Positions 1 to 56,755 of a DNA stretch of 56,755 nt are shown here, one piece after another; the stretch's first letter is position 1, and every line of letters begins with the position of its first letter. Origin of the DNA: Gammaproteobacteria bacterium (lineage in GTDB: Bacteria > Pseudomonadota > Gammaproteobacteria > GCA-001735895); assembly GCA_024229615.1 (NCBI GenBank), contig JAAESG010000506.1, positions 1-56,755 of the forward strand. The letters are read 5' to 3'. Position numbers and translations under genes: made by a program. A model generated the notes under the pieces. It was not told the origin of the DNA. It was given only the letters and a program-made list of their open reading frames with translations, and searched no databases.

Positions 1-131
1 AACTATGCCTGCGCACCCTCCGAACATGGGTTGCCGGTAACTGCAAGCAATGTTCGCAGTGGTCGCAAAATACAGGCAGGGCCCGACCTCTCGTCGTCTC
101 GCAACGAGCGGTCGTGAGAAAAGCGGGTTAG
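1..131. repeat. Repeat family A, copy 1 (right part only)
   Basis: This stretch matches the right-hand part of the complete copy at 29855-30078 and the copy at 56582-56755, with scattered substitutions. It ends near 131 in a degenerate form of the terminal inverted repeat (GCGGGTTAG instead of GCGGGCTAG). The left part lies outside the window. It sits about 30 bases past the 3' end of the broken gene at 161-493. No coding potential is visible. It is best read as a miniature inverted-repeat or REP-like element, perhaps also acting as a terminator. Confidence 0.85.
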
Positions 132-160
132 CGGTGGAAAAATCATCGCCGGGAATAGTT

Positions 161-493
161 TTACCGTGAATTCACTGATAATGCTTGTTCCGAACCTGGC
201 TGCTCGGGCAGTTCCGCGGTCAGCGAGGCCCCATTTGCCGGCTCAATAACGTATGCCTTTGACCCTTTGACTCTATTGAAAAGATGATCGTGGGCGCGGT
301 GTATCATGCTGTAGTCGATCGTCGCAAAAGGCGAGCCGAGGCGTTCGGCCTCCTCCGCCACGTCGTTGCAAAGTTGTGAGTCGAAACAAGGTTATGCGGC
401 CTGTTCACCGACCAGCAGCAGCCGGTCGCCGGCCTTTGCGCCGGCACAGTTCAGCAACAGGTCGCGGGCTCCCGCTTCAATCTCTTCATTCAT
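161..493 (-). pseudogene. Broken gene fragment, unassigned (interrupted by TAA)
   Basis: Reading from an ATG at 493, one frame gives 33 codons, a TAA, then 77 more codons to a stop at 161. Both halves are in the same frame and read like one protein: an acidic start, a hydrophobic stretch with GDRLLLVGE, then after the stop FDSQLCNDVAEEAERLG. The pattern recalls the N-terminus of M29/aminopeptidase-T-like proteins, but this is weak. The start overlaps the end of the MttB gene by 8 bases, so the ancestor was probably translationally coupled to it. The product would be only about 110 residues and the gene ends just before repeat A. I read it as a nonsense-interrupted, 3'-truncated remnant. A sequencing error at the TAA is the main alternative. 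Confidence 0.55.
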
Positions 494-2018
494 CGGCGAT
501 CTGTTCTTTTCGGCGCGCCATGTAGGCCTGTAACTCTTCCTCGATAGCGGGATCTATGGGCGGTTTTTCATATTCCTGCAGCAGTTTCTTCCAGATTTCG
601 TTGGCACGCTGGGTCGCGTTTTTGGCGCCGTCTTCGTGCCAGCTTTCGAAGTTACGCCAGTCGGAGAGAATCGGTTGGTAAAACGCATTTTCGTAACGCG
701 CCAGCGTATGTGCGCTGCCGAAAAAATGACCGCCTGGACCGACTTCCTCGATCGCTTCAAGGCCGAGGCTGTCTTCATCCACAGTCACCGGTTGCAGGAA
801 GGCGGCCTGCATTTGCAATAGCTCGGCATCGAGAATCAGTTTCTCGAATGAGCAGGTCAGGCCACCTTCTAACCAGCCGCCGGCGTGCATGACGTTGTTC
901 ACATGCGCCTGGATGCAGGCGTTGATCGACATGTCGCTTTCATAGGTTGCCTGCAGATCAACGCAGGCGGACGCGGTGGTACTCGATGAGCGCAGTGGCA
1001 ATTTATAACGCCTTGCCAACTGCCCGGAGATGATCACCGATTGTGCATATTCCGGTGTGCCGAAGGCGGGTGATCCGGTGCGCATATCGACATTTGAGGT
1101 GAAGTGACCGTAGAAAGTCGGTGCGCCCGGCACTGCAGCCTGGGTCAGCGCGATGCAGCCGAGCGCCTCGGCGTTTTGCAGCGTGACCGCGCCCGCCACC
1201 GTGGCCGGGGCCATCGCGCCGGCGAGTGTAAACGGGGTGATGTGCACGGGTTGACCGGCTTCGGCGAACACGCGCATGCCGTCGGCCTGGCCTTCGTCGA
1301 AGAGTAAAGGCGAATTGGTATTGAGACCACCGATTATCGCCGGGCGTAGTTTCAGACCCTCGTCATCGGTTTGCAGTGCAATCTTGGCCATCTCGATACA
1401 GTCGCGCGCACGGCTCGCGGTGTCCAGCCAGCTAGGCTGCCAGCCTTTATCGGTCAGCGTGATCTGCGCATACATCATCTCGAGGTGACGGCTGCCGGGT
1501 GGCAGATCGAGCGGTTCCGGGCCGCTGCCGCCTTCGTGGTGCAAGATGTTGAGGCTGCCTGAAAGCCTGACAAAATTCTCCATGTCCTGCTGGCTGGCGG
1601 CGCGACGACCGAGGTCGAGATCGGAGACGAAGGAAGGCCCGCAGACGCTTGCGAAGACGATTGAATTGCCTCCCATGCGTACCGTCTTTTGGGGGTTACG
1701 GGCGTGAATGGTGAATTCCGATGGCAAGCCCTGCAGTAATTCCTCGATCAATGCCGGCTCGAAGCGCACGTGCGCGTTATCGTGATCGACGTCGGCCCTC
1801 AAATCGGTTAGTAACTTGAGTGCGGTCGGGCTTTCTACGCGCAGACCGATGTCACGAAGAATTTTGAGGCTGGCCTGGTGGATGGTCTCTAGCTGATCGG
1901 CAGAGAGTATTTCCATCGGTGGATACGGATTACTGAGTGGCGCAAACGGTAACTGGGCGAAACCCTGCTTGCGCTCTGATCTACGTGAGTCGCGGGTACT
2001 GCTGCGTCGACGTGACAT
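486..2018 (-). CDS. MttB-family (trimethylamine methyltransferase-like) protein, non-pyrrolysine
   Basis: This 510-residue protein belongs to the MttB superfamily. Members transfer a methyl group from quaternary or tertiary amines (trimethylamine, glycine betaine, carnitine, proline betaine) to a corrinoid protein. Family-like stretches include SPAFGTPE and GGWLEGGL. The frame has no in-frame UAG, so this is a non-pyrrolysine member like the glycine betaine methyltransferase MtgB. The start at MSRRR is chosen because CAGGAG lies 7-8 bases upstream; an upstream ATG at 2084 lacks such a site. It is the last intact gene of the minus-strand operon, after the dimethylglycine-dehydrogenase-like gene, so glycine betaine is the likeliest substrate (inference). 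No corrinoid-protein gene is seen in the window. A paralogue lies at 37681-39231. Confidence 0.9.
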   Translation of the reverse strand: MSRRRSSTRDSRRSERKQGFAQLPFAPLSNPYPPMEILSADQLETIHQASLKILRDIGLRVESPTALKLLTDLRADVDHDNAHVRFEPALIEELLQGLPSEFTIHARNPQKTVRMGGNSIVFASVCGPSFVSDLDLGRRAASQQDMENFVRLSGSLNILHHEGGSGPEPLDLPPGSRHLEMMYAQITLTDKGWQPSWLDTASRARDCIEMAKIALQTDDEGLKLRPAIIGGLNTNSPLLFDEGQADGMRVFAEAGQPVHITPFTLAGAMAPATVAGAVTLQNAEALGCIALTQAAVPGAPTFYGHFTSNVDMRTGSPAFGTPEYAQSVIISGQLARRYKLPLRSSSTTASACVDLQATYESDMSINACIQAHVNNVMHAGGWLEGGLTCSFEKLILDAELLQMQAAFLQPVTVDEDSLGLEAIEEVGPGGHFFGSAHTLARYENAFYQPILSDWRNFESWHEDGAKNATQRANEIWKKLLQEYEKPPIDPAIEEELQAYMARRKEQIADE

Positions 2019-2173
2019 GATTAAATCTCCTGGTTGAGTGAAATGTGTCGGTAGTTGCACTGGCTGAGTTTCGCTCAACCACACCGGCCCAGGTTTCTTC
2101 GCCGATGATTGGAAATCGCCAAAATTGCGTCTGTCCCATATAAAGTCGTCTCGACAAAAGTTTCATATTAGCC

Positions 2174-4585
2174 TCATGCTCGCATTTTTGACCCGCAGGG
2201 ATCGTACAGAGGTTCGGTCTTAAGCTCCGCCGCGCGTTGTTGCCCGAGGATTTCGATCGCGTATTGCCCTCCTGGTAGATAAGCATCGCAATTTACATAA
2301 CCAAGCGCAATATGCTCGGCGCAACTGGGTCCGAATCCGCCCGAGGTGACATAACCGATGGCTTCGCCATCGAGAAAGATAGCCTCGTCTCCCCATACCG
2401 CACAATCGCCTGCATCGACACTGAAAGTCGCGAATTTTTCGCGTGGTGCTGCGTAGTTCAGAAATGCATCACGACCGATAAAGTCCCCCTTGTCGGGGTT
2501 GACGAAGCGATCCATGTTGGCTTCGACCGCGGTGTAATCGAGCGATAGTTCGAGCGCCCAGGCGGGGAAGCTCTTTTCGAGCCGGGTCTGCATCAGCGCA
2601 CGCGTACCGACGAGGCCGATGCCAAGACTTTCGCCTTCGCGCCGCAGCAGGTCGAACAGCGCCAGTTGCTGCGCCATTGGCAGATACATCTCATAGCCAC
2701 TTTCACCGCTAAACGAGACCCGCAGCACCAGCACCTTGTCCAGATCACCAATTTTCATTTCACCCGCCGACATGAAAGGAAAGCAGGCGCTATCCATGTC
2801 CTGTTGCGCGACACGGCTGATCAGCTCGCGCGCGTTCGGCCCGCAGATATGCAGCCCACCATAGTCGGTGGACAGGTTCGCTAATTGCACCCCGTCGGCG
2901 GGCAGGAATGGTTGCAGGTGGCGCATGAAGGCGAGCTGCATAGTGTCTGCCCCGAGCACCAGGAATCGATCCGAGGCGATGCGCGAAATCGAAAAGTCGC
3001 CTGCAAGTCGTCCCCTGGTCGATAGCATCGGCGATAGCGCCATGCGCCCCTTTTTGGGCAGGCGGTTTGCCATCACATGGTCGAGCCAGGCCTCGGCGCC
3101 CGGTCCTGACACTTCGAATTTGGCCATCGCCGAAAATTCCATCAGACCGACCTCGTTACGGCAGCGTTTACCCTCGTCGATGACCGGCTGCCACCAGTTG
3201 GGCTGGCGATAGGTCAAACTGTCTCTGGCCTCGGTCGCACTCGCTGCAAACCAGTTCGCGTGTTCCTGCCCGAAAGAGCTGCCGAAAACCGCGTGGTTTT
3301 CCTGTAGCCGCGCGTAAACCGCGGGTTTATGGATCGGTCTGCCGATGTCGAATTCCTGGTAGGGGAAGATTTTCTCGGAGCGGTTTTCATAAAAGTAACG
3401 AGTCGTCTTTTCGGTATAGGACTTGTCTGCCCAGTCGCCGAAGCGCGCCACATCCCAGCAGAAGATGTCGATTTCGGGTTCGCCCTGAATCATCCATTCG
3501 GCGAGTACCCGGCCAATACCGGCGCCCTGGTTGAATCCTGCCATGACACCGTTGGCGCAGAAGTAGTTGCGCAGTGCCGGGTGCGGCCCGATCAGCGGTC
3601 CGAGATCGGGTGAAAAAATCATCGGCCCGTTGATGATGCGTTTGATGCCAGCGCTTTCCAGGCAGGGCATGAGCTCGACTGACTTTTCGAAGTTCCAGGC
3701 CATGCGTGACAAGTCCTCGTCGAGCAGTTCGTGCCCGAAATCCAGTGGCGTTCCGTCGACGGCCCAGTGTGTGCAGGTATTTTCATAGGCGCCGAGCAAC
3801 AAACCGAGGCCTTCCTGGCGCGCATAGACACCAGTCTCGTTATCGTTGATCTGCGGCAGTTCGAAAGCAAGGTTCTCTATTTCAGGCATGTTGTCGGTGA
3901 CCAGGTAATGATGCTCCACCGGTACCAGTGGCAGTTCAATGCCGGCCAGGGAGGCGACTTCGCGGCCCCAGAGCCCGGCGGCGTTGACCACGTACTCTGC
4001 ACGGACGGTCCCGTTTTCAGTGAGTACGTCCCAGGAACCGTCGGCGCGTTGCGTGGTCGCTGTTACCGGCGTGTGCCGGTAAATTTCGGCACCAAGCTTG
4101 CGCGCCGCCGCTGCGAAAGCCTGGGTCGCCGATGCCGGGTCGACGTGCCCGCCTTCGTCTTCCCACAGTGCACCGACCATCTGCGTAGTATCGAGAAACG
4201 GCACCTTTTCGCACGCTTCGTCGAGCGAGATGAAATGGCTTTCGATACCGAGCCGTCGGCAGGCGCTTTGCATCATCGCGTTGCTGTCGATTTCATCCTG
4301 GGTACGACAGATATTGATGCCGCCGGTGAAGTGGAAGCCGCAGGACTGGCCGCTTTCCTTTTCGAGCTCGCTGTAAATCTGGAAGGTATAACGGTGGATT
4401 TCGGCCGCGGTATTGGGGCGCGTAATCGTGAATAGCCCACCGGCGGCGTGCCAGCTTGAACCCGATGTCAGCTCCATGCGCTCGATCAGTACTACGTCGG
4501 ACCAGCCATTTTTGGCTAGGTGGTATAACACCGAGCAACCAACTACACCGCCCCCGATCACGACAACCCTTGCACTGGTTCTCAT
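2174..4585 (-). CDS. FAD-dependent oxidoreductase, dimethylglycine dehydrogenase/sarcosine dehydrogenase type
   Basis: This 803-residue protein has two parts. The N-terminal half is a DAO-type flavin oxidoreductase with the dinucleotide motif GGGVVG at about 11-16. It also has SSWHAAGG near residues 43-50, where His46 matches the histidine that carries covalent FAD in dimethylglycine and sarcosine dehydrogenases. The C-terminal half (about 430-790) is a GcvT-like aminomethyltransferase fold, with YGGLHICGPNAREL and SFSGESGYE, which in this family channels formaldehyde to tetrahydrofolate. The expected reaction is oxidative N-demethylation of dimethylglycine to sarcosine, or of a related N-methyl amino acid. 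It overlaps the upstream GntR gene by 4 bases (ATGA), so the two are co-transcribed. The MttB gene follows 155 bases downstream. The family is sure; the exact substrate is inferred from neighbours. Confidence 0.92.
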   Translation of the reverse strand: MRTSARVVVIGGGVVGCSVLYHLAKNGWSDVVLIERMELTSGSSWHAAGGLFTITRPNTAAEIHRYTFQIYSELEKESGQSCGFHFTGGINICRTQDEIDSNAMMQSACRRLGIESHFISLDEACEKVPFLDTTQMVGALWEDEGGHVDPASATQAFAAAARKLGAEIYRHTPVTATTQRADGSWDVLTENGTVRAEYVVNAAGLWGREVASLAGIELPLVPVEHHYLVTDNMPEIENLAFELPQINDNETGVYARQEGLGLLLGAYENTCTHWAVDGTPLDFGHELLDEDLSRMAWNFEKSVELMPCLESAGIKRIINGPMIFSPDLGPLIGPHPALRNYFCANGVMAGFNQGAGIGRVLAEWMIQGEPEIDIFCWDVARFGDWADKSYTEKTTRYFYENRSEKIFPYQEFDIGRPIHKPAVYARLQENHAVFGSSFGQEHANWFAASATEARDSLTYRQPNWWQPVIDEGKRCRNEVGLMEFSAMAKFEVSGPGAEAWLDHVMANRLPKKGRMALSPMLSTRGRLAGDFSISRIASDRFLVLGADTMQLAFMRHLQPFLPADGVQLANLSTDYGGLHICGPNARELISRVAQQDMDSACFPFMSAGEMKIGDLDKVLVLRVSFSGESGYEMYLPMAQQLALFDLLRREGESLGIGLVGTRALMQTRLEKSFPAWALELSLDYTAVEANMDRFVNPDKGDFIGRDAFLNYAAPREKFATFSVDAGDCAVWGDEAIFLDGEAIGYVTSGGFGPSCAEHIALGYVNCDAYLPGGQYAIEILGQQRAAELKTEPLYDPCGSKMRA

Positions 4586-5274
4586 ATTTTCGTTTGCTCC
4601 GTACGGGTATAGGCTGCAAAAGTTGAAACGCCCCAGCTGATATCTTTTTCGATCAGTCGCGCCGCTTTATCGGCATTGCGCGCACGGATAGCCTTGGCGA
4701 TTTCGTTATGCAGCACTTGCCACTCGTCCGGCATGTTCTGGCTGCGCACCACCTGTGCGAGATAGGGCCCGGTCTGCGCCCACAGGCGTTCGATCGACCA
4801 GAACAGTTCTTCGTTCTGGCTCGCCGCGTAAATCGAAAAATGGAAGTTGTAATTGCGTACGATATAGTTTTCGTTACTACCACCCTCGATGTCTACCTCC
4901 ATCATGTGCGCCAGGGTTTCGAGCTCATCGATCTGGGTCGCTGTCAGGTTGGGGACTGCAAGCTCGGTCGCGATCCCTTCGAGCCGGGCGCGCAAAAAGA
5001 ATTGATCGGAAACACGTTTCGAGTCGAGCTCGGCTACCTTGTAGGAGCGTTTCACCGAGGACAGCAGTAAGCGCTCCGAGGCGAGCCGAGTCAGCGCCTC
5101 GCGCACCGGCATTGTGCTGGTACCCATTTTTTTGGCCAGCGAACGAATCGATAGCACGCTGCCGGGAAAGTATTCACCGATGATCAGCGACCACTTGACG
5201 CTCTGGTAAATGCGGTCGTTAAGCGGCGCCTGGGAGACGTTACGGGGCAGTTTATTCTGTCTGGTCTGGGTCAT
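4582..5274 (-). CDS. GntR-family transcriptional regulator, FCD subfamily
   Basis: A 230-residue DNA-binding regulator. The N-terminal winged helix-turn-helix spans about residues 18-85, with the FCD/FadR-type signature LAKKMGTSTMPVREALTRL. The C-terminal helical FCD ligand-binding domain spans about 95-215 and has acidic and histidine residues (NFHFSIYAA, HNEI) typical of metal or carboxylate binding. It sits between soxG and the dimethylglycine-dehydrogenase-like gene and overlaps the latter by 4 bases. It probably controls this operon in response to a carboxylate such as a betaine breakdown product, but the ligand cannot be read from sequence. The gap to soxG is only 63 bases, so it is probably transcribed with the sox genes. 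Confidence 0.93.
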   Translation of the reverse strand: MTQTRQNKLPRNVSQAPLNDRIYQSVKWSLIIGEYFPGSVLSIRSLAKKMGTSTMPVREALTRLASERLLLSSVKRSYKVAELDSKRVSDQFFLRARLEGIATELAVPNLTATQIDELETLAHMMEVDIEGGSNENYIVRNYNFHFSIYAASQNEELFWSIERLWAQTGPYLAQVVRSQNMPDEWQVLHNEIAKAIRARNADKAARLIEKDISWGVSTFAAYTRTEQTKI

Positions 5275-5337
5275 GGCGTCATCGCTAGTCAGTCGGAAGG
5301 GGGGTGATTTTTTGGACGTGATTTTTGCATATCGAGC

Positions 5338-5895
5338 TTAGCCCCAGCGTTGCAGCAAGTGCTCGAAATAATCGCAAAACGATTGTGCATAAGAGCGATC
5401 GATGAGGATACGGATGTCGTCGCGTTGGTCCCACCACAGGGTTACCTGGTATTGGCCGAACAGGCAACGCAGGTTGCGGGTTTCATGGATGCGGGTTTGC
5501 ACCGGGTTGGCCGAGCTGTAGCAAGCGAGAAACTCAAACGCCTGCTCGCCGCCGAGACCGAGTTCGCATAAGCCGTGGCTGACATCGGTCAGCATCGATG
5601 AAAACGGGCGCGACGAATCGGGCAATTCGGGTTGTGCACAGAGCAGCAAGGCCTTGTGCGGCCACAAGTGCAGCAAGCGTGTCGAGTCGGCGCCGAGCAT
5701 TTCCCCAAACTCGAGTGCCTCGCCGAAAACCGTTCGTGCGAAGGCGCGCAGATCATGCTTGCGGCTCGCCTGGATTGACCACAGATAACGCGTTTCAATT
5801 TCGTCGAGGGTCAGTCCCGATTTCGAGGTTCGGGACGTGGTGTGGCTGGTCGCCGCCTGTCGGTAAACCAGATCAGCCACGGACTCGACTCCCAT
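5338..5895 (-). CDS. soxG: Sarcosine oxidase gamma subunit (copy 1)
   Basis: About 185 residues, the right size and position for the small gamma subunit of heterotetrameric sarcosine oxidase, last in the order B-D-A-G. Recognisable features are the LVYR start region, TRLLHLWPHKALLLC, the segment around SMLTDVSHGLCELGLGGEQAFEFLA, and the C-terminal RNLRCLFGQY with YAQSFCDYFEHL. The gamma subunit resembles GcvT-type folds and supports complex assembly. The start is uncertain: ATG at 5895 is preferred, while a GTG at 5919 and another near 5871 are possible. All overlap or abut the soxA stop at 5873, which implies translational coupling. It differs strongly from the second gamma subunit at 45070-45690. 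Confidence 0.85.
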   Translation of the reverse strand: MGVESVADLVYRQAATSHTTSRTSKSGLTLDEIETRYLWSIQASRKHDLRAFARTVFGEALEFGEMLGADSTRLLHLWPHKALLLCAQPELPDSSRPFSSMLTDVSHGLCELGLGGEQAFEFLACYSSANPVQTRIHETRNLRCLFGQYQVTLWWDQRDDIRILIDRSYAQSFCDYFEHLLQRWG

Positions 5896-8791
5896 CAGGG
5901 TCGATGAAACAGCTGGCACCGACGACTACCTCGACCGATTGGCGCGTCAATGGTGATACCGCCCAAAGCTTCTCGCCCCAGCGCTGTTGTCCGTTTTCGA
6001 GCAGTGCCAGCGCGATCGAGTACCCCAGTGTCGGGCTTGAAACCGCGGCGCTCATTTTGCCCTGCGAGCGCAGTGATTGACCCGGCTGCCAGGTCTGCTC
6101 GCAGATATGCGCAGCGGGCGGGATCTGGCTTTGCCCGTCGGTGGCCGTCAATCCGACCAGCTGCAAGCGCCCAGCCTGTTGCAACGCCGGACGCTGTAAC
6201 AGGCTGGAACCGATAAATGCCTTGCGTGTGGAAACGAGCTTGCCGAGGCCGAGATCGGCGGGCGTGGTGCGACCATCGATTTCGCTTCCGACCGATAGAT
6301 GCCCTTTTTCGATGCGCAGCACATCTAGCGCTTCGAGGCCATAGGGCGTTATCCCGAATTCGACGCCACCTTCGAGCACACGCTGATACAGCGCCGACGC
6401 AAATCCGGCCGGGACGTTGATTTCATAGCTGAGTTCGCCCGAGAAGCTGACGCTGAAAACGCGGCAATCGATTCCGCCGAGTGAACCCTGTCTGACAGAG
6501 GCATACGGGAAATGCTCACGCTCGACGTCGAAGTCGGGATTAAGCGCGGCCAGCAATGCGCGCGCTTTGGGTCCGGCGATGGCGAGCGAGGCCCAGTGAT
6601 CGGAGACCGAGGTGAGTTGCACATCGAGCGAAGGCCAGCGCAGTTGCGCGAGTTTGTTCATGCTGCGCCACACCGCTGCCGAATTGGCCGTGGTCGTAGT
6701 GACGAGATAGTGCTGCGGACCGAGTTGCGAAACCGTGCCGTCATCGAACAGAATGCCATCTTCGCGCAACATCAGTGCATATCGCAATCGTCCCTGTTCG
6801 AGCCCATCGAGGTTATTACAATAAATGCGTGTCAGGAACTCGAGCGCATCCCCGCCCTTAATATCGATCTTGCCCAGTGTGGACATGTCGACGCAGCCGA
6901 CGGTACTGCGCACCGCGAGAACCTCACGACGAATAGCCTGTTCCATGGATTCATCTGCCAGTGGGAAATAGCGCGAGTAGAGCCAGTCACCCGAGGTCTG
7001 AAACACGCAAGCGGAATCGGCGAAGTCGCGGTGAAAAGGGGTTTGGCGTAACGGCGCCATGTGCCGGTTCACATCGGCACCTACCAGCGCGCCAATGCTG
7101 ACCGGCGAGCAGGGCGGGCGAAACGTGGTATGCCCGAGCATGGAGGATTCCTGCCCGGTGATGCGGGTCATTTCGCGGATCGCGTTGACCCAGCTGGTCT
7201 TGCCCTGATCGGTGCCCATGCCCGTCGTGGTATAGCGCTTGGCCAGTTCGACGTGATCGTAGCCCTCGCTCACAGCCTGTTCGAGGTCTGCACGGGTCAC
7301 ATCGTTCTGCAGATCGACGAAAGCCTGGCCGCGGCCATCGTGAAACACGTCGGATAACACTGGTTTCGATGAGGTCACAGATGCGCATCTCACTATTTCC
7401 GGCAGTTCAATATCGGCCACCGTCTGCTGTTTAATCTGTGCAATTGCCTGTTGCGCCTGCAGTCGTCCGTCGAGCATGCAGTCTTGCATCGCGGACAGGC
7501 CGCGGCAGGCGCCGCTGGTCAGCGTGATCCCGGCCTGGGCCGGGGGTAGCAGGCTGCCTGTGCTCGGCTCGAAATCCAGCTGAGCGCCGAGTTGCGCCAG
7601 CAGCTGGGCGTTCGGGTTCCAGCCCGCGGACACGCACAGCAGGTCGCAGCGAATGCGCCGACCTTGTCCGCTTTTGTTGATCACGCCGACCGCGGACAGG
7701 TGCTGCAAGCCGTAGGTCGCGACGATATGTTCGCCGGGTTGCAGGGTTGCGACGATTTCGATCCCAGCGCTTTCGAGCGCCTCATGGGTCAGACCGGCTT
7801 CGTCGGCATCGGTAATCGCGAGCAATGCACGCCTGCCCGGCACCACTGCGTAGCGGTGGATGTAATGCCTGACGGCCGAGGCGAGCATGATGCCGGGGCG
7901 GTCGTTGGTGGGAAATACCAGTGGGTTTTCAGTCGCACCGGTGGCCAGCAGTAGGCGTTTCGCACGAATCTGCCAGCTGATCGAATCGACGCTGGCGGCA
8001 ACGCGTTGTATCGCCCTGACCTGACCGTGATCGTATTGCCCGAATGCGAGCGTGCCGCACATAATGCGAATGTTGGGCTTTTGAGCTAGCGATGCGAGCG
8101 CCTGCTCACGCCATTGCCGTGCCGGCATGGCGTCGATCTCGCATCGCTCCCACAGTGTCGAGCCACCAGCAACATGGTCCTGTTCGAGCAGCATGATCGA
8201 GATTTCGGCGTTGGTGGCAGGTGCGACCGCGGCCAGTGCTGCGCCGAGACCGGCGGGCCCCGAACCGATGATTAACAGGTCGCAGTGTGCATTGCGCCGG
8301 TCGTAGCGCTTCAAATCGGTGCCGGTCGAGACTCGACCCTGTCCGGCGGCACGGCGGATCAGTTTTTCGTAGACGCGGTGCCACCATTGTTGAGGCCACA
8401 TGAAGGTTTTGTAATAAAAGCCCGCACTCAGCAATGCTGAAACCCGTTGCAGCAGCGCGCCGATGTCGAGCGTGACGTCGGGCCAGCAATTTTGGCTGCG
8501 CGCTTCCAGGCCCTGGGTCAGCTTGACTTCGGTGGCTTTTAAATTGGGGACAAAGACACCATGTTGATCGGCGCAGTTGACCAACGCGTTGGGTTCTTCG
8601 AGACCTGCCGAGAGGATGCCGCGTGGACGATGATAACGGATCGATCTGGCGATCAGGCTCAGGTCGTTGGCGAGCAGCGCGGAGGCCAGGCTATCCCCGG
8701 CGTAACCCTCGTACTGGCGACCGTTAAAGCCGAAATACAATTTTTCGTCACGATCGATGATGCCACCGGATGCGAGTCTACGTTTCTGCAT
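5873..8791 (-). CDS. soxA: Sarcosine oxidase alpha subunit (copy 1)
   Basis: The large subunit of heterotetrameric sarcosine oxidase, 972 residues. It oxidises sarcosine to glycine and passes the methyl group to tetrahydrofolate. Domain order: an N-terminal ferredoxin-like fold (FGFNGRQYEGYAGDSLASALLAND region), an NAD/FAD-type Rossmann domain with IIGSGPAG at about 174-181, and a C-terminal GcvT-like folate-binding region (SFSGELSYEINVPAG; GLEALDVLRIEKGHL). The start at MQKRR is chosen because its ATG overlaps the soxD stop as TGATG; longer frames run back into soxD without reason. It lies between soxD and soxG. Copy 2 (45683-48676) has the same architecture, and its Rossmann motif falls at the same residue numbers. 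Confidence 0.95.
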   Translation of the reverse strand: MQKRRLASGGIIDRDEKLYFGFNGRQYEGYAGDSLASALLANDLSLIARSIRYHRPRGILSAGLEEPNALVNCADQHGVFVPNLKATEVKLTQGLEARSQNCWPDVTLDIGALLQRVSALLSAGFYYKTFMWPQQWWHRVYEKLIRRAAGQGRVSTGTDLKRYDRRNAHCDLLIIGSGPAGLGAALAAVAPATNAEISIMLLEQDHVAGGSTLWERCEIDAMPARQWREQALASLAQKPNIRIMCGTLAFGQYDHGQVRAIQRVAASVDSISWQIRAKRLLLATGATENPLVFPTNDRPGIMLASAVRHYIHRYAVVPGRRALLAITDADEAGLTHEALESAGIEIVATLQPGEHIVATYGLQHLSAVGVINKSGQGRRIRCDLLCVSAGWNPNAQLLAQLGAQLDFEPSTGSLLPPAQAGITLTSGACRGLSAMQDCMLDGRLQAQQAIAQIKQQTVADIELPEIVRCASVTSSKPVLSDVFHDGRGQAFVDLQNDVTRADLEQAVSEGYDHVELAKRYTTTGMGTDQGKTSWVNAIREMTRITGQESSMLGHTTFRPPCSPVSIGALVGADVNRHMAPLRQTPFHRDFADSACVFQTSGDWLYSRYFPLADESMEQAIRREVLAVRSTVGCVDMSTLGKIDIKGGDALEFLTRIYCNNLDGLEQGRLRYALMLREDGILFDDGTVSQLGPQHYLVTTTTANSAAVWRSMNKLAQLRWPSLDVQLTSVSDHWASLAIAGPKARALLAALNPDFDVEREHFPYASVRQGSLGGIDCRVFSVSFSGELSYEINVPAGFASALYQRVLEGGVEFGITPYGLEALDVLRIEKGHLSVGSEIDGRTTPADLGLGKLVSTRKAFIGSSLLQRPALQQAGRLQLVGLTATDGQSQIPPAAHICEQTWQPGQSLRSQGKMSAAVSSPTLGYSIALALLENGQQRWGEKLWAVSPLTRQSVEVVVGASCFIDPDGSRVRG

Positions 8792-9048
8792 CAGGTGTTC
8801 GATTCGTCGCTTGTTAGCCGACTGAATTTGTGCGTGCTCAGGTTGCGCCTGAGTCTGATCCAGCACTCGCAACCGCTGCTGTGATACCAGTATTCGTCGA
8901 TATCTCCCAACGGGTTAGTGCGCAGGTGCAATGCCTCGTGCCATTGCCCGGGCGAGGCATCGAGAACTGGATAAGCGAGCGCGCGTCCGCCATAGTCGAA
9001 TTCGCTCTCGTCTCGCTCACCGCAATTGGGACAGGGGATTAACAGCAT
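8791..9048 (-). CDS. soxD: Sarcosine oxidase delta subunit (copy 1)
   Basis: An 85-residue zinc-binding small subunit. It has CPNCG at residues 6-10, a central aromatic region, and a downstream histidine/cysteine pair (His56 and Cys60 in YHSSGC). This fits the two-Cys, one-His, one-Cys zinc site of characterised delta subunits. Its stop overlaps the soxA start (TGATG), and soxB ends 16 bases upstream. The protein holds the alpha and beta subunits together in the cytoplasmic enzyme. Length and position are typical. Confidence 0.92.
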   Translation of the reverse strand: MLLIPCPNCGERDESEFDYGGRALAYPVLDASPGQWHEALHLRTNPLGDIDEYWYHSSGCECWIRLRRNLSTHKFSRLTSDESNT

Positions 9049-9064
9049 CGCGTCGTCATCCTCG

Positions 9065-10321
9065 TCAGTGCAACCAGGGGTAGGGGCCGATACCGGCGTC
9101 GTCGATCAGCGCACCGCTTTCAAAGCGTTCGAGCGCGAACGGTTGCAGTAGATCCGGAACCGCATTCTGCGCCAGCAGTTGCGCCAGACTCCAGCCGACC
9201 GCGGGCGTCGCCTTGAATCCGGCGTAACCCCAGCCGCAGTTGATGAACAGGTTTTCAACCGCTGTGGCGCCGACGATGGCGTTGCCATCCATCGGAATGT
9301 CGGCGGTACCCGACCAATGGCGCATCAGGCGCAGGTTCGACAGCATCGGGAAGATCTGCTGCGCGCGCGCCAGCGTGTCTTCGATGCGGGCAAAGCTGCC
9401 GCGGCGCGCATACGAACTGTAACCATCGGTCGCGCCCCCGAGCACCAATTCGCCCTTGTCACTTTGGCTGATATAGGACAGACCCGCGTTATAGTTGACG
9501 ACGCTATCCAGTACCGGTTTTACCGGTTCGGTGACCAGGGCTTGCACATTGATCACTTCGAGCGGCAGACTAATGTCCGCGAGCTGCGCCAATTGCGAGG
9601 ATGCGGCTGCGGCACTGATCAAAACCTTGCCAGCCTTAATTTTGCCCTGGGCTGTTCTGACGCCGGTGACTTTGCCGCTGTCGATGTCGAAATCCGTGAC
9701 TGGACAATTTTGCCGGATATGGATGCCGCTCGAACTCGCACCGCGAGCGAAGCCCCAGGCGACCGCATCGTGCCGCACAATGCCACCTTCGGGCTGAAAA
9801 AGGGCGCCACTGACGGGGAAGCGCGCATCCTCGCACAAGCTGATGGCGGGAACTTTTTCGGTGATTTGTTTGCGATTGAGTATCGAGGCCTCGGCACCGC
9901 CAAGCCGCATCGCGTTGGCGCGCAGCATGAAATGCTCGAGCTCGCCATCGGAATGGGCCAGATCGATGTAACCGCGTGGCGAATACATCAGATTGAAGTT
10001 CAATTCCTGGCTCAGTGAATCCCACAGTTGCAGTGCGAAGTTCTTCAGTTCGAAACTCGCTGGCAACAGGTAATCCGAGCGCACGATGGACGTGTTGCGC
10101 GCGGTGTTGCCGCCACCGATCCAGCCACTATCGAGGACTAGCACATCGCTCAGGTCGTGATTGCGAGCGAGGTAAAACGCGGTCGCGAGGCCATGACCGC
10201 CGGCACCGACGATGACGATGTCATAACCCGGGCGAAGTTTTGTTGGTGCCTCGATAATCTGGGGCCAGTGTCGATGGCCGCGTAATGCCTGCTTGAGCAG
10301 TGAGAATGCCGAATACTTCAT
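9065..10321 (-). CDS. soxB: Sarcosine oxidase beta subunit (copy 1)
   Basis: A 418-residue catalytic subunit with a DAO fold. It has the FAD motif IVGAGGHGLATAFYLAR (about 37-53) followed by GGGNTARNTSIVRS. His184, in RHDAVAWG, corresponds to the histidine that binds FMN covalently in heterotetrameric sarcosine oxidases. The C-terminal half has the expected MDGNAIVG and CGWGYAGFKATPA segments. This subunit carries the non-covalent FAD site where sarcosine is oxidised. It is first of the B-D-A-G set and is preceded by a small gene at 10368-10529. Copy 2 is at 48975-50228. Confidence 0.95.
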   Translation of the reverse strand: MKYSAFSLLKQALRGHRHWPQIIEAPTKLRPGYDIVIVGAGGHGLATAFYLARNHDLSDVLVLDSGWIGGGNTARNTSIVRSDYLLPASFELKNFALQLWDSLSQELNFNLMYSPRGYIDLAHSDGELEHFMLRANAMRLGGAEASILNRKQITEKVPAISLCEDARFPVSGALFQPEGGIVRHDAVAWGFARGASSSGIHIRQNCPVTDFDIDSGKVTGVRTAQGKIKAGKVLISAAAASSQLAQLADISLPLEVINVQALVTEPVKPVLDSVVNYNAGLSYISQSDKGELVLGGATDGYSSYARRGSFARIEDTLARAQQIFPMLSNLRLMRHWSGTADIPMDGNAIVGATAVENLFINCGWGYAGFKATPAVGWSLAQLLAQNAVPDLLQPFALERFESGALIDDAGIGPYPWLH

Positions 10322-10367
10322 GCTGTAGTCGAGCGCTTGCTAGCCACGATCTGCACCGCCGATGGCA

Positions 10368-10529
10368 TCAGTTAATCGAAATAACATCGTCGCGCTCCAT
10401 TTCCGCCACAATCATGAACAGGTGGCTGCCGCTACGAATGCACGCACCGTTACGCCGCACCAGGATGGTTCCGGGCCGGTTAAATGACAATTCGAGCGGG
10501 GCGCATTTGATGCTGTCGATTGTTGTCAT
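10368..10529 (-). CDS. Small hypothetical protein, 53 residues
   Basis: A short frame between the thiamine-diphosphate enzyme and soxB, on the same strand as both. It starts MTTIDSIKCAPLEL and ends EMERDDVISIN. A GAGG ribosome-binding site lies about 9 bases before the ATG. There is no signal peptide, membrane segment or known motif; the centre contains RNGACIRSGSHLF. Spacing to both neighbours is short (30 and 46 bases), as in an operon. It may be a small operon-encoded accessory protein. I do not recognise the family, and it could be a chance frame. Confidence 0.5.
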   Translation of the reverse strand: MTTIDSIKCAPLELSFNRPGTILVRRNGACIRSGSHLFMIVAEMERDDVISIN

Positions 10530-10559
10530 GATGTGGCGCCTCTAGTTGGACACTGCCCG

Positions 10560-12161
10560 CTAAACAAGCCAGTTGTCGTTTTCGAATGCGATAATAATGC
10601 TCGGTCCGGCATAGATCATTGCGTTTTTGAGGGCTTGCCTGAAACCTGCATCGCTATTGACTTCGATGCCAGGGCAACCGAATGCCTCGGCAAGCTTGAC
10701 GAAATCGGGTGCTCGCGGGTTGACCCCGATCTCAGGGATACCGCGTTTGATCATGCCGTCGCGAATCATCGCGTAACTGTGGTTGTGCCAGAGGATAATC
10801 GGAATCGAAAGCTCTTCCTCGACCGCGGTCGCGAGCTCGTTGACAGTAAACATGAAGCCGCCGTCGCCGACCAGTGCGAGCACGGTTTTTCGCGGTGCCG
10901 CAAGCTTGGCGCCGATGGCATCGGGCAGGGCGCAGCCGAGCGTGCCGAAACCGGCTGGATAAAACCACGTACGTGGCAGCAAGGTTTTCATCGCTGCGGT
11001 ACCGGTGTAAACCAATTGCGTAATATCGCCCATGATGACGGCGTCGTCAGGGATTTCATCGCGCAGCGCATCGAGCAGGCGAATGTGCTGACGCTCGACC
11101 GCGGTGTAGTCGGACGATTGTTGTGCGCGAACCGTTTCGAGCTGGCTCATGACATCGTTATTTACTGATTTGATCTCGAGATCTTCGAGCGCCATGAGCA
11201 ATTGCCCGCAGGCGGAGCGCGAATCACCCTGGATCGCGATGCTGGCCGGGAACGCGTCGCTGAAGCGTTGCGGATCGATATCGATGCGAATGACCTTGCC
11301 GTTGACTGGCAGGTCATAGATAAAACTGTCGGCTTCGGCGAGCTCGGTGCCGATCGCCAGTACGACCTCGGCCTCGGCCAGGTAAGCCTGTACTGCCGGG
11401 CTGATGATTCCGCCACCGAGGCTGAGTGGATTACTGTCAGCAACGATACCCTTGCCGGCATTGGATGCGATCACTCCGACGTTCAGACGTTCGGCAAGTT
11501 GAGTCACTTCGATGCTCGCATGTTGCGCGCCGCCGCCGACCATCATTACGGTGCGGGCGGAGCTGGCCAGCGATTTTGCGGCATCGTTGATAACCGCACC
11601 GCCTGGAATCGGTAAATCGGGAATTTGGTAAGGCTGCCAATCGTCGTCGACGCGCATTTCCATGACATCGATCGGAATCGCGATATGCACCGGGCGTGGG
11701 CGGCGTGAACGGAATACAGTGAAGGCTTGCGCGATCAGTTCCGGGACCTCGACGGGATCATGCACCATGACGCTAAAGGCCGTGATTGGCCGGGTAATCG
11801 CACATAAATCGGTGGTTTCATGCAAGCGACCCCATCCCTTACCGAGCGAGGGGCTGTCATTGGCGCTCGAAATCACCAGCATCGGGATCGAGTCGGCGTA
11901 GGCCTGGCCGATGCCGGTGGTCGCGTTGGTCACTCCGGGACCGGTGATGATGGTGCACACCCCCGGGTTACCGCTGACGCGCGCATAGCCGTCGGCCATG
12001 AAACTGGCGCCCTGTTCATTGCGAGGCGTTACCGCGCGCACATTGCTTTTTTCGATGCCGCGGTATAACTCGAGCGTATGCTCTCCGGGTATGCCAAAAA
12101 CAGTGGTCACACCGTAGGATTCGAGTAGATGCATGAGTGCTTCACCGCAGGATTTGCTCAT
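10560..12161 (-). CDS. Thiamine-diphosphate-dependent 2-oxoacid decarboxylase, AruI/acetolactate-synthase-like
   Basis: A 533-residue enzyme of the acetolactate synthase superfamily. The N-terminal pyrimidine-binding domain has FGIPG at 22-26 and the catalytic glutamate Glu49 (RNEQGASFMADGYAR), followed by ITGPGVTNA. The C-terminal cofactor domain carries GDGGFMFTVNEL with HNHSY. The overall wording (SCGEALMHLLESYGV, ELYRGIE, GRLHE) is closest to proteins annotated as 5-guanidino-2-oxopentanoate decarboxylase (AruI) of the arginine transaminase route. A divergent HisC-like aminotransferase lies 132 bases away and could supply the 2-oxo acid (inference). It is the first gene of the minus-strand operon leading into soxBDAG. 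Other possible substrates are branched 2-oxo acids. Confidence 0.85.
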   Translation of the reverse strand: MSKSCGEALMHLLESYGVTTVFGIPGEHTLELYRGIEKSNVRAVTPRNEQGASFMADGYARVSGNPGVCTIITGPGVTNATTGIGQAYADSIPMLVISSANDSPSLGKGWGRLHETTDLCAITRPITAFSVMVHDPVEVPELIAQAFTVFRSRRPRPVHIAIPIDVMEMRVDDDWQPYQIPDLPIPGGAVINDAAKSLASSARTVMMVGGGAQHASIEVTQLAERLNVGVIASNAGKGIVADSNPLSLGGGIISPAVQAYLAEAEVVLAIGTELAEADSFIYDLPVNGKVIRIDIDPQRFSDAFPASIAIQGDSRSACGQLLMALEDLEIKSVNNDVMSQLETVRAQQSSDYTAVERQHIRLLDALRDEIPDDAVIMGDITQLVYTGTAAMKTLLPRTWFYPAGFGTLGCALPDAIGAKLAAPRKTVLALVGDGGFMFTVNELATAVEEELSIPIILWHNHSYAMIRDGMIKRGIPEIGVNPRAPDFVKLAEAFGCPGIEVNSDAGFRQALKNAMIYAGPSIIIAFENDNWLV

Positions 12162-12293
12162 AGGTTTTTGTTTCCAGTGGTTTAAAATAGGGATTTTGCG
12201 CCTGAATACCGATGCTACTTTCGAAATTCGCGCTCGTCAATGACTGTGATCACAGTTAGAATAGCAGAAACCGAATATACAGGGCAGAGCGAC
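12162..12293. promoter_or_regulatory. Divergent intergenic region
   Basis: This 132-base gap separates two genes read in opposite directions, the AruI-like decarboxylase and the HisC-like aminotransferase. It must hold the promoters for both the long minus-strand operon and the plus-strand genes. It is somewhat richer in A and T around 12175-12195 and 12235-12260, and contains the palindrome TGTGATCACA at 12245-12254, a possible operator. No promoter boxes can be assigned with confidence. Confidence 0.4.
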
Positions 12294-13382
12294 ATGACCA
12301 TTACACCCAAGGAACCCCTTGCTTCAGTCGATTATTACATGGTCGGGATTTCAAAATTGCCAGGTTGCGACAAGCCGATCAAGCTGTCTTCCAACGAATC
12401 CGCGCTCGGCATGAGCCCCGATGCGATCGCGGCGGCTCAACAGGCCATCCAGGCGAGTCATCTTTATCCCGAGGTCGATACCGAAATGCTTGCCGAGGTG
12501 CTGGCTGAGCGTTACCGGCTCGAACCGTCGCGCATGGCCTTCGGGCCCGGGTCGGACGAGATTCTGGCGCGAGTCGTGAATACCTTTGCCGGACCTGGCG
12601 AGGAGCTCATTCACAGCAAGAATGCTTACATGCAGTTTCCGATCTATGCGATGTTGGCCGGCGCTACCCCGGTCGCAGCGAATGATCGCGACTTCCGCTA
12701 CGACGTCGATACGATACTGTCACGTGTCAACGAACGTACCCGTATCGTGTTGATCGCCAATCCGGACAATCCATCGGGGACCCACCTGTCCGCCGCGGAA
12801 GTGCGTCGTTTGCATGCCGGGCTGCCGGACAACGTGCTGCTGATCATCGACGCGGCTTACGAAGAGTTTGCCGACCAGGACGATTACGAATCGGGTACCC
12901 GGCTGGTACACGAATTTGACAATGTTATCGTTACGCGCACCTTTTCCAAGGTCTACGGCATGGCCGGCTTGCGACTCGGCTGGTGTTACGGCCCGGCGTG
13001 GGCGATCGACATTCTCATCAAGATCGGTCCTTCGTTCCCGGTCAATTCGGCGTCTTTTAGCGCCGGGATTGCCGCGGTCAGGGATGTCGATCATGTCGAT
13101 GCGGTGCTGGCACACAACAAGAAATGGATCACGAAATTCAGCGCCGAATTGGGCGTGATGGGATTGAAAGTCTATCCCAGTCAGACCAACTTTATGTTGG
13201 TCGAGTTTCCGTCCGAGCCCGGTAAAACTGCTGCCGCGGCGAATACATGGCTGAATCGGCATGGCATTATTCCCCGGCAGTTTGCCGTTGAGAGCTTCAA
13301 CAACAAGTTGCGCTTTACCGTCGGTGAAGACGCCGGTATGGAAAAGACCATCGAGGTGCTGACTGAATTCACCAGTGCTTGA
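12294..13382 (+). CDS. PLP aminotransferase, histidinol-phosphate aminotransferase-like
   Basis: A 362-residue fold-type I aminotransferase of the HisC group. Visible landmarks are LSSNESALG near 31-39 (substrate and phosphate region), ANPDNPSGT at 155-163, IDAAYEEF at 185-192, and the Schiff-base lysine Lys219 in TFSKVYGMAGLRLGW. The start at 12294 fits family length; a longer start at 12240 has no better ribosome-binding site. True HisC genes usually sit in histidine operons. Here the neighbours are an AruI-like decarboxylase and a DddP-like M24 gene, so it more likely transaminates a catabolic amino acid such as arginine or a guanidino compound (inference). A DddP-like gene follows after 47 bases. 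Confidence 0.88.
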   Translation: MTITPKEPLASVDYYMVGISKLPGCDKPIKLSSNESALGMSPDAIAAAQQAIQASHLYPEVDTEMLAEVLAERYRLEPSRMAFGPGSDEILARVVNTFAGPGEELIHSKNAYMQFPIYAMLAGATPVAANDRDFRYDVDTILSRVNERTRIVLIANPDNPSGTHLSAAEVRRLHAGLPDNVLLIIDAAYEEFADQDDYESGTRLVHEFDNVIVTRTFSKVYGMAGLRLGWCYGPAWAIDILIKIGPSFPVNSASFSAGIAAVRDVDHVDAVLAHNKKWITKFSAELGVMGLKVYPSQTNFMLVEFPSEPGKTAAAANTWLNRHGIIPRQFAVESFNNKLRFTVGEDAGMEKTIEVLTEFTSA

Positions 13383-13429
13383 CAGTCGGTGGCAGATAAG
13401 CAGACACCAGGATAAAGAGAGCAAAGCTA

Positions 13430-14665
13430 ATGAGCCCAACCGATAAATTCCATCTCGCACGCAAGACGCCTGCGATGACACTAACCGATTTCGAGCCGAA
13501 CCTGGATATGGATAAACTGTGCCGATATCGGTTGGGCCGGGTGCGTGAAAAATTGGCCGCACAGGATCTGGCAGCTTGTGTACTTTACGATCCGATCAAC
13601 ATCCGTTACGCCACCGGCACCCGCAATATGTCTGTTTACACCATGCACGCCGCTGAACGCTACGCCTTTATCGCGACCGAAGGACCAGTTGTGATGTTTG
13701 ATAGCTATCCTGTCGGTACACCCACAATCGTGGATGAACGCAGGCCCGCGCAAATCTGGTACTACGAAGTGACGCAAGATAAAACCTTCGATGCTTGCCG
13801 GGATTGGGCAGTGGAAATCGCCGACCTGGTGCGCCAGTACGGTGGCGGCAATAACCGACTCGCCATCGATAGAATGGCGACACTCGGATACGGCGCTTTG
13901 CAAAAGCACAAGCTGACGCTCTGCGATGGTGGTAGCGTCATGGAGCAGGCCAGGCTGATCAAATCGACGGAGGAACTCGCCTGCATGAGCGTGGCGGTGG
14001 CTGCCTGCGATGTGGGCATGGCTCGCATGCGCGAAGCCTTGCGGCCGGGTATTACGGAAAATTACCTGTGGTCGATTCTGGCGCAAACCAATATTGAGCT
14101 TGGCGGAGAGTGGCTTGAATGCCGACTGCTGGCCTCTGGTGGGCGCACCAACCCCTGGTACCAGGAAGCCAGCGACAAGCTGATTCGCGGCGGTGACCTG
14201 GTGGCCTTCGATACCGACATGGTCGGTCCTTATGGCTATTGTGCCGATGTATCGCGCACCTTTCATTGTGGACCGAGCAAGCCGACCGTGAGACAAAAGC
14301 AGCTCTATAGGCTGGCCTATGAGCAGGTTCACCATAACCTCGAACTGATCAGACCGGGTGTCACTTTCAGGGAGCTGTCGGACAGGAGCTGGCGCGGACC
14401 GGCCGAATTTGAAGAAAATCGCTATGTTTGCATGGTTCACGGTGTTGGTCTGGTCGATGAGTATCCGGATATTGCTCATCCGCTGGATTGGGATAGCCAT
14501 GGTTACGACGGTGTGATTGAAGAGAACATGGTGTTATGCGTGGAGAGTTATATCGGGCAGACCGGGGACAGTGAAGGCGTCAAGCTGGAAGAGCAGGTTG
14601 TGGTCACTGCCGATGGGATTCAGTCGCTGTCAAGCTTTCCCTTCGAAGAAGATTTGTTGAAATAG
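13430..14665 (+). CDS. DddP-like M24-family enzyme (possible DMSP lyase paralogue)
   Basis: A 411-residue creatinase/aminopeptidase-P fold protein resembling the DMSP lyase DddP at 40458-41801. It keeps YDPINIRYATGTRNMS, LECRLLASGGRTNPWYQE, FDTDMVGPYGYCADVSRT, MVHGVGLVDEYP and the Glu pair in CVESY and KLEEQ. The residues aligning with DddP metal ligands and catalytic Asp are all present: Asp261, Asp263, Asp273, His337, Glu372, Glu387 and Asp343; Tyr332 is kept too. The N-terminus is about 35-40 residues shorter than in DddP, lacking the ERKIDP segment. It may cleave DMSP or a related compound, or be a different M24 hydrolase. A TauD fragment follows. Confidence 0.82.
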   Translation: MSPTDKFHLARKTPAMTLTDFEPNLDMDKLCRYRLGRVREKLAAQDLAACVLYDPINIRYATGTRNMSVYTMHAAERYAFIATEGPVVMFDSYPVGTPTIVDERRPAQIWYYEVTQDKTFDACRDWAVEIADLVRQYGGGNNRLAIDRMATLGYGALQKHKLTLCDGGSVMEQARLIKSTEELACMSVAVAACDVGMARMREALRPGITENYLWSILAQTNIELGGEWLECRLLASGGRTNPWYQEASDKLIRGGDLVAFDTDMVGPYGYCADVSRTFHCGPSKPTVRQKQLYRLAYEQVHHNLELIRPGVTFRELSDRSWRGPAEFEENRYVCMVHGVGLVDEYPDIAHPLDWDSHGYDGVIEENMVLCVESYIGQTGDSEGVKLEEQVVVTADGIQSLSSFPFEEDLLK

Positions 14666-14703
14666 GGTGACGGCCTATCGCTTGTTCGAAGGCGGAGGGT
14701 AAA

Positions 14704-15042
14704 TTGGATGAATTGAAGAGAATAATTCCGCTGATGACTCATCCGGTGTTACGCCCCCATGCCGAGATCGGGCGAACCCCGCTCAATGTCAACGAATACT
14801 ATACTTCGCAGATCAATGAACTCTCCGAGGTCGAGAGCGATGGCCTGTCGAGACTGCTGCATCATCACACGCAATTGCCGGATTTCCAGGTGTGTCATAG
14901 TTGGCAAGCCAACGATATCGCCTTCCGGGACAAGCGATGTACCCGGCACTATGCGTCAACTGACCACGCTGTTGCGCACCGGGTCACGAATCGCGAGACA
15001 CTGTTTGCTAACAAACCTTTTTTCAACAAATCCACGGATTGA
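14704..15042 (+). pseudogene. TauD/TfdA-type dioxygenase, C-terminal fragment
   Basis: About 112 codons resemble only the last third of a TauD/TfdA Fe(II)/2-oxoglutarate dioxygenase. The matching parts are MTHPVLRPHAEIGRTPLNVN, LSRLLHHHTQLPDFQVCHSWQ, then DIAFRDKRCTRHYAS, which contains the distal iron histidine region. The N-terminal HxD half is missing, the start codon would be TTG, and the end (TNRETLFANKPFF) has lost the usual HRVTI ending. It lies directly after the DddP-like gene. A functional enzyme is not possible from this fragment. Confidence 0.75.
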
Positions 15043-15044
15043 AA

Positions 15045-15251
15045 ATGGATATAGAAGCAGAAGCAAAAAACATTCAGAGCTTTGTCGAGCAGGGTAATTA
15101 TCACGCTGCCTACAATATTGCATTGTCCGCTTTGAACGCCTGTCGGCGAGAAAACGATCAGGCCGGGACAGATGCCTGTCTCAAAATCATCCAGGGCGTC
15201 GTCGACTCGTTGGTCGACGAGTTTGGCAGCAAGTCGCAGGCCCGGTGCTAG
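15045..15251 (+). CDS. Small hypothetical protein, 68 residues
   Basis: A short acidic, helical frame starting MDIEAEAKNIQSFVEQGNYH and ending SKSQARC. The helix pairs (YHAAYNIALSALNACRREN, ACLKIIQGVVDSLVDEF) look like a small TPR-like or helical-bundle protein. There is no signal peptide. The ribosome-binding site is weak. It starts 2 bases after the TauD fragment ends and lies convergent to hppD. It may be real or a chance frame; I do not recognise the family. Confidence 0.5.
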   Translation: MDIEAEAKNIQSFVEQGNYHAAYNIALSALNACRRENDQAGTDACLKIIQGVVDSLVDEFGSKSQARC

Positions 15252-15275
15252 CCCGCATTTCGATGCGTTCGTGGC

Positions 15276-16352
15276 TCAGCTAGTGCCGATCACGCCGCGT
15301 GCCAGTTGATCCCGTTCTATCGATTCAAACAGGGCGGTAAAATTGCCTTCGCCGAAACCCTCGTCGTCCTTGCGCTCGATGAATTCGAAGAATGTCGGTC
15401 CGATCATATTGCTGGAAAAAATCTGCAGCAACAGGCGTGGCTTGTCGCCTTCGGTCGAGCCGTCGAGCAAGATGCCGCGTGACTTCAAATCGTCGACCGG
15501 CTCGCCATGTCCGGGTAGCCTCTGTTCGAGCATATCGTAGTAGGTTTGCGGTGGTGCCGTCATGAATTTCATGCCGCGCGCGAGCAGTCGATCCCAGCAT
15601 GCGTAGAGATTGTCACAGGAGAGGGCGATATGCTGAATGCCCTCGCCGTTGAACGCCATCAGGTACTCTTCGATCTGACCCGTGTTGTTCGACGATTCCT
15701 CGTTGAGCGGGATACGGATTCGTCCATCCGGTGCAGTCATCGCCTTTGAGAAAAGTCCGGTATATTCGCCCTTAATATCGAAATTACGAATTTCACGGAA
15801 GTTGAACAAGTTCTCGTAATAACCTGCCCAGTACTCGATACGGCCGCGATAAACGTTATGTGTGAGATGGTCGATCTGTTTGAAGCCGCAGCCTTGGGGA
15901 TGTCGATCTACACCATCGTAAAACTCGAAGTCGATGTCGTAAATAGTGTTGCCCTCGCTGTAACGGTCGATCAGGTACAACGGTGCGGCGCCGATGCCCT
16001 TGATCGCAGGCAGGCGCAGTTCCATCGGCCCGGTCGGAATTTCCATCGGTTGCGCACCGAGTTCGAGTGCGCGCGCATAGCTATGGTGCGCGTCATTGAC
16101 TCGAAACGCCATGCCGCAGGCAGCCGGGCCGTGTTCCTGTGCGAAGTACGCGGCGTGACTTTTGGCTTCGTTGTTGAGAATAAAATTGATATCGCCCTGG
16201 CGAAACAGTGTGACGTCTTTCGAGCGGTGCCGCGCCACGGCTTCGAAGCCAAGCAGATGAAAAACCTCTTCGAGTTGCTGTGGGTCCGGTGAGGCAAATT
16301 CGACGAATTCAAATCCGTCCAGCCCCATGGGGTTATCGAATAATTCGGGCAT
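15276..16352 (-). CDS. hppD: 4-hydroxyphenylpyruvate dioxygenase
   Basis: Converts 4-hydroxyphenylpyruvate to homogentisate in tyrosine catabolism, using Fe(II). The 358-residue protein aligns by eye along its full length with the Pseudomonas enzyme, from [20 protein letters not shown] to [14 protein letters not shown]. The iron ligands are His162 (DHLTHN), His240 (GIQH) and Glu322 (FFEF), which match the P. fluorescens positions 161, 240 and 322. The start at MPELF has GGAAG about 6 bases upstream and gives the family length; ATGs at 16385 and 16448 are alternatives. It is divergent from an Lrp/AsnC regulator, its probable regulator. No homogentisate dioxygenase lies nearby. Confidence 0.96.
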
Positions 16353-16479
16353 GTCATCTTCCTGGGGAATTTCGGTGCCAGACATTCTGCCCATAATTTC
16401 TGAACTATGTGCCCTCAAGTTGCAAATAATCGTAGTAACATGAAACAATAAATGCAGAAAAATTTAAAAAGTGGAAATA

Positions 16480-16950
16480 ATGTTTATGGAACTGTCAAAC
16501 TGTGATCGTCGCTTGCTGCAAGCGTTACAAAAAGACGTTACTCAAAGCCAGGCCGACCTGGCCGAGGAGGCCGGGTTGTCGCGTACATCCTGCTGGCGGC
16601 GCATACGCGATTTCGAGGAAGCCGGTTTGATCCGGCAGAAGGTCGCTCTGCTTGATCCAAAAATAGCTGGATTCGGTATCGAGGTACTACTGCTGGTCGC
16701 GATGACCGAGCATACCGACGACAATCGTCGCGAGTTCGAGAATCATGTGCGCAGCCTGCCCGAGGTGCTCGAGTGTTTTTCGGTGTCGGGTGAACGCGAT
16801 TACATGTTACAAGTCGTCGCCCGAGATATGGATTCCTACACGGATTTTCTCAACGGCAAAATACTCAAGCATTCCGCGGTGCGTTCGGCCAGCTCGACCT
16901 TCGTGCTGAAACGCGTGAAATATTCGACTGCATTACCGCTAGCCGGTTGA
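16480..16950 (+). CDS. Lrp/AsnC-family transcriptional regulator
   Basis: About 156 residues. The N-terminal helix-turn-helix (residues about 5-60) begins LSNCDRRLLQALQKDVTQSQ and includes the recognition helix region LSRTSCWRRIRDFEEAG. The C-terminal RAM/ligand domain (about 70-150) has VLECFSVSGERDYMLQVVARDMDSY. It is divergently transcribed from hppD with 127 bases between, the classic layout for local control, probably sensing an aromatic amino acid. Starts at 16471 (GTG), 16480 or 16486 are possible. Well-formed and full length. Confidence 0.93.
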   Translation: MFMELSNCDRRLLQALQKDVTQSQADLAEEAGLSRTSCWRRIRDFEEAGLIRQKVALLDPKIAGFGIEVLLLVAMTEHTDDNRREFENHVRSLPEVLECFSVSGERDYMLQVVARDMDSYTDFLNGKILKHSAVRSASSTFVLKRVKYSTALPLAG

Positions 16951-17955
16951 CCGCGCGATTCAAATTTCTGCCGACAGCTGGAACTCAAATATCAGAAGCT
17001 GCATTGTGCTCTACCCAGGCTCCTATAACCTAAGATCGAGAGGCGACCTTCGGTCACACGGGGCATACCTGTCCGAGCCAGGTCACCAGTTTTCAGGCCC
17101 GGCGCTTTGAGTTTTACTAGAAAGGAGAATCTGAACTCGACAGGCTGTCGTATGGCTCTGCGGACATTAAAACCAGAAATAATTCCATTGGGTTAAGGTC
17201 GCTGCCTGCCGTTTCACTTTGGGAGTAGCGGATGAAGAAATAGATGAGCGCCGTACCAAATATCCAGATGGCTACCTGGATGGGGAGGACTGAAACCAGA
17301 TCAGTTTGCAAGATTGAAGGAAACATGGGTCGACTAGAATATACCAATCTCTGACAAGTTATAGCGATCTAATTCACAAAGCGATAGCGAAATTAGTGGG
17401 GTACGAGAGTCGAGCCCACGACCTGCAGTGAAAAATACAAAGCACTGCTAGGCGACGAATTCCTCTAAAGCATACACGGGTAATCGATTCTGCTGGGTTG
17501 GAGACCAGTGGTGGGTTCTACTGATCGGAAATAATCGGCCACCTATTCCGCACGCGGTTTGAAGAGATTATGTGGAGTCAACTTTTATCATCAGGTCGCG
17601 AAGTGCGTGATGCGGTCATCCGAATCTGCACCTGTTCGAGCAACCGTGTGGATCCGCTGCCGGGAGGTTATTTTCGGAGTAGGGAGCGGGAGTTTTTCCT
17701 CGAACACAGTCGATCTGAATGCTGGATTTCGGTCAGATCTCCAACTTGATGGATAGCGATAACCCGCTGTATTACCGGGCGGGCAGCTGTATTGTGGGGG
17801 TTTTTGAGCGTCTATTAGTCCGAAACGGACACCCGTTGACCGGGGTGGTCTAAGGGCTGTCCCCGGATTTGCTATCACCGAACCTCTATCAGATTACTAT
17901 TACGGGAAGCAATCACTCTTGACTGGCCCGCTTGCACTTGCGATGCTACTTTTAA
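16951..17955. other. Gene-poor stretch of about 1 kb with relic-like DNA
   Basis: No convincing gene is seen. A minus-strand frame at 17117-17326 would give a 69-residue peptide with one hydrophobic segment (VAIWIFGTALIYFFI), but it lacks a ribosome-binding site. On the minus strand, about 17398-17450 resembles the 3' half of a tRNA: an anticodon-stem-like pair GCAGTG/CACTGC, then AGGTCGTGGGCTCGACT, then TACCCCACTA. The 5' half is absent. Base texture differs from flanking genes, as in decayed or transferred DNA. Confidence 0.5.
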
Positions 17956-19407
17956 ATGCGCTTCCTATCGCCTGTCATTGGTTTGCTTTCCCTGCTCCCG
18001 GTCCTCTTCGCGGGCGGGCCTGTCTCGGCTGCGTCCGGCCAGCAAGATGAGATACTTGAGCACGCCAACGAGCCCTGGAGTGGAGACCTCGATGGCATTA
18101 CCGAGCGAAGATTTCTCCGCATCCTGACCGTCCACAATCCCCTCTTCTTCAGTTTCGATGGCGCGAAGCAGAAAGGCATGGTCGCCGAGTTGGCCAAAAT
18201 GTTCGAGGATCACCTCGCCGAAGAGATCGGTCGTGTACGGTCGCCCACCGTCATCGTGATTCCCGTGGGACGCGATGAACTGTTACCTGGTCTGATTGAA
18301 GGGCGCGGTGACGTGGTCATGGGCAACCTCACGATTACGCCCGAAAGGCAGAAGCTAGTCGATTTCGGCCCTCCGCTGCACCCGAACGTCGACGAGCTGG
18401 TGGTTACCGGGCGGGCCGCAAAAAATACCGACTCGTTTGACGATCTCGTGAAAACGGGGCTCTATGTGCGCCGATCCAGCAGCTACTTCGAGCATCTGCA
18501 AGCACTGAATGCCGAGCGCAAGACACAGGGCAAAAAGCCAATCCCCGTGACCAAGGCAGACGAAAATTTAGAGGACTACGATCTGCTGGACATGGTCAAT
18601 GCCGGAGTGATCAAAGCTATTGTCGTCGACAGCCACAAGGCAATCTTCTGGGAACAGGTTTTCGACAAGATAAAGGTGCACCGAGATTTGTCGGTGCATT
18701 CCGGAAACCAGATTGCGTGGGCCATTCGCAAGGATAGTCCCGGCTTGATGAAGTCGATCACCGCGTTTGGCAAGACGGTTAAAAAAGGTAGCCTGCTTGG
18801 CAACATTGTGCTGAAACGTTACCTCGGTAATACCCGATGGATCAAGAACGTGCTGGCCGGCAAGGACCGTAAACGTTACGAGGATACCATCGAAGTCATC
18901 AAACGATATGCCGGCCAATATGAATTCGACTGGCTAGTCATTGCGGCCCAGGCTTACCAGGAGTCGCGCTTCGACCAGAGCAAGCGGAGCTCGGCGGGCG
19001 CGGTGGGCGTCATGCAACTACTGCCCAGCACCGCGGCGGACAAGGCGGTCGGCATTCCCGATATTTCGACGCTGGAGAACAATGTCCACGCCGGGGTGAA
19101 ATACCTGAACTGGCTGCGACAAACATACTACACAGACGAGACGATTTCACCGCTCGACCGGGTGCTGTTCTCATTCGCTGCATACAACGCCGGCCCGGGG
19201 AATATGAAACGGGCGCGCAGGCGCGCAAAAAAACTGGGCTTCGACCCCAACCGCTGGTTCGCCAATGTCGAGATTGGCATGTACCGGGCGGTGAGCGGCG
19301 AACCGGCTTCCTACGTACGCAATATTTACAAATATTACGTCACTTACCAGGGCCTCGAGGAATCGCGTCAGGCGCGCGAAAAAGCCCGCGAAGGCCAACC
19401 AGAATAA
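17956..19407 (+). CDS. Periplasmic lytic murein transglycosylase, MltF-like
   Basis: A 483-residue exported protein. A signal peptide covers about residues 1-26 (ending VSAASG) and has no lipobox, so signal peptidase I is likely. Residues about 50-300 form a SBP_bac_3-like solute-binding domain (GDVVMGNLTITPERQKLVDF). Residues about 320-450 form a lytic transglycosylase SLT domain with the catalytic glutamate Glu336 in AYQESRFDQ, then GAVGVMQLLPSTA, NNVHAGVKYLNWLR and AYNAGPGNM. This order is that of MltF, which cleaves peptidoglycan with an N-terminal regulatory domain. Unlike E. coli MltF it stands alone, between gene-poor DNA and a miniature element. Confidence 0.9.
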   Translation: MRFLSPVIGLLSLLPVLFAGGPVSAASGQQDEILEHANEPWSGDLDGITERRFLRILTVHNPLFFSFDGAKQKGMVAELAKMFEDHLAEEIGRVRSPTVIVIPVGRDELLPGLIEGRGDVVMGNLTITPERQKLVDFGPPLHPNVDELVVTGRAAKNTDSFDDLVKTGLYVRRSSSYFEHLQALNAERKTQGKKPIPVTKADENLEDYDLLDMVNAGVIKAIVVDSHKAIFWEQVFDKIKVHRDLSVHSGNQIAWAIRKDSPGLMKSITAFGKTVKKGSLLGNIVLKRYLGNTRWIKNVLAGKDRKRYEDTIEVIKRYAGQYEFDWLVIAAQAYQESRFDQSKRSSAGAVGVMQLLPSTAADKAVGIPDISTLENNVHAGVKYLNWLRQTYYTDETISPLDRVLFSFAAYNAGPGNMKRARRRAKKLGFDPNRWFANVEIGMYRAVSGEPASYVRNIYKYYVTYQGLEESRQAREKAREGQPE

Positions 19408-19459
19408 AACGTTTAATAGCAAAAGGGGACAACCACTTAACTCTGAATATCACATATTT

Positions 19460-19613
19460 AGGGAAGCTCTGGATAAGTCATGCTGACTTAGCAGAGCACG
19501 AAAAACGCAAAATGCGATTTTACGTTTTTCTTCATTTTTCAATCACTTGTGTGATCGAAAAATGGCGGCACATCCCTGTGCCGCAGGAATCTCTGCATTT
19601 TGCAGAGATTCCT
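19460..19613. repeat. Miniature inverted-repeat element, IS1031/IS5-like ends (family C)
   Basis: About 150 bases run from AGGGAAGCTCTG to CAGAGATTCCT. The two ends are imperfect inverted repeats (GGGAAGCTCTG against GGAATCTCTG). They are flanked on both sides by TTA, matching the 3-base TNA target duplication of IS1031-group IS5 elements. The inside holds palindromes (AAAACGCAAAATGCGATTTTACGTTTTT with mismatches; GCGGCACATCCCTGTGCCGC) but no transposase. It lies 53 bases past the MltF-like stop, in a 363-base gap with no other gene. Confidence 0.55.
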
Positions 19614-19770
19614 TAACTCGCTCGAGTGACGTACAGGGTAATGTATATTGTTATGCTATTTTCAGCAGGGAGCTATTTTGACTATTGACCGGGCGGGCTA
19701 ATGGGTGATCCCACTCTTTTTGAGATTGTCGCTATCAGAGCCTGAATTCGACCCAGCTCGAGTTCCATGC

Positions 19771-21129
19771 TCAATTCTTAAGTACGGTTAGAAAGTCGTC
19801 AACCACCGTCAAATATTGATCTATCTGCTCTTGTTCCATGACAAAAGAAACAGCTGGACCGGCACTCGAGATTGCCTCCCACACCCCTCGGTTTGCATAA
19901 AATACTCGCATCGTGTTAAGCAACTCTTCATCACTATACTCATAATACTCAGTCGAGTTTCTTGGGTGTTTTGGCCCAAAGGTGTAGCCCGAACGACTCA
20001 ACAGGGTTTGTGCCAACCATGGCAGGGCATGCTGATCAAACAAAGTCTGTAATCCTGAACTTAAGTATTCACCAAGCCGGGAAGTTTTTTCGTAGGCTTC
20101 TTTGGTCAAAATTTCAGTGAGAGCCACTTTCGCGGCGGCCATACTCAGGGCGTTGCCGAACAAGGTCCCGCCGATCGCCAAACCACCCAAAGCAGCACGC
20201 GGGTCGTTCTCATCGAATGATTCCAGGTGATTAGCAACAAACTCGCCGACTACCTGACTCATCCCGTATACACCCGTCGGTATTCCTGCAGCCACGGTTT
20301 TACCCAGCGTAATCATGTCGCTTTCGATGTTCCATACTCGGCTTAAACCGCCCCAGGCACACACCTGGGTATGAGTTTCATCGATAATCAACAAGCAATG
20401 ATATCGATCACATAGGCTTCTTAGCTGTAAGAAAAAATTTTCTTGCGGCAATATGACCCCGATATTTGTCAGGGCCGGTTCTGTCACGATACAGGCGACA
20501 TCATTATTTTTTAATGCGTTTTCAATCGATTCCAGGTCATTGAATTCAACGATCAGTGTCTTGTTTTTAAAGTCCTTACTGAAACCCAGGCTGTCTTGAT
20601 TCTTCTCCCCCATGGTGTCGTCGATATGCCCGTGATACTTTCCGCCGAACACCAGCACATGTTCTTTTTCAGTGTAGGCTCTGGCGATACGAATCGCTTC
20701 CATATTGGCCGATGATGCCGATAGCGTGAATTGCCATAAGTGGTGCCGATAACGCTCGCTCAGCTTTTCGCAAACATCGATGCTGTCTTCGACGGGCAAC
20801 AGAAACTGTGAACCGTTGGCTACCCTCTCTTTAATCGCTTCAACAAGAACTTTCGGCCCGTAGCCACAGTTCATACTGAGATCGGCCTGGTTCATATCCA
20901 GGTATTTATGCTGATCAACATCCCAAAAGTAAGCGCCCTCACCGCGCTCAGCAAAAAATGGTTGATGCAGGTACATGCCGTCCATCCACGCACAGGGGAC
21001 GCCATTTGGCATATAGTATTTGGCTTTTTCTAACAGCGCGGCTGATCGAGGCCGCTGCCGATGAAATCGGTCTTGTTCTTCCTGAAAAATAGCATTGACT
21101 CGATTTATATCGACGCCTTGAGCTGGCAT
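19771..21129 (-). CDS. Class III PLP aminotransferase, glutamate-1-semialdehyde aminomutase-like
   Basis: A 452-residue PLP enzyme. Landmarks: AERGEGAYFWDVDQHKYLDMN at the N-terminus, SASSANMEAIRIARAYT (phosphate site), FGGKYHGHID, the aspartate in LIIDETHT, and the Schiff-base lysine Lys277 in ITLGKTVAAGIPTGVYG. The GSA-type architecture suggests a transaminase or aminomutase. It is not the haem-pathway enzyme by context and the substrate is unknown. A good ribosome-binding site (AGAGGA) precedes the ATG by about 7 bases. It is visibly richer in A and T than the catabolic genes and sits alone between repeat and transposon relics, so lateral gain is likely. Confidence 0.88.
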   Translation of the reverse strand: MPAQGVDINRVNAIFQEEQDRFHRQRPRSAALLEKAKYYMPNGVPCAWMDGMYLHQPFFAERGEGAYFWDVDQHKYLDMNQADLSMNCGYGPKVLVEAIKERVANGSQFLLPVEDSIDVCEKLSERYRHHLWQFTLSASSANMEAIRIARAYTEKEHVLVFGGKYHGHIDDTMGEKNQDSLGFSKDFKNKTLIVEFNDLESIENALKNNDVACIVTEPALTNIGVILPQENFFLQLRSLCDRYHCLLIIDETHTQVCAWGGLSRVWNIESDMITLGKTVAAGIPTGVYGMSQVVGEFVANHLESFDENDPRAALGGLAIGGTLFGNALSMAAAKVALTEILTKEAYEKTSRLGEYLSSGLQTLFDQHALPWLAQTLLSRSGYTFGPKHPRNSTEYYEYSDEELLNTMRVFYANRGVWEAISSAGPAVSFVMEQEQIDQYLTVVDDFLTVLKN

Positions 21130-21341
21130 GATTTATCCTCTAGTAGCATAACCCGACAGTTGCATAAATATCGCGACGGATACCCTGTAACCTCGTAGTT
21201 GCTGGAGTTCACCTCAGGTGAGGTCCAGAGCTATCCGAACAAGGCAGGATTATAAAGGTTATCGGCAATAAAAAAAGATCCCCGAAATGATAAAATTTAA
21301 GGTTACTACAGCCTTTCGATAAACCAGCGGAAACCGTTCGC

Positions 21342-21678
21342 ATGAAATGTAGCAAAGCCAGCGTGCATCGTAAAACTCATCGCATTCCAGAGATCCGTTT
21401 CGAGGATCAGCGCCTGATTTCGTTCGCTGGATTGATTCTGTTTCAATCATTGTTCATGCGTATTGGATTGAAACAAAAACTTTCGAGCCGCTTCCGGCAT
21501 TTGTAGGCCCGCTCGATTTTTGGTCATGGTTTCACGGTCATGCAATTGATCGTTCATCTGCTGCCGGGCTATCGGCAACTTCAGGATATGCGTTGTTTGC
21601 CAGGATGACCCGGTGGTCGGTTGCCTGCTGGGCGTTGGTCATCTGCCCGATGTGACCACTCTAAGCCGCAGTCTGTAG
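21342..21678 (+). mobile_element. IS1380-like transposase remnant
   Basis: A decayed transposase start. The frame from ATG 21342 reads VHRKTHRIPEIRFEDQRLIS, then SFAGLILFQSL, then a TAG near 21506. The same frame continues as LLPGYRQLQDMRC, and after a one-base shift near 21600 reads DDPVVGCLLGVGHLPDVTTL to a TAG at 21676. The second part is the pattern of IS1380-family transposases, where a tract like GYRRLEDLRAL-DDP is followed by LPD-TLSR. Only the N-terminal quarter remains, with one stop and one frameshift. No terminal repeats could be assigned. Confidence 0.6.
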
Positions 21679-22057
21679 GGGATGGGTACGCGGAGCGTGG
21701 AAGTGCCGGACCAACTTAACCGCTATGACGTACCAATCTGTCCACCAAATCCGGTTTTTCCTTACCAGTGCGCTGCGTGCTCCCACTCCAAGTTAACTCG
21801 AGTCAGATAGTAATTGGAGTTTGAAATGATGGATGGGGACATACTGGAATCCACCGCACCTAATATGTACAGTGCGCCGACCTCAATCTCGCACCTGTAC
21901 CTATTCAGGTTAGGTACTTGTTGCGCAGACTCTTACTCTGAAAACTAAGGAAAATTGTATAGGCAAACTATCCATCGGAAATACGATGGATTCCAGAAGT
22001 CAGCGTGTTTATACTGCCTGTTCTTCACTAAAGCTTTTAAAGCCGATAGGAGGGACC
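21679..22057 (+). other. Intergenic region upstream of the metallo-beta-lactamase-fold gene
   Basis: About 380 bases with no convincing gene. The last 40 bases hold a strong ribosome-binding site, AGGAGGG at 22048-22054, immediately before the ATG at 22058. A promoter is expected upstream but cannot be placed surely. Confidence 0.4.
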
Positions 22058-24040
22058 ATGGCCTGGGGATGGATTCGAGCTTATCAAGAAGAGACGACTG
22101 CACTAGGTTTCAGCGACGCTGACTATCGGGTCCGCAACAACCGCGCTGAATTCCGACGCGATTTTTCCACTGACATGCATGTTTCGGCGTCCGGCAATAG
22201 CAACGTGGGACAAACTTTACGTTGGGGTGATAAAGTCGAATTGCCCAACGGCATCGCAAGCACTAATTGGACGCGCATCGTCGCCAATGGCGAAACGGGC
22301 TATGTACGTACTGCACACCTCATTGAAGTTGCGTTCGTTAATCGCCTTGATGATCAAGACGTTTATACGACACCCTTGACATACTTCAGTCGCGGCCGAA
22401 ACCATAGCGTCACGCTCATTTGGGGGGATTGTGTACAGATCATCGAACGTGGTGACAATGTATGTCGGGTGCGTGCACGCGGATTCACGGGAGATGTTGC
22501 CACCGAGCGTTTAACAGAAGACGCGCTAATGTCGGTCTACTTCATCGACGTTGGTCAAGGAGACGGTATTCTCATTAACACACCTGATGGGCGACATCTC
22601 TTGATCGATGGTGGTTTGGAACGCTCAAAGCAACACACCGGTAAAAATGCAGCGGACTTTGTCGACTGGAAATTTTACAAAGATTACGGCGATTTTCGAA
22701 TCCGACTTGATAGCCTCATGGCTTCCCACTCGGACAACGATCACTACGGTGGCCTGCATGATCTGGTGCGCCACAATCCACAACGCGACAACTTTCTGGC
22801 TGACAGGGAACTGGATTGCCTTGGAGCAGACATCACCACTTTCCATCACCCAGGACTGTCACGATGGGAAAACCGCAAAAATTCAAATCCCGCCCATCAT
22901 GATGGGCTCGGTCCCCGGGAACTGGACGCCAATTTCAACTATTTCGTTCGCCTGCTCGAAGATCGCGCCGATGCTGAAACATCCATCGTTAACAACGCTA
23001 CGACGGAACTGTCAGGACCCTGGAAGTATTTCGTGCGTGATGTGCTGGCCAACGACGCCAATACTGAGGTCGTGCGCGTCGGTCTAGATCGTGATGCGCT
23101 GCAATCCGGTGCCGAGTTACCGGACCTCTGGCCGGCAGATGGCTACGCCATCAAAGTGCTAGGACCTGTGACCGTAGAGCGGAATGGCCAACCCAGCCTG
23201 CCGGATCTGGGTCCCAAGTCTTATAATACCAACGGTCACTCCATTTGCTTGCGCCTGGATATCGGCAATGCCAGAATCATGCTGACGGGGGACCTCAATA
23301 AGCCAAGCATGGATTGGCTAAACGCTTGCTATGGTGACCGCATGGCTGCCTGGTTATGTGACGTCGCCAAGGCTTGCCACCACGGCAGTCATAAGATCTC
23401 CTACCGATTTCTCGAAGCAATGCGACCAGCAGCAACTGTAATTTCATCTGGCGATGCCGAAGGGCATGCTCACCCAAGACCTGAAATTGTTGCTGCGAGC
23501 GCTATTTCCGGCCGGGTTGAGATTGATCGTGACAATGATGTGCTATTGACCCCATTGGTATACAGCACCGAAATCGAACGCAGCATCAGCCTTGGTACAG
23601 TTCACCGGCTGGAGTACTCCGGGGTTACGACTGACAATGACAACGTCACCCACAATGGCAGCCTGCTTGGTCGTCATTATCAGGCAATTAATCAAAAAGC
23701 GCTGCTGTCGCCCTCTGAAACCGACGAAATTGAGGCGTTGCCAGAAGACCAGCAAAGTGATCGAAGCAGAGCGATCAAAAAAAACAACCGAAGCCTGTTC
23801 CGAGCGCAGGAGCAAGCTATTCTCGATCACACGATGCACCTCAAAGTTGGCGCAACGATACCTCAAGGCCCTCTTGGAGCGGAATTCAAATGGCTGCCCT
23901 TCTGGCGAGCAAAGGTGATGGAAAAGAACCACTATGGTCTGGTGAATGTGCGCACAGATGGGGAAACCGTCATGTGCGCGACGATGGACGAAACACAAGA
24001 GGATTGGATCGTACACACGTTTCCGGCACGTGCCCGTTAA
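22058..24040 (+). CDS. SH3-like plus metallo-beta-lactamase-fold hydrolase (ComEC-like domain)
   Basis: A 660-residue soluble protein. The first ~150 residues look like two bacterial SH3 modules (VGQTLRWGDKVELP ... ETGYVRTAHL; HSVTLIWGDCVQI). From about residue 160 comes a metallo-beta-lactamase fold like the C-terminal domain of ComEC: VYFIDVGQGDGILI, HLLIDGG, the metal motif SHSDNDHYGG, later ICLRLDIGNARIMLTGDLN, ACHHGSHKISYRFLEAM and ISSGDAEGHAHPRPE. There is no membrane segment. Stand-alone proteins of this type are probably nucleases or phosphodiesterases and often lie in accessory islands. The start at MAWGW follows a strong AGGAGGG. It is isolated, with different base texture and a hairpin just after the stop. 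The exact role is unknown. Confidence 0.85.
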   Translation: MAWGWIRAYQEETTALGFSDADYRVRNNRAEFRRDFSTDMHVSASGNSNVGQTLRWGDKVELPNGIASTNWTRIVANGETGYVRTAHLIEVAFVNRLDDQDVYTTPLTYFSRGRNHSVTLIWGDCVQIIERGDNVCRVRARGFTGDVATERLTEDALMSVYFIDVGQGDGILINTPDGRHLLIDGGLERSKQHTGKNAADFVDWKFYKDYGDFRIRLDSLMASHSDNDHYGGLHDLVRHNPQRDNFLADRELDCLGADITTFHHPGLSRWENRKNSNPAHHDGLGPRELDANFNYFVRLLEDRADAETSIVNNATTELSGPWKYFVRDVLANDANTEVVRVGLDRDALQSGAELPDLWPADGYAIKVLGPVTVERNGQPSLPDLGPKSYNTNGHSICLRLDIGNARIMLTGDLNKPSMDWLNACYGDRMAAWLCDVAKACHHGSHKISYRFLEAMRPAATVISSGDAEGHAHPRPEIVAASAISGRVEIDRDNDVLLTPLVYSTEIERSISLGTVHRLEYSGVTTDNDNVTHNGSLLGRHYQAINQKALLSPSETDEIEALPEDQQSDRSRAIKKNNRSLFRAQEQAILDHTMHLKVGATIPQGPLGAEFKWLPFWRAKVMEKNHYGLVNVRTDGETVMCATMDETQEDWIVHTFPARAR

Positions 24041-24048
24041 AACCGATG

Positions 24049-24083
24049 GAACCTCTGAACAATTGATATTTTTCAGAGGTTCC
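24049..24083. terminator. Perfect hairpin after the metallo-beta-lactamase gene
   Basis: GGAACCTCTGAA and TTCAGAGGTTCC form a 12-base-pair stem around an 11-base A/T-rich loop, starting 8 bases past the stop codon. There is no long T-run. The arms resemble IS5-type terminal repeats (AGGGAACCTCTGAA), so this may be a solo inverted-repeat remnant acting as a terminator between convergent genes. Confidence 0.55.
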
Positions 24084-24139
24084 CTAATAAATAAATCTGT
24101 CCCGGTTTATTAAGCGTACACTCTGCATCCTAAGATATT

Positions 24140-25468
24140 TCATTGAAGGAGTACTAGTTCCTGTAGGCATTTTTCGAGAATATCCATACCTTCGTTGACG
24201 AGTGCATCGCTGATATTCAGCGCCGGCAGGAAACGAATGACGTTACCGCGCGCACCACAACTGAGCAGGGCCAGGCCATTTTCATAGGCGCGTCCAACCA
24301 ACGCCTTGGTCAGCTCCGCGTCGGGTTGCCCGGCATCGCCGTTTTTGACCAGTTCCATCGCCATCATCGCGCCATGGCTGGTACGCAGATGACCGATATT
24401 GGCTGGAAATTTCGCCTGTAAGGCTTGCAGTCGGGTAGTGAACAATTCGCCGACATGATTTGCCGCCTCGGCCAATTTTTCTTCCTCGATGATATCGATC
24501 ATCGAAAGGGCGGCGACACAGCCGAGCGGTGAACCCGCATAGGTTCCGCCGAGACCGCCGGGAAGCGGGGCATCCATGACTTCGGCCTTGCCGACCACAG
24601 CGGCAATCGGGAAGCCGTTGGCCATGCCTTTGGCGATCGTCATCAGATCGGCTTCGACGCCGGCGTACTCACTGCAGAACATCTTGCCGGTACGCGCAAA
24701 ACCGGTCTGAATTTCATCGATGACCAGCATGATTCCATGTTCATCGCACAACGCTCTGAGCTTTTTTAAGAATTCGTCCGGTGCCGGGTAAAAACCACCT
24801 TCACCCTGCACCGGCTCAACGACAATCGCAGCGACATCGCCAGGTGCGATATCGGCCAGAAACAGGTTATTCAGCCCCTGCAACGAATCTGCAACCGAGA
24901 TGCCGTGATACTCGATCGGGAACGGAGCATGATAAAGCTCCGCCGGAAATGGACCGAACAGGTTCTTGTAGGGCGTGATCTTGCCGGTCAACCCCATCGC
25001 CAGCATGGTTCTGCCGTGAAAGCCGCCGTTAAAGGCGATCACGCCTCTTCGCCCGGTATGGGCGCGCGCGATCTTGACTGCATTTTCGATTGCTTCGGCA
25101 CCGGTGGTGACGAAGATTGACTTTTTCGCGCTCGCTCCGGGCGCCAGTTCATTGAGCTTTTCAGCCAGACGAACCGAACTGTCGTAAGGCGTTACCATGA
25201 CGCAGGTATGGCTGAACTTGTCGAGTTGCTCGGCGACAGCGGCGGTTATTTTCGGATGACAATGACCGGCCGAACAAACCGCGATGCCGGTGCCAAAGTC
25301 GATATATCGGTTACCTTCGACGTCCCATAATTCAGAACCGCGCGCGCGTTCGATATAAACCGGCGCGATGTTGCCCTGTCCACGCGGTACGGCATTTTCT
25401 TTGCGCGCCTGCCAGTCTTTATTAGAGAGTCCTGTAACCTCGGTCATTTTCAAATTTGCGTTGCTCAT
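24140..25468 (-). CDS. gabT: 4-aminobutyrate aminotransferase
   Basis: A 442-residue class III PLP aminotransferase that moves the amino group of GABA to 2-oxoglutarate, giving succinate semialdehyde. Landmarks: FVTTGAEAIENAVKIARAHTG, FNGGFHGRTMLAMGLTGK, VVEPVQGEGGFYPAP, VIDEIQTGFARTGKMF, and the PLP lysine Lys280 in TIAKGMANGFPIAAV. The start at MSNANLKM overlaps the gabD stop as ATGA, a 4-base overlap showing coupling with gabD. 5-Aminovalerate is an alternative substrate for such enzymes. Confidence 0.95.
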   Translation of the reverse strand: MSNANLKMTEVTGLSNKDWQARKENAVPRGQGNIAPVYIERARGSELWDVEGNRYIDFGTGIAVCSAGHCHPKITAAVAEQLDKFSHTCVMVTPYDSSVRLAEKLNELAPGASAKKSIFVTTGAEAIENAVKIARAHTGRRGVIAFNGGFHGRTMLAMGLTGKITPYKNLFGPFPAELYHAPFPIEYHGISVADSLQGLNNLFLADIAPGDVAAIVVEPVQGEGGFYPAPDEFLKKLRALCDEHGIMLVIDEIQTGFARTGKMFCSEYAGVEADLMTIAKGMANGFPIAAVVGKAEVMDAPLPGGLGGTYAGSPLGCVAALSMIDIIEEEKLAEAANHVGELFTTRLQALQAKFPANIGHLRTSHGAMMAMELVKNGDAGQPDAELTKALVGRAYENGLALLSCGARGNVIRFLPALNISDALVNEGMDILEKCLQELVLLQ

Positions 25469-26928
25469 TTGTCGATACCACCCATGCACATGTATTTAAT
25501 TTCAGTGTAATCGTCGAGGCCGTACTTCGATCCTTCGCGGCCCTGACCGGATTCCTTTACACCACCAAAGGGTGCCATTTCGTTGGAAATGATGCCCTCG
25601 TTGATGCCGACGATGCCATACTCCAGGCCTTCTGCCACGCGCCAGATACGACCGATGTCGCGTGAGTAAAAGTAGCAGGCGAGGCCAAACTCGGTATCAT
25701 TCGCCATCTGAATCACTTCTTCTTCGGTGCTGAACTTGAACAGCGGCGCAATCGGACCAAATATTTCCTCACGAAAAACACGCATTTCACTGTTGACGTT
25801 GGTCAGAATGGTCGGTTCGAAGAAATGGCTTCCCAGTTCTGATCGGTTGCCGCCAACCACTTTGGTGGCTCCCTTGCTGAGGGCATCTTCGACGAAGGCT
25901 TCCATGTCATTGGCGGCCTGCTCGGTGATCAGGGGACCCACGGTAGTGCCTTCCTCGGTGCCATCGCCCATTTTGAGGTCGTCAACCGCCGCCGCGAGTT
26001 TATCGGCAAACGCGTCATAGCAACCTTCCTGCACCAGGATTCGATTGGCGCAAACACAGGTCTGGCCGGCGTTGCGATATTTGCTGATGATTGCACCGGC
26101 GACCGCCGCGTCGAGATCGGCGTCGTCGAATACGATGAAGGGTGCGTTGCCGCCCAGTTCCATCGAGGTGCGTTTTACGGTTTGAGCGCATTCGGCCATC
26201 AATTGCTTGCCGACCGGTGTGGAGCCGGTAAATGTCAGCTTGCGCACGATTGGATTGGAGGTCATTTCTTTGCCGATGGCGGCGGTCTCGCCGGTGACCA
26301 TGTTAATAACGCCGGGTGGGATGCCGGCACGCTCGGCCAGTTCGACAAAGGCGTAGGCTGACAGGGGTGTCGCGTTTGCCGGCTTGCAAACCACGGTACA
26401 ACCGGCTGCGAGTGCCGGCGCGATCTTACGGGTCAGCATCGCATTCGGGAAATTCCAGGGTGTGATACAGGCGACGACGCCGACCGGTTGTTTGATACAA
26501 ACGATACGCTTGTCATTGGATGGCTGCGGGATGGTGTCGCCGTAGAGGCGCTTGCCTTCTTCGGAAAACCATTCGATGTAATTGGCGCCATAGGCGATTT
26601 CACCGCGCGCCTCAGCCAGCGGCTTGCCCTGTTCCAGGGTCATGATCATGGCCAGATCTTCCTGTGCCTCCATCATCAGGTTAAACCATTTGCGCAGGCA
26701 GGCGGAGCGTTCCTTGGCAGTGCGTTGACGCCAGCTGACAAAAGCCTCGGCAGCGGCCTTGATGGCACGACGCGTTTCCGCAGTGCTGCATTTGGCGACT
26801 TCAGCGATGACTTCACCATTGGCGGGATTGGTGACTGCTACGGTTTCGCCGCTGTCAGCGTCTATCCATTGGCCGTTGATATAAGCTTTGGTTTTGAGTA
26901 ACGACTGGTTAGATATTTGAATGCTCAT
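25465..26928 (-). CDS. gabD: Succinate-semialdehyde dehydrogenase (NADP+)
   Basis: A 487-residue aldehyde dehydrogenase. It oxidises succinate semialdehyde to succinate, the second step of GABA breakdown. Catalytic residues are Glu257 (MELGGNAPFIVFDDADLD) and Cys291 (NAGQTCVCANRI). Other family marks are ITPWNFPNAMLTRKIAPALA and TFTGSTPVGKQLM. The start at MSIQISN is chosen for length and a GGGAA about 9 bases upstream. It is first in a gabD-gabT operon with a 4-base overlap. It could also serve glutarate or guanidinobutyraldehyde-derived semialdehydes. Confidence 0.95.
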   Translation of the reverse strand: MSIQISNQSLLKTKAYINGQWIDADSGETVAVTNPANGEVIAEVAKCSTAETRRAIKAAAEAFVSWRQRTAKERSACLRKWFNLMMEAQEDLAMIMTLEQGKPLAEARGEIAYGANYIEWFSEEGKRLYGDTIPQPSNDKRIVCIKQPVGVVACITPWNFPNAMLTRKIAPALAAGCTVVCKPANATPLSAYAFVELAERAGIPPGVINMVTGETAAIGKEMTSNPIVRKLTFTGSTPVGKQLMAECAQTVKRTSMELGGNAPFIVFDDADLDAAVAGAIISKYRNAGQTCVCANRILVQEGCYDAFADKLAAAVDDLKMGDGTEEGTTVGPLITEQAANDMEAFVEDALSKGATKVVGGNRSELGSHFFEPTILTNVNSEMRVFREEIFGPIAPLFKFSTEEEVIQMANDTEFGLACYFYSRDIGRIWRVAEGLEYGIVGINEGIISNEMAPFGGVKESGQGREGSKYGLDDYTEIKYMCMGGIDK

Positions 26929-27067
26929 GTGCGCGTTCCCGGTCAAGTTGTGCAAAGGCGAGAAGCATAACGATTTAGCCTGTTGGCGACAATGAATTTA
27001 CAATGTGTAGGGCGAAACTGACGCTACCTCTGATAGAATAATGCGGATGTCCCCAGCCGGAATTGAT

Positions 27068-29836
27068 ATGCCTGATAACGCGATCCCCGCAAAACGGAAA
27101 TCTCGCACCAACCTGGATTTTTATCACAGCCCAACGCAGTTGCGTTTCGATACCTGGAATCGACTCGAAGAACACGCCACCCGTCTACGTCAAAAACACA
27201 TGCGCAAGGCCGATGTCGCGGCGCTAAGTAAAAAAATCAGGGACGAAATAACCCTGCTCGAAACCATAGAAAATTACAGTGCATTTCCTTCACAGGAAGA
27301 CTTCAAGCTTTTATGGCAACTTTTTGACCAGCAAGACTTCGATTTGATGTCGCGCATTGTTACCCGGATCGTACGTGCGCTGACCGGGGGTACCTATCGC
27401 TCGCGCCATATCAATCTGCGGGTGCCGACCGAACTCGAAGACAAGGATGAAGCGACCCAGTATTACGATGAGGAGCGCCACCAGCAGCGCCCTTATTTCG
27501 AAGTGCTGTTTGTCGATGAAAGCGGGCCGGACGATGTCAAACGCTTGCGTGAGAACTTGCATCAATTACGTCGGCCGGAGGATCAGTTTATCTACGATAT
27601 CGTCGTGGTACCGACTTTCGAGGATGCATTAATTGCGGTGCTGTTTAACTACAACATCCAGGCGGCGGTTATTCGTTATGGCTTTCCTTTGCAGTCGGTC
27701 AATCATCTTGAAATTTTACAGCGTTACCTGGCCCGAATTAGTGAATCCGACTACGAAGATGCACTCGATATAGAGCGTGGCCCGCTCCTCGGGAACTGGT
27801 TGTCCGAGCTTCGGCCGGAACTCGATCTATACCTGGTAACCGATGCCGCGGTTGAAGATATCGCCGGCAATGTCACGCAAAAGTTTTCGCGCATCTTCTA
27901 CCAACAGGAAGACTATCTCGATCTGCATCTGAATATTCTGCGTGGCATCCAGCAGCGCTATCAAACTCCATTTTTTACCGCGTTGCGTAAATACAGTCGC
28001 CAGCCTACCGGTGTCTTTCATGCGATGCCGATCTCGCGCGGCAAGTCGGTGACCAAGTCGCACTGGATCAAGGACATGGCACAGTTTTACGGTATGAATA
28101 TTTTTCTCGCCGAAACCTCGGCGACCTCGGGCGGACTCGATTCGTTACTGCAACCACATGGACCGATCAAGAAAGCCCAGGAACTGGCGGCACGCGCATT
28201 TGGCGCCAAGCGCACCTACTTTGTCACCAATGGCACCTCGACCGCCAACAAGATCGTGGTTCAGGCACTGGTCAAACCAGGCGATATCATTCTGGTCGAT
28301 CGCGATTGTCACAAGTCGCATCATTACGGCATGGTGCTCGCCGGCGCCCATGTTTGCTACCTCGATTCCTATCCGCTGAATGATTACTCGATGTATGGTG
28401 CTGTACCGCTTAGCGAGATCAAGCATAAGTTGTTGATGTATAAAAAAGCGGGGCTGTTACAGCGGGTGAAAATGTTGTTGCTGACCAACTGTACCTTCGA
28501 TGGCGTGGTCTACAACGTCGAACGTGTCATGGAAGAGTGCCTGGCGATTAAACCCGATCTTATTTTTCTCTGGGATGAGGCCTGGTTTGCGTTTGCCGGT
28601 TTTACGCCGACCTACCGGCGTCGTACGGCGATGGCGACGGCGAAACGCTTGCAGGCGCGTTATCGCAGCGAAGAATATGTCGCGGAGTACACCGACTATG
28701 TAAAACGCATCGCCAAATCAAAAGATGCTGATCTCGTCAACCAACGCCTGTTACCCGACCCGGCCAAGGTCCGCGTGCGTAGCTATGCCACGCAGTCGAC
28801 GCATAAGTCGTTAACCTCGCTGCGTCAGGGTTCGATGATCCACGTCTACGACCAGGATTTCAATCACAAGGTGCAGCAGCCTTTCGTCGAGGCCTTTATG
28901 ACGCATACCTCGACCTCGCCGAACTACCAGATCCTGGCCTCGCTGGACATCGGACGTCGTCAGGTCGAACTCGAAGGTTTTGAAATGGTGCAGAAGCAAA
29001 TCGAGCTGGCGATGGCCATTCGCGAGCGTGTCGCTTCGCACCCGCTACTGAGCCGCTACTTTCGATTTTTATCGGCTAAGGACATGATTCCGGAAGAATT
29101 TCGACCCTCCGGCATCGGCAGCTATTTCGATCCGGAAAAAGGCTGGCGTAACACGCGTATGGAAGAAGCCTGGGCCGTCGATGATTTCGTCATCGATCTG
29201 TCACGGTTGACCCTGTATCTGGGGCTTACCGGGGTCGATGGCGACAGCTTCAAGAATGAATACCTGATGGACAAGTACGGTATTCAAATCAACAAGACCT
29301 CGCGTAATACGGTGCTGTTTATGACCAACATTGGCACCACGCGCAGCTCGGTCGCGTTTTTAATCGAAGTACTGGTCAAGATTGCGACCGAACTGGACCA
29401 GGAGCGCGAAGATGCCGGTCGGGTAGAGCGCAAATTGATCGATAAAAGAGTCAAGTCGTTGTCGGAAGAATTGCCCCCACTGCCTGATTTCAGCTACTTC
29501 CACGCCGCCTTCTGCCCCGGTGCCGCGAACAAGGTCAAAACCACCGAAGGCGATATCCGCAGTGCCTTCTTTTTAGCCTACGACCACGAAAACTGTGAGT
29601 ATATGACGATCGATGAGGAAACTATTGGTGCGGCGATGAACTCCGGCCGAGAGCTCGTATCCGCAAGCTTTGTAACACCCTATCCGCCGGGCTTCCCGGT
29701 ACTGGTTCCGGGACAGGTCGTCAGTGAGGCTATCCTGGCATTCATTCGCGCACTCGATGTCAAGGAAATTCATGGCTACGAACCCGAAATCGGACTACAG
29801 CTGTTTACCGAAGAAGCCCTGCACAAACTTCAGTAG
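27068..29836 (+). CDS. Orn/Lys/Arg decarboxylase, class I PLP family, long form
   Basis: A 922-residue decarboxylase, longer than the usual 710-760 residues because of an N-terminal region of roughly 200 residues (HSPTQLRFDTWNRLEEHATRLR ...). The PLP domain has HAMPISRGKSVTKSHWIKDM, ETSATSGGLDSLL, FVTNGTSTANKIV, WDEAWFAF and the Schiff-base lysine Lys580 in STHKSLTSLRQGSMIHV. The C-terminal domain ends with PYPPGFPVLVPGQVV. It decarboxylates a basic amino acid, most often arginine, lysine or ornithine; the substrate cannot be fixed by eye. It is divergent from gabDT, separated by about 140 bases, and repeat A follows the stop by 18 bases. Confidence 0.92.
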   Translation: MPDNAIPAKRKSRTNLDFYHSPTQLRFDTWNRLEEHATRLRQKHMRKADVAALSKKIRDEITLLETIENYSAFPSQEDFKLLWQLFDQQDFDLMSRIVTRIVRALTGGTYRSRHINLRVPTELEDKDEATQYYDEERHQQRPYFEVLFVDESGPDDVKRLRENLHQLRRPEDQFIYDIVVVPTFEDALIAVLFNYNIQAAVIRYGFPLQSVNHLEILQRYLARISESDYEDALDIERGPLLGNWLSELRPELDLYLVTDAAVEDIAGNVTQKFSRIFYQQEDYLDLHLNILRGIQQRYQTPFFTALRKYSRQPTGVFHAMPISRGKSVTKSHWIKDMAQFYGMNIFLAETSATSGGLDSLLQPHGPIKKAQELAARAFGAKRTYFVTNGTSTANKIVVQALVKPGDIILVDRDCHKSHHYGMVLAGAHVCYLDSYPLNDYSMYGAVPLSEIKHKLLMYKKAGLLQRVKMLLLTNCTFDGVVYNVERVMEECLAIKPDLIFLWDEAWFAFAGFTPTYRRRTAMATAKRLQARYRSEEYVAEYTDYVKRIAKSKDADLVNQRLLPDPAKVRVRSYATQSTHKSLTSLRQGSMIHVYDQDFNHKVQQPFVEAFMTHTSTSPNYQILASLDIGRRQVELEGFEMVQKQIELAMAIRERVASHPLLSRYFRFLSAKDMIPEEFRPSGIGSYFDPEKGWRNTRMEEAWAVDDFVIDLSRLTLYLGLTGVDGDSFKNEYLMDKYGIQINKTSRNTVLFMTNIGTTRSSVAFLIEVLVKIATELDQEREDAGRVERKLIDKRVKSLSEELPPLPDFSYFHAAFCPGAANKVKTTEGDIRSAFFLAYDHENCEYMTIDEETIGAAMNSGRELVSASFVTPYPPGFPVLVPGQVVSEAILAFIRALDVKEIHGYEPEIGLQLFTEEALHKLQ

Positions 29837-29854
29837 TCGCTATACAAAAAGCCG

Positions 29855-30078
29855 CTAGCCCGTATTTCTCACCACCTTATCTACTGCGACGACGTTATGC
29901 CGCACCCTGCCTGCATTTGGCTCGGTCAGAGCGCTCGACATAGTGTCAACTATGCCAGCGCACCCTCCGAACATGGGTTGCCGGTAACTGCAAGCAATGT
30001 TCGGAGTGGTCGCAAAATGCAGGCAGGGCCCGACCTCTCGTCGTCTCGCTATGAGTGGTGGTGAGAAATGCGGGCTAG
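29855..30078. repeat. Repeat family A, copy 2 (complete, 224 bp)
   Basis: Bounded by 22-base inverted repeats that match at 21 positions: CTAGCCCGTATTTCTCACCA on the left and the complement of TGGTGAGAAATGCGGGCTAG on the right. Further inside, CCCTGCCTGCATTT and AAATGCAGGCAGGG form a second inverted pair, so the whole element can fold into a long hairpin. No gene is inside. Partial copies lie at both window ends (1-131 and 56582-56755). It lies 18 bases past the decarboxylase stop, so it may act as a terminator. Confidence 0.9.
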
Positions 30079-30350
30079 ATCCCTGACTTTCCTGCAAAGC
30101 CGGGAGTTTTGTGCTATTGCATCTTTACAGGCGCCATAAACGCCGTGAGGCGAGGTCGAAACTAGCCGGTTAACGAAATTACCGATGCCAATTCTTTTTG
30201 ATAATCCCCTAAGTTTTAAAAAATTTCCTATTAGTAATCAATGTTGTACTACACTATGCTAAGAATCTATGTTAAGTTCCATCGGCGATGGCAATGTGGA
30301 CTGGCGCAATTTGGTTCATTGTTCGTTTTTTTATTCAGGAGTTAGCAGTT
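30079..30350 (+). other. AT-rich leader region upstream of the outer-membrane protein
   Basis: No gene is seen. The segment from about 30195 to 30275 is clearly AT-rich (TTTTAAAAAATTT) and probably holds the promoter of the following barrel-protein gene. AGGAG at 30337-30341 is its ribosome-binding site. Confidence 0.4.
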
Positions 30351-30950
30351 ATGAGGAAAAATATTACTATTGTTCTTCTGTTTTTGACCTTTTTAGTGCC
30401 CACCGTTAGCCATGCTGCCAGGGACTACAGTTCTTATCAGACAAACGATTTAATTGGCGATGTTTATCTCGGCGTCAAGTATTCAAGAATAGGCATTTTC
30501 TCTGACGATCTCGACGATGGTGATAAATCCGATAGCCGAAATGTGGGATTTATGTTCGGCAAGGGTATCAATGACCTCCTGTCATGGGAAATTGCCTACA
30601 ATTCGAACGTGACCAAAGAAGACGACTGGCTCGGAGCCGGGTTGAACGTTGAGGCGGAAACACTCGGATTCTTCCTGGTCGCAAAAACACAGGGAGATAT
30701 CTATTTCAAAGGAAGAGTGGGTTATAGCCGGGTAACCGAGGATTTGTCCGCGATTGGAGAGTTCAACTCGTATGGCATTGCTTACGGAGTCGGCGCCGGG
30801 TTTAAAATAGGCAAGATAGGTGCGATAGAAGTTGAATTGAGCAAATTGCCCACAGAAAACCTTGATCTCGATGTTCCAGGATTTGGACCGATAAGTTTTG
30901 ACGTTGAAGCCGAGATGGTTTCGGTGGCCTATGTTTGGGCTTTCGAATAA
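30351..30950 (+). CDS. Outer-membrane beta-barrel protein
   Basis: A 199-residue exported protein. The start at MRKNITIV follows AGGAG by 9 bases and opens a clean signal peptide ending about VSHA (residues 1-22). The mature part alternates short hydrophobic beta strands and polar turns (YLGVKYSRIGIF, NVGFMFGKGI, LLSWEIAYNS, GIAYGVGAGFKIG) and ends with aromatic ...VAYVWAFE, close to the C-terminal signature of barrels (last residue Glu, so not a perfect one). This fits an 8-strand OmpA/OmpW-like barrel. Function unknown. Downstream (31028-31053) lies an imperfect hairpin that could end transcription. Confidence 0.8.
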   Translation: MRKNITIVLLFLTFLVPTVSHAARDYSSYQTNDLIGDVYLGVKYSRIGIFSDDLDDGDKSDSRNVGFMFGKGINDLLSWEIAYNSNVTKEDDWLGAGLNVEAETLGFFLVAKTQGDIYFKGRVGYSRVTEDLSAIGEFNSYGIAYGVGAGFKIGKIGAIEVELSKLPTENLDLDVPGFGPISFDVEAEMVSVAYVWAFE

Positions 30951-31200
30951 TTGAGTGCCGGGACATCAAAAAGTAAAGTAATCGACCTTCGGCCAACCTC
31001 TTTAATCTGAATCTGCCGCTGTTAGCGACGCATTGTCTTACGGGACAGTGCGTTCAGGTATTTGGCAGTCCACAAAATTCCCTTATATCTAGCAAAATAG
31101 CCTGTTGCGGAATCCTCGGGAAGTGGGTTGATCGCACGACACGCATCGGTTACTGGAATGCGTTATTACGCCGGCTGGCCTGGTATCATCGTGGCGTCTA

Positions 31201-32265
31201 TTAGAACTGCAATACCGGAAGCGGCTTGCTGGTGTAGACCTCGCTATAGGCTTCGCAATTTTCGGGATAGCCTTCCGGATCGATGAACGCGATGTGATAT
31301 TCACAGGCGTTAAAATTGTCAAAGTCGAATTGCCAGCGATGGTTTGGCCAGAAATATTCGCAGCCCGAGCGTTGTGGATAGAAGGCAGCGTTGTACAGGG
31401 TGCCGAATCCACGTGCAAAGCGTGTCTGGTAGAGTGGGGATTGCAAAAATTCATGCGTAAATGAGGCAGCCGTGTGTTGCCGATCGGCGATAATGCCCTG
31501 CAAGTGCTGGTGACGCGCGTGAGTGAATACCTTTTCTTCATAAAGCGGCCAACTGCTATCGATCTGATGGTTGGTCGAGACCTGACCGCCAACGAAGTGA
31601 GGTTCACGGGCGGTACCCAGCTCGACCGTTTCGGAGTTAGCCTCGCGATCGAGCAGCATGATGTTGTAGGCACCTTGCACCGGTATCCTTTTAATCAACT
31701 CGCAGGCTTCTTTGACATTACCGGCGAATTCGAGCAGGTAGCGCAGTAATATGGAAATTCCGAAACCTTCGCCGAATTCTTCGCGTCCGCCAAATGACAT
31801 CGATACGGCAAGTCCGTCGTCGTTGATACCATCGAGCACACCGGACATGCAGTCGAGCATCGCGATGACTCTTCGTTGTGCAAATTTACTGTGCATCAAC
31901 AAGCCATCGAATACATAGGGTGAATAGTCGTAGCTACGTACCATGACGCTTTCGTCCGCGTTGTATATCGCCTGTGAACAACCGCGAAACAATGGCGGTG
32001 GGTTGTATTGAGCCAGGAAGCGTGCTGCGTGATCACCGCCACCAGCCAATTCCACCATGGCTTCATAGGTCGGCAAAAATTCGGGCATATAGCGCTTCAG
32101 GGCTTGCAAAGATTCCAGGTAAGTAGGGCGATCCGCTTCGCCGTAGCGCAAAAACCAGCGTTTGTAGGCCGGCCAGTGAAGTTTGAACTGGTGTTGCCAT
32201 GCAGGCCCAGGTGCACCTTCGGCGAAGGCCTGGAAAGTAAAATCCATCTGCGATACGGGAATCAT
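31201..32265 (-). CDS. C45-family Ntn-hydrolase (acyltransferase/amidohydrolase-like)
   Basis: A 354-residue protein of the peptidase C45 group, relatives of isopenicillin-N acyltransferase and carcinine hydrolase. These proteins cleave themselves before a Cys that becomes the N-terminal nucleophile. Here that is probably Cys96 in FRGCSQAIYN, followed by VMVRSYDYSP, LDGINDDGLAVSMSFGGR and GAYNIMLLDREANSETVELG, then STNHQ. There is no signal peptide, so it is cytoplasmic. It would hydrolyse a C-N amide bond of an acylated amine or peptide; substrate unknown. Its ATG directly follows the TAG stop of the gene upstream, so the two are coupled. Confidence 0.85.
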   Translation of the reverse strand: MIPVSQMDFTFQAFAEGAPGPAWQHQFKLHWPAYKRWFLRYGEADRPTYLESLQALKRYMPEFLPTYEAMVELAGGGDHAARFLAQYNPPPLFRGCSQAIYNADESVMVRSYDYSPYVFDGLLMHSKFAQRRVIAMLDCMSGVLDGINDDGLAVSMSFGGREEFGEGFGISILLRYLLEFAGNVKEACELIKRIPVQGAYNIMLLDREANSETVELGTAREPHFVGGQVSTNHQIDSSWPLYEEKVFTHARHQHLQGIIADRQHTAASFTHEFLQSPLYQTRFARGFGTLYNAAFYPQRSGCEYFWPNHRWQFDFDNFNACEYHIAFIDPEGYPENCEAYSEVYTSKPLPVLQF

Positions 32266-32667
32266 CTAGAACGGCGAGAAAGGCGGATCGATAAAAGTCG
32301 ATGGAGGCGACGGCGTGCCAACCTGTTCTTCATCCTCGGTACTGGCGTTGCCCACCGGTTCGAGATCATTGCGTGTCCACCAATACCAGAAACCTTGATC
32401 GCGCAACCAGAGGCTGAGCCTGTCGATATTGTTCCATTCGCGTCCCGCGCCGCGGGCATTGAAAACTCGGCACAGCTGGTTGTCGACATAAACCGCTATC
32501 GCCCAGGCCAGTGGATGCTTTCCCTGGTCTCCGTAACCGCCACCCTGGTGCAGGCGCTCGATACGATACACCACGGCGAATTCGCCCAGTCGTCCACCGT
32601 CACGCAAGGGCGCCAAATCGGCCTGGGTGACTGATCCACTTATTCCTAGTTGTACATCTTGGTCCAT
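32266..32667 (-). CDS. Hypothetical protein, 133 residues, coupled to the C45 hydrolase
   Basis: A compact protein rich in aromatic residues, with RLGEFAVVYRIERLHQGGGY, AIAVYVDNQLCRVFNARGAG and LRDQGFWYWWTRNDLEPVG, then an acidic, proline-rich tail. No signal peptide or membrane segment. The stop abuts the start of the C45 gene (TAG then ATG), so they are one operon. I do not recognise a named family; similar short proteins are known without function. There is no good ribosome-binding site before the ATG at 32667. Confidence 0.75.
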   Translation of the reverse strand: MDQDVQLGISGSVTQADLAPLRDGGRLGEFAVVYRIERLHQGGGYGDQGKHPLAWAIAVYVDNQLCRVFNARGAGREWNNIDRLSLWLRDQGFWYWWTRNDLEPVGNASTEDEEQVGTPSPPSTFIDPPFSPF

Positions 32668-32671
32668 AGTG

Positions 32672-32700
32672 TTGACAAATTAACCCTTGTTGACTACATT
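32672..32700 (+). promoter_or_regulatory. Possible sigma-70 promoter of the VOC gene
   Basis: TTGACA at 32672-32677 is a perfect -35 box. After 17 bases, TACATT at 32695-32700 matches four of six -10 positions. It points toward the VOC gene starting at 32804 and lies in the divergent gap with the hypothetical gene at 32667. Confidence 0.45.
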
Positions 32701-32803
32701 ATGCTTCATGATGTATATCACTTCAATTCTTAGCTGATACATTCATTTGCAAATGACACCCCTGTGTCTCTTATTCCCAAAAACATACATTATGGAGCAT
32801 GTT

Positions 32804-33358
32804 ATGAGTAAAAAAGTTTCTCCCATACCGCGCGGTTACCGTACCGTTACTACCTGCATGACGGTTGTCGATGTCGATAGCGCATTGGCCTTTTATCAAG
32901 CGGCCTTTGGCGCTGAATTGTTGACTCGTCACAGCGGAGCCGACGAAACAGTAGCGATTCACGCTACGATAAAAATCGGCAACAGCATTATAGCCCTAAA
33001 TCAGGAATCGCCAGAACAGGGCACCCTGTCTCCGGTGACCCTGGGAACCTATGCCAGCCATACCCACCTCTACGTCGATGATGTCGACACCAGCTGGGAG
33101 CGCGCAGTCGAAGCGGGTGCCAGGGTTCACACATCGTTGTATGACGCCTACTGGGGTGATCGTACCGGCATTCTGCTGGATGGCAATGGCTACCTTTGGT
33201 CGATGGCGAGTAAGATCGAAAATGTTTCGCAGGAAGAAATAGCTCGACGCGCCAGCGCCTGGTATCAGTGCGCACCGGAAATTCCCGTTGTTGTCGAGTA
33301 TCCGGCGGAGGTGTTTATCGCCGAGGAAACACTTGCAGACGAAACCGTTGCTGTCTAA
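32804..33358 (+). CDS. VOC-superfamily (glyoxalase/PhnB-like) protein
   Basis: A 184-residue protein whose first ~135 residues form a VOC fold of the PhnB type: RTVTTCMTVVDVDSALAFYQAAFGAELL, IKIGNSIIALNQE, HTHLYVDDVDTSWERAVEAGA and YWGDRTGILLDGNGYLWSMAS. The metal-site positions of VOC enzymes are only partly present (His in HTHLYV). The last 45 residues are an acidic, mostly helical tail. The start follows GGAG by 7 bases. The amidase gene follows on the same strand, with a hairpin at 33389-33410 between them (GGGTCGGGAT / ATCCCGGCCC). Function unknown; perhaps an isomerase or binding protein. Confidence 0.85.
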   Translation: MSKKVSPIPRGYRTVTTCMTVVDVDSALAFYQAAFGAELLTRHSGADETVAIHATIKIGNSIIALNQESPEQGTLSPVTLGTYASHTHLYVDDVDTSWERAVEAGARVHTSLYDAYWGDRTGILLDGNGYLWSMASKIENVSQEEIARRASAWYQCAPEIPVVVEYPAEVFIAEETLADETVAV

Positions 33359-33431
33359 GCTACTAACAGGTATTTTCCCAATAATAAAGGGTCGGGATTC
33401 ATCCCGGCCCGTCAATAACTCGTCCGGCGAT

Positions 33432-34823
33432 ATGCAAGAAAACTCTTTGACAGCAAAAGAACAATTAAAAGCACTCGAGTCAGGAGCAATCACCGCAGTC
33501 GACCTGCTAGAACTAACGATTCTCCAGGCTGAGAAAATCGCGCCACTACTGAATCCATTAGCAGTGAAACTGTATAGCCGCGCCAGGCAGGCTGCGCAGG
33601 AAGCGGATAAAAAGCGGGCCAGTGGCAAAGGTGGCCGGCTTTGCGGACTACCGATTACAATCAAGGATTCCCAGTTTCTGGCAGGTTATCCCTGTGCTAA
33701 CGGTGCGCTGGTATTGAGCGATTTCATCCCCAATGAAACCTGTCGTGCGATTGAATTGCTGGAGCAGGAAGGGGCAATTATTTTTGCCAAAACTACCTGT
33801 CCCGAGTTCAGCCTTACCGGGGTGACCCATTCCGAAATATACGGTTTGACATCAAATCCCTGGAACAGTGAGCGTACCTGTGGCGGCTCATCAGGTGGTG
33901 CCGCGGTCGCGGTGGCTACCGGGGTCGGCTCGTTTTCGCTCGGCGGTGATGGTGGTGGTTCGATCCGAATACCGGCCGGATTTTGCGGGATCGTCGGTTT
34001 CAAGCCCAGTTTCGGCGCGATACCGCGCGAGCCCTGTTTCCCATCCTGGCAGTCACTGGTTTGCTACGGACCGATGACTCGCAGCGTTGCCGATGCACGT
34101 CTGTTTTTCGAAGTTCTGAGCGAAGGGTTTTCGGCTAAAAAGCCCGCCAGGGGCAAATCTACGACAATTATTTATTCCGAAGATCTCGGTTTTGCGCCGC
34201 TCGATAGCGATGTACGCGAAGCGTTCCGAAACGCAATCGAACTGATGCGGGATGATGGCTTCAAGTTGGTGGACGACAATCCCGGGCTGCCGTCATCGGC
34301 CATCACCTGGGCGGTTACCGCGAGTTACGACGCGGCTGAACACGCCCGCGGTAGTGCCTATAATATCGATTACGTGGGTGAAGTGGCCAAGGGATTTATC
34401 GACTTTGGCGAGCAATTCAGCGCGGAGGATTTCGAACAGGCGCAAGCCCATCGTAAAGTTATACGTACCCATTACTCGGAATTATTCGACCGTCATGCCG
34501 CGGATATTCTGATTACGCCGACGCTCGGTTGCGAGGCTTTCCCGCACGGCACTATCCACCCAAAAAAGATCGATGATACCCATATCGAACTACCCTGGCT
34601 GGACTGGGCAAGCTTTCTCTACGACGCTAATCTGACCGGTCTGCCGGCATGTGCCATACCGATGGGAATCGGCGATGAAGGGTTACCCTTATCGCTGCAG
34701 ATCATCGGCGCCGAAGGTAGTGACTACGAGGTGCTTCGGGTTGCCGAGTCTATTGAACGGCTGATCGGCTGGGATAATTCGATTGTCGTGCCCGTTAGCG
34801 GAACCCTGGAGCAAACCGCCTAG
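33432..34823 (+). CDS. Amidase-signature family amidase
   Basis: A 463-residue amide hydrolase with the Ser-cisSer-Lys triad: Lys78 (LPITIKDS), the cis-serine in GGSSGGAAVAVATG (about 153-154), and nucleophile Ser177 (GGDGGGSIRIPAGFCG). The C-terminal part has the expected LTGLPACAIPMG. Substrate unknown; family members act on many amides, including amino-acid amides and the amidotransferase GatA substrate. It is not GatA by context. The start at MQENS is chosen because upstream residues overlap the VOC gene; its ribosome-binding site is weak. The stop TAG forms the beginning of repeat B copy 1. Confidence 0.92.
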   Translation: MQENSLTAKEQLKALESGAITAVDLLELTILQAEKIAPLLNPLAVKLYSRARQAAQEADKKRASGKGGRLCGLPITIKDSQFLAGYPCANGALVLSDFIPNETCRAIELLEQEGAIIFAKTTCPEFSLTGVTHSEIYGLTSNPWNSERTCGGSSGGAAVAVATGVGSFSLGGDGGGSIRIPAGFCGIVGFKPSFGAIPREPCFPSWQSLVCYGPMTRSVADARLFFEVLSEGFSAKKPARGKSTTIIYSEDLGFAPLDSDVREAFRNAIELMRDDGFKLVDDNPGLPSSAITWAVTASYDAAEHARGSAYNIDYVGEVAKGFIDFGEQFSAEDFEQAQAHRKVIRTHYSELFDRHAADILITPTLGCEAFPHGTIHPKKIDDTHIELPWLDWASFLYDANLTGLPACAIPMGIGDEGLPLSLQIIGAEGSDYEVLRVAESIERLIGWDNSIVVPVSGTLEQTA

Positions 34824-35002
34824 GGTCACTTTTTGCGGCGCAACCCTCTCGTCGAAATTGTAGGGGGGCGGGGCTCGGACCATTTTTCCATCCAGCGGCG
34901 TTAAAGTTCACTTGTATAGAGCAACTATGGGCGCTCACCTCGCCTGGTTGGCCTAAAAATGGTCACCAGCAGCGATATATCAAATAGTGTCAACAGACCC
35001 TA
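34821..35002. repeat. Repeat family B, copy 1 (partial)
   Basis: The right ~110 bases are the reverse complement of the left part of the element at 44820-45052. Shared stretches include AGGGTCTGTT, ATATCGCTGCTGGTG, GGCCAACCAGGCGA and GTTGCTC-ATACAAG. The left part is more diverged. It lies exactly between two convergent genes. At its right end the TTAGGGTCTG terminus supplies the TAG stop codon of the ATP-grasp gene, and a TAGGGT at its left end supplies that of the amidase. Only 175 bases separate the genes. It may act as a bidirectional terminator. Confidence 0.75.
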
Positions 35003-36451
35003 AAACAACTTGGAGCGATAAGGGTCCTGGTAAAGGTCGGGTATCGCTTTGGGTTCGACCCCATGAAATTCCGCATTGATTGCGGCGGTCCACAGTTTGG
35101 CGCGTTCGCGCAATTCACGCTGTTCGGTTTGCATGCGACCGCGCGAAACGATGATTCCAAGATCGGCACCCTTGTAGGTGTAATCCCCTTCGCGGTAAAC
35201 CCTCAGGTAATAGGCTTCGTCGTTATCAATTACATTGGTCCAGTCCAGGTCGAGTCGATCGAAATTGATGCCGCCGTACTTGTCCATGCGCCAGACGCCG
35301 CTCTGCGGGGCATGGGTGAGTTGACGTACCTTGTCCTCGGTTTGTTTTAGCACCAGTTGGCTCCAGAAGTCGTATTCGTTCCAGCGGTTTTGCACTTTCC
35401 TCAAATCGATCTCATAGTCCACATCGAGATACTCGAGCATGTGGAATAGAAACAACGGAACGCCACCATAGTGAGCTGTGATCAGATTGGTTAACGGGCT
35501 GGCTCCGCTGATGCGTGGATTGACTTCACCCAGGTAGGGCGTACCGTCGTCTGTATCGAGCAGGAAGTCCATACAGAACACGCCCTTGTAACCTTCCTTG
35601 TAAAGCCGGTCGCCCAGCGAAGATGCCATATTGCGCAGTTCACGCCTGGTTTTTGCATTGAAGATCTTCGGCCACACGTCGTTGCCGCACCAGCCTCCCT
35701 TGTAGGGCGTGATTTCCTCGAAGCCGGTGATGTCGGTTTGAATCGGACCTGACAAGGTTCCATGGCGGGTAACGCAAACTTCCAGAGTGCCCGGCATGTG
35801 ATTAATGCGCTTCATGATCTTGAGCTGTTCACCCTTCATATCGTTGGCGTTTTTGTTCCAGTGCGCTTCCGCGGAGATGAAAAAAGTGGTGCGCCCCGAA
35901 TCTCCGTAAGGTGTTTGCACGACCAGATCCTTACCGAGCCCACCCTTTTTGGCGATTTTCATCAGTTCTTCGTAACTGTCGGCCTTGCCGAGCACGTTGG
36001 GGGCACTATCGATACCGGCATCGTTTGCGAGCCGGGTGAGCTCGATTTTTGAATCGAGCTTCTTGCGCAGGGCCACCGGTGGCAAGGCAATATCGACTCC
36101 GAGTTCGCGACATATTTCCTCGGTTTTTTCGTCGAGCATGACGAACAACAATTTGGCTGGTCCCTTTCCGGCCTTCTTGATCCTGTCTATGACCTCTTTA
36201 TGCTGGAGCATGTAGTTGCAGACATCTTCCATTGAGTCGAATTCGTCGTGGCTTTTTTCTGTAGGCACGAAGACGCGCGGGTGCATTCCATCGAAGGAAT
36301 CGAAATAGTTGATGTGGTAAAAACGATTAACGAATTTTTCGACACCCAGCAGGTTAAAGGCTGTGGGAGAAACGAAAAATATCGGTTTTTCATTACGACG
36401 GAAATAAGTGAGTATGTCGGATAAACCGCGTATTTTTGGGGTTCTGGTCAT
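35000..36451 (-). CDS. ATP-grasp domain protein (biotin-carboxylase/carbamoyl-phosphate-synthase-like)
   Basis: A 483-residue ATP-grasp ligase. After an N-terminal pre-ATP-grasp region (FFVSPTAFNLLGVEKFVNRF, KLLFVMLDEKTEEICRELGVD), the ATP-grasp fold spans about 135-350, with KKLDSKIELTRLANDAGI, LVVQTPYGDSGRTTFF, GFEEITPYKGG and the metal-binding CMDFLLDTDDGTPYLGEVNPRISG. The C-terminal ~120 residues are unusual and contain YLRVYREGDYTYKGADLGIIVSRGRMQ. It would activate a carboxylate with ATP and join it to an amine or thiol; substrate unknown. It lies downstream of the GbdR-like regulator on the same strand (133-base gap). The start at 36451 gives the natural length. Confidence 0.85.
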   Translation of the reverse strand: MTRTPKIRGLSDILTYFRRNEKPIFFVSPTAFNLLGVEKFVNRFYHINYFDSFDGMHPRVFVPTEKSHDEFDSMEDVCNYMLQHKEVIDRIKKAGKGPAKLLFVMLDEKTEEICRELGVDIALPPVALRKKLDSKIELTRLANDAGIDSAPNVLGKADSYEELMKIAKKGGLGKDLVVQTPYGDSGRTTFFISAEAHWNKNANDMKGEQLKIMKRINHMPGTLEVCVTRHGTLSGPIQTDITGFEEITPYKGGWCGNDVWPKIFNAKTRRELRNMASSLGDRLYKEGYKGVFCMDFLLDTDDGTPYLGEVNPRISGASPLTNLITAHYGGVPLFLFHMLEYLDVDYEIDLRKVQNRWNEYDFWSQLVLKQTEDKVRQLTHAPQSGVWRMDKYGGINFDRLDLDWTNVIDNDEAYYLRVYREGDYTYKGADLGIIVSRGRMQTEQRELRERAKLWTAAINAEFHGVEPKAIPDLYQDPYRSKLF

Positions 36452-36584
36452 AGTCAGCTCGCTTTTGGTGGCATTGTGAGTTTTTATAGATTTTGTAAAC
36501 AGTCTATATATATAACGCACTACATGCCATTTTTACGTAATAACATCGGCTGACTACCTCCGTTGTCATTTCGTGTCCAAATTT

Positions 36585-37574
36585 TCACCAGTCTCGAAAA
36601 TCACGGCTTTTTAACGGCAACCGATGGCTTGCGGCTCTGTACTCGCGGCGTTGCTGGGCCGGGGTTATGCCAAACTGGGCGTGGTAACTACTGGTTAAAT
36701 GCGACTGTGAACTGAAGCCAACCGAATCCGCTATCGTGGCCATCGGCAGTCGTGTATTCAGAATCAGGGAACGGGCGCGATCCAGACGGCGTTGGCCAAG
36801 TATGTTTGAAGGCGTGTTATTGAGTTCACTTCTGAACAGGCGCAACAACTCACGCCGGCTGATGCCAATGCGACTGGCCAGATCTGCAACCGTGATCGAC
36901 TGTCCGACGCCAGCCTCAATCATACCGAGCGCACGCTGTACCCTGGGTGAGTATTGCCGTCCCGTAACCCGGCTGCTCGGGCTGCCAGGCAATACCACGG
37001 ATTGTTCCTGCAACAGCATTTGCCGGGAAATTTTTAACACAATTTCATTGCCGAGGTCCTGGCGAACCAGTTCGATAAACATATCGAGAGTTGCCGAACC
37101 GCCGGCACAGGTTAGACGATTTCGATCGATTACAAATCGCTGATAACGCGGCTGCACCTGCGGAAACAGAAGGCAAAAACTTTCGAAATCTTCCCAGTGT
37201 GTGGTGGCGCTATAGTGGTTTAGCAATCCACTTGCGGCGAGCAGGAAAGCGCCATTCGAAATGGCGCCTATCTTGCGATTGTCGTGCGCCTGCTTTGTTA
37301 GCCAGGCGCAAAGTTGCGGCTGTTTTAGTTGGCTGGCATCGAAGCCAGCGACGATAAAAGCGAGATAGGGCGGGTCGATTTCCTCGATGTTTCGCCCTGG
37401 GTATAACCATAGGCCGTTACCGTCCTGTATCGGTTGATTATCTTCGCAAAGAAACGTCCACTGATAAATTTCGCTGGCCGCGAATCGGTTGGCGTGGCGC
37501 AATACATCGAGCGCAGAAGCGATGCAGAAAAGAGGTGCACCGGGACAAAGGCAGAAGACGATTTGACGATTCAT
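36585..37574 (-). CDS. GlxA-type AraC regulator (DJ-1/PfpI plus HTH), GbdR-like
   Basis: A 329-residue regulator. The N-terminal DJ-1/PfpI-like glutamine-amidotransferase fold (about 1-180) has a FIVAGFD element and GAISNGAFLLAASGLLN, with Asn in place of the usual Cys of the nucleophile elbow. The C-terminal AraC domain (about 215-320) carries ISRRELLRLFRSELNNTPSN and VGFSSQSHLTSSYHAQFGITPAQQR. This architecture is that of GbdR, the Pseudomonas activator of betaine, dimethylglycine and sarcosine genes, and of CdhR/ArgR relatives. It is divergent from the second MttB gene, 106 bases away, its likely target. Start at MNRQIVF chosen for family fit. Confidence 0.9.
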   Translation of the reverse strand: MNRQIVFCLCPGAPLFCIASALDVLRHANRFAASEIYQWTFLCEDNQPIQDGNGLWLYPGRNIEEIDPPYLAFIVAGFDASQLKQPQLCAWLTKQAHDNRKIGAISNGAFLLAASGLLNHYSATTHWEDFESFCLLFPQVQPRYQRFVIDRNRLTCAGGSATLDMFIELVRQDLGNEIVLKISRQMLLQEQSVVLPGSPSSRVTGRQYSPRVQRALGMIEAGVGQSITVADLASRIGISRRELLRLFRSELNNTPSNILGQRRLDRARSLILNTRLPMATIADSVGFSSQSHLTSSYHAQFGITPAQQRREYRAASHRLPLKSRDFRDW

Positions 37575-37680
37575 GAACACTATTATGCTCAAATCTGATA
37601 AATATTGTCTCAATAGTTAAAGATAATTTAATCTAGATAGCTCAAAATAATGACTTCATCCCGCTATTCGGCAAATTGCT

Positions 37681-39231
37681 ATGGTCAGATCGAATCGTCG
37701 TCGTTCTCGTAACAGGGCTGCAGAGCCCACCGAGGCGATCCATCAAATAGATCGCAAGATTCTGCGTAATCGTTTTTCGCCGCTGCAACCGCTTGACGAA
37801 GAACAACTCGAATTTATCCACAATGTGTCACTACGAATCGTCGAGGAAGAGGGCATCGAGGTGATGGGCGAGCAGGCCCTCGATTTGTTTCGCAAGGCGG
37901 GTGCCACTGTGGATGAAAACGGTGTGGTGCGTATGGAAAGAGGGCTGTTGCTCGAAACTGTTGCGAAGGCGCCCGAAACCTTTGAAGTCACGCCGCGTAA
38001 TCCCGAACAAACCCTGCATGTGGGCGCTAACGTGATCAACTTTGGACTGGTATCGGGTACACCGAATGTTCACGATAATATCAATGGTCGGCGTGCAGGC
38101 AATTACGAGGATTACAAGAAGCTGATCAGTTTTGGACAGTATTTCAACGTGCTGACTTTCTTTGGTAATCAGGCGACCGCACCTACCGACATGCCGGCGA
38201 ATTCGCGCCATCTGGATACTACCTTCATCAACCTGACGCTTTCCGACAAACCTTTTTTTGCTACCGGAATTGGGGGTGGACGCGCACGCGATGCGATCGA
38301 AATGAGTGCCATCGCGCGCGGCTTGAACTTGGAGGAGATGAAAACCAGGCCCAGCGTTATGACCAATATTAATGTCAATTCTCCGCGTAAACTTGACGAC
38401 TCGATGGCCTATGGTGCGATGCAGATGGCCCTGTTTGGGCAGCCGGTGACGGTAACGCCGTTTACCCTGATGGGTGCGATGACACCTGTGACGATGGCGG
38501 GTGCGCTGGCGCAGCAAAACGCCGAAGCGTTGCTTGGTATCACGTTGTTACAATTGACCAATCCAGGGACTCCGGTGGTTTACGGCGGTTTCACTTCGAA
38601 TGTCGATATGCGCTCGGGTTCACCGGCTTTTGGCACGCCCGAAAACGCGCTCGCCAATATCGCCGGCGGTCAGCTCGCGCGCAGGTATAAGCTGCCTTAT
38701 CGTTCCAGCGCCTGTAATGCGTCGAACGCGGTCGATGCCCAGGCGACCTACGAAACCATGATGTCGCTGTGGAGCGCGGTTATGGGCTATGGCAATCTGA
38801 TTTATCACACCGCCGGCTGGCTTGAGGGTGGGCTGGTCGCGTCGTTCGAGAAACTCGTCATCGATTGTGAAATGTTGCAGCACATGAGCAAAATGCTGGA
38901 GCCGATCAAGATTGATCTCGAGGAAACCGGCCTCGAAGCGATGCGAGAAGTGGGTCCGGGTGGTCATTTCTTCGGTTGCGCGCACACCATGGAACGATAC
39001 AAGAACGCGTTTTACGAGCCATTTATCAGCGACTGGCAAAACAGCGAAAACTGGGCGCTGTCTGGGTCCAGGGATGCCACCACGAGGGCCACCGAACTGT
39101 GGCCGAAAATTCTCGAGGCGTTCGAACCACCGCCGGTCGATCCGGCGATAGAGGAAGAACTTCAGGCTTACATGGCAAAGCGTAAGGAAGAACTGAAGGG
39201 CCAGGAACCCCCCATCGAACCGACTTCGTAG
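37681..39231 (+). CDS. MttB-family (trimethylamine methyltransferase-like) protein 2, non-pyrrolysine
   Basis: A 516-residue MttB superfamily member, clearly related along its length to the product of 486-2018 (shared SPAFGTPE, ARRYKLP-RSS, GGWLEGGL/AGWLEGGL, GPGGHFFG-AHT-ERY, PAIEEELQAYMA-RKEE). No in-frame UAG, so pyrrolysine is not used. Likely to demethylate a quaternary amine, for example glycine betaine, proline betaine, carnitine or stachydrine; the substrate is unknown. It is divergent from the GbdR-like regulator and followed by a decayed gamma-butyrobetaine-hydroxylase-like gene, which hints at carnitine/butyrobetaine (inference). No corrinoid protein gene is adjacent. The basic arginine-rich N-terminus also occurs in copy 1. 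Confidence 0.9.
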   Translation: MVRSNRRRSRNRAAEPTEAIHQIDRKILRNRFSPLQPLDEEQLEFIHNVSLRIVEEEGIEVMGEQALDLFRKAGATVDENGVVRMERGLLLETVAKAPETFEVTPRNPEQTLHVGANVINFGLVSGTPNVHDNINGRRAGNYEDYKKLISFGQYFNVLTFFGNQATAPTDMPANSRHLDTTFINLTLSDKPFFATGIGGGRARDAIEMSAIARGLNLEEMKTRPSVMTNINVNSPRKLDDSMAYGAMQMALFGQPVTVTPFTLMGAMTPVTMAGALAQQNAEALLGITLLQLTNPGTPVVYGGFTSNVDMRSGSPAFGTPENALANIAGGQLARRYKLPYRSSACNASNAVDAQATYETMMSLWSAVMGYGNLIYHTAGWLEGGLVASFEKLVIDCEMLQHMSKMLEPIKIDLEETGLEAMREVGPGGHFFGCAHTMERYKNAFYEPFISDWQNSENWALSGSRDATTRATELWPKILEAFEPPPVDPAIEEELQAYMAKRKEELKGQEPPIEPTS

Positions 39232-39337
39232 TAAGTTGGGCGTTCAGGCATAGCTGCCCTGCGTCGGAGTGCCGCATCACATCACTCGGGATACTGGTGA
39301 AATATCCAGGCTAACCGGTCTTTTTTCCCGGTGACCA

Positions 39338-40212
39338 CTACTGGCTCAGCGCCCCGGCGTCCTGATCCCAGTGACTGAGGTCGTAGCGACTCTCCTTTTC
39401 GGCCAGTTGTCTTAGCAGATTATGAAATTCCTCGCGATCGACCGAGAGCTGCTGTAACCAACGCTCCGCTGCTGTCGGATCGAAAGCGCGATGACCATGT
39501 AGTACGCGGTGATTATCGAAGGCGGCCAGTTCGCCGGGAAGCAGTTGGCGCTCGAAGATGCGTTCCGGCGCCAGCCTTCGTCGGTATGTGGAGATTGTGA
39601 ATTGCATGCCGTTGCACCGATGTTCTGGCCAGTGTCACGTTGGTCTTGCGGCTGTGAGCGGATATCGAACAGACTGCCAAAGTGAGTTTGGCGAATCGGT
39701 CCGAAATGCCTGGCTACGGAGTTGAGTGTTCCTGGTTCGGTTGGTAAGTTTTTTATCAGCGCAATGCCATAGCTGCGCAAATGGCTGAAGATATCAAGCT
39801 TGCTGCTCGGGTGGTCGAGGTCAATTGCGGCAAACCAGTGGAATTGATGCGCGTCGTCGGCTTGCCACAGCAAGGGCAACGGACATCGTTGAAGCCTGAT
39901 TTCACTCGAAAACTTATGTTCAAACAAAAATCCGAGCGCATGTCGGGTTGTGCTGTCATCGTGACTCCAGGTAACAATCAACTCATTGGCTTCGAGCGAG
40001 ACGGAATTAGTCGGCAGAGTCGCTGGATCTTCGGGCAACAGGTATTCACGCGGATCAAGCTGTTCGGGTCAACCCATCAACGGCATGAACTGCGCATGAC
40101 GCAGCCATATATAGGGATAGGCGCTATGCTCACCATTCACCCAGTCAATCAGTAAAAGCCGCTGCTCCTGATCGTAATTGAGCCGGGAAACCGCGCCGGG
40201 ATTTGCAGCCAC
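39338..40212 (-). pseudogene. Gamma-butyrobetaine dioxygenase-like gene, inactivated
   Basis: A Fe(II)/2-oxoglutarate dioxygenase related to gamma-butyrobetaine and trimethyllysine hydroxylases. Reading from a GTG at 40212 the frame has an N-terminal part (RLLLIDWVNGEHSAYPYIWL), a TGA near 40072, then the same frame resumes (DPREYLLPEDPATLPTNSVS) through LRSYGIALIKNLPTEPGTLN to the iron motif SPHTDEGW. It then shifts frame near 39620. The other frame reads LLPGELAAFDNHRVLHGHRAF with the distal iron histidine, to a stop at 39338. The gene has at least one stop and one frameshift or deletion. The preceding 245 bases (40213-40457), up to the 3' end of dddP, hold no gene. Confidence 0.8.
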
Positions 40213-40457
40213 AATTCTAACTCAATCTGACAACAGGCAAAGATTGCCCTTATTCCGTGCAAATTCCCATGTGAAAAATTCGACCGCGACGAGCGAGTTT
40301 TTCGCCTGCCTGAAGTAGCTGTCTAAATCATGCTCTTGAAATCGGCGGCAAAGGTCGGGAATGCTACTATTTTCTCTGCTGCTGGATTGGTGATCGTGCA
40401 GGTACTGTTCAAGTGGACGAATAGGAGAGCCTTCGTTAGGCGACAGGATTGCAGAAA

Positions 40458-41801
40458 CTACTTCAACAGTTTCTCTTCGAAGGGGTAGCTGATCAGATTT
40501 TCATAACCGTCTTCGGTGATGAGTACCTGGTCTTCGAGCTTGACGCCTTCTTTACCGTCGACTTCACCGGCATAAACTTCAACACAAATGACCATGCCAG
40601 GCTCGAACACGCCATCATAGCCGTAAGCATCGTAGTCTTCACGATATCGAATCGCAGGGTATTCGTCGCACAAGCCGACGCCGTGCATGACCACGCCGTA
40701 TCGATTAGGAATGCAGTTGTCAGGTAAACGATGTGCCTTTTCGGTAATTTCGCTGAAGTGTACGCCGGGTCCGAGCAACTCCATGTTGGTCATAATGTGT
40801 TCGTAGGACATTTGATATATGCGTTTTTGATCGACGCTGGGTTCAACATCGCCACACAGCCAGGTTCGCGAGATATCGCAGCACATACCATATGTTCCGA
40901 CCATATCGGTATCGAGTGCGAGCAGTTCGCCATCGCTGATGATGCGTGGTCCGGATTCCTGGAACCACGGATTGGTGCGAGGCCCAGAAGAAAAAATTCG
41001 CGTTTCGAGCCACTCGCCACCGCGCTTGATGTTACCGGCATGCAGTACCGACCATATTTCATTCTCACTCTTGCCGGCTTCGATAGCATCCTGCATTTCG
41101 TACATTGCGGCTTCACAGGCCGCTATCGCACAGCGCATTGCTTTGATTTCATCGGGTCCCTTGATAACCCGCGCTTCCTCGGTGACTGCCTGTCCTTCGA
41201 ACACCTCGAGGCCAATTTTTTCGAGGGCTCGCAGGCCTGCTATCTCGATTTTATCGACGGCGATGCGCCGATTCTCACCTGCATGAGTACGCATTAACTC
41301 GTCGATGGACTGAGCAAAGTTGTTGGCGTGTTCCTCGCCACGGTGCGCGGATTCAAAGTAAAAAAATGAAGCTCCGCTGCGCAATTCCCTGACCAGAGGT
41401 AAGTGATCGGACAGATGGTCACAGCTGTGGAAATCGAACAGCACCATATAGCCATCGGCCGACACGAAACAGGCGCGTGCCGGATTGTGGGTAATCCATA
41501 ACTGCATGTTGGTCGAATCGGTGGCGTAGCGAATATTCAGCGGATCGAACAACACGATGCCACCATAATCGTTTTTCTGCAATTCCTGCACCAGGCGTTG
41601 TAAGCGGAATTCGCGCATCGTATCCAACTGCGGGCATTCCAGCCCTAGAGCCTCCCATTCGGCAAAAGCAAGTGCTGTCGGTCCAATTTCTACGCGATCG
41701 TTATTGTCCGGCGAACCGTCGGGCTTTAACGCGTATTCGGGCTTACGAGCGGGATCGATTTTACGCTCGGAAGGATCTATGGAGTAGGGCGATGCGGCCA
41801 T
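40458..41801 (-). CDS. dddP: DMSP lyase DddP
   Basis: A 447-residue M24-fold lyase that splits dimethylsulfoniopropionate into dimethyl sulfide and acrylate, using iron. The sequence follows the Roseobacter enzymes closely: ERKIDPARK, NNDRVEIGPTALAFAEW, FDPLNIRYATDSTNMQLW, SSGPRTNPWFQESGPRII. The metal ligands are Asp297, Asp299, Asp309, His373, Glu408 and Glu423, with catalytic Asp379 and Tyr368. Each is exactly two positions later than I recall for Ruegeria lacuscaerulensis DddP (295, 297, 307, 371, 406, 421; Asp377; Tyr366). The start at MAASPYSIDP follows CGGAG by 9 bases. It lies between two decayed oxygenase genes. No acrylate-use gene is beside it. Confidence 0.93.
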   Translation of the reverse strand: MAASPYSIDPSERKIDPARKPEYALKPDGSPDNNDRVEIGPTALAFAEWEALGLECPQLDTMREFRLQRLVQELQKNDYGGIVLFDPLNIRYATDSTNMQLWITHNPARACFVSADGYMVLFDFHSCDHLSDHLPLVRELRSGASFFYFESAHRGEEHANNFAQSIDELMRTHAGENRRIAVDKIEIAGLRALEKIGLEVFEGQAVTEEARVIKGPDEIKAMRCAIAACEAAMYEMQDAIEAGKSENEIWSVLHAGNIKRGGEWLETRIFSSGPRTNPWFQESGPRIISDGELLALDTDMVGTYGMCCDISRTWLCGDVEPSVDQKRIYQMSYEHIMTNMELLGPGVHFSEITEKAHRLPDNCIPNRYGVVMHGVGLCDEYPAIRYREDYDAYGYDGVFEPGMVICVEVYAGEVDGKEGVKLEDQVLITEDGYENLISYPFEEKLLK

Positions 41802-41972
41802 TAAACGGATCTCCGGGTGCCTGATTTGGCGCAAGCATAAGTCAATTTCTCAATGGTGATAAGTTGTTTTTTGTCACCACAAGAAAATACCGATTGTCGC
41901 AGATTACCAGGTGTAGAGTGTCATCTGTTGTAGGCATTTTATGGAGGTAGTGGTGAGTGTATCTAAACCCGC

Positions 41973-42250
41973 TTAACAGTCGACTTCCCTGACATCAATC
42001 ATGGTTTCTGGGTCGGGATCAAATGCCAGTACCAGCGACAGTCGTTCGCGGGAAGATGCATTGATGACGCGATGCGGCGTCGAGCGAAACGCGGCGTCGC
42101 CCAGCGCTCGAGCAGGTCACCAACATTGACAATCGAGGTGTCCCCAAGGGGAGGCGCCTGTATCCATTCGCCGTGCGGATTTTCAACCTGCAGTCCACCC
42201 ACGTCATCCTGGCATAACACGGTGAGTACGCCAAAGGTCGTGCATACATT
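41973..42250 (-). pseudogene. 2-oxoglutarate/Fe(II) oxygenase C-terminal fragment (isopenicillin-N-synthase type), frameshifted
   Basis: Only the C-terminal part of an IPNS-like oxygenase remains. One frame reads TFGVLTVLCQDDVGGLQVEN, then HGEWIQAPPLGDTSIVNVGD and LLERW. Near 42095 it shifts, and the next frame gives FRSTPHRVINASSRERLSLV then LAFDPDPETM to a TAA at 41973. The expected HTD iron motif at the start appears as a degraded CTTFG. A truncation plus a frameshift make it nonfunctional. The remaining bases up to 42420 hold no clear gene. Confidence 0.75.
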
Positions 42251-42420
42251 CTGTACCGAAATCAGTGCTTCTGTAGTCACGGTAGGCGGCTTTTCCGCTT
42301 GTTTTAACGGCCCCGATTGAAGCATGCTGCCGTTTCTTATGCAAAGAAAAGCTGCCGTTGCAAAACAAATATGTCCGTGAAATGATACCGGGCCAATTCC
42401 ACAGGTGGATGCGTATAAAT

Positions 42421-43400
42421 GAAACAAATAAAACCTATAGGCGTTGTGTTGTTAATGATTGGCACTACCGTACAGGCACAGGAGGCATCTGCGCTGCAGG
42501 ATATTCTCAGTAACGGGGTGCTGAAAGTCGGTACCACGGGCGATTGAAACCCGATGACCATGGAGGATCCGGCAAACAACAGCTACACCGGCTACGATAT
42601 CGATGTCATGACCGAGTTGGCTAAAGATCTTAATGTCGAGCTCGAGTTTGTACCGGCTGACTGGAAGACCCTGGTCAGTGGAGTCACTTCAGGTAAGTAT
42701 CAGATGACTGGCCCGGCTTCGGTGTCATTGGCACGTGCCAAGGCCGCAGGTTATTCAAATAGTTATTTCTCGCTGGCTACGGTGCCGTTTCCTGGCGAAG
42801 AATTCGGCGAAGTTCAAGGACTGGGGCGACCTCGACAAGGCTGGCGTAACTGTCGCGGCTACCCTCGGCACAACTCAGGGAAAACAGGTCAAGGCCTATT
42901 TTCCCAATGCCGAACACAAGATTGTGGGGGCACCGGCGCGTGACTTTCAGGAAGTACTCGCGGGCTGGGCCGATGCACACATCACATCAAACGTCGAGGC
43001 CAACAAGCTCATCGTCAAGTATCCACAAATGATGATCGTGCCGGTATCCGCGCCCAAGTCCCCAACCCCGATGCTGTTGCCGCATATCGCACATGCAGGA
43101 CGAGATGCCGATTTTGTCACGACGCAGGCACGGACGTTAAACTTGCGCTTACAGGAATTGTCGCGCCTTCTTGCCAACAGTGACGCTAACGATCTGCAAG
43201 GCCTGAGCCTTGGCGATTGTGGATTTCCGATTAGTTTTGCCTGGCTAGATGCTTTCGCCGCGGTGCCGGGATTCGAGCTCGAATGGCCTGCCGGACTGCT
43301 TGCCTACCGTTCCAGGATAGAAGCGCATAGCGCGGTCGCAGCCGAGTTGCAGGCATATACACCTGCGATGATCCGATGGCTGGAGTCCATGGGTGTCTGA
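42421..43400 (+). pseudogene. Decayed solute-binding protein joined to a glutathione-transferase C-terminal fragment
   Basis: Begins as an exported amino-acid-type binding protein (signal peptide to about VQAQ, then LQDILSNGVLKVGTTGD). A TGA stands where Trp is expected (GD-stop-NP). The frame continues GYDIDVMTELAKDLNVELEF, shifts near 42790, and resumes KFKDWGDLDKAGVTVAATLG to about PTPMLLP. Without a further stop the same frame then reads as the C-terminus of a glutathione S-transferase (SLGDCGFPISFAWLDAF, LLAYRSRIEAHSAVAAELQA), ending at 43400. So two unrelated gene remnants are fused. The end overlaps the next gene by 8 bases. Confidence 0.8.
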
Positions 43401-44541
43401 GTCAAAATCACAGAAGATGGAATCACTGATCGTGCAGGCCTGTCACTACGTCGACGAGGTCAGCGGTGGTATCAGCCCGCCAGTCCAGTTTTCCACCACC
43501 TATGCGCGGGGCCGGGACTACGAACATCCTGGTAAGTATAGTTATTGCCGGGCCGATAACCCGTCATGGGAAGTGCTGGAACAGGTTTGTGCGCAACTGG
43601 ATGGAGGCGCTGAAGCGAAGTGCTTCGCTTCCGGCATGGCCGCGGTGTGTGCATTCTTTGAGACCGTTAACACGGGTGAGCATGTGGTTGCGCCACGTGT
43701 CATGTACCACGGTTCGCAGGACTGGTTGCGGCGTATCGCCGAAAAACGATCGATAGGGTTAAGCTTCTTCGATGCTGCGGATATTGAAGATTTACGGCGC
43801 GCGATTCAACCCGGAAAGACCACTGTGGTATGGATCGAGACACCGGTGAACCCGACCTGGGAAGTCATCGACATCGCGCTTGCAGCCGAGATCGCGCATG
43901 CGGCCGGTGCAATCCTCGCGGTTGATGGGACAGTGGCTTCCCCGGTGACCACCCGGGCCCTCGAGCACGGCGCTGATATCGTGTTTCACTCGGCGACCAA
44001 GTATTTAAACGGTCATAGTGACGTGATCGCCGGCATTCTGGTGACCGCGAAAATGGATGACCGCTGGGAGGAAATCAAGCTGGTGCGGACTTTAAGCGGT
44101 GGAATTCTCGGTCCATTCGAGGCCTGGTTACTGTTGCGTGGTATGCGCACTCTGTTCCTGCGATTCGACAAGGCGTCCGCGAACGCGTTGCAGCTGGCGC
44201 GGTATTTTGAAGGTCATTCGAACTTGCAGCAGGTACTTTACCCGGGTCTCGAGAGCCATCCCGGGTACGACATCGCAAAACGTCAGATGACACAAGGCTA
44301 CGGCGGGATGTTATCATTGCTCGTCGACGGTGGCGCCGGGCAAGCCAAACGTATCGCCGGGAATTGTCGGTTGTTTGTACGCGCGACGTCACTGGGAGGT
44401 GTCGAAAGCCTGATTGAACATCGTGCTTCGGTGGAAGGGCCGCATAGTGCAGTACCACAAAACCTGTTGCGCCTGTCAATTGGAATAGAAAATTGCCAGG
44501 ATTTAATCAACGATCTTGAACAGAGCCTGGAATCGCTCTGA
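43393..44541 (+). CDS. PLP enzyme of Cys/Met metabolism (cystathionine gamma-synthase / methionine gamma-lyase family)
   Basis: A 382-residue MetB/MetC/MGL-family enzyme. Landmarks: SPPVQFSTTYARG with YSYCRADNPSWEVLE, FASGMAAVCAFFETVNTGEHVV, IETPVNPTWEVIDI, the PLP aspartate Asp178 (AVDGTVASP) and Schiff-base lysine Lys203 (FHSATKYLNGHSDVIAG). These enzymes make or break C-S bonds; which reaction is unclear. It lies beside dddP and could handle methionine or another sulfur compound (inference). The start is a GTG overlapping the upstream remnant by 8 bases; ATG at 43417 is an alternative. Confidence 0.9.
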   Translation: MSESKSQKMESLIVQACHYVDEVSGGISPPVQFSTTYARGRDYEHPGKYSYCRADNPSWEVLEQVCAQLDGGAEAKCFASGMAAVCAFFETVNTGEHVVAPRVMYHGSQDWLRRIAEKRSIGLSFFDAADIEDLRRAIQPGKTTVVWIETPVNPTWEVIDIALAAEIAHAAGAILAVDGTVASPVTTRALEHGADIVFHSATKYLNGHSDVIAGILVTAKMDDRWEEIKLVRTLSGGILGPFEAWLLLRGMRTLFLRFDKASANALQLARYFEGHSNLQQVLYPGLESHPGYDIAKRQMTQGYGGMLSLLVDGGAGQAKRIAGNCRLFVRATSLGGVESLIEHRASVEGPHSAVPQNLLRLSIGIENCQDLINDLEQSLESL

Positions 44542-44558
44542 CAACCTGAGGAAAGATT

Positions 44559-44822
44559 ATGTCAGTTGAAAGTTCTATTGAAAAAACTACCGAGTCGATT
44601 ATATCGGCGTTAGCAACTCATGACCTGTCAGAACCGGAAAAAGAGCAAATCAACAAAATCGTCAGTCAGTTGCTGGTGAAGACGGTTGAAAAAACCACCG
44701 AGAATCATCAGAAAGCAGCTGCTAACTGCTGTGGCCCGGAGAAAGATCTGGCCCACCAGATCAGTGAAGAGATGAGTCGCAAGAAAGAGCTGTTGATTTC
44801 CAACCTGAAAGCAATGCGTTAG
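44559..44822 (+). CDS. Small hypothetical protein, 87 residues
   Basis: A polar helical protein: ESSIEKTTESIISALATHDL, SEPEKEQINKIVSQLLVKTV, a CC pair near residues 57-58, and a basic end (SRKKELLISNLKAMR). A strong GAGGAAAG ribosome-binding site lies about 4 bases before the ATG. It is 17 bases after the PLP gene, so in its operon. Its TAG stop is part of repeat B (TTAGGGTCTG). No signal or membrane segment. Family unknown; the metal- or disulfide-capable CC is the only notable motif. Confidence 0.75.
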   Translation: MSVESSIEKTTESIISALATHDLSEPEKEQINKIVSQLLVKTVEKTTENHQKAAANCCGPEKDLAHQISEEMSRKKELLISNLKAMR

Positions 44823-45052
44823 GGTCTGTTAAGACGATTTGAAATATCGCTGCTGGTGGCCATTTTTTTGGCCAACCAGGCGAAGTGAGCGCCATATAGT
44901 TGCTCAATACAAGCGAACCTGAACGCCGTTGGCCGGAAAAGGCGCCCTCGGCGGTGCTCGTTGTTCATTTGGAATAACCACAAACCACACGCCCCTGGTG
45001 GGCGCTTTTTCCGGCGCAACAGCGACGTTTCAAATCGTGTTAACAGGCTAGT
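44820..45052. repeat. Repeat family B, copy 2 (complete, ~233 bp)
   Basis: Ends are inverted repeats: TAGGGTCTGTTAAGACGATTTGAAAT... on the left against ...TTTCAAATCGTGTTAACAGGCTA on the right. A second inverted pair lies inside (GGCCGGAAAAGGCGCC and GGGCGCTTTTTCCGGC, imperfect). No gene within. It fills the gap between the convergent small gene and soxG2. The boundary dinucleotide TA and TIR style suggest a mariner/IS630-type miniature element (TA target), but no transposase is present. Copy 1, reversed, is at 34821-35002. Confidence 0.85.
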
Positions 45053-45069
45053 CAGTCGGCTGCGCCGAG

Positions 45070-45690
45070 CTACTGCTCACCTTCAAATTCGTGGCAGGCG
45101 TGCTCGATGGCGTGGGCGAAGGAGCGCGCGAGACTGCGAATCACAAATAAATCGTAAGTCGGCGCATCGTCAACCTGTACTATGGTGGCATTCATATGCG
45201 CGACCGATGTCAGTGCGCATCGGCCCGGGCCGAAAGCTCGAGGGTGCAGATCGACTGCCGTGTTTTTCGCCATCACAGCGCGTGCGCGTGGACCGCTCAG
45301 CCGCAGGCCGCAACGGCCATGACTCTGATCGATGACCGCGGCTAATTCGCCGATCGCATCTTGCAGGGTTTTGAACAACTCTCCGGACGCCCTGCCGGCT
45401 TCTTCATCGTTTGCCACGATCATCCAGCTATTGGGTCCGTTCCACGCAACCTGGGTTTTCCCGTCACTATTGCAAACACCGGGTTGGGTCGAGCACTCGA
45501 TGCCGAGCACCGCACTGATAGCCTTCGCCGATGCCTGATGTTTACCCTTGAAACTGAGAACCTGGATTGCGCTCAGGGCTTTGCGCTCCTGCAGGCGAAG
45601 ATTCTTGTGGTCGACGATAAAGTCGCCACTTTTCGGTAACAGCGGTGATTTGCGCACCAGATCTGGTGTTGCATCCTGTTTTTTAGGCAC
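45070..45690 (-). CDS. soxG: Sarcosine oxidase gamma subunit (copy 2)
   Basis: A 206-residue gamma subunit, last in the second B-D-A-G set. Landmarks: LVRKSPLLP, IQVLSFKGKHQA, QVAWNGPNSWMIVAND, AAVIDQSHGRCGLRLSGPRARAVMAKNTAVDLHPRAFGPGR and the end IEHACHEFEGEQ. This is a GcvT-like fold, clearly different from copy 1, which aligns poorly by eye. The start is taken as GTG 45690, overlapping the soxA2 stop by 8 bases (GTGCCTAA). Repeat B follows the stop. Confidence 0.9.
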   Translation of the reverse strand: MPKKQDATPDLVRKSPLLPKSGDFIVDHKNLRLQERKALSAIQVLSFKGKHQASAKAISAVLGIECSTQPGVCNSDGKTQVAWNGPNSWMIVANDEEAGRASGELFKTLQDAIGELAAVIDQSHGRCGLRLSGPRARAVMAKNTAVDLHPRAFGPGRCALTSVAHMNATIVQVDDAPTYDLFVIRSLARSFAHAIEHACHEFEGEQ

Positions 45691-48676
45691 GGACGAGTTC
45701 TCCCTCGGGGTCGATAAATACAGGGTGGCAGACTTCGACTTTAAGCGTCTCATCATCGAGCGGGAACACGGCGTCTAGCTGTTCTCCGTGACGGGATGCA
45801 CCATCACGCAACAGGCCGAGTGCGATACCGCATTCGAGTTGTGGGCTGTATGTCGTGGCGGTGATATGGCCTTGCGACTGGTTGACGGTCGCAAGTTTTA
45901 CTTTCGGGTCGACTAGTTGAGAGCCGATTCGCAGGTTTCTGTCCACGACCAGTGATTTCAGTCCAACCACCTGCAGGCGGCCTTCATCAAGTAGTGCCGG
46001 ACGCTCTGAATTATGTTTACCGATGAAATGCTTGCCGCGGTTGGCCAGGCCTTCGAGCCCCAGGTCTTTGGCGGTAGTACGACCATCGAGTTCGGAGCCT
46101 GCGACGTGACCTTTCTCGATACGCATGGTGCCGAGTGCCTCGGTGCCATATACCGAAACGCCCATTTCCTTGCCTGCTTCGAGTAGTTCCAGCCAGGCCT
46201 GTTCACCGTAGTCGGCGGGGACGTTGATTTCGTAGGCAAGTTCGCCGGAAAATGAAATGCGGAACAGGCGGCCGGGAATATTGTTCATCCTGCACTCGCC
46301 TGCCGCCATGAAAGGGAAGGCTTCGTTGCTGAGGTCGATATCGATGACTTTCTCCAGCAGTTTCCGGCTATTGGGGCCCGCCACCGCGATGCCGGTCCAC
46401 TGCTCGGTCACCGAGCAAAAAACAACATCTAGTTCTGGCCATTCGCTCTGGTGGTATTGCTCCATATGTGCGAGTACCGGCCCGGCGTTGGCGGTGGTGG
46501 TGGTCATGTAGTAGTGATTCTCGGCGAGCCGTGAAGTTGTGCCATCGTCGAAGACCATGCCGTCTTCGCGTAGCATAATGCCGTAACGCGCTTTGCCGAT
46601 CGGCAACTTGAGCCAGTTATTGATATACAAACGGTTTAGAAACTCGGCCGCGTCGGGTCCCTGGATATCGATCTTGCCCAGTGAGGTCACATCCACCAGA
46701 GCAACGTTACTACGTGTCGCGTTGGTTTCACGAATATAACAATCGTTCATCGTGTCGCCTGGCCTTTGTGGGTAGTATCGCGCTCGTAACCACAGACCTG
46801 CCTCGATAAATACGGCGCCCTGCTTTTCGTTCCAGTCGTGGATCGCGGTACGTCGAACCGGCATGAAATCGTAGCCGACGGTATGGCCGGCGAATACCCC
46901 CATTGCAACGGCTACGTACGGAGGGCGGAAAGTCGTAATGCCGACCTCCGGTACAGGCTCACCGCGCTGGCAGGCGAGTATCGCGAGCGTGTTGACGTTG
47001 CTGGTCTTGCCCTGGTCTGTCGCCATGCCCTGGGTGGTGTAGCGTTTTAGCAATTCAGCCGAGTCGTAACCTTCCTGTGAAGCCAGCGCGACATCGCTGG
47101 ACTTGACGTCGTTTTGCTGGTCGACGAACTGCTTGAAAGACTTGTTGTAAGGTGTTGGTGAAATCCACAGGGCTTCGATCGCGTAGGCGCCCTCATCTTT
47201 GGCACTGGCTGCCTTGATGTTTGCCGCTTTGAATCCCGCCAGCTTGGCGGCCTCGGCGCCGGCCGCGGTGCCTTGATCGAGGCAGTTCTGTAAACTGAAA
47301 CTGCCTTTGGCGGCGCCAATCGAGACCTCTGCCTGGCGCGAATCGCCTGGGATAAAACTGGTGATCGAATCGTCGTAAACCGGTTTGGCTCCGGACTGAC
47401 TGTGCAGGTGTACATTCGGGTTCCAGCCCCCGGATGCGGCGATCAGATCACATTCGATGCGCTCAGGATCGAGCGTATCGCCCTGGGTCGTAACAATCTG
47501 TGCGGCCTTGACGTGCTGGCGGCCTTCGGCCGCGCCGACGGTCGCACCCGCAATCAGGCGAATCGACAGTTTTTCCAGTTCCGCGACCAGTTGCGTCCCG
47601 GGATGTTGGCGTGAATCGACGACCGCGACCACATTGACCCCTGCACGATGCAAATCCAGCGCGCTGCGGTAAGCGTCATTGTTATTGGTTGCAATGACCG
47701 CGCGTCTGCCGGGTTTGACGCCATAGAGATTGGCATAGGTTCTAGCGGCCGAAGCGAGCATGACGCCCGGCTTGTCGTTATTGCCGAATACCAGCGGGCG
47801 TTCGGTGGCGCCGGTCGCCAGGATTACCCGGCCCGGGTAAAAGGTCCACATGCGCTGACGAGGATGGCCTTTCGCCGGTACCGGCAAATGATCGCTGACC
47901 TTTTCAATTGCCGCGACCACGTTGTGATCGTAGTAACCAAACAGCGTGGTACGGGTCATCAGGTGGACATTGTCCATGGCTTCAAGTTTTGCCACGGCTT
48001 CAGCCGCCCATTCGTTGCCCGGTTTTCCATCGATGGAAAAGTTTTCACTATTCAAAGAGCCACCCAACAGCGGATGCTCATCCAGCAGAATTACGCGTGC
48101 GTCGGTGGACGCAGCCGCCAGCGCTGCGGATAATCCGGCTGGCCCCGCACCTACGATCATGACGTCGCAGTGCTCGTGACATTGTTCGTAAAAATCGGGG
48201 TCGGCCTCGGTCGGTGCTGTGCCGAGCCCGGCTGCGCGTCGGATAACATGCTCGTAGACATTGGTCCAGAACGAAGCGGGCCACATGAAGGTTTTGTAAT
48301 AAAAGCCAGCCGACAACAGCGGTGAAAACAGGTTGTTAATTGCCATTGCGTCGAAGGCCAGTGACGGCCAGCGATTCTGGCTTTTGGCAACCAGACCGTC
48401 GAACAGCTCTATCGTGGTCGCACGGGTATTGGGTTCCTTGCGCGGACCGGTGCGTAACTCCACGATTGCGTTGGGCTCTTCCGAGCCGGCTGTTTGTATG
48501 CCACGTGGACGGTGATACTTGAAGCTGCGGCCCATCAGGTGCACGCCGTTGGCTAGCAAAGCCGACGCGAGCGTGTCGCCCTCGAAGCCTGTATAAGATT
48601 TGCCATCAAAGGTAAAGCTGATGCTGCGAGCGCGATTAATCTGGCCACCATTACTAGTACGGTATTGTTGTGACAT
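45683..48676 (-). CDS. soxA: Sarcosine oxidase alpha subunit (copy 2)
   Basis: A 997-residue alpha subunit. It has the N-terminal ferredoxin-like fold (FTFDGKSYTGFEGDTLASAL), the Rossmann motif IVGAGPAG at 174-181, and the C-terminal GcvT-like folate domain (GELAYEINVPADY, GTEALGTMRIEKGHV, ELDGRTTAKDLGL). It transfers the methyl unit from sarcosine to tetrahydrofolate. GGGAGGA about 8 bases upstream, at the end of soxD2, gives the start. No glyA, folD or purU, which often accompany such operons, is nearby. Confidence 0.95.
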   Translation of the reverse strand: MSQQYRTSNGGQINRARSISFTFDGKSYTGFEGDTLASALLANGVHLMGRSFKYHRPRGIQTAGSEEPNAIVELRTGPRKEPNTRATTIELFDGLVAKSQNRWPSLAFDAMAINNLFSPLLSAGFYYKTFMWPASFWTNVYEHVIRRAAGLGTAPTEADPDFYEQCHEHCDVMIVGAGPAGLSAALAAASTDARVILLDEHPLLGGSLNSENFSIDGKPGNEWAAEAVAKLEAMDNVHLMTRTTLFGYYDHNVVAAIEKVSDHLPVPAKGHPRQRMWTFYPGRVILATGATERPLVFGNNDKPGVMLASAARTYANLYGVKPGRRAVIATNNNDAYRSALDLHRAGVNVVAVVDSRQHPGTQLVAELEKLSIRLIAGATVGAAEGRQHVKAAQIVTTQGDTLDPERIECDLIAASGGWNPNVHLHSQSGAKPVYDDSITSFIPGDSRQAEVSIGAAKGSFSLQNCLDQGTAAGAEAAKLAGFKAANIKAASAKDEGAYAIEALWISPTPYNKSFKQFVDQQNDVKSSDVALASQEGYDSAELLKRYTTQGMATDQGKTSNVNTLAILACQRGEPVPEVGITTFRPPYVAVAMGVFAGHTVGYDFMPVRRTAIHDWNEKQGAVFIEAGLWLRARYYPQRPGDTMNDCYIRETNATRSNVALVDVTSLGKIDIQGPDAAEFLNRLYINNWLKLPIGKARYGIMLREDGMVFDDGTTSRLAENHYYMTTTTANAGPVLAHMEQYHQSEWPELDVVFCSVTEQWTGIAVAGPNSRKLLEKVIDIDLSNEAFPFMAAGECRMNNIPGRLFRISFSGELAYEINVPADYGEQAWLELLEAGKEMGVSVYGTEALGTMRIEKGHVAGSELDGRTTAKDLGLEGLANRGKHFIGKHNSERPALLDEGRLQVVGLKSLVVDRNLRIGSQLVDPKVKLATVNQSQGHITATTYSPQLECGIALGLLRDGASRHGEQLDAVFPLDDETLKVEVCHPVFIDPEGELVRA

Positions 48677-48681
48677 GGCGA

Positions 48682-48963
48682 TCAGTCCTCCCGGTTGCCG
48701 CTTGGCAGGTTGGGGGAAGCCGGCGTTACGCTGAAAATCTCGTGGCTGACGGTATCGCGCTCTACCTTAATCCAGGCGCGACAGCCGTTGGCATGATGCC
48801 AGTATTCACTGTGACGACCGGCAGGGTTGTTGCGCGTATAAACATAGTCGTACCAGTCGTCCTGCGAGGCATCGTCGGTGGGACGCTGCACGCTGGCGTC
48901 ACCTCCATAGGAAAATTCGTCTTCGTTGCGGATCCCGCACCAGGGGCATTCAATTCTCAGCAT
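48682..48963 (-). CDS. soxD: Sarcosine oxidase delta subunit (copy 2)
   Basis: A 93-residue zinc subunit with CPWCG at residues 6-10 and YWHHANGC, where His57 and Cys61 complete the zinc site. It ends 5 bases before soxA2 and starts 11 bases after the soxB2 stop. It is slightly longer than copy 1 at the C-terminus. Confidence 0.92.
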   Translation of the reverse strand: MLRIECPWCGIRNEDEFSYGGDASVQRPTDDASQDDWYDYVYTRNNPAGRHSEYWHHANGCRAWIKVERDTVSHEIFSVTPASPNLPSGNRED

Positions 48964-48974
48964 TTCACTACCTC

Positions 48975-50228
48975 CTAGTGTGCCTTCGGAGAGGCACCAA
49001 CGCCTTTCTCGTCGATCATGTTACCTTCGCGGAATCGCTCCAGAGTAAACTCGGCATTCAGCGCATGTGGTTTGTCATGTGCGATGGTGTGGGCAAATAC
49101 CCAGCCCGAGGCCGGTGTAGCCTTGAACCCGCCATAACACCAGCCGCCGTTCATGTACAGATTGTCGATGGAGGTCTTACCTATGATCGGTGTTCCATCC
49201 ATCGACATATCCATGACACCCCCCCACTGTCGCAGTACGCGCAAGCGCGCGAGACAGGGCATCATCGTAACTCCGCCGGCAACGACGTGATTGAAAGTCG
49301 GCAGGTTTCCGCGTTGCGCATAGGTATTCCATCCATCGATGTCGCCACCGAAAACGAGCCCACCCTTATCCGACTGGCTGATGTAAAAGTGCCCGGCACC
49401 AAAAGTACAAACCGTATCCACTAGCGGTTTGATGCCCTCGGTGACGAAGGCTTGTAACACGTGTGATTCAATCGGCAGTTTCATGCCAACCATGTCGAAT
49501 ACCCGACTGGAGTTACCCGCAACCGCGACACCGACCTGGCCTGCGCCGATGAAGCCACGCGAGGTTTCGACGCCGACTATCCTGTCACCGTCACGCTTGA
49601 TACCGGTAACTTCACATTTCTGAATAATATCGACGCCGAGCCGGTCGGCACCGCGCGCATAACCCCAGGCGACCGCATCATGACGTGCGGTACCACCGCG
49701 TGGCTGTGCCAGCCCACCCTGGACCGGGAAACGAGTGTTCTTCGAGAAATCGAGATGCGGCATCAATTTTTTCACGCCTTCCAGGTTATGCATGACCGCA
49801 TCGACGCCATTCAGACGCATCGTGTTGCCGCGGCGTGCGAAACCGTCACGCTGGGCGTCGCTGTGAATCAGGTTCAAAACCCCGCGTTGACTGAACATGA
49901 CGTTGTAGTTCAGGTCCTGGCTCAGACCTTCCCACAGCTTCATCGAATGCTCGTAGAATTGCGAATTCGGGTTGAGCATATAGTTAGAACGTACGATGGT
50001 AGTGTTGCGCCCGGTGTTACCGCCACCGATATACCCCTTCTCCAGTACCGCGACGTTGGTGATGCCATGTAGACGGGCCAGATAATAAGCCGTCGCCAGG
50101 CCGTGACCACCACCGCCGATGATGATCACGTCGTACTGTTTCTTGGGTTCCGGATTGCGCCAGGCCCTGGTCCAGCCGCGATTCCCGGTGAGTGCCTGCT
50201 TGAGCAGGTGAAATCCTGAATAATGCAT
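48975..50228 (-). CDS. soxB: Sarcosine oxidase beta subunit (copy 2)
   Basis: A 417-residue catalytic subunit. FAD motif IIGGGGHGLATAYYLA (about 36-52), GGGNTGRNTTIVRSNY, and His183 in RHDAVAWG, the covalent FMN histidine. The C-terminal half has MDGTPIIGKT and GGWCYGGFKATPASG. It opens the second operon, which points away from creatinase, the enzyme that makes sarcosine from creatine. The 257 bases upstream (50229-50485) hold no gene and must contain the promoter; no binding site for a GbdR-like regulator could be assigned by eye. Confidence 0.95.
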   Translation of the reverse strand: MHYSGFHLLKQALTGNRGWTRAWRNPEPKKQYDVIIIGGGGHGLATAYYLARLHGITNVAVLEKGYIGGGNTGRNTTIVRSNYMLNPNSQFYEHSMKLWEGLSQDLNYNVMFSQRGVLNLIHSDAQRDGFARRGNTMRLNGVDAVMHNLEGVKKLMPHLDFSKNTRFPVQGGLAQPRGGTARHDAVAWGYARGADRLGVDIIQKCEVTGIKRDGDRIVGVETSRGFIGAGQVGVAVAGNSSRVFDMVGMKLPIESHVLQAFVTEGIKPLVDTVCTFGAGHFYISQSDKGGLVFGGDIDGWNTYAQRGNLPTFNHVVAGGVTMMPCLARLRVLRQWGGVMDMSMDGTPIIGKTSIDNLYMNGGWCYGGFKATPASGWVFAHTIAHDKPHALNAEFTLERFREGNMIDEKGVGASPKAH

Positions 50229-50485
50229 AAGCGTCGTTTAGGTTGAGTCAGCCTGACGAATACCGGGTGTCACACCTGCCGCGAGTCGCAGCGGTCGACA
50301 AAAGCGTGTATTCGTTGCGAGTGACCAGTTTAAACAGAATATGATTGATGCAGTCAACCGATAAACGACTTGCCAGAGTATATAAACGACATTCAATGGA
50401 GCGCTTGAAATTGTGCCGATCGAGCGTTACTGCATCGATCGGGTTCACGTTGCCATTGGCTTTGTGGTGGTCGCTAACTCGCGTA

Positions 50486-50959
50486 TCAGGATTTGAATTG
50501 CGCCACATCGATCGTGTAATTAATAAAACCGTCAGTACCGCCGGTGATTTTATCATACAAGCCGCGCGCCACCGTGTTGTGGTTTTGTGTGTGCCAGTAA
50601 ACTTCGCACCAGTCTTGTCGCCTGGCTTCATCGACCACGGCGTCAACTAGTTTCTCGCCGATGCCACCACCTCTAATATCGGCTGATACGAACAAGTCGT
50701 TCAGATAGCACACCTTTTGCGGGTACCAGGTATGTGCGTGCGGGAAAAAATGGACTAGTCCTACCAGTTTTGCGTGATCGTTTTCGGCGACTCGAGCCTG
50801 GATTTCATGTGCCGGATCGAGTATGCGTTGCCATAACAGGTCGGTGACTTCATCCGCCAGAGTCGATTCGTAAAACTGCAGATAGCCCTGCCACAGGGGA
50901 TTCCACCGGGAGCGATCCGATTCGTTGACGGTTCTTACACTGTACTGATCTGAGAGCAT
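50486..50959 (-). CDS. GNAT-family N-acetyltransferase
   Basis: A 157-residue acetyltransferase: VRTVNESDRSRWNPLWQGYLQFY at the start, KLVGLVHFFPHAHTW, then the acetyl-CoA site VCYLNDLFVSADIRGGGIGEKLVDAVVDEARRQ, and EVYWHTQNHNTVARGLYDKITG. It moves an acetyl group to an amine; substrate unknown. It lies between soxB2 and the divergent creatinase gene and is possibly co-transcribed with sox2 (257-base gap makes this unsure). Confidence 0.92.
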   Translation of the reverse strand: MLSDQYSVRTVNESDRSRWNPLWQGYLQFYESTLADEVTDLLWQRILDPAHEIQARVAENDHAKLVGLVHFFPHAHTWYPQKVCYLNDLFVSADIRGGGIGEKLVDAVVDEARRQDWCEVYWHTQNHNTVARGLYDKITGGTDGFINYTIDVAQFKS

Positions 50960-51144
50960 GTTACTGGCACCTGGGCTGGTTTTTGTTTCGGCAATTATAA
51001 CTTGCCGAGGATAACGGCGAACGATAAAATTGCGAGCCGCTGGGCAGCGATGGCGTCGCCGCCTGTAAAGCAGATATTTTATCCTGTACGCCCGGATTAA
51101 CAGCCGGGTTTATTGATTGCCCGGATATTTTCGGAGTGATTATC

Positions 51145-52362
51145 ATGTCTCAAAACCAACGTCCCGAATTCTTTGAACTACAAAATGGCGAGAAGGCAAA
51201 GTTGCCTTTTTCCAATTCAGAATATGAAAGCCGTCTACGCTCACTGCGTCAACTGATGGACGATTCCGGGGTCGAAGCGATGCTGCTGACCTCGATGCAC
51301 AACATTGCCTATTACTCGGGCTTTCTTTACTGCTCGTTCGGACGACCCTATGCCTGCGTAGTGACTGCCGAGCGCTGCGTTACCGTGTCAGCGAACATCG
51401 ATCTGGGTCAGCCCTGGCGTCGCTGTTATGGTGAAAACGTGATTTATACCGACTGGCAGCGAAACAATTACTGGCGTGCGATAAAGTCGATATTAGCGAA
51501 CGCAGGTCGAATCGGTATCGAGGGTGATCACATGACGCTGGCCTCGCGTGAGTTGATGAGTGAATTTCTGGGAGGCACCGAAGCCCTGGATCTGAACCGG
51601 GAAGTCATGGGCTTGCGCATGATCAAATCGGCCGAGGAAATCGAGTTGATCAAGGGTGGCGCGCGGACCGCCGATATCGGCGGCGAAGCGATTCGTGATG
51701 CGATCAGGGTGGGTACCCGCGAGATCGATGTTGCGATGGCCGGTCGAGATGCGATGGAACTCGAAATCTCACGTGCCTATCCCGATAGTGAAATCCGTGA
51801 TTCCTGGGTCTGGTTCCAGTCGGGCCTGAATACCGACGGTGCGCACAACCCGGTGACAACTCGCCCGCTGGAAGCGGGCGATATCCTGAGTTTGAATACC
51901 TTCCCGATGATTTCCGCTTACTACACCGCGCTCGAACGCACCCTGTTCGTGGGTGAACCCGATGCCGACTCGTTGCGCATCTGGCAAGCCAATGTCGGTG
52001 CTCACGAATTGGGGATATCCCTGATTAAGCCGGGTGCGACCTGTTCGGGTATCTGTGCGGAAATCAATCGTTACTTTGCCGAACTGGATCTGTTGCAATA
52101 CCGGACCTTCGGTTATGGCCACTCCTTCGGAGTGCTATCGCACTACTATGGACGCGAAGCGGGACTGGAGCTACGTGAAGATATCGATACCGTGCTCGAA
52201 CCGGGCATGGTCGTATCGATGGAACCGATGCTGACTCTGCCGCAAGGTCTGCCTGGCGCGGGTGGTTATCGTGAGCATGATATCCTCGTGATTGGCGAAG
52301 ACAGTGTCGAAAATATAACTGGCTTCCCCTACGGCCCCGAGCACAATATCATTGCAGCTTGA
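51145..52362 (+). CDS. Creatinase (creatine amidinohydrolase)
   Basis: A 405-residue M24-fold enzyme that hydrolyses creatine to sarcosine and urea, without metal. It follows Pseudomonas creatinase by eye over the whole length: NIAYYSGFLYCSFGRPYA, NIDLGQPWRR, VIYTDWQRNNYW, TWFQSG-type NTDGAHNPVTTR with the catalytic base His234 (His232 in P. putida), FPMISAYYTALERTLF, FGYGHSFGVLSHYYGREAGL and GAGGYREHDIL. The start follows CGGAG by 9 bases. It is divergent from the sarcosine oxidase operon, so the product sarcosine can be used at once. The leader (51091-51108) has a short hairpin, CCCGG/CCGGG. A strong terminator follows. No creatininase, urease or transporter lies in the window. Confidence 0.95.
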   Translation: MSQNQRPEFFELQNGEKAKLPFSNSEYESRLRSLRQLMDDSGVEAMLLTSMHNIAYYSGFLYCSFGRPYACVVTAERCVTVSANIDLGQPWRRCYGENVIYTDWQRNNYWRAIKSILANAGRIGIEGDHMTLASRELMSEFLGGTEALDLNREVMGLRMIKSAEEIELIKGGARTADIGGEAIRDAIRVGTREIDVAMAGRDAMELEISRAYPDSEIRDSWVWFQSGLNTDGAHNPVTTRPLEAGDILSLNTFPMISAYYTALERTLFVGEPDADSLRIWQANVGAHELGISLIKPGATCSGICAEINRYFAELDLLQYRTFGYGHSFGVLSHYYGREAGLELREDIDTVLEPGMVVSMEPMLTLPQGLPGAGGYREHDILVIGEDSVENITGFPYGPEHNIIAA

Positions 52363-52406
52363 GCCGGCAAATAGTTCGAATTAGTCGCAGCTGATACCGA
52401 TGAATC

Positions 52407-52435
52407 ATTGCCGCTTGCGCGCAAGCGGCAATTTT
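52407..52435 (+). terminator. Rho-independent terminator after creatinase
   Basis: ATTGCCGCTTG, loop CGCG, CAAGCGGCAAT, then TTT: an 11-base-pair perfect stem starting about 45 bases past the creatinase stop and 86 bases before the next gene. It separates creatinase from the acyl-CoA dehydrogenase operon. Confidence 0.75.
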
Positions 52436-52520
52436 GCGAATCACGAAGCTCGTAAGAGATTCCCGCCGGGTCGCTGAGTCCGGCGCGGCAAAGACTGGAA
52501 ATGTTAACGGAGAAAGTCAG

Positions 52521-53678
52521 ATGTCCGATGAACGCAGTCATCCCGACGTAAGGGCCGCCGTTACCCGTCTATGTGCCAATTTTCCGGATGAATACTGGCG
52601 CGAGAAAGATAGCCTCAAGGCCTACCCGGGTGAGTTTGTGCAGGCGCTTACCGACGCCGGCTATCTCTCGGTCTTGATCCCGGAGGAATATGATGGCGCC
52701 GGCATGGACCTGGCGACCGCCTGTGCCGTGCTCGAGGAAATCCAGCACAGCGGCGCAAACGGTGCCGCCTGTCATGCACAAATGTATATCATGGGCAGTC
52801 TGCTACGTCATGGCAACGAGGCGCAAAAGCAGAAGTACCTGCCCGGTATTGCTAGCGGAGCGCTCAGGCTGCAGGCTTTTGGCGTCACCGAGCCGTCCAG
52901 CGGAACCGATACCACGCGTATCAAAACACGCGCTCATCGCGATGGCGATCACTATGTCGTAAGTGGGCAAAAAGTTTTCATTTCGCGTGTCGAACATTCC
53001 GACCTGCTATTGTTGCTGGTGCGTACCACCCCACGCGATGAAGTTGATAAACCCACCCAGGGGATGTCGGTTTTACTGGTAGATCTGCGCGAAGCGGTGG
53101 GTAATGGATTGACGGTGAGGCCGTTGGAGACCATGCTGAATCACGCTACCACCGAGCTTTTCTTTGACCAGTTGCGGGTGCCGGTGGAAAACCTGATCGG
53201 CGAGGAAGGCAAGGGCTTCAGCTATATCCTCGATGGCATGAATGCCGAACGTATTCTGATTGCATCCGAATGTATTGGCGACGCGCGCTGGTTTATCGAT
53301 CGGGCCAGCAGTTACGCGCGTGAGCGGGAAGTGTTTGGCGCCCCCATCGGTAAAAATCAGGGAATCCAGTTTCCGATCGCAGGTTCCCATATACAAACCG
53401 AGGCGGCCGCATTAATGGTGGAAAAGGCCTGTCGCATGTTCGATACGGGTGTCGCCTGTGGATCGGAAGCCAATATGGCCAAGCTGCTCGCTGCCGATGC
53501 TTCGTGGGCGGCAGCGGACATGTGCCTGCAAACACACGGCGGTTACGGATTTACGGTCGAGTACGACGTCGAGCGCAAGTTTCGTGAAACCCGGCTTTAC
53601 CAGGTCGCACCGATCTCCACTAATTTGATTCTGTCGAATATTGCGACCCATGTACTGGGCCTGCCCAAATCCTTTTAG
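52521..53678 (+). CDS. Acyl-CoA dehydrogenase family protein
   Basis: A 385-residue FAD enzyme: LIPEEYDGAGMDLATACAVLEEI, FGVTEPSSGTDTTRIKTRAH, VSGQKVFISRVEHSD, then RVPVENLIGEEGKGFSYILDGMNAERILIASECIGDARWFID and LQTHGGYGFTVEYDVERKFRETRLYQVAP. It oxidises an acyl-CoA at the alpha-beta bond; substrate unknown. The start follows GGAG by about 10 bases. A CoA-transferase gene starts 13 bases after its stop, so the two act together: the transferase makes the CoA thioester and this enzyme oxidises it (inference). A carnitine/crotonobetaine-type pathway is one possibility. Confidence 0.93.
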   Translation: MSDERSHPDVRAAVTRLCANFPDEYWREKDSLKAYPGEFVQALTDAGYLSVLIPEEYDGAGMDLATACAVLEEIQHSGANGAACHAQMYIMGSLLRHGNEAQKQKYLPGIASGALRLQAFGVTEPSSGTDTTRIKTRAHRDGDHYVVSGQKVFISRVEHSDLLLLLVRTTPRDEVDKPTQGMSVLLVDLREAVGNGLTVRPLETMLNHATTELFFDQLRVPVENLIGEEGKGFSYILDGMNAERILIASECIGDARWFIDRASSYAREREVFGAPIGKNQGIQFPIAGSHIQTEAAALMVEKACRMFDTGVACGSEANMAKLLAADASWAAADMCLQTHGGYGFTVEYDVERKFRETRLYQVAPISTNLILSNIATHVLGLPKSF

Positions 53679-53691
53679 GCTATCCATTACT

Positions 53692-54861
53692 GTGTTGAAA
53701 CTGGATGACATTTTGGTGGTATCGCTGGAACAGGCAGTGGCAGCGCCATTTTGTTCGAACCGACTCGCCCACGCTGGCGCCCGGGTGATCAAGGTCGAGC
53801 GTGCCGAGGGTGACTTTGCGCGCGGCTATGACAGTGCAGTAAACGGCGAATCAGCCTATTTTATCTGGCTGAATCAGGGCAAGGAATCACTGGTGATGGA
53901 CATCAAGGACGAGACCGACACCGAACTGTTGCATCGACTTCTCGCGCGGGCTGATGTGTTTATTCAGAATCTGGCACCGGGGGCCGCTCAACGCGCCGGT
54001 TTCGGCAGTGAAGCAATGCAACAACGCTACCCTGGATTGATTTGTTGTGATATCTCCGGCTACGGCGATCAGGGCGAATATAGCAGGATGAAAGCCTATG
54101 ACTTGCTGGTGCAATGCGAATCCGGTATGGCTTCGATCACCGGGACTGCGGATGCGCCCGGTCGAATCGGCGTTTCGGCCTGCGATATCAATTGTGGACA
54201 GCAGGCTTACGCGGCCATACTCGAGGCACTGATTGAGCGTGAACATAGCGGTGCAGGCTGTGTCATTAAGGTCTCCCTTTTCGACGGGATGGCCGAATGG
54301 CTGGCGGTGCCACTGTTGCACTTTGATTATGCCGGCAAGATCCAGTCACGCGTTGGCATCAATCACGCGACGATTTCTCCCTATGGCGCTTACCGCTGTG
54401 GCGATGGACTTGATATTGTGCTGGCCATTCAAAACGAGCGCGAATGGCGTAACTTCTGTACCGGGGTATTGGGCGATGAGACTCTGGCCGACGATGACCG
54501 ACTCAAATCCAACCAGCTGCGGGTTACCAACCGCGCCTATGTCGATGAACTGATCCTCGAGCAGTTTATGCAGATTGACCAGGCCGCGGCGGTCGAGCAA
54601 TTAAGCAGGGCCGGCATCGCTTACGGCCGGCTTAACGATATCGCAGGTCTTTCAGAGCACCCGCAGTTGCGCCGTGTACACATCGACACTCCGAGTGGAG
54701 AAGCACAGGTAGTGGCGGTTGCCGCGATGCGTTCGAACCAGTCTGAAGTGTCGTCCAGAGTGCCATCCATCGGTGAGCACAGTGATGCCATTCGTAACGA
54801 ATTTTCAAGTAGTGCTAACAGGTCCTGGGATAATACAAATGGAAACAATCGAATGGAGTGA
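53692..54861 (+). CDS. CaiB/BaiF-family CoA-transferase
   Basis: A 389-residue class III CoA-transferase, GTG start. Landmarks: [92 protein letters not shown] (the catalytic Asp is in AYDLLVQ), and [16 protein letters not shown]. It transfers CoA between carboxylates. It overlaps csaA by 23 bases. Paired with the acyl-CoA dehydrogenase upstream. It has a single CaiB domain, not the double-domain DddD. Confidence 0.92.
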
Positions 54862-55177
54862 TTTTGCAAAAGTCGAGATACGCGTTGGTACCGTCGTCGA
54901 GGTGCTGGATTTTCCCGAGGCGCGCAAGCCGGCCTACAAGTTGAAGATCGATTTTGGCGATGAAATCGGCATTCGCAAATCGAGTGCGCAGATCACCGAT
55001 ATTTATCAAAAAGAAGAATTGGTTGGAAGCCAGATCGTCGCTGTGGTAAATTTTCCAGTCAAGCAAATCGGGCCTGTACGCTCGGAATGCCTGGTAACCG
55101 GTTTTCATCGCGAAGATGGCGCTGTCGTCCTGGCACGACCGGATAGTGAGGTTCCCGACGGTGCTAAACTCGCCTGA
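54839..55177 (+). CDS. csaA: tRNA-binding-domain protein CsaA
   Basis: A 112-residue protein made of one EMAP/tRNA-binding OB fold: [83 protein letters not shown]. Length and wording match CsaA, reported as a secretion-associated chaperone and tRNA-binding protein. The start overlaps the CoA-transferase end by 23 bases. Confidence 0.92.
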
Positions 55178-55238
55178 GTAAATCTGCGCTATACTTAGTG
55201 AGCGATTAAAAATCAAAATAGAATTAGAGGAGAATAAA

Positions 55239-55595
55239 ATGCGTTTAAATAAACTATTGCACTACCTGTTTTTTACCCTGGCACTGTTCGCCATCAGTTT
55301 GCCGAGTCAGGCCGGTATGGTTGGAACTTCACAGTTGCAACTCGATTCTGCCGTTATCGACCTGGGGAATATCACCCAGCAGCGCGACTGGATCAGACAG
55401 CAACTGGTACAAGGTGGTGTCGATCAAGCCGATGCGGTTGTGCGTGTGGCGTCGATGACCGATGCTGAAGTGGCCGAAATTCATCAGCGAATCGACGAAG
55501 TGCCTGCAGGCGGAGTGAATGGACTTGTGGTTGTCATAATCGTACTCGTGGTTCTAGAGGTCACCGGTTACATCGACATAATTCCTGAGCGCTAA
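55239..55595 (+). CDS. PA2779-family small membrane protein
   Basis: A 118-residue protein. A signal peptide (to about PSQA, residues 1-25), a helical middle (QQRDWIRQQLVQGGVDQADAVVRVASMTDAEVAEIHQRID), and a C-terminal membrane segment (LVVVIIVLVVLEVTGYI). This fits the uncharacterised family named after P. aeruginosa PA2779, found next to a PA2778-type peptidase as here. A strong GAGGAG precedes the start, and TATACT at 55191-55196 might be its -10 box. Confidence 0.85.
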   Translation: MRLNKLLHYLFFTLALFAISLPSQAGMVGTSQLQLDSAVIDLGNITQQRDWIRQQLVQGGVDQADAVVRVASMTDAEVAEIHQRIDEVPAGGVNGLVVVIIVLVVLEVTGYIDIIPER

Positions 55596-55604
55596 ACCGG
55601 GTAG

Positions 55605-56552
55605 TTGAAACCTGATATCGCGCGCGTGCGCCTGCTGGCGTGCGCACTACTCTTCTCGATCTACCTCGGTGGTTGTGCAAGCTCACCGCAAACACGTCTG
55701 CTTCTGGATAACCCGCCGGATGTGCCCGCGCTTGTCGAATTGAGTGAAGTTCCATTTTTTCCGCAACGGGAATATCACTGCGCCCCCGCCTCACTGGCCG
55801 GCATCATCAACTACCGCGGTACGGCCGTGGCGCCCGATCAAATCGCCGACCTTGTTTATGTGCCCGAATTGAAAGGTAGCCTGCAGGTGGAAATCGTGGC
55901 AGCCGCGAGGCAGTTCGACATGGTGCCAGTGAAACTCGATGGCAGGCTCGAGTCCTTGTTGCGCGAGCTCGCGGTGGGCAATCCCGTCTTCGTACTGCAA
56001 AATCTCGCACTCGAGGTTTACCCGGTATGGCACTACGAAATCCTGATTGGCTACGATCTGGACAAGCGTCATATGATTTTACGCTCCGGCGTTAATCGGC
56101 GCATTACCCGGCGGTTCGCGCTCTTCGAGAAAACCTGGCAACGCGCTGACCACTGGGCGCTGGCGTTGGTCACCACCGATTCGATACCTGCGACGGCGAG
56201 CGCCGAGGCTTATATCGATGCCGTTATCGGCATGGAACAGGTTGGTCGAACCAGTTCTGCGAGGCAGGCCTATGCTACCGCACTGCAACGATGGCCCGAC
56301 AATTTGCTCGCACATACAGGCCTTGGCAATTCCGCATACGCCATGGGTGAATTCGCTGTGGCCGAATCTGCCTATCGTGAGGCACTGGAGATCGATCCGC
56401 AAAAAGCCGAAATCTGGAATAATCTAGCCTACGCGCTGGCGCAACTCGGCCGCCACGAATCCTCCATCAACGCGATTGCGCGAGCGCTCGAGCTCGACCC
56501 CGACAATCAGAATTTCAAGGACAGTTTGCGCGAACTTGGCGCGGTGCAATAA
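55605..56552 (+). CDS. PA2778-family C39-type cysteine peptidase lipoprotein with TPRs
   Basis: A 315-residue lipoprotein (lipobox LGGC, Cys24; TTG start). Residues about 45-180 form a papain-like C39 peptidase domain: VPFFPQREYHCAPASLAG with Cys59, and VWHYEILIGYD with the active His and Asp. The C-terminal ~110 residues are TPR repeats (ARQAYATALQRWPDNLLAHTGLGNS, AESAYREALEIDPQKAEIWNNLAYALAQLGRHESSINAIARALELDPDN). Coupled to the PA2779-type gene 9 bases before. It probably processes or binds a small exported peptide; target unknown. Repeat A begins 29 bases after the stop. Confidence 0.9.
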   Translation: MKPDIARVRLLACALLFSIYLGGCASSPQTRLLLDNPPDVPALVELSEVPFFPQREYHCAPASLAGIINYRGTAVAPDQIADLVYVPELKGSLQVEIVAAARQFDMVPVKLDGRLESLLRELAVGNPVFVLQNLALEVYPVWHYEILIGYDLDKRHMILRSGVNRRITRRFALFEKTWQRADHWALALVTTDSIPATASAEAYIDAVIGMEQVGRTSSARQAYATALQRWPDNLLAHTGLGNSAYAMGEFAVAESAYREALEIDPQKAEIWNNLAYALAQLGRHESSINAIARALELDPDNQNFKDSLRELGAVQ

Positions 56553-56581
56553 ATGGCTCCCACTCACTCATTGAGGTAGTA

Positions 56582-56755
56582 CTAGCCCGCATTTCTCAGC
56601 ACCCATCTACTGCGCGACGCTATGCCACACCCTGTCTGCATTTGGCTCGGTCAGAGCGCTCGACATGGTGTCAACTATGCCTGCGCACCTTCCGAACATT
56701 GGTTGCCGGTAACTGCAAGCAATGTTCACAGTGGTCGCAAAATACAGGCAGGGCA
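56582..56755. repeat. Repeat family A, copy 3 (left part, cut by window end)
   Basis: Starts with the terminal repeat CTAGCCCGCATTTCTCA and follows copy 2 (29855-30078) with scattered changes up to the window end. It differs from copy 1 at three or more shared positions, so the two window ends are not one circularisation overlap. It lies 29 bases past the stop of the cysteine peptidase gene. Confidence 0.88.

Follow-up and report, generated by a model that had tools for sequence, protein, structure and literature searches.

A DddP-superfamily M24 enzyme without the DddP N-terminal appendix, encoded beside a methylated-amine gene cluster in a gammaproteobacterium

Does a protein that keeps every catalytic residue of DddP also do what DddP does? 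The question is raised by P0001, an ORF at positions 13430-14665 (+) of a 56,755-nt stretch of gammaproteobacterial DNA (the window, by which we mean the whole stretch analysed), which runs from ATG to stop and encodes 411 aa. DddP cleaves the marine sulfur compound DMSP to DMS and acrylate. Among bacterial DMSP lyase genes in the ocean it is reportedly the most abundant, accounting for ~65% of the ddd genes counted in one Tara survey (PMC10686828), and a trench study predicted it in 43% of its MAGs (PMC7494906). An earlier note on this DNA described P0001 as a second DddP-like protein, either a new subgroup acting on a DMSP analogue or an M24 hydrolase on the way to DddP. "Second" undercounts, as the genome has six family members. 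Two of these, at window positions 40458-41834 (-; 631 bits) and on contig C15 (654 bits), are DddP by the NCBI cut-off, and the other four, P0001 included, score 278-344 bits and fall below it. The analysis reported here places P0001 in a large uncharacterised group of DddP relatives in the M24 fold, and not in DddP proper; fold and active site are both of a known type, the variant itself is uncharacterised, and it matters in practice mainly for annotation.

P0001 has a Creatinase_N-type N-domain and an M24 domain (Pfam), that is, a creatinase-like N-domain followed by a pita-bread catalytic domain. In DddP an N-terminal loop-helix appendix is formed by RdDddP residues 10-50 (PMC4108388). This appendix is absent from P0001, in which ~25 residues lie ahead of the first N-domain helix, residues 1-21 are predicted to be disordered, and the structural alignment begins at chain residue 36. 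The short N-terminus is genuine, because an in-frame stop lies ~10 codons 5' of the ATG and because an orthologue, L076 from the Rhodospirillales MAG OFTM118 (73% identity), has the same N-terminal motif, DKFHxARKxPxxTLTD. The same two observations rule out a DddP with a wrongly called start, and they bear out the earlier description of a shorter protein without the ERKIDP segment. Between P0001 and L076, 44.5% of third codon positions are the same, against 80-84% of first and second positions, with dN ~0.20 and dS saturated, which indicates that P0001 is under purifying selection and rules out a pseudogene. An active-site-dead paralogue is likewise ruled out, since every ligand is present.

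The best match to P0001, by far, is the NCBIfam DddP model NF043017 (343.6 bits, E 1.5e-102), and the equivalog cut-off of 600 is missed. Against PDB entry 4b28 the E-value is 3e-82, whereas the prolidases begin at ~1e-15, so that the similarity to DddP is far beyond chance. Scores against the DoeA models are 31-51 bits (cut-offs 575-613), and against creatinase 57 bits. Quick trees with SH-aLRT support and AU tests were built from 77 sequences and rerun on 72 without the distant M24 outgroup. Both trees put the two genomic DddPs with RlDddP and RdDddP in one ten-member clade (SH-aLRT 99-100), itself nested in a clade of 20 (97-98) that corresponds to the N-terminally extended set, one row of which, L099, lacks the appendix Trp. 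The extended clade also includes non-DddP members, found in MttB-DMGDH operons. P0001 pairs with L076 (99-100) outside both the ten and the 20. Forcing the pair into the DddP ten was rejected by the AU test (p=0.005), and joining it to the extended 20 was disfavoured, though not rejected (p-AU 0.067). The tree that the earlier note had called for thus upholds a separate subgroup, below the NCBI cut-off and outside the DddP clade. The genome's own M24 peptidases are split from the DddP-like family by a long branch (SH-aLRT 99; the outgroup rows are long-branched), so a firm placement among prolidases was not what we found. The proposal that P0001 is on the way to DddP did not hold, since the P0001-L076 pair is not sister to DddP and the appendix marks a 20-row clade that takes in non-DddP members. 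Across the superfamily, then, a short N-terminus is the usual state, and the appendix belongs to a single clade; P0001 lies outside that clade and is not a truncated DddP.

Residue equivalences were numbered on RlDddP, and conservation was counted in 141 fetched family sequences. By alignment P0001 keeps all six ligands of the DddP binuclear centre: Asp261 and Asp263 (RlDddP 295 and 297; motif FDTD, 14210-14218), Asp273 (307; 14246-14248), His337 (371; 14438-14440), Glu372 (406; 14543-14545) and Glu387 (421; 14588-14590), all on the + strand. Tyr366 of RlDddP is present as Tyr332 (14423-14425, +), and the catalytic base Asp377 as Asp343 (14456-14458, +). The eight residues listed in the earlier note therefore all map onto RlDddP as it had said, and its statement that P0001 retains all catalytic residues is true; retention is not distinctive, since nearly all 141 family sequences keep them. 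Each of the six ligands is conserved in 140-141 of the 141, the single exception being at 297; Tyr366 is found in every one, and Asp377 in 127. Near-invariance on this scale means that the ligands, Tyr366 and Asp377 mark the DddP-like superfamily and not DddP. P0001 has the full superfamily set, namely the DxD...D...H...E...E ligands, the Tyr and Asp, and the GGEW and RTNPW motifs. Compared with a solved prolidase (1pv9), Asp343 replaces the conserved second His of the motif GHGxGxxxHExP, and D-x-D replaces D-x-G. A position that does vary is Trp95, which is Trp in 117 of the 141 sequences and Tyr in both P0001 (Tyr70; 13637-13639, +) and L076. A review states that the sulfur of DMSP is held by a tryptophan and a tyrosine in DddP, with no residue number given (PMC5395565); the sulfonium-binding tryptophan would be Trp95, in the N-domain loop STNMQLW, which would put Tyr70 in the substrate pocket. 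In a separate subclade, found in Sinorhizobium, Bacillaceae and others, Asp377 is changed to Gly with all ligands kept (L047, L066, L067, L068, L072, L075, L089, L090, L092, L094, L096 and L105), and this subclade probably runs a different chemistry.

An AlphaFold2 model of P0001, made with a 39-sequence alignment, has a mean pLDDT of 90.1. The four DddP entries (RlDddP 4rzy, 4s00 and 4s01; RdDddP 4b28) ranked first with Foldseek (TM-score 0.90, rmsd 1.6-1.8) and again with VIA-align (Z 49, rmsd 2.0 over 397 residues), with prolidases at Z ~35 or less, DoeA at 34 and creatinase at 33.7. The ligands all lie in confidently predicted, aligned segments of the metal-free model; as far as fold and aligned ligands go, the model does not show the missing metal geometry that the earlier note had named as a refuting result. 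P0001 and DddP thus share the two-domain M24 fold, the six ligands and the Tyr366 and Asp377 equivalents, at ~34-36% identity in the structural alignment. They differ in the appendix, the Trp95 position, clade, NCBI score and gene neighbours. Creatinase and DoeA have the same fold and also act on small osmolyte-like molecules, but they are only 16-19% identical to P0001 and far less similar in sequence. Prolidase and aminopeptidase P (M24B) share the fold and most of the DddP metal ligands, and differ in having His at the Asp343 position and, in the prolidase shown, Gly at that of Asp263. Other close proteins are uncharacterised ones named "Xaa-Pro peptidase family", encoded next to Rieske, MttB and betaine-transport genes in Pseudomonas sp. 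MPC6, Sinorhizobium, Rhizobium and Caballeronia, and present also in Kiloniellaceae, which are 45-57% identical to P0001 and have nearly the same residue set and a short N-terminus, but have other gene partners and, in some subclades, the Asp377 to Gly change.

The neighbours of P0001 handle methylated amines, as judged by family matches. Reading toward P0001, the minus strand carries genes for an MttB-family (quaternary) amine methyltransferase (486-2084), a dimethylglycine-dehydrogenase-like (DMGDH-like) FAD and GcvT protein (2174-4585), a GntR regulator (4582-5274), a 193-aa ORF without family match that adjoins SoxA (5338-5919; 36-41% identical to its homologues in congener clusters), sarcosine oxidase alpha-type (SoxA, 5873-8872) and beta-type (SoxB, 9065-10321) subunits, and an AruI-like thiamine-diphosphate decarboxylase of the 5-guanidino-2-oxopentanoate decarboxylase subfamily (10560-12161; NF005712, 603 bits, cut-off 500). 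Divergent from the last is a HisC-like aminotransferase gene (12240-13382, +; TIGR01141, 251.8 bits, cut-off 276.6), which ends 47 bp upstream of P0001 and is probably co-transcribed with it. The HisC-like and AruI-like neighbours named earlier are thus confirmed, and the cluster is without DMSP genes. Downstream, the ORF at 14704-15042 (+) proved by sequence comparison to be the C-terminal third of a TauD/TfdA dioxygenase; it is a remnant that resembles the TauD of L120 and not that of L076, and so is ruled out as the kind of partner dioxygenase that L076 has.

The cluster occurs in congeners without P0001. The congener G011 has it in synteny, with identities of 57-85% (41% for the 193-aa ORF), HisC included and no M24 gene in it; G024 matches this up to the end of its contig. 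The AruI-HisC pair is present in G004, and G027 has MttB to AruI without GntR and HisC. The HisC-like gene adjoins the AruI-like gene in three congeners as well as here. A search of 30 congeners for a P0001 orthologue gave no full-length match above 50% identity and one partial match at 53%. Because congeners carry the cluster without P0001, P0001 was either added to an existing methylated-amine cluster or uniquely kept beside it, that is, gained here or lost by the congeners. In L076 the orthologue is followed by genes for a DDAH/arginine-deiminase-family protein and a TauD protein, and HisC and AruI are absent from its 9.8-kb contig. In G011, a DDAH-like protein 58% identical to that of L076 is encoded two positions past HisC, following a GlcD-like oxidase gene. 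The order of the genes and the names of their families suggest that MttB, the DMGDH-like protein and SoxAB would strip N-methyl groups, and the AruI subfamily together with the DDAH-like link hints at a guanidino or arginine-like compound as substrate.

The wider family was surveyed by a scan of genome contigs, which gave 80 named relatives with flanks; 99 neighbourhoods, with mechanical gene calls, were examined in all. MttB was found in 34 of the 99 and DMGDH-like genes in 33. With 22 Mesorhizobium-type loci removed (~77 left), there were 12 with MttB, 11 with DMGDH-like genes and 10 with betaine-type ABC transporters. Part of these neighbourhood counts comes from the N-terminally extended clade and not from P0001's own branch. 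Annotated plasmid loci placed Rieske oxygenases, 4-hydroxyproline epimerase, a glycine betaine ABC transporter, sarcosine oxidase and MttB near family members. The link to amine genes is not universal, since in Kiloniellaceae, the nearest larger group to P0001 by path length, the gene sits among housekeeping genes. A conserved HisC-M24 pair was sought in the 99 neighbourhoods and found in none. Other arrangements turned up in the survey. In L042 (8011-8895), L053 (1520-2335) and L079 (7014-7898) the gene immediately preceding the M24 gene, on its upstream side, encodes a HalD-like 2-oxoglutarate/Fe oxygenase; Pseudomonas MPC6, P. taeanensis and several congeners show this order. In an alphaproteobacterial MAG a tandem pair of DddP-like genes lies beside MttB (L095, ~7745-10500).

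What, then, might P0001 do? The reading that we favour, with about as much conviction as reserve, is that it is a DddP-superfamily enzyme that cleaves the C-N bond of a betaine or of an N-methylated, possibly guanidino, amino-acid derivative. By analogy with DddP (PMC4108388, PMC5395565), two iron-like metal ions held by D261, D263, D273, H337, E372 and E387 would bind a small zwitterion through its carboxylate. Asp343, aided by Tyr332, would take the proton alpha to the carboxylate, after which the bond between the beta carbon and a substituted ammonium (or sulfonium) would break and the beta substituent leave. In DddP the leaving substituent is dimethyl sulfide (PMC4108388, PMC5395565); because the neighbours of P0001 handle N-methyl compounds, an amine is the more likely leaving group here. 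Metal-activated hydrolysis of the C-N bond would be an alternative chemistry. MttB, the DMGDH-like protein, SoxAB, the HisC-like aminotransferase and the AruI-like decarboxylase would process the substrate alongside P0001. In this scheme the metal site and residues come from alignment and model, and the substrate, direction and products we infer. The earlier idea of a new subgroup acting on a DMSP analogue thus stands as to a separate, non-prolidase subgroup, and its substrate half fits the methylated-amine neighbourhood, as predicted from genes. Counting against the favoured reading is that the adjacency of P0001 to HisC and AruI is found in this genome only. A broader version, which we think rather improbable, is that the whole DddP-like family, the DddP branch included, is rooted in nitrogen-betaine breakdown by metal-dependent C-N lyases, with DMSP lyase activity later or secondary and P0001 an amine lyase with a new substrate, possibly methylated arginine-like.

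The organism may instead have in P0001 a third DMSP (or DMSOP) lyase, a divergent DddP without the appendix. The known catalytic residues are all in P0001 and its fold is closest to DddP; further, the DddPs listed as confirmed in function include a fungal one with just 32% identity to RdDddP (PMC4108388), so an identity of 34-44% is compatible with DMSP lyase activity. This reading is nonetheless unlikely, given that P0001 scores 257 bits under the NCBI DddP cut-off, is rejected from the DddP core clade by the AU test, has Tyr at the Trp95 position, and sits in a cluster without DMSP genes in a genome that already has two true DddPs. From the sequence, DMSP cleavage as the main role of P0001 is unlikely, and since DddP proper is encoded by two other genes, P0001 is probably not the lyase on which the organism chiefly relies for DMSP.

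M24 proteins include hydrolases of creatine and ectoine, and P0001 could be a guanidino or amidine hydrolase like creatinase or DoeA that feeds sarcosine-type products to SoxAB. The nearby sarcosine oxidase subunits speak for such a role, as do the AruI-like and DDAH-like partners, both from families of guanidino-group enzymes. Against it, creatinase and DoeA are far more distant from P0001 in fold and sequence than DddP is (Z 34 vs 49), and the second His of M24 hydrolases is Asp343 in P0001 in the alignment to Pfu prolidase; we give a hydrolase of this kind only a modest chance. Least probable, and improbable by a wide measure, is an ordinary Xaa-Pro peptidase. That is how automatic annotation names the relatives in plasmid records ("Xaa-Pro peptidase family protein"), and the Pfam M24 and Creatinase_N domains agree with the name. 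The long branch to the genome's own M24 peptidases (SH-aLRT 99) and the prolidase-motif changes of His to Asp and D-x-G to D-x-D do not, and RlDddP, with the same residues, is without measurable Val-Pro activity (PMC5395565).

The placement of P0001 has a consequence for DMSP-lyase counts. At least one survey identified DddP by an HMM cut-off of 1E-30 plus a key-residue check (PMC8520302), and such a filter would count P0001 and its relatives as DddP, because they score far beyond that threshold (E 1.5e-102 for P0001) and keep every catalytic residue. In the genus there are ~98 family genes at E 1e-60 or better, of which 46 are DddP-type at 1e-150 and ~52 of the 98 are outside the DddP type. 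If the non-DddP-type proteins do not cleave DMSP, about half of the genus's DddP-like genes would be miscounted, and similarity-based counts of DMSP-degrading bacteria may be too high. The DMSP-lyase census would, if this is true, need a stricter test, e.g., clade placement, the N-terminal appendix or the Trp95 position. An amine-lyase activity, if true, would be a new enzyme class for betaine breakdown and would bear on DddP's only-millimolar DMSP binding.

The rest of the genome holds further genes of these kinds. It has 18 MttB-family genes in 5.2 Mb, and congeners have 4 to 17 each; the genus is one of methylated-amine specialists, and with 18 such genes an MttB gene near any other gene is less surprising here. 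In the window, a GbdR-like regulator gene and an MttB-family gene (37681-39231) are convergent with the true DddP gene (40458-41834), and nine congeners have an MttB gene within ~340 bp of the DddP orthologue; here, therefore, DddP proper too is linked with a methyltransferase of the methylamine type. The second true DddP gene, on contig C15, follows a same-strand DMGDH-like gene at a distance of 2-3 bp (L049, 2087-5841), which again connects DddP with N-demethylation. Among the paralogues, one has Asp297 changed to Gly and ends a LysR-MttB-DMGDH-M24 gene run (L050, 8028-9323, contig C384), one has Asp377 changed to Val (L051, 415-1743, contig C517), and one directly follows the gene for a GntG-family PLP aldolase (417 bits, cut-off 230; L048, 3667-5931, contig C114). 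Elsewhere in the window are a second sarcosine oxidase set apart from that beside P0001 (45070-50228; SoxG, with SoxA and SoxB above cut-off) and, at 51136-54861, a third M24 gene, prolidase/ectoine-hydrolase-like, followed by acyl-CoA dehydrogenase and class III CoA-transferase genes.
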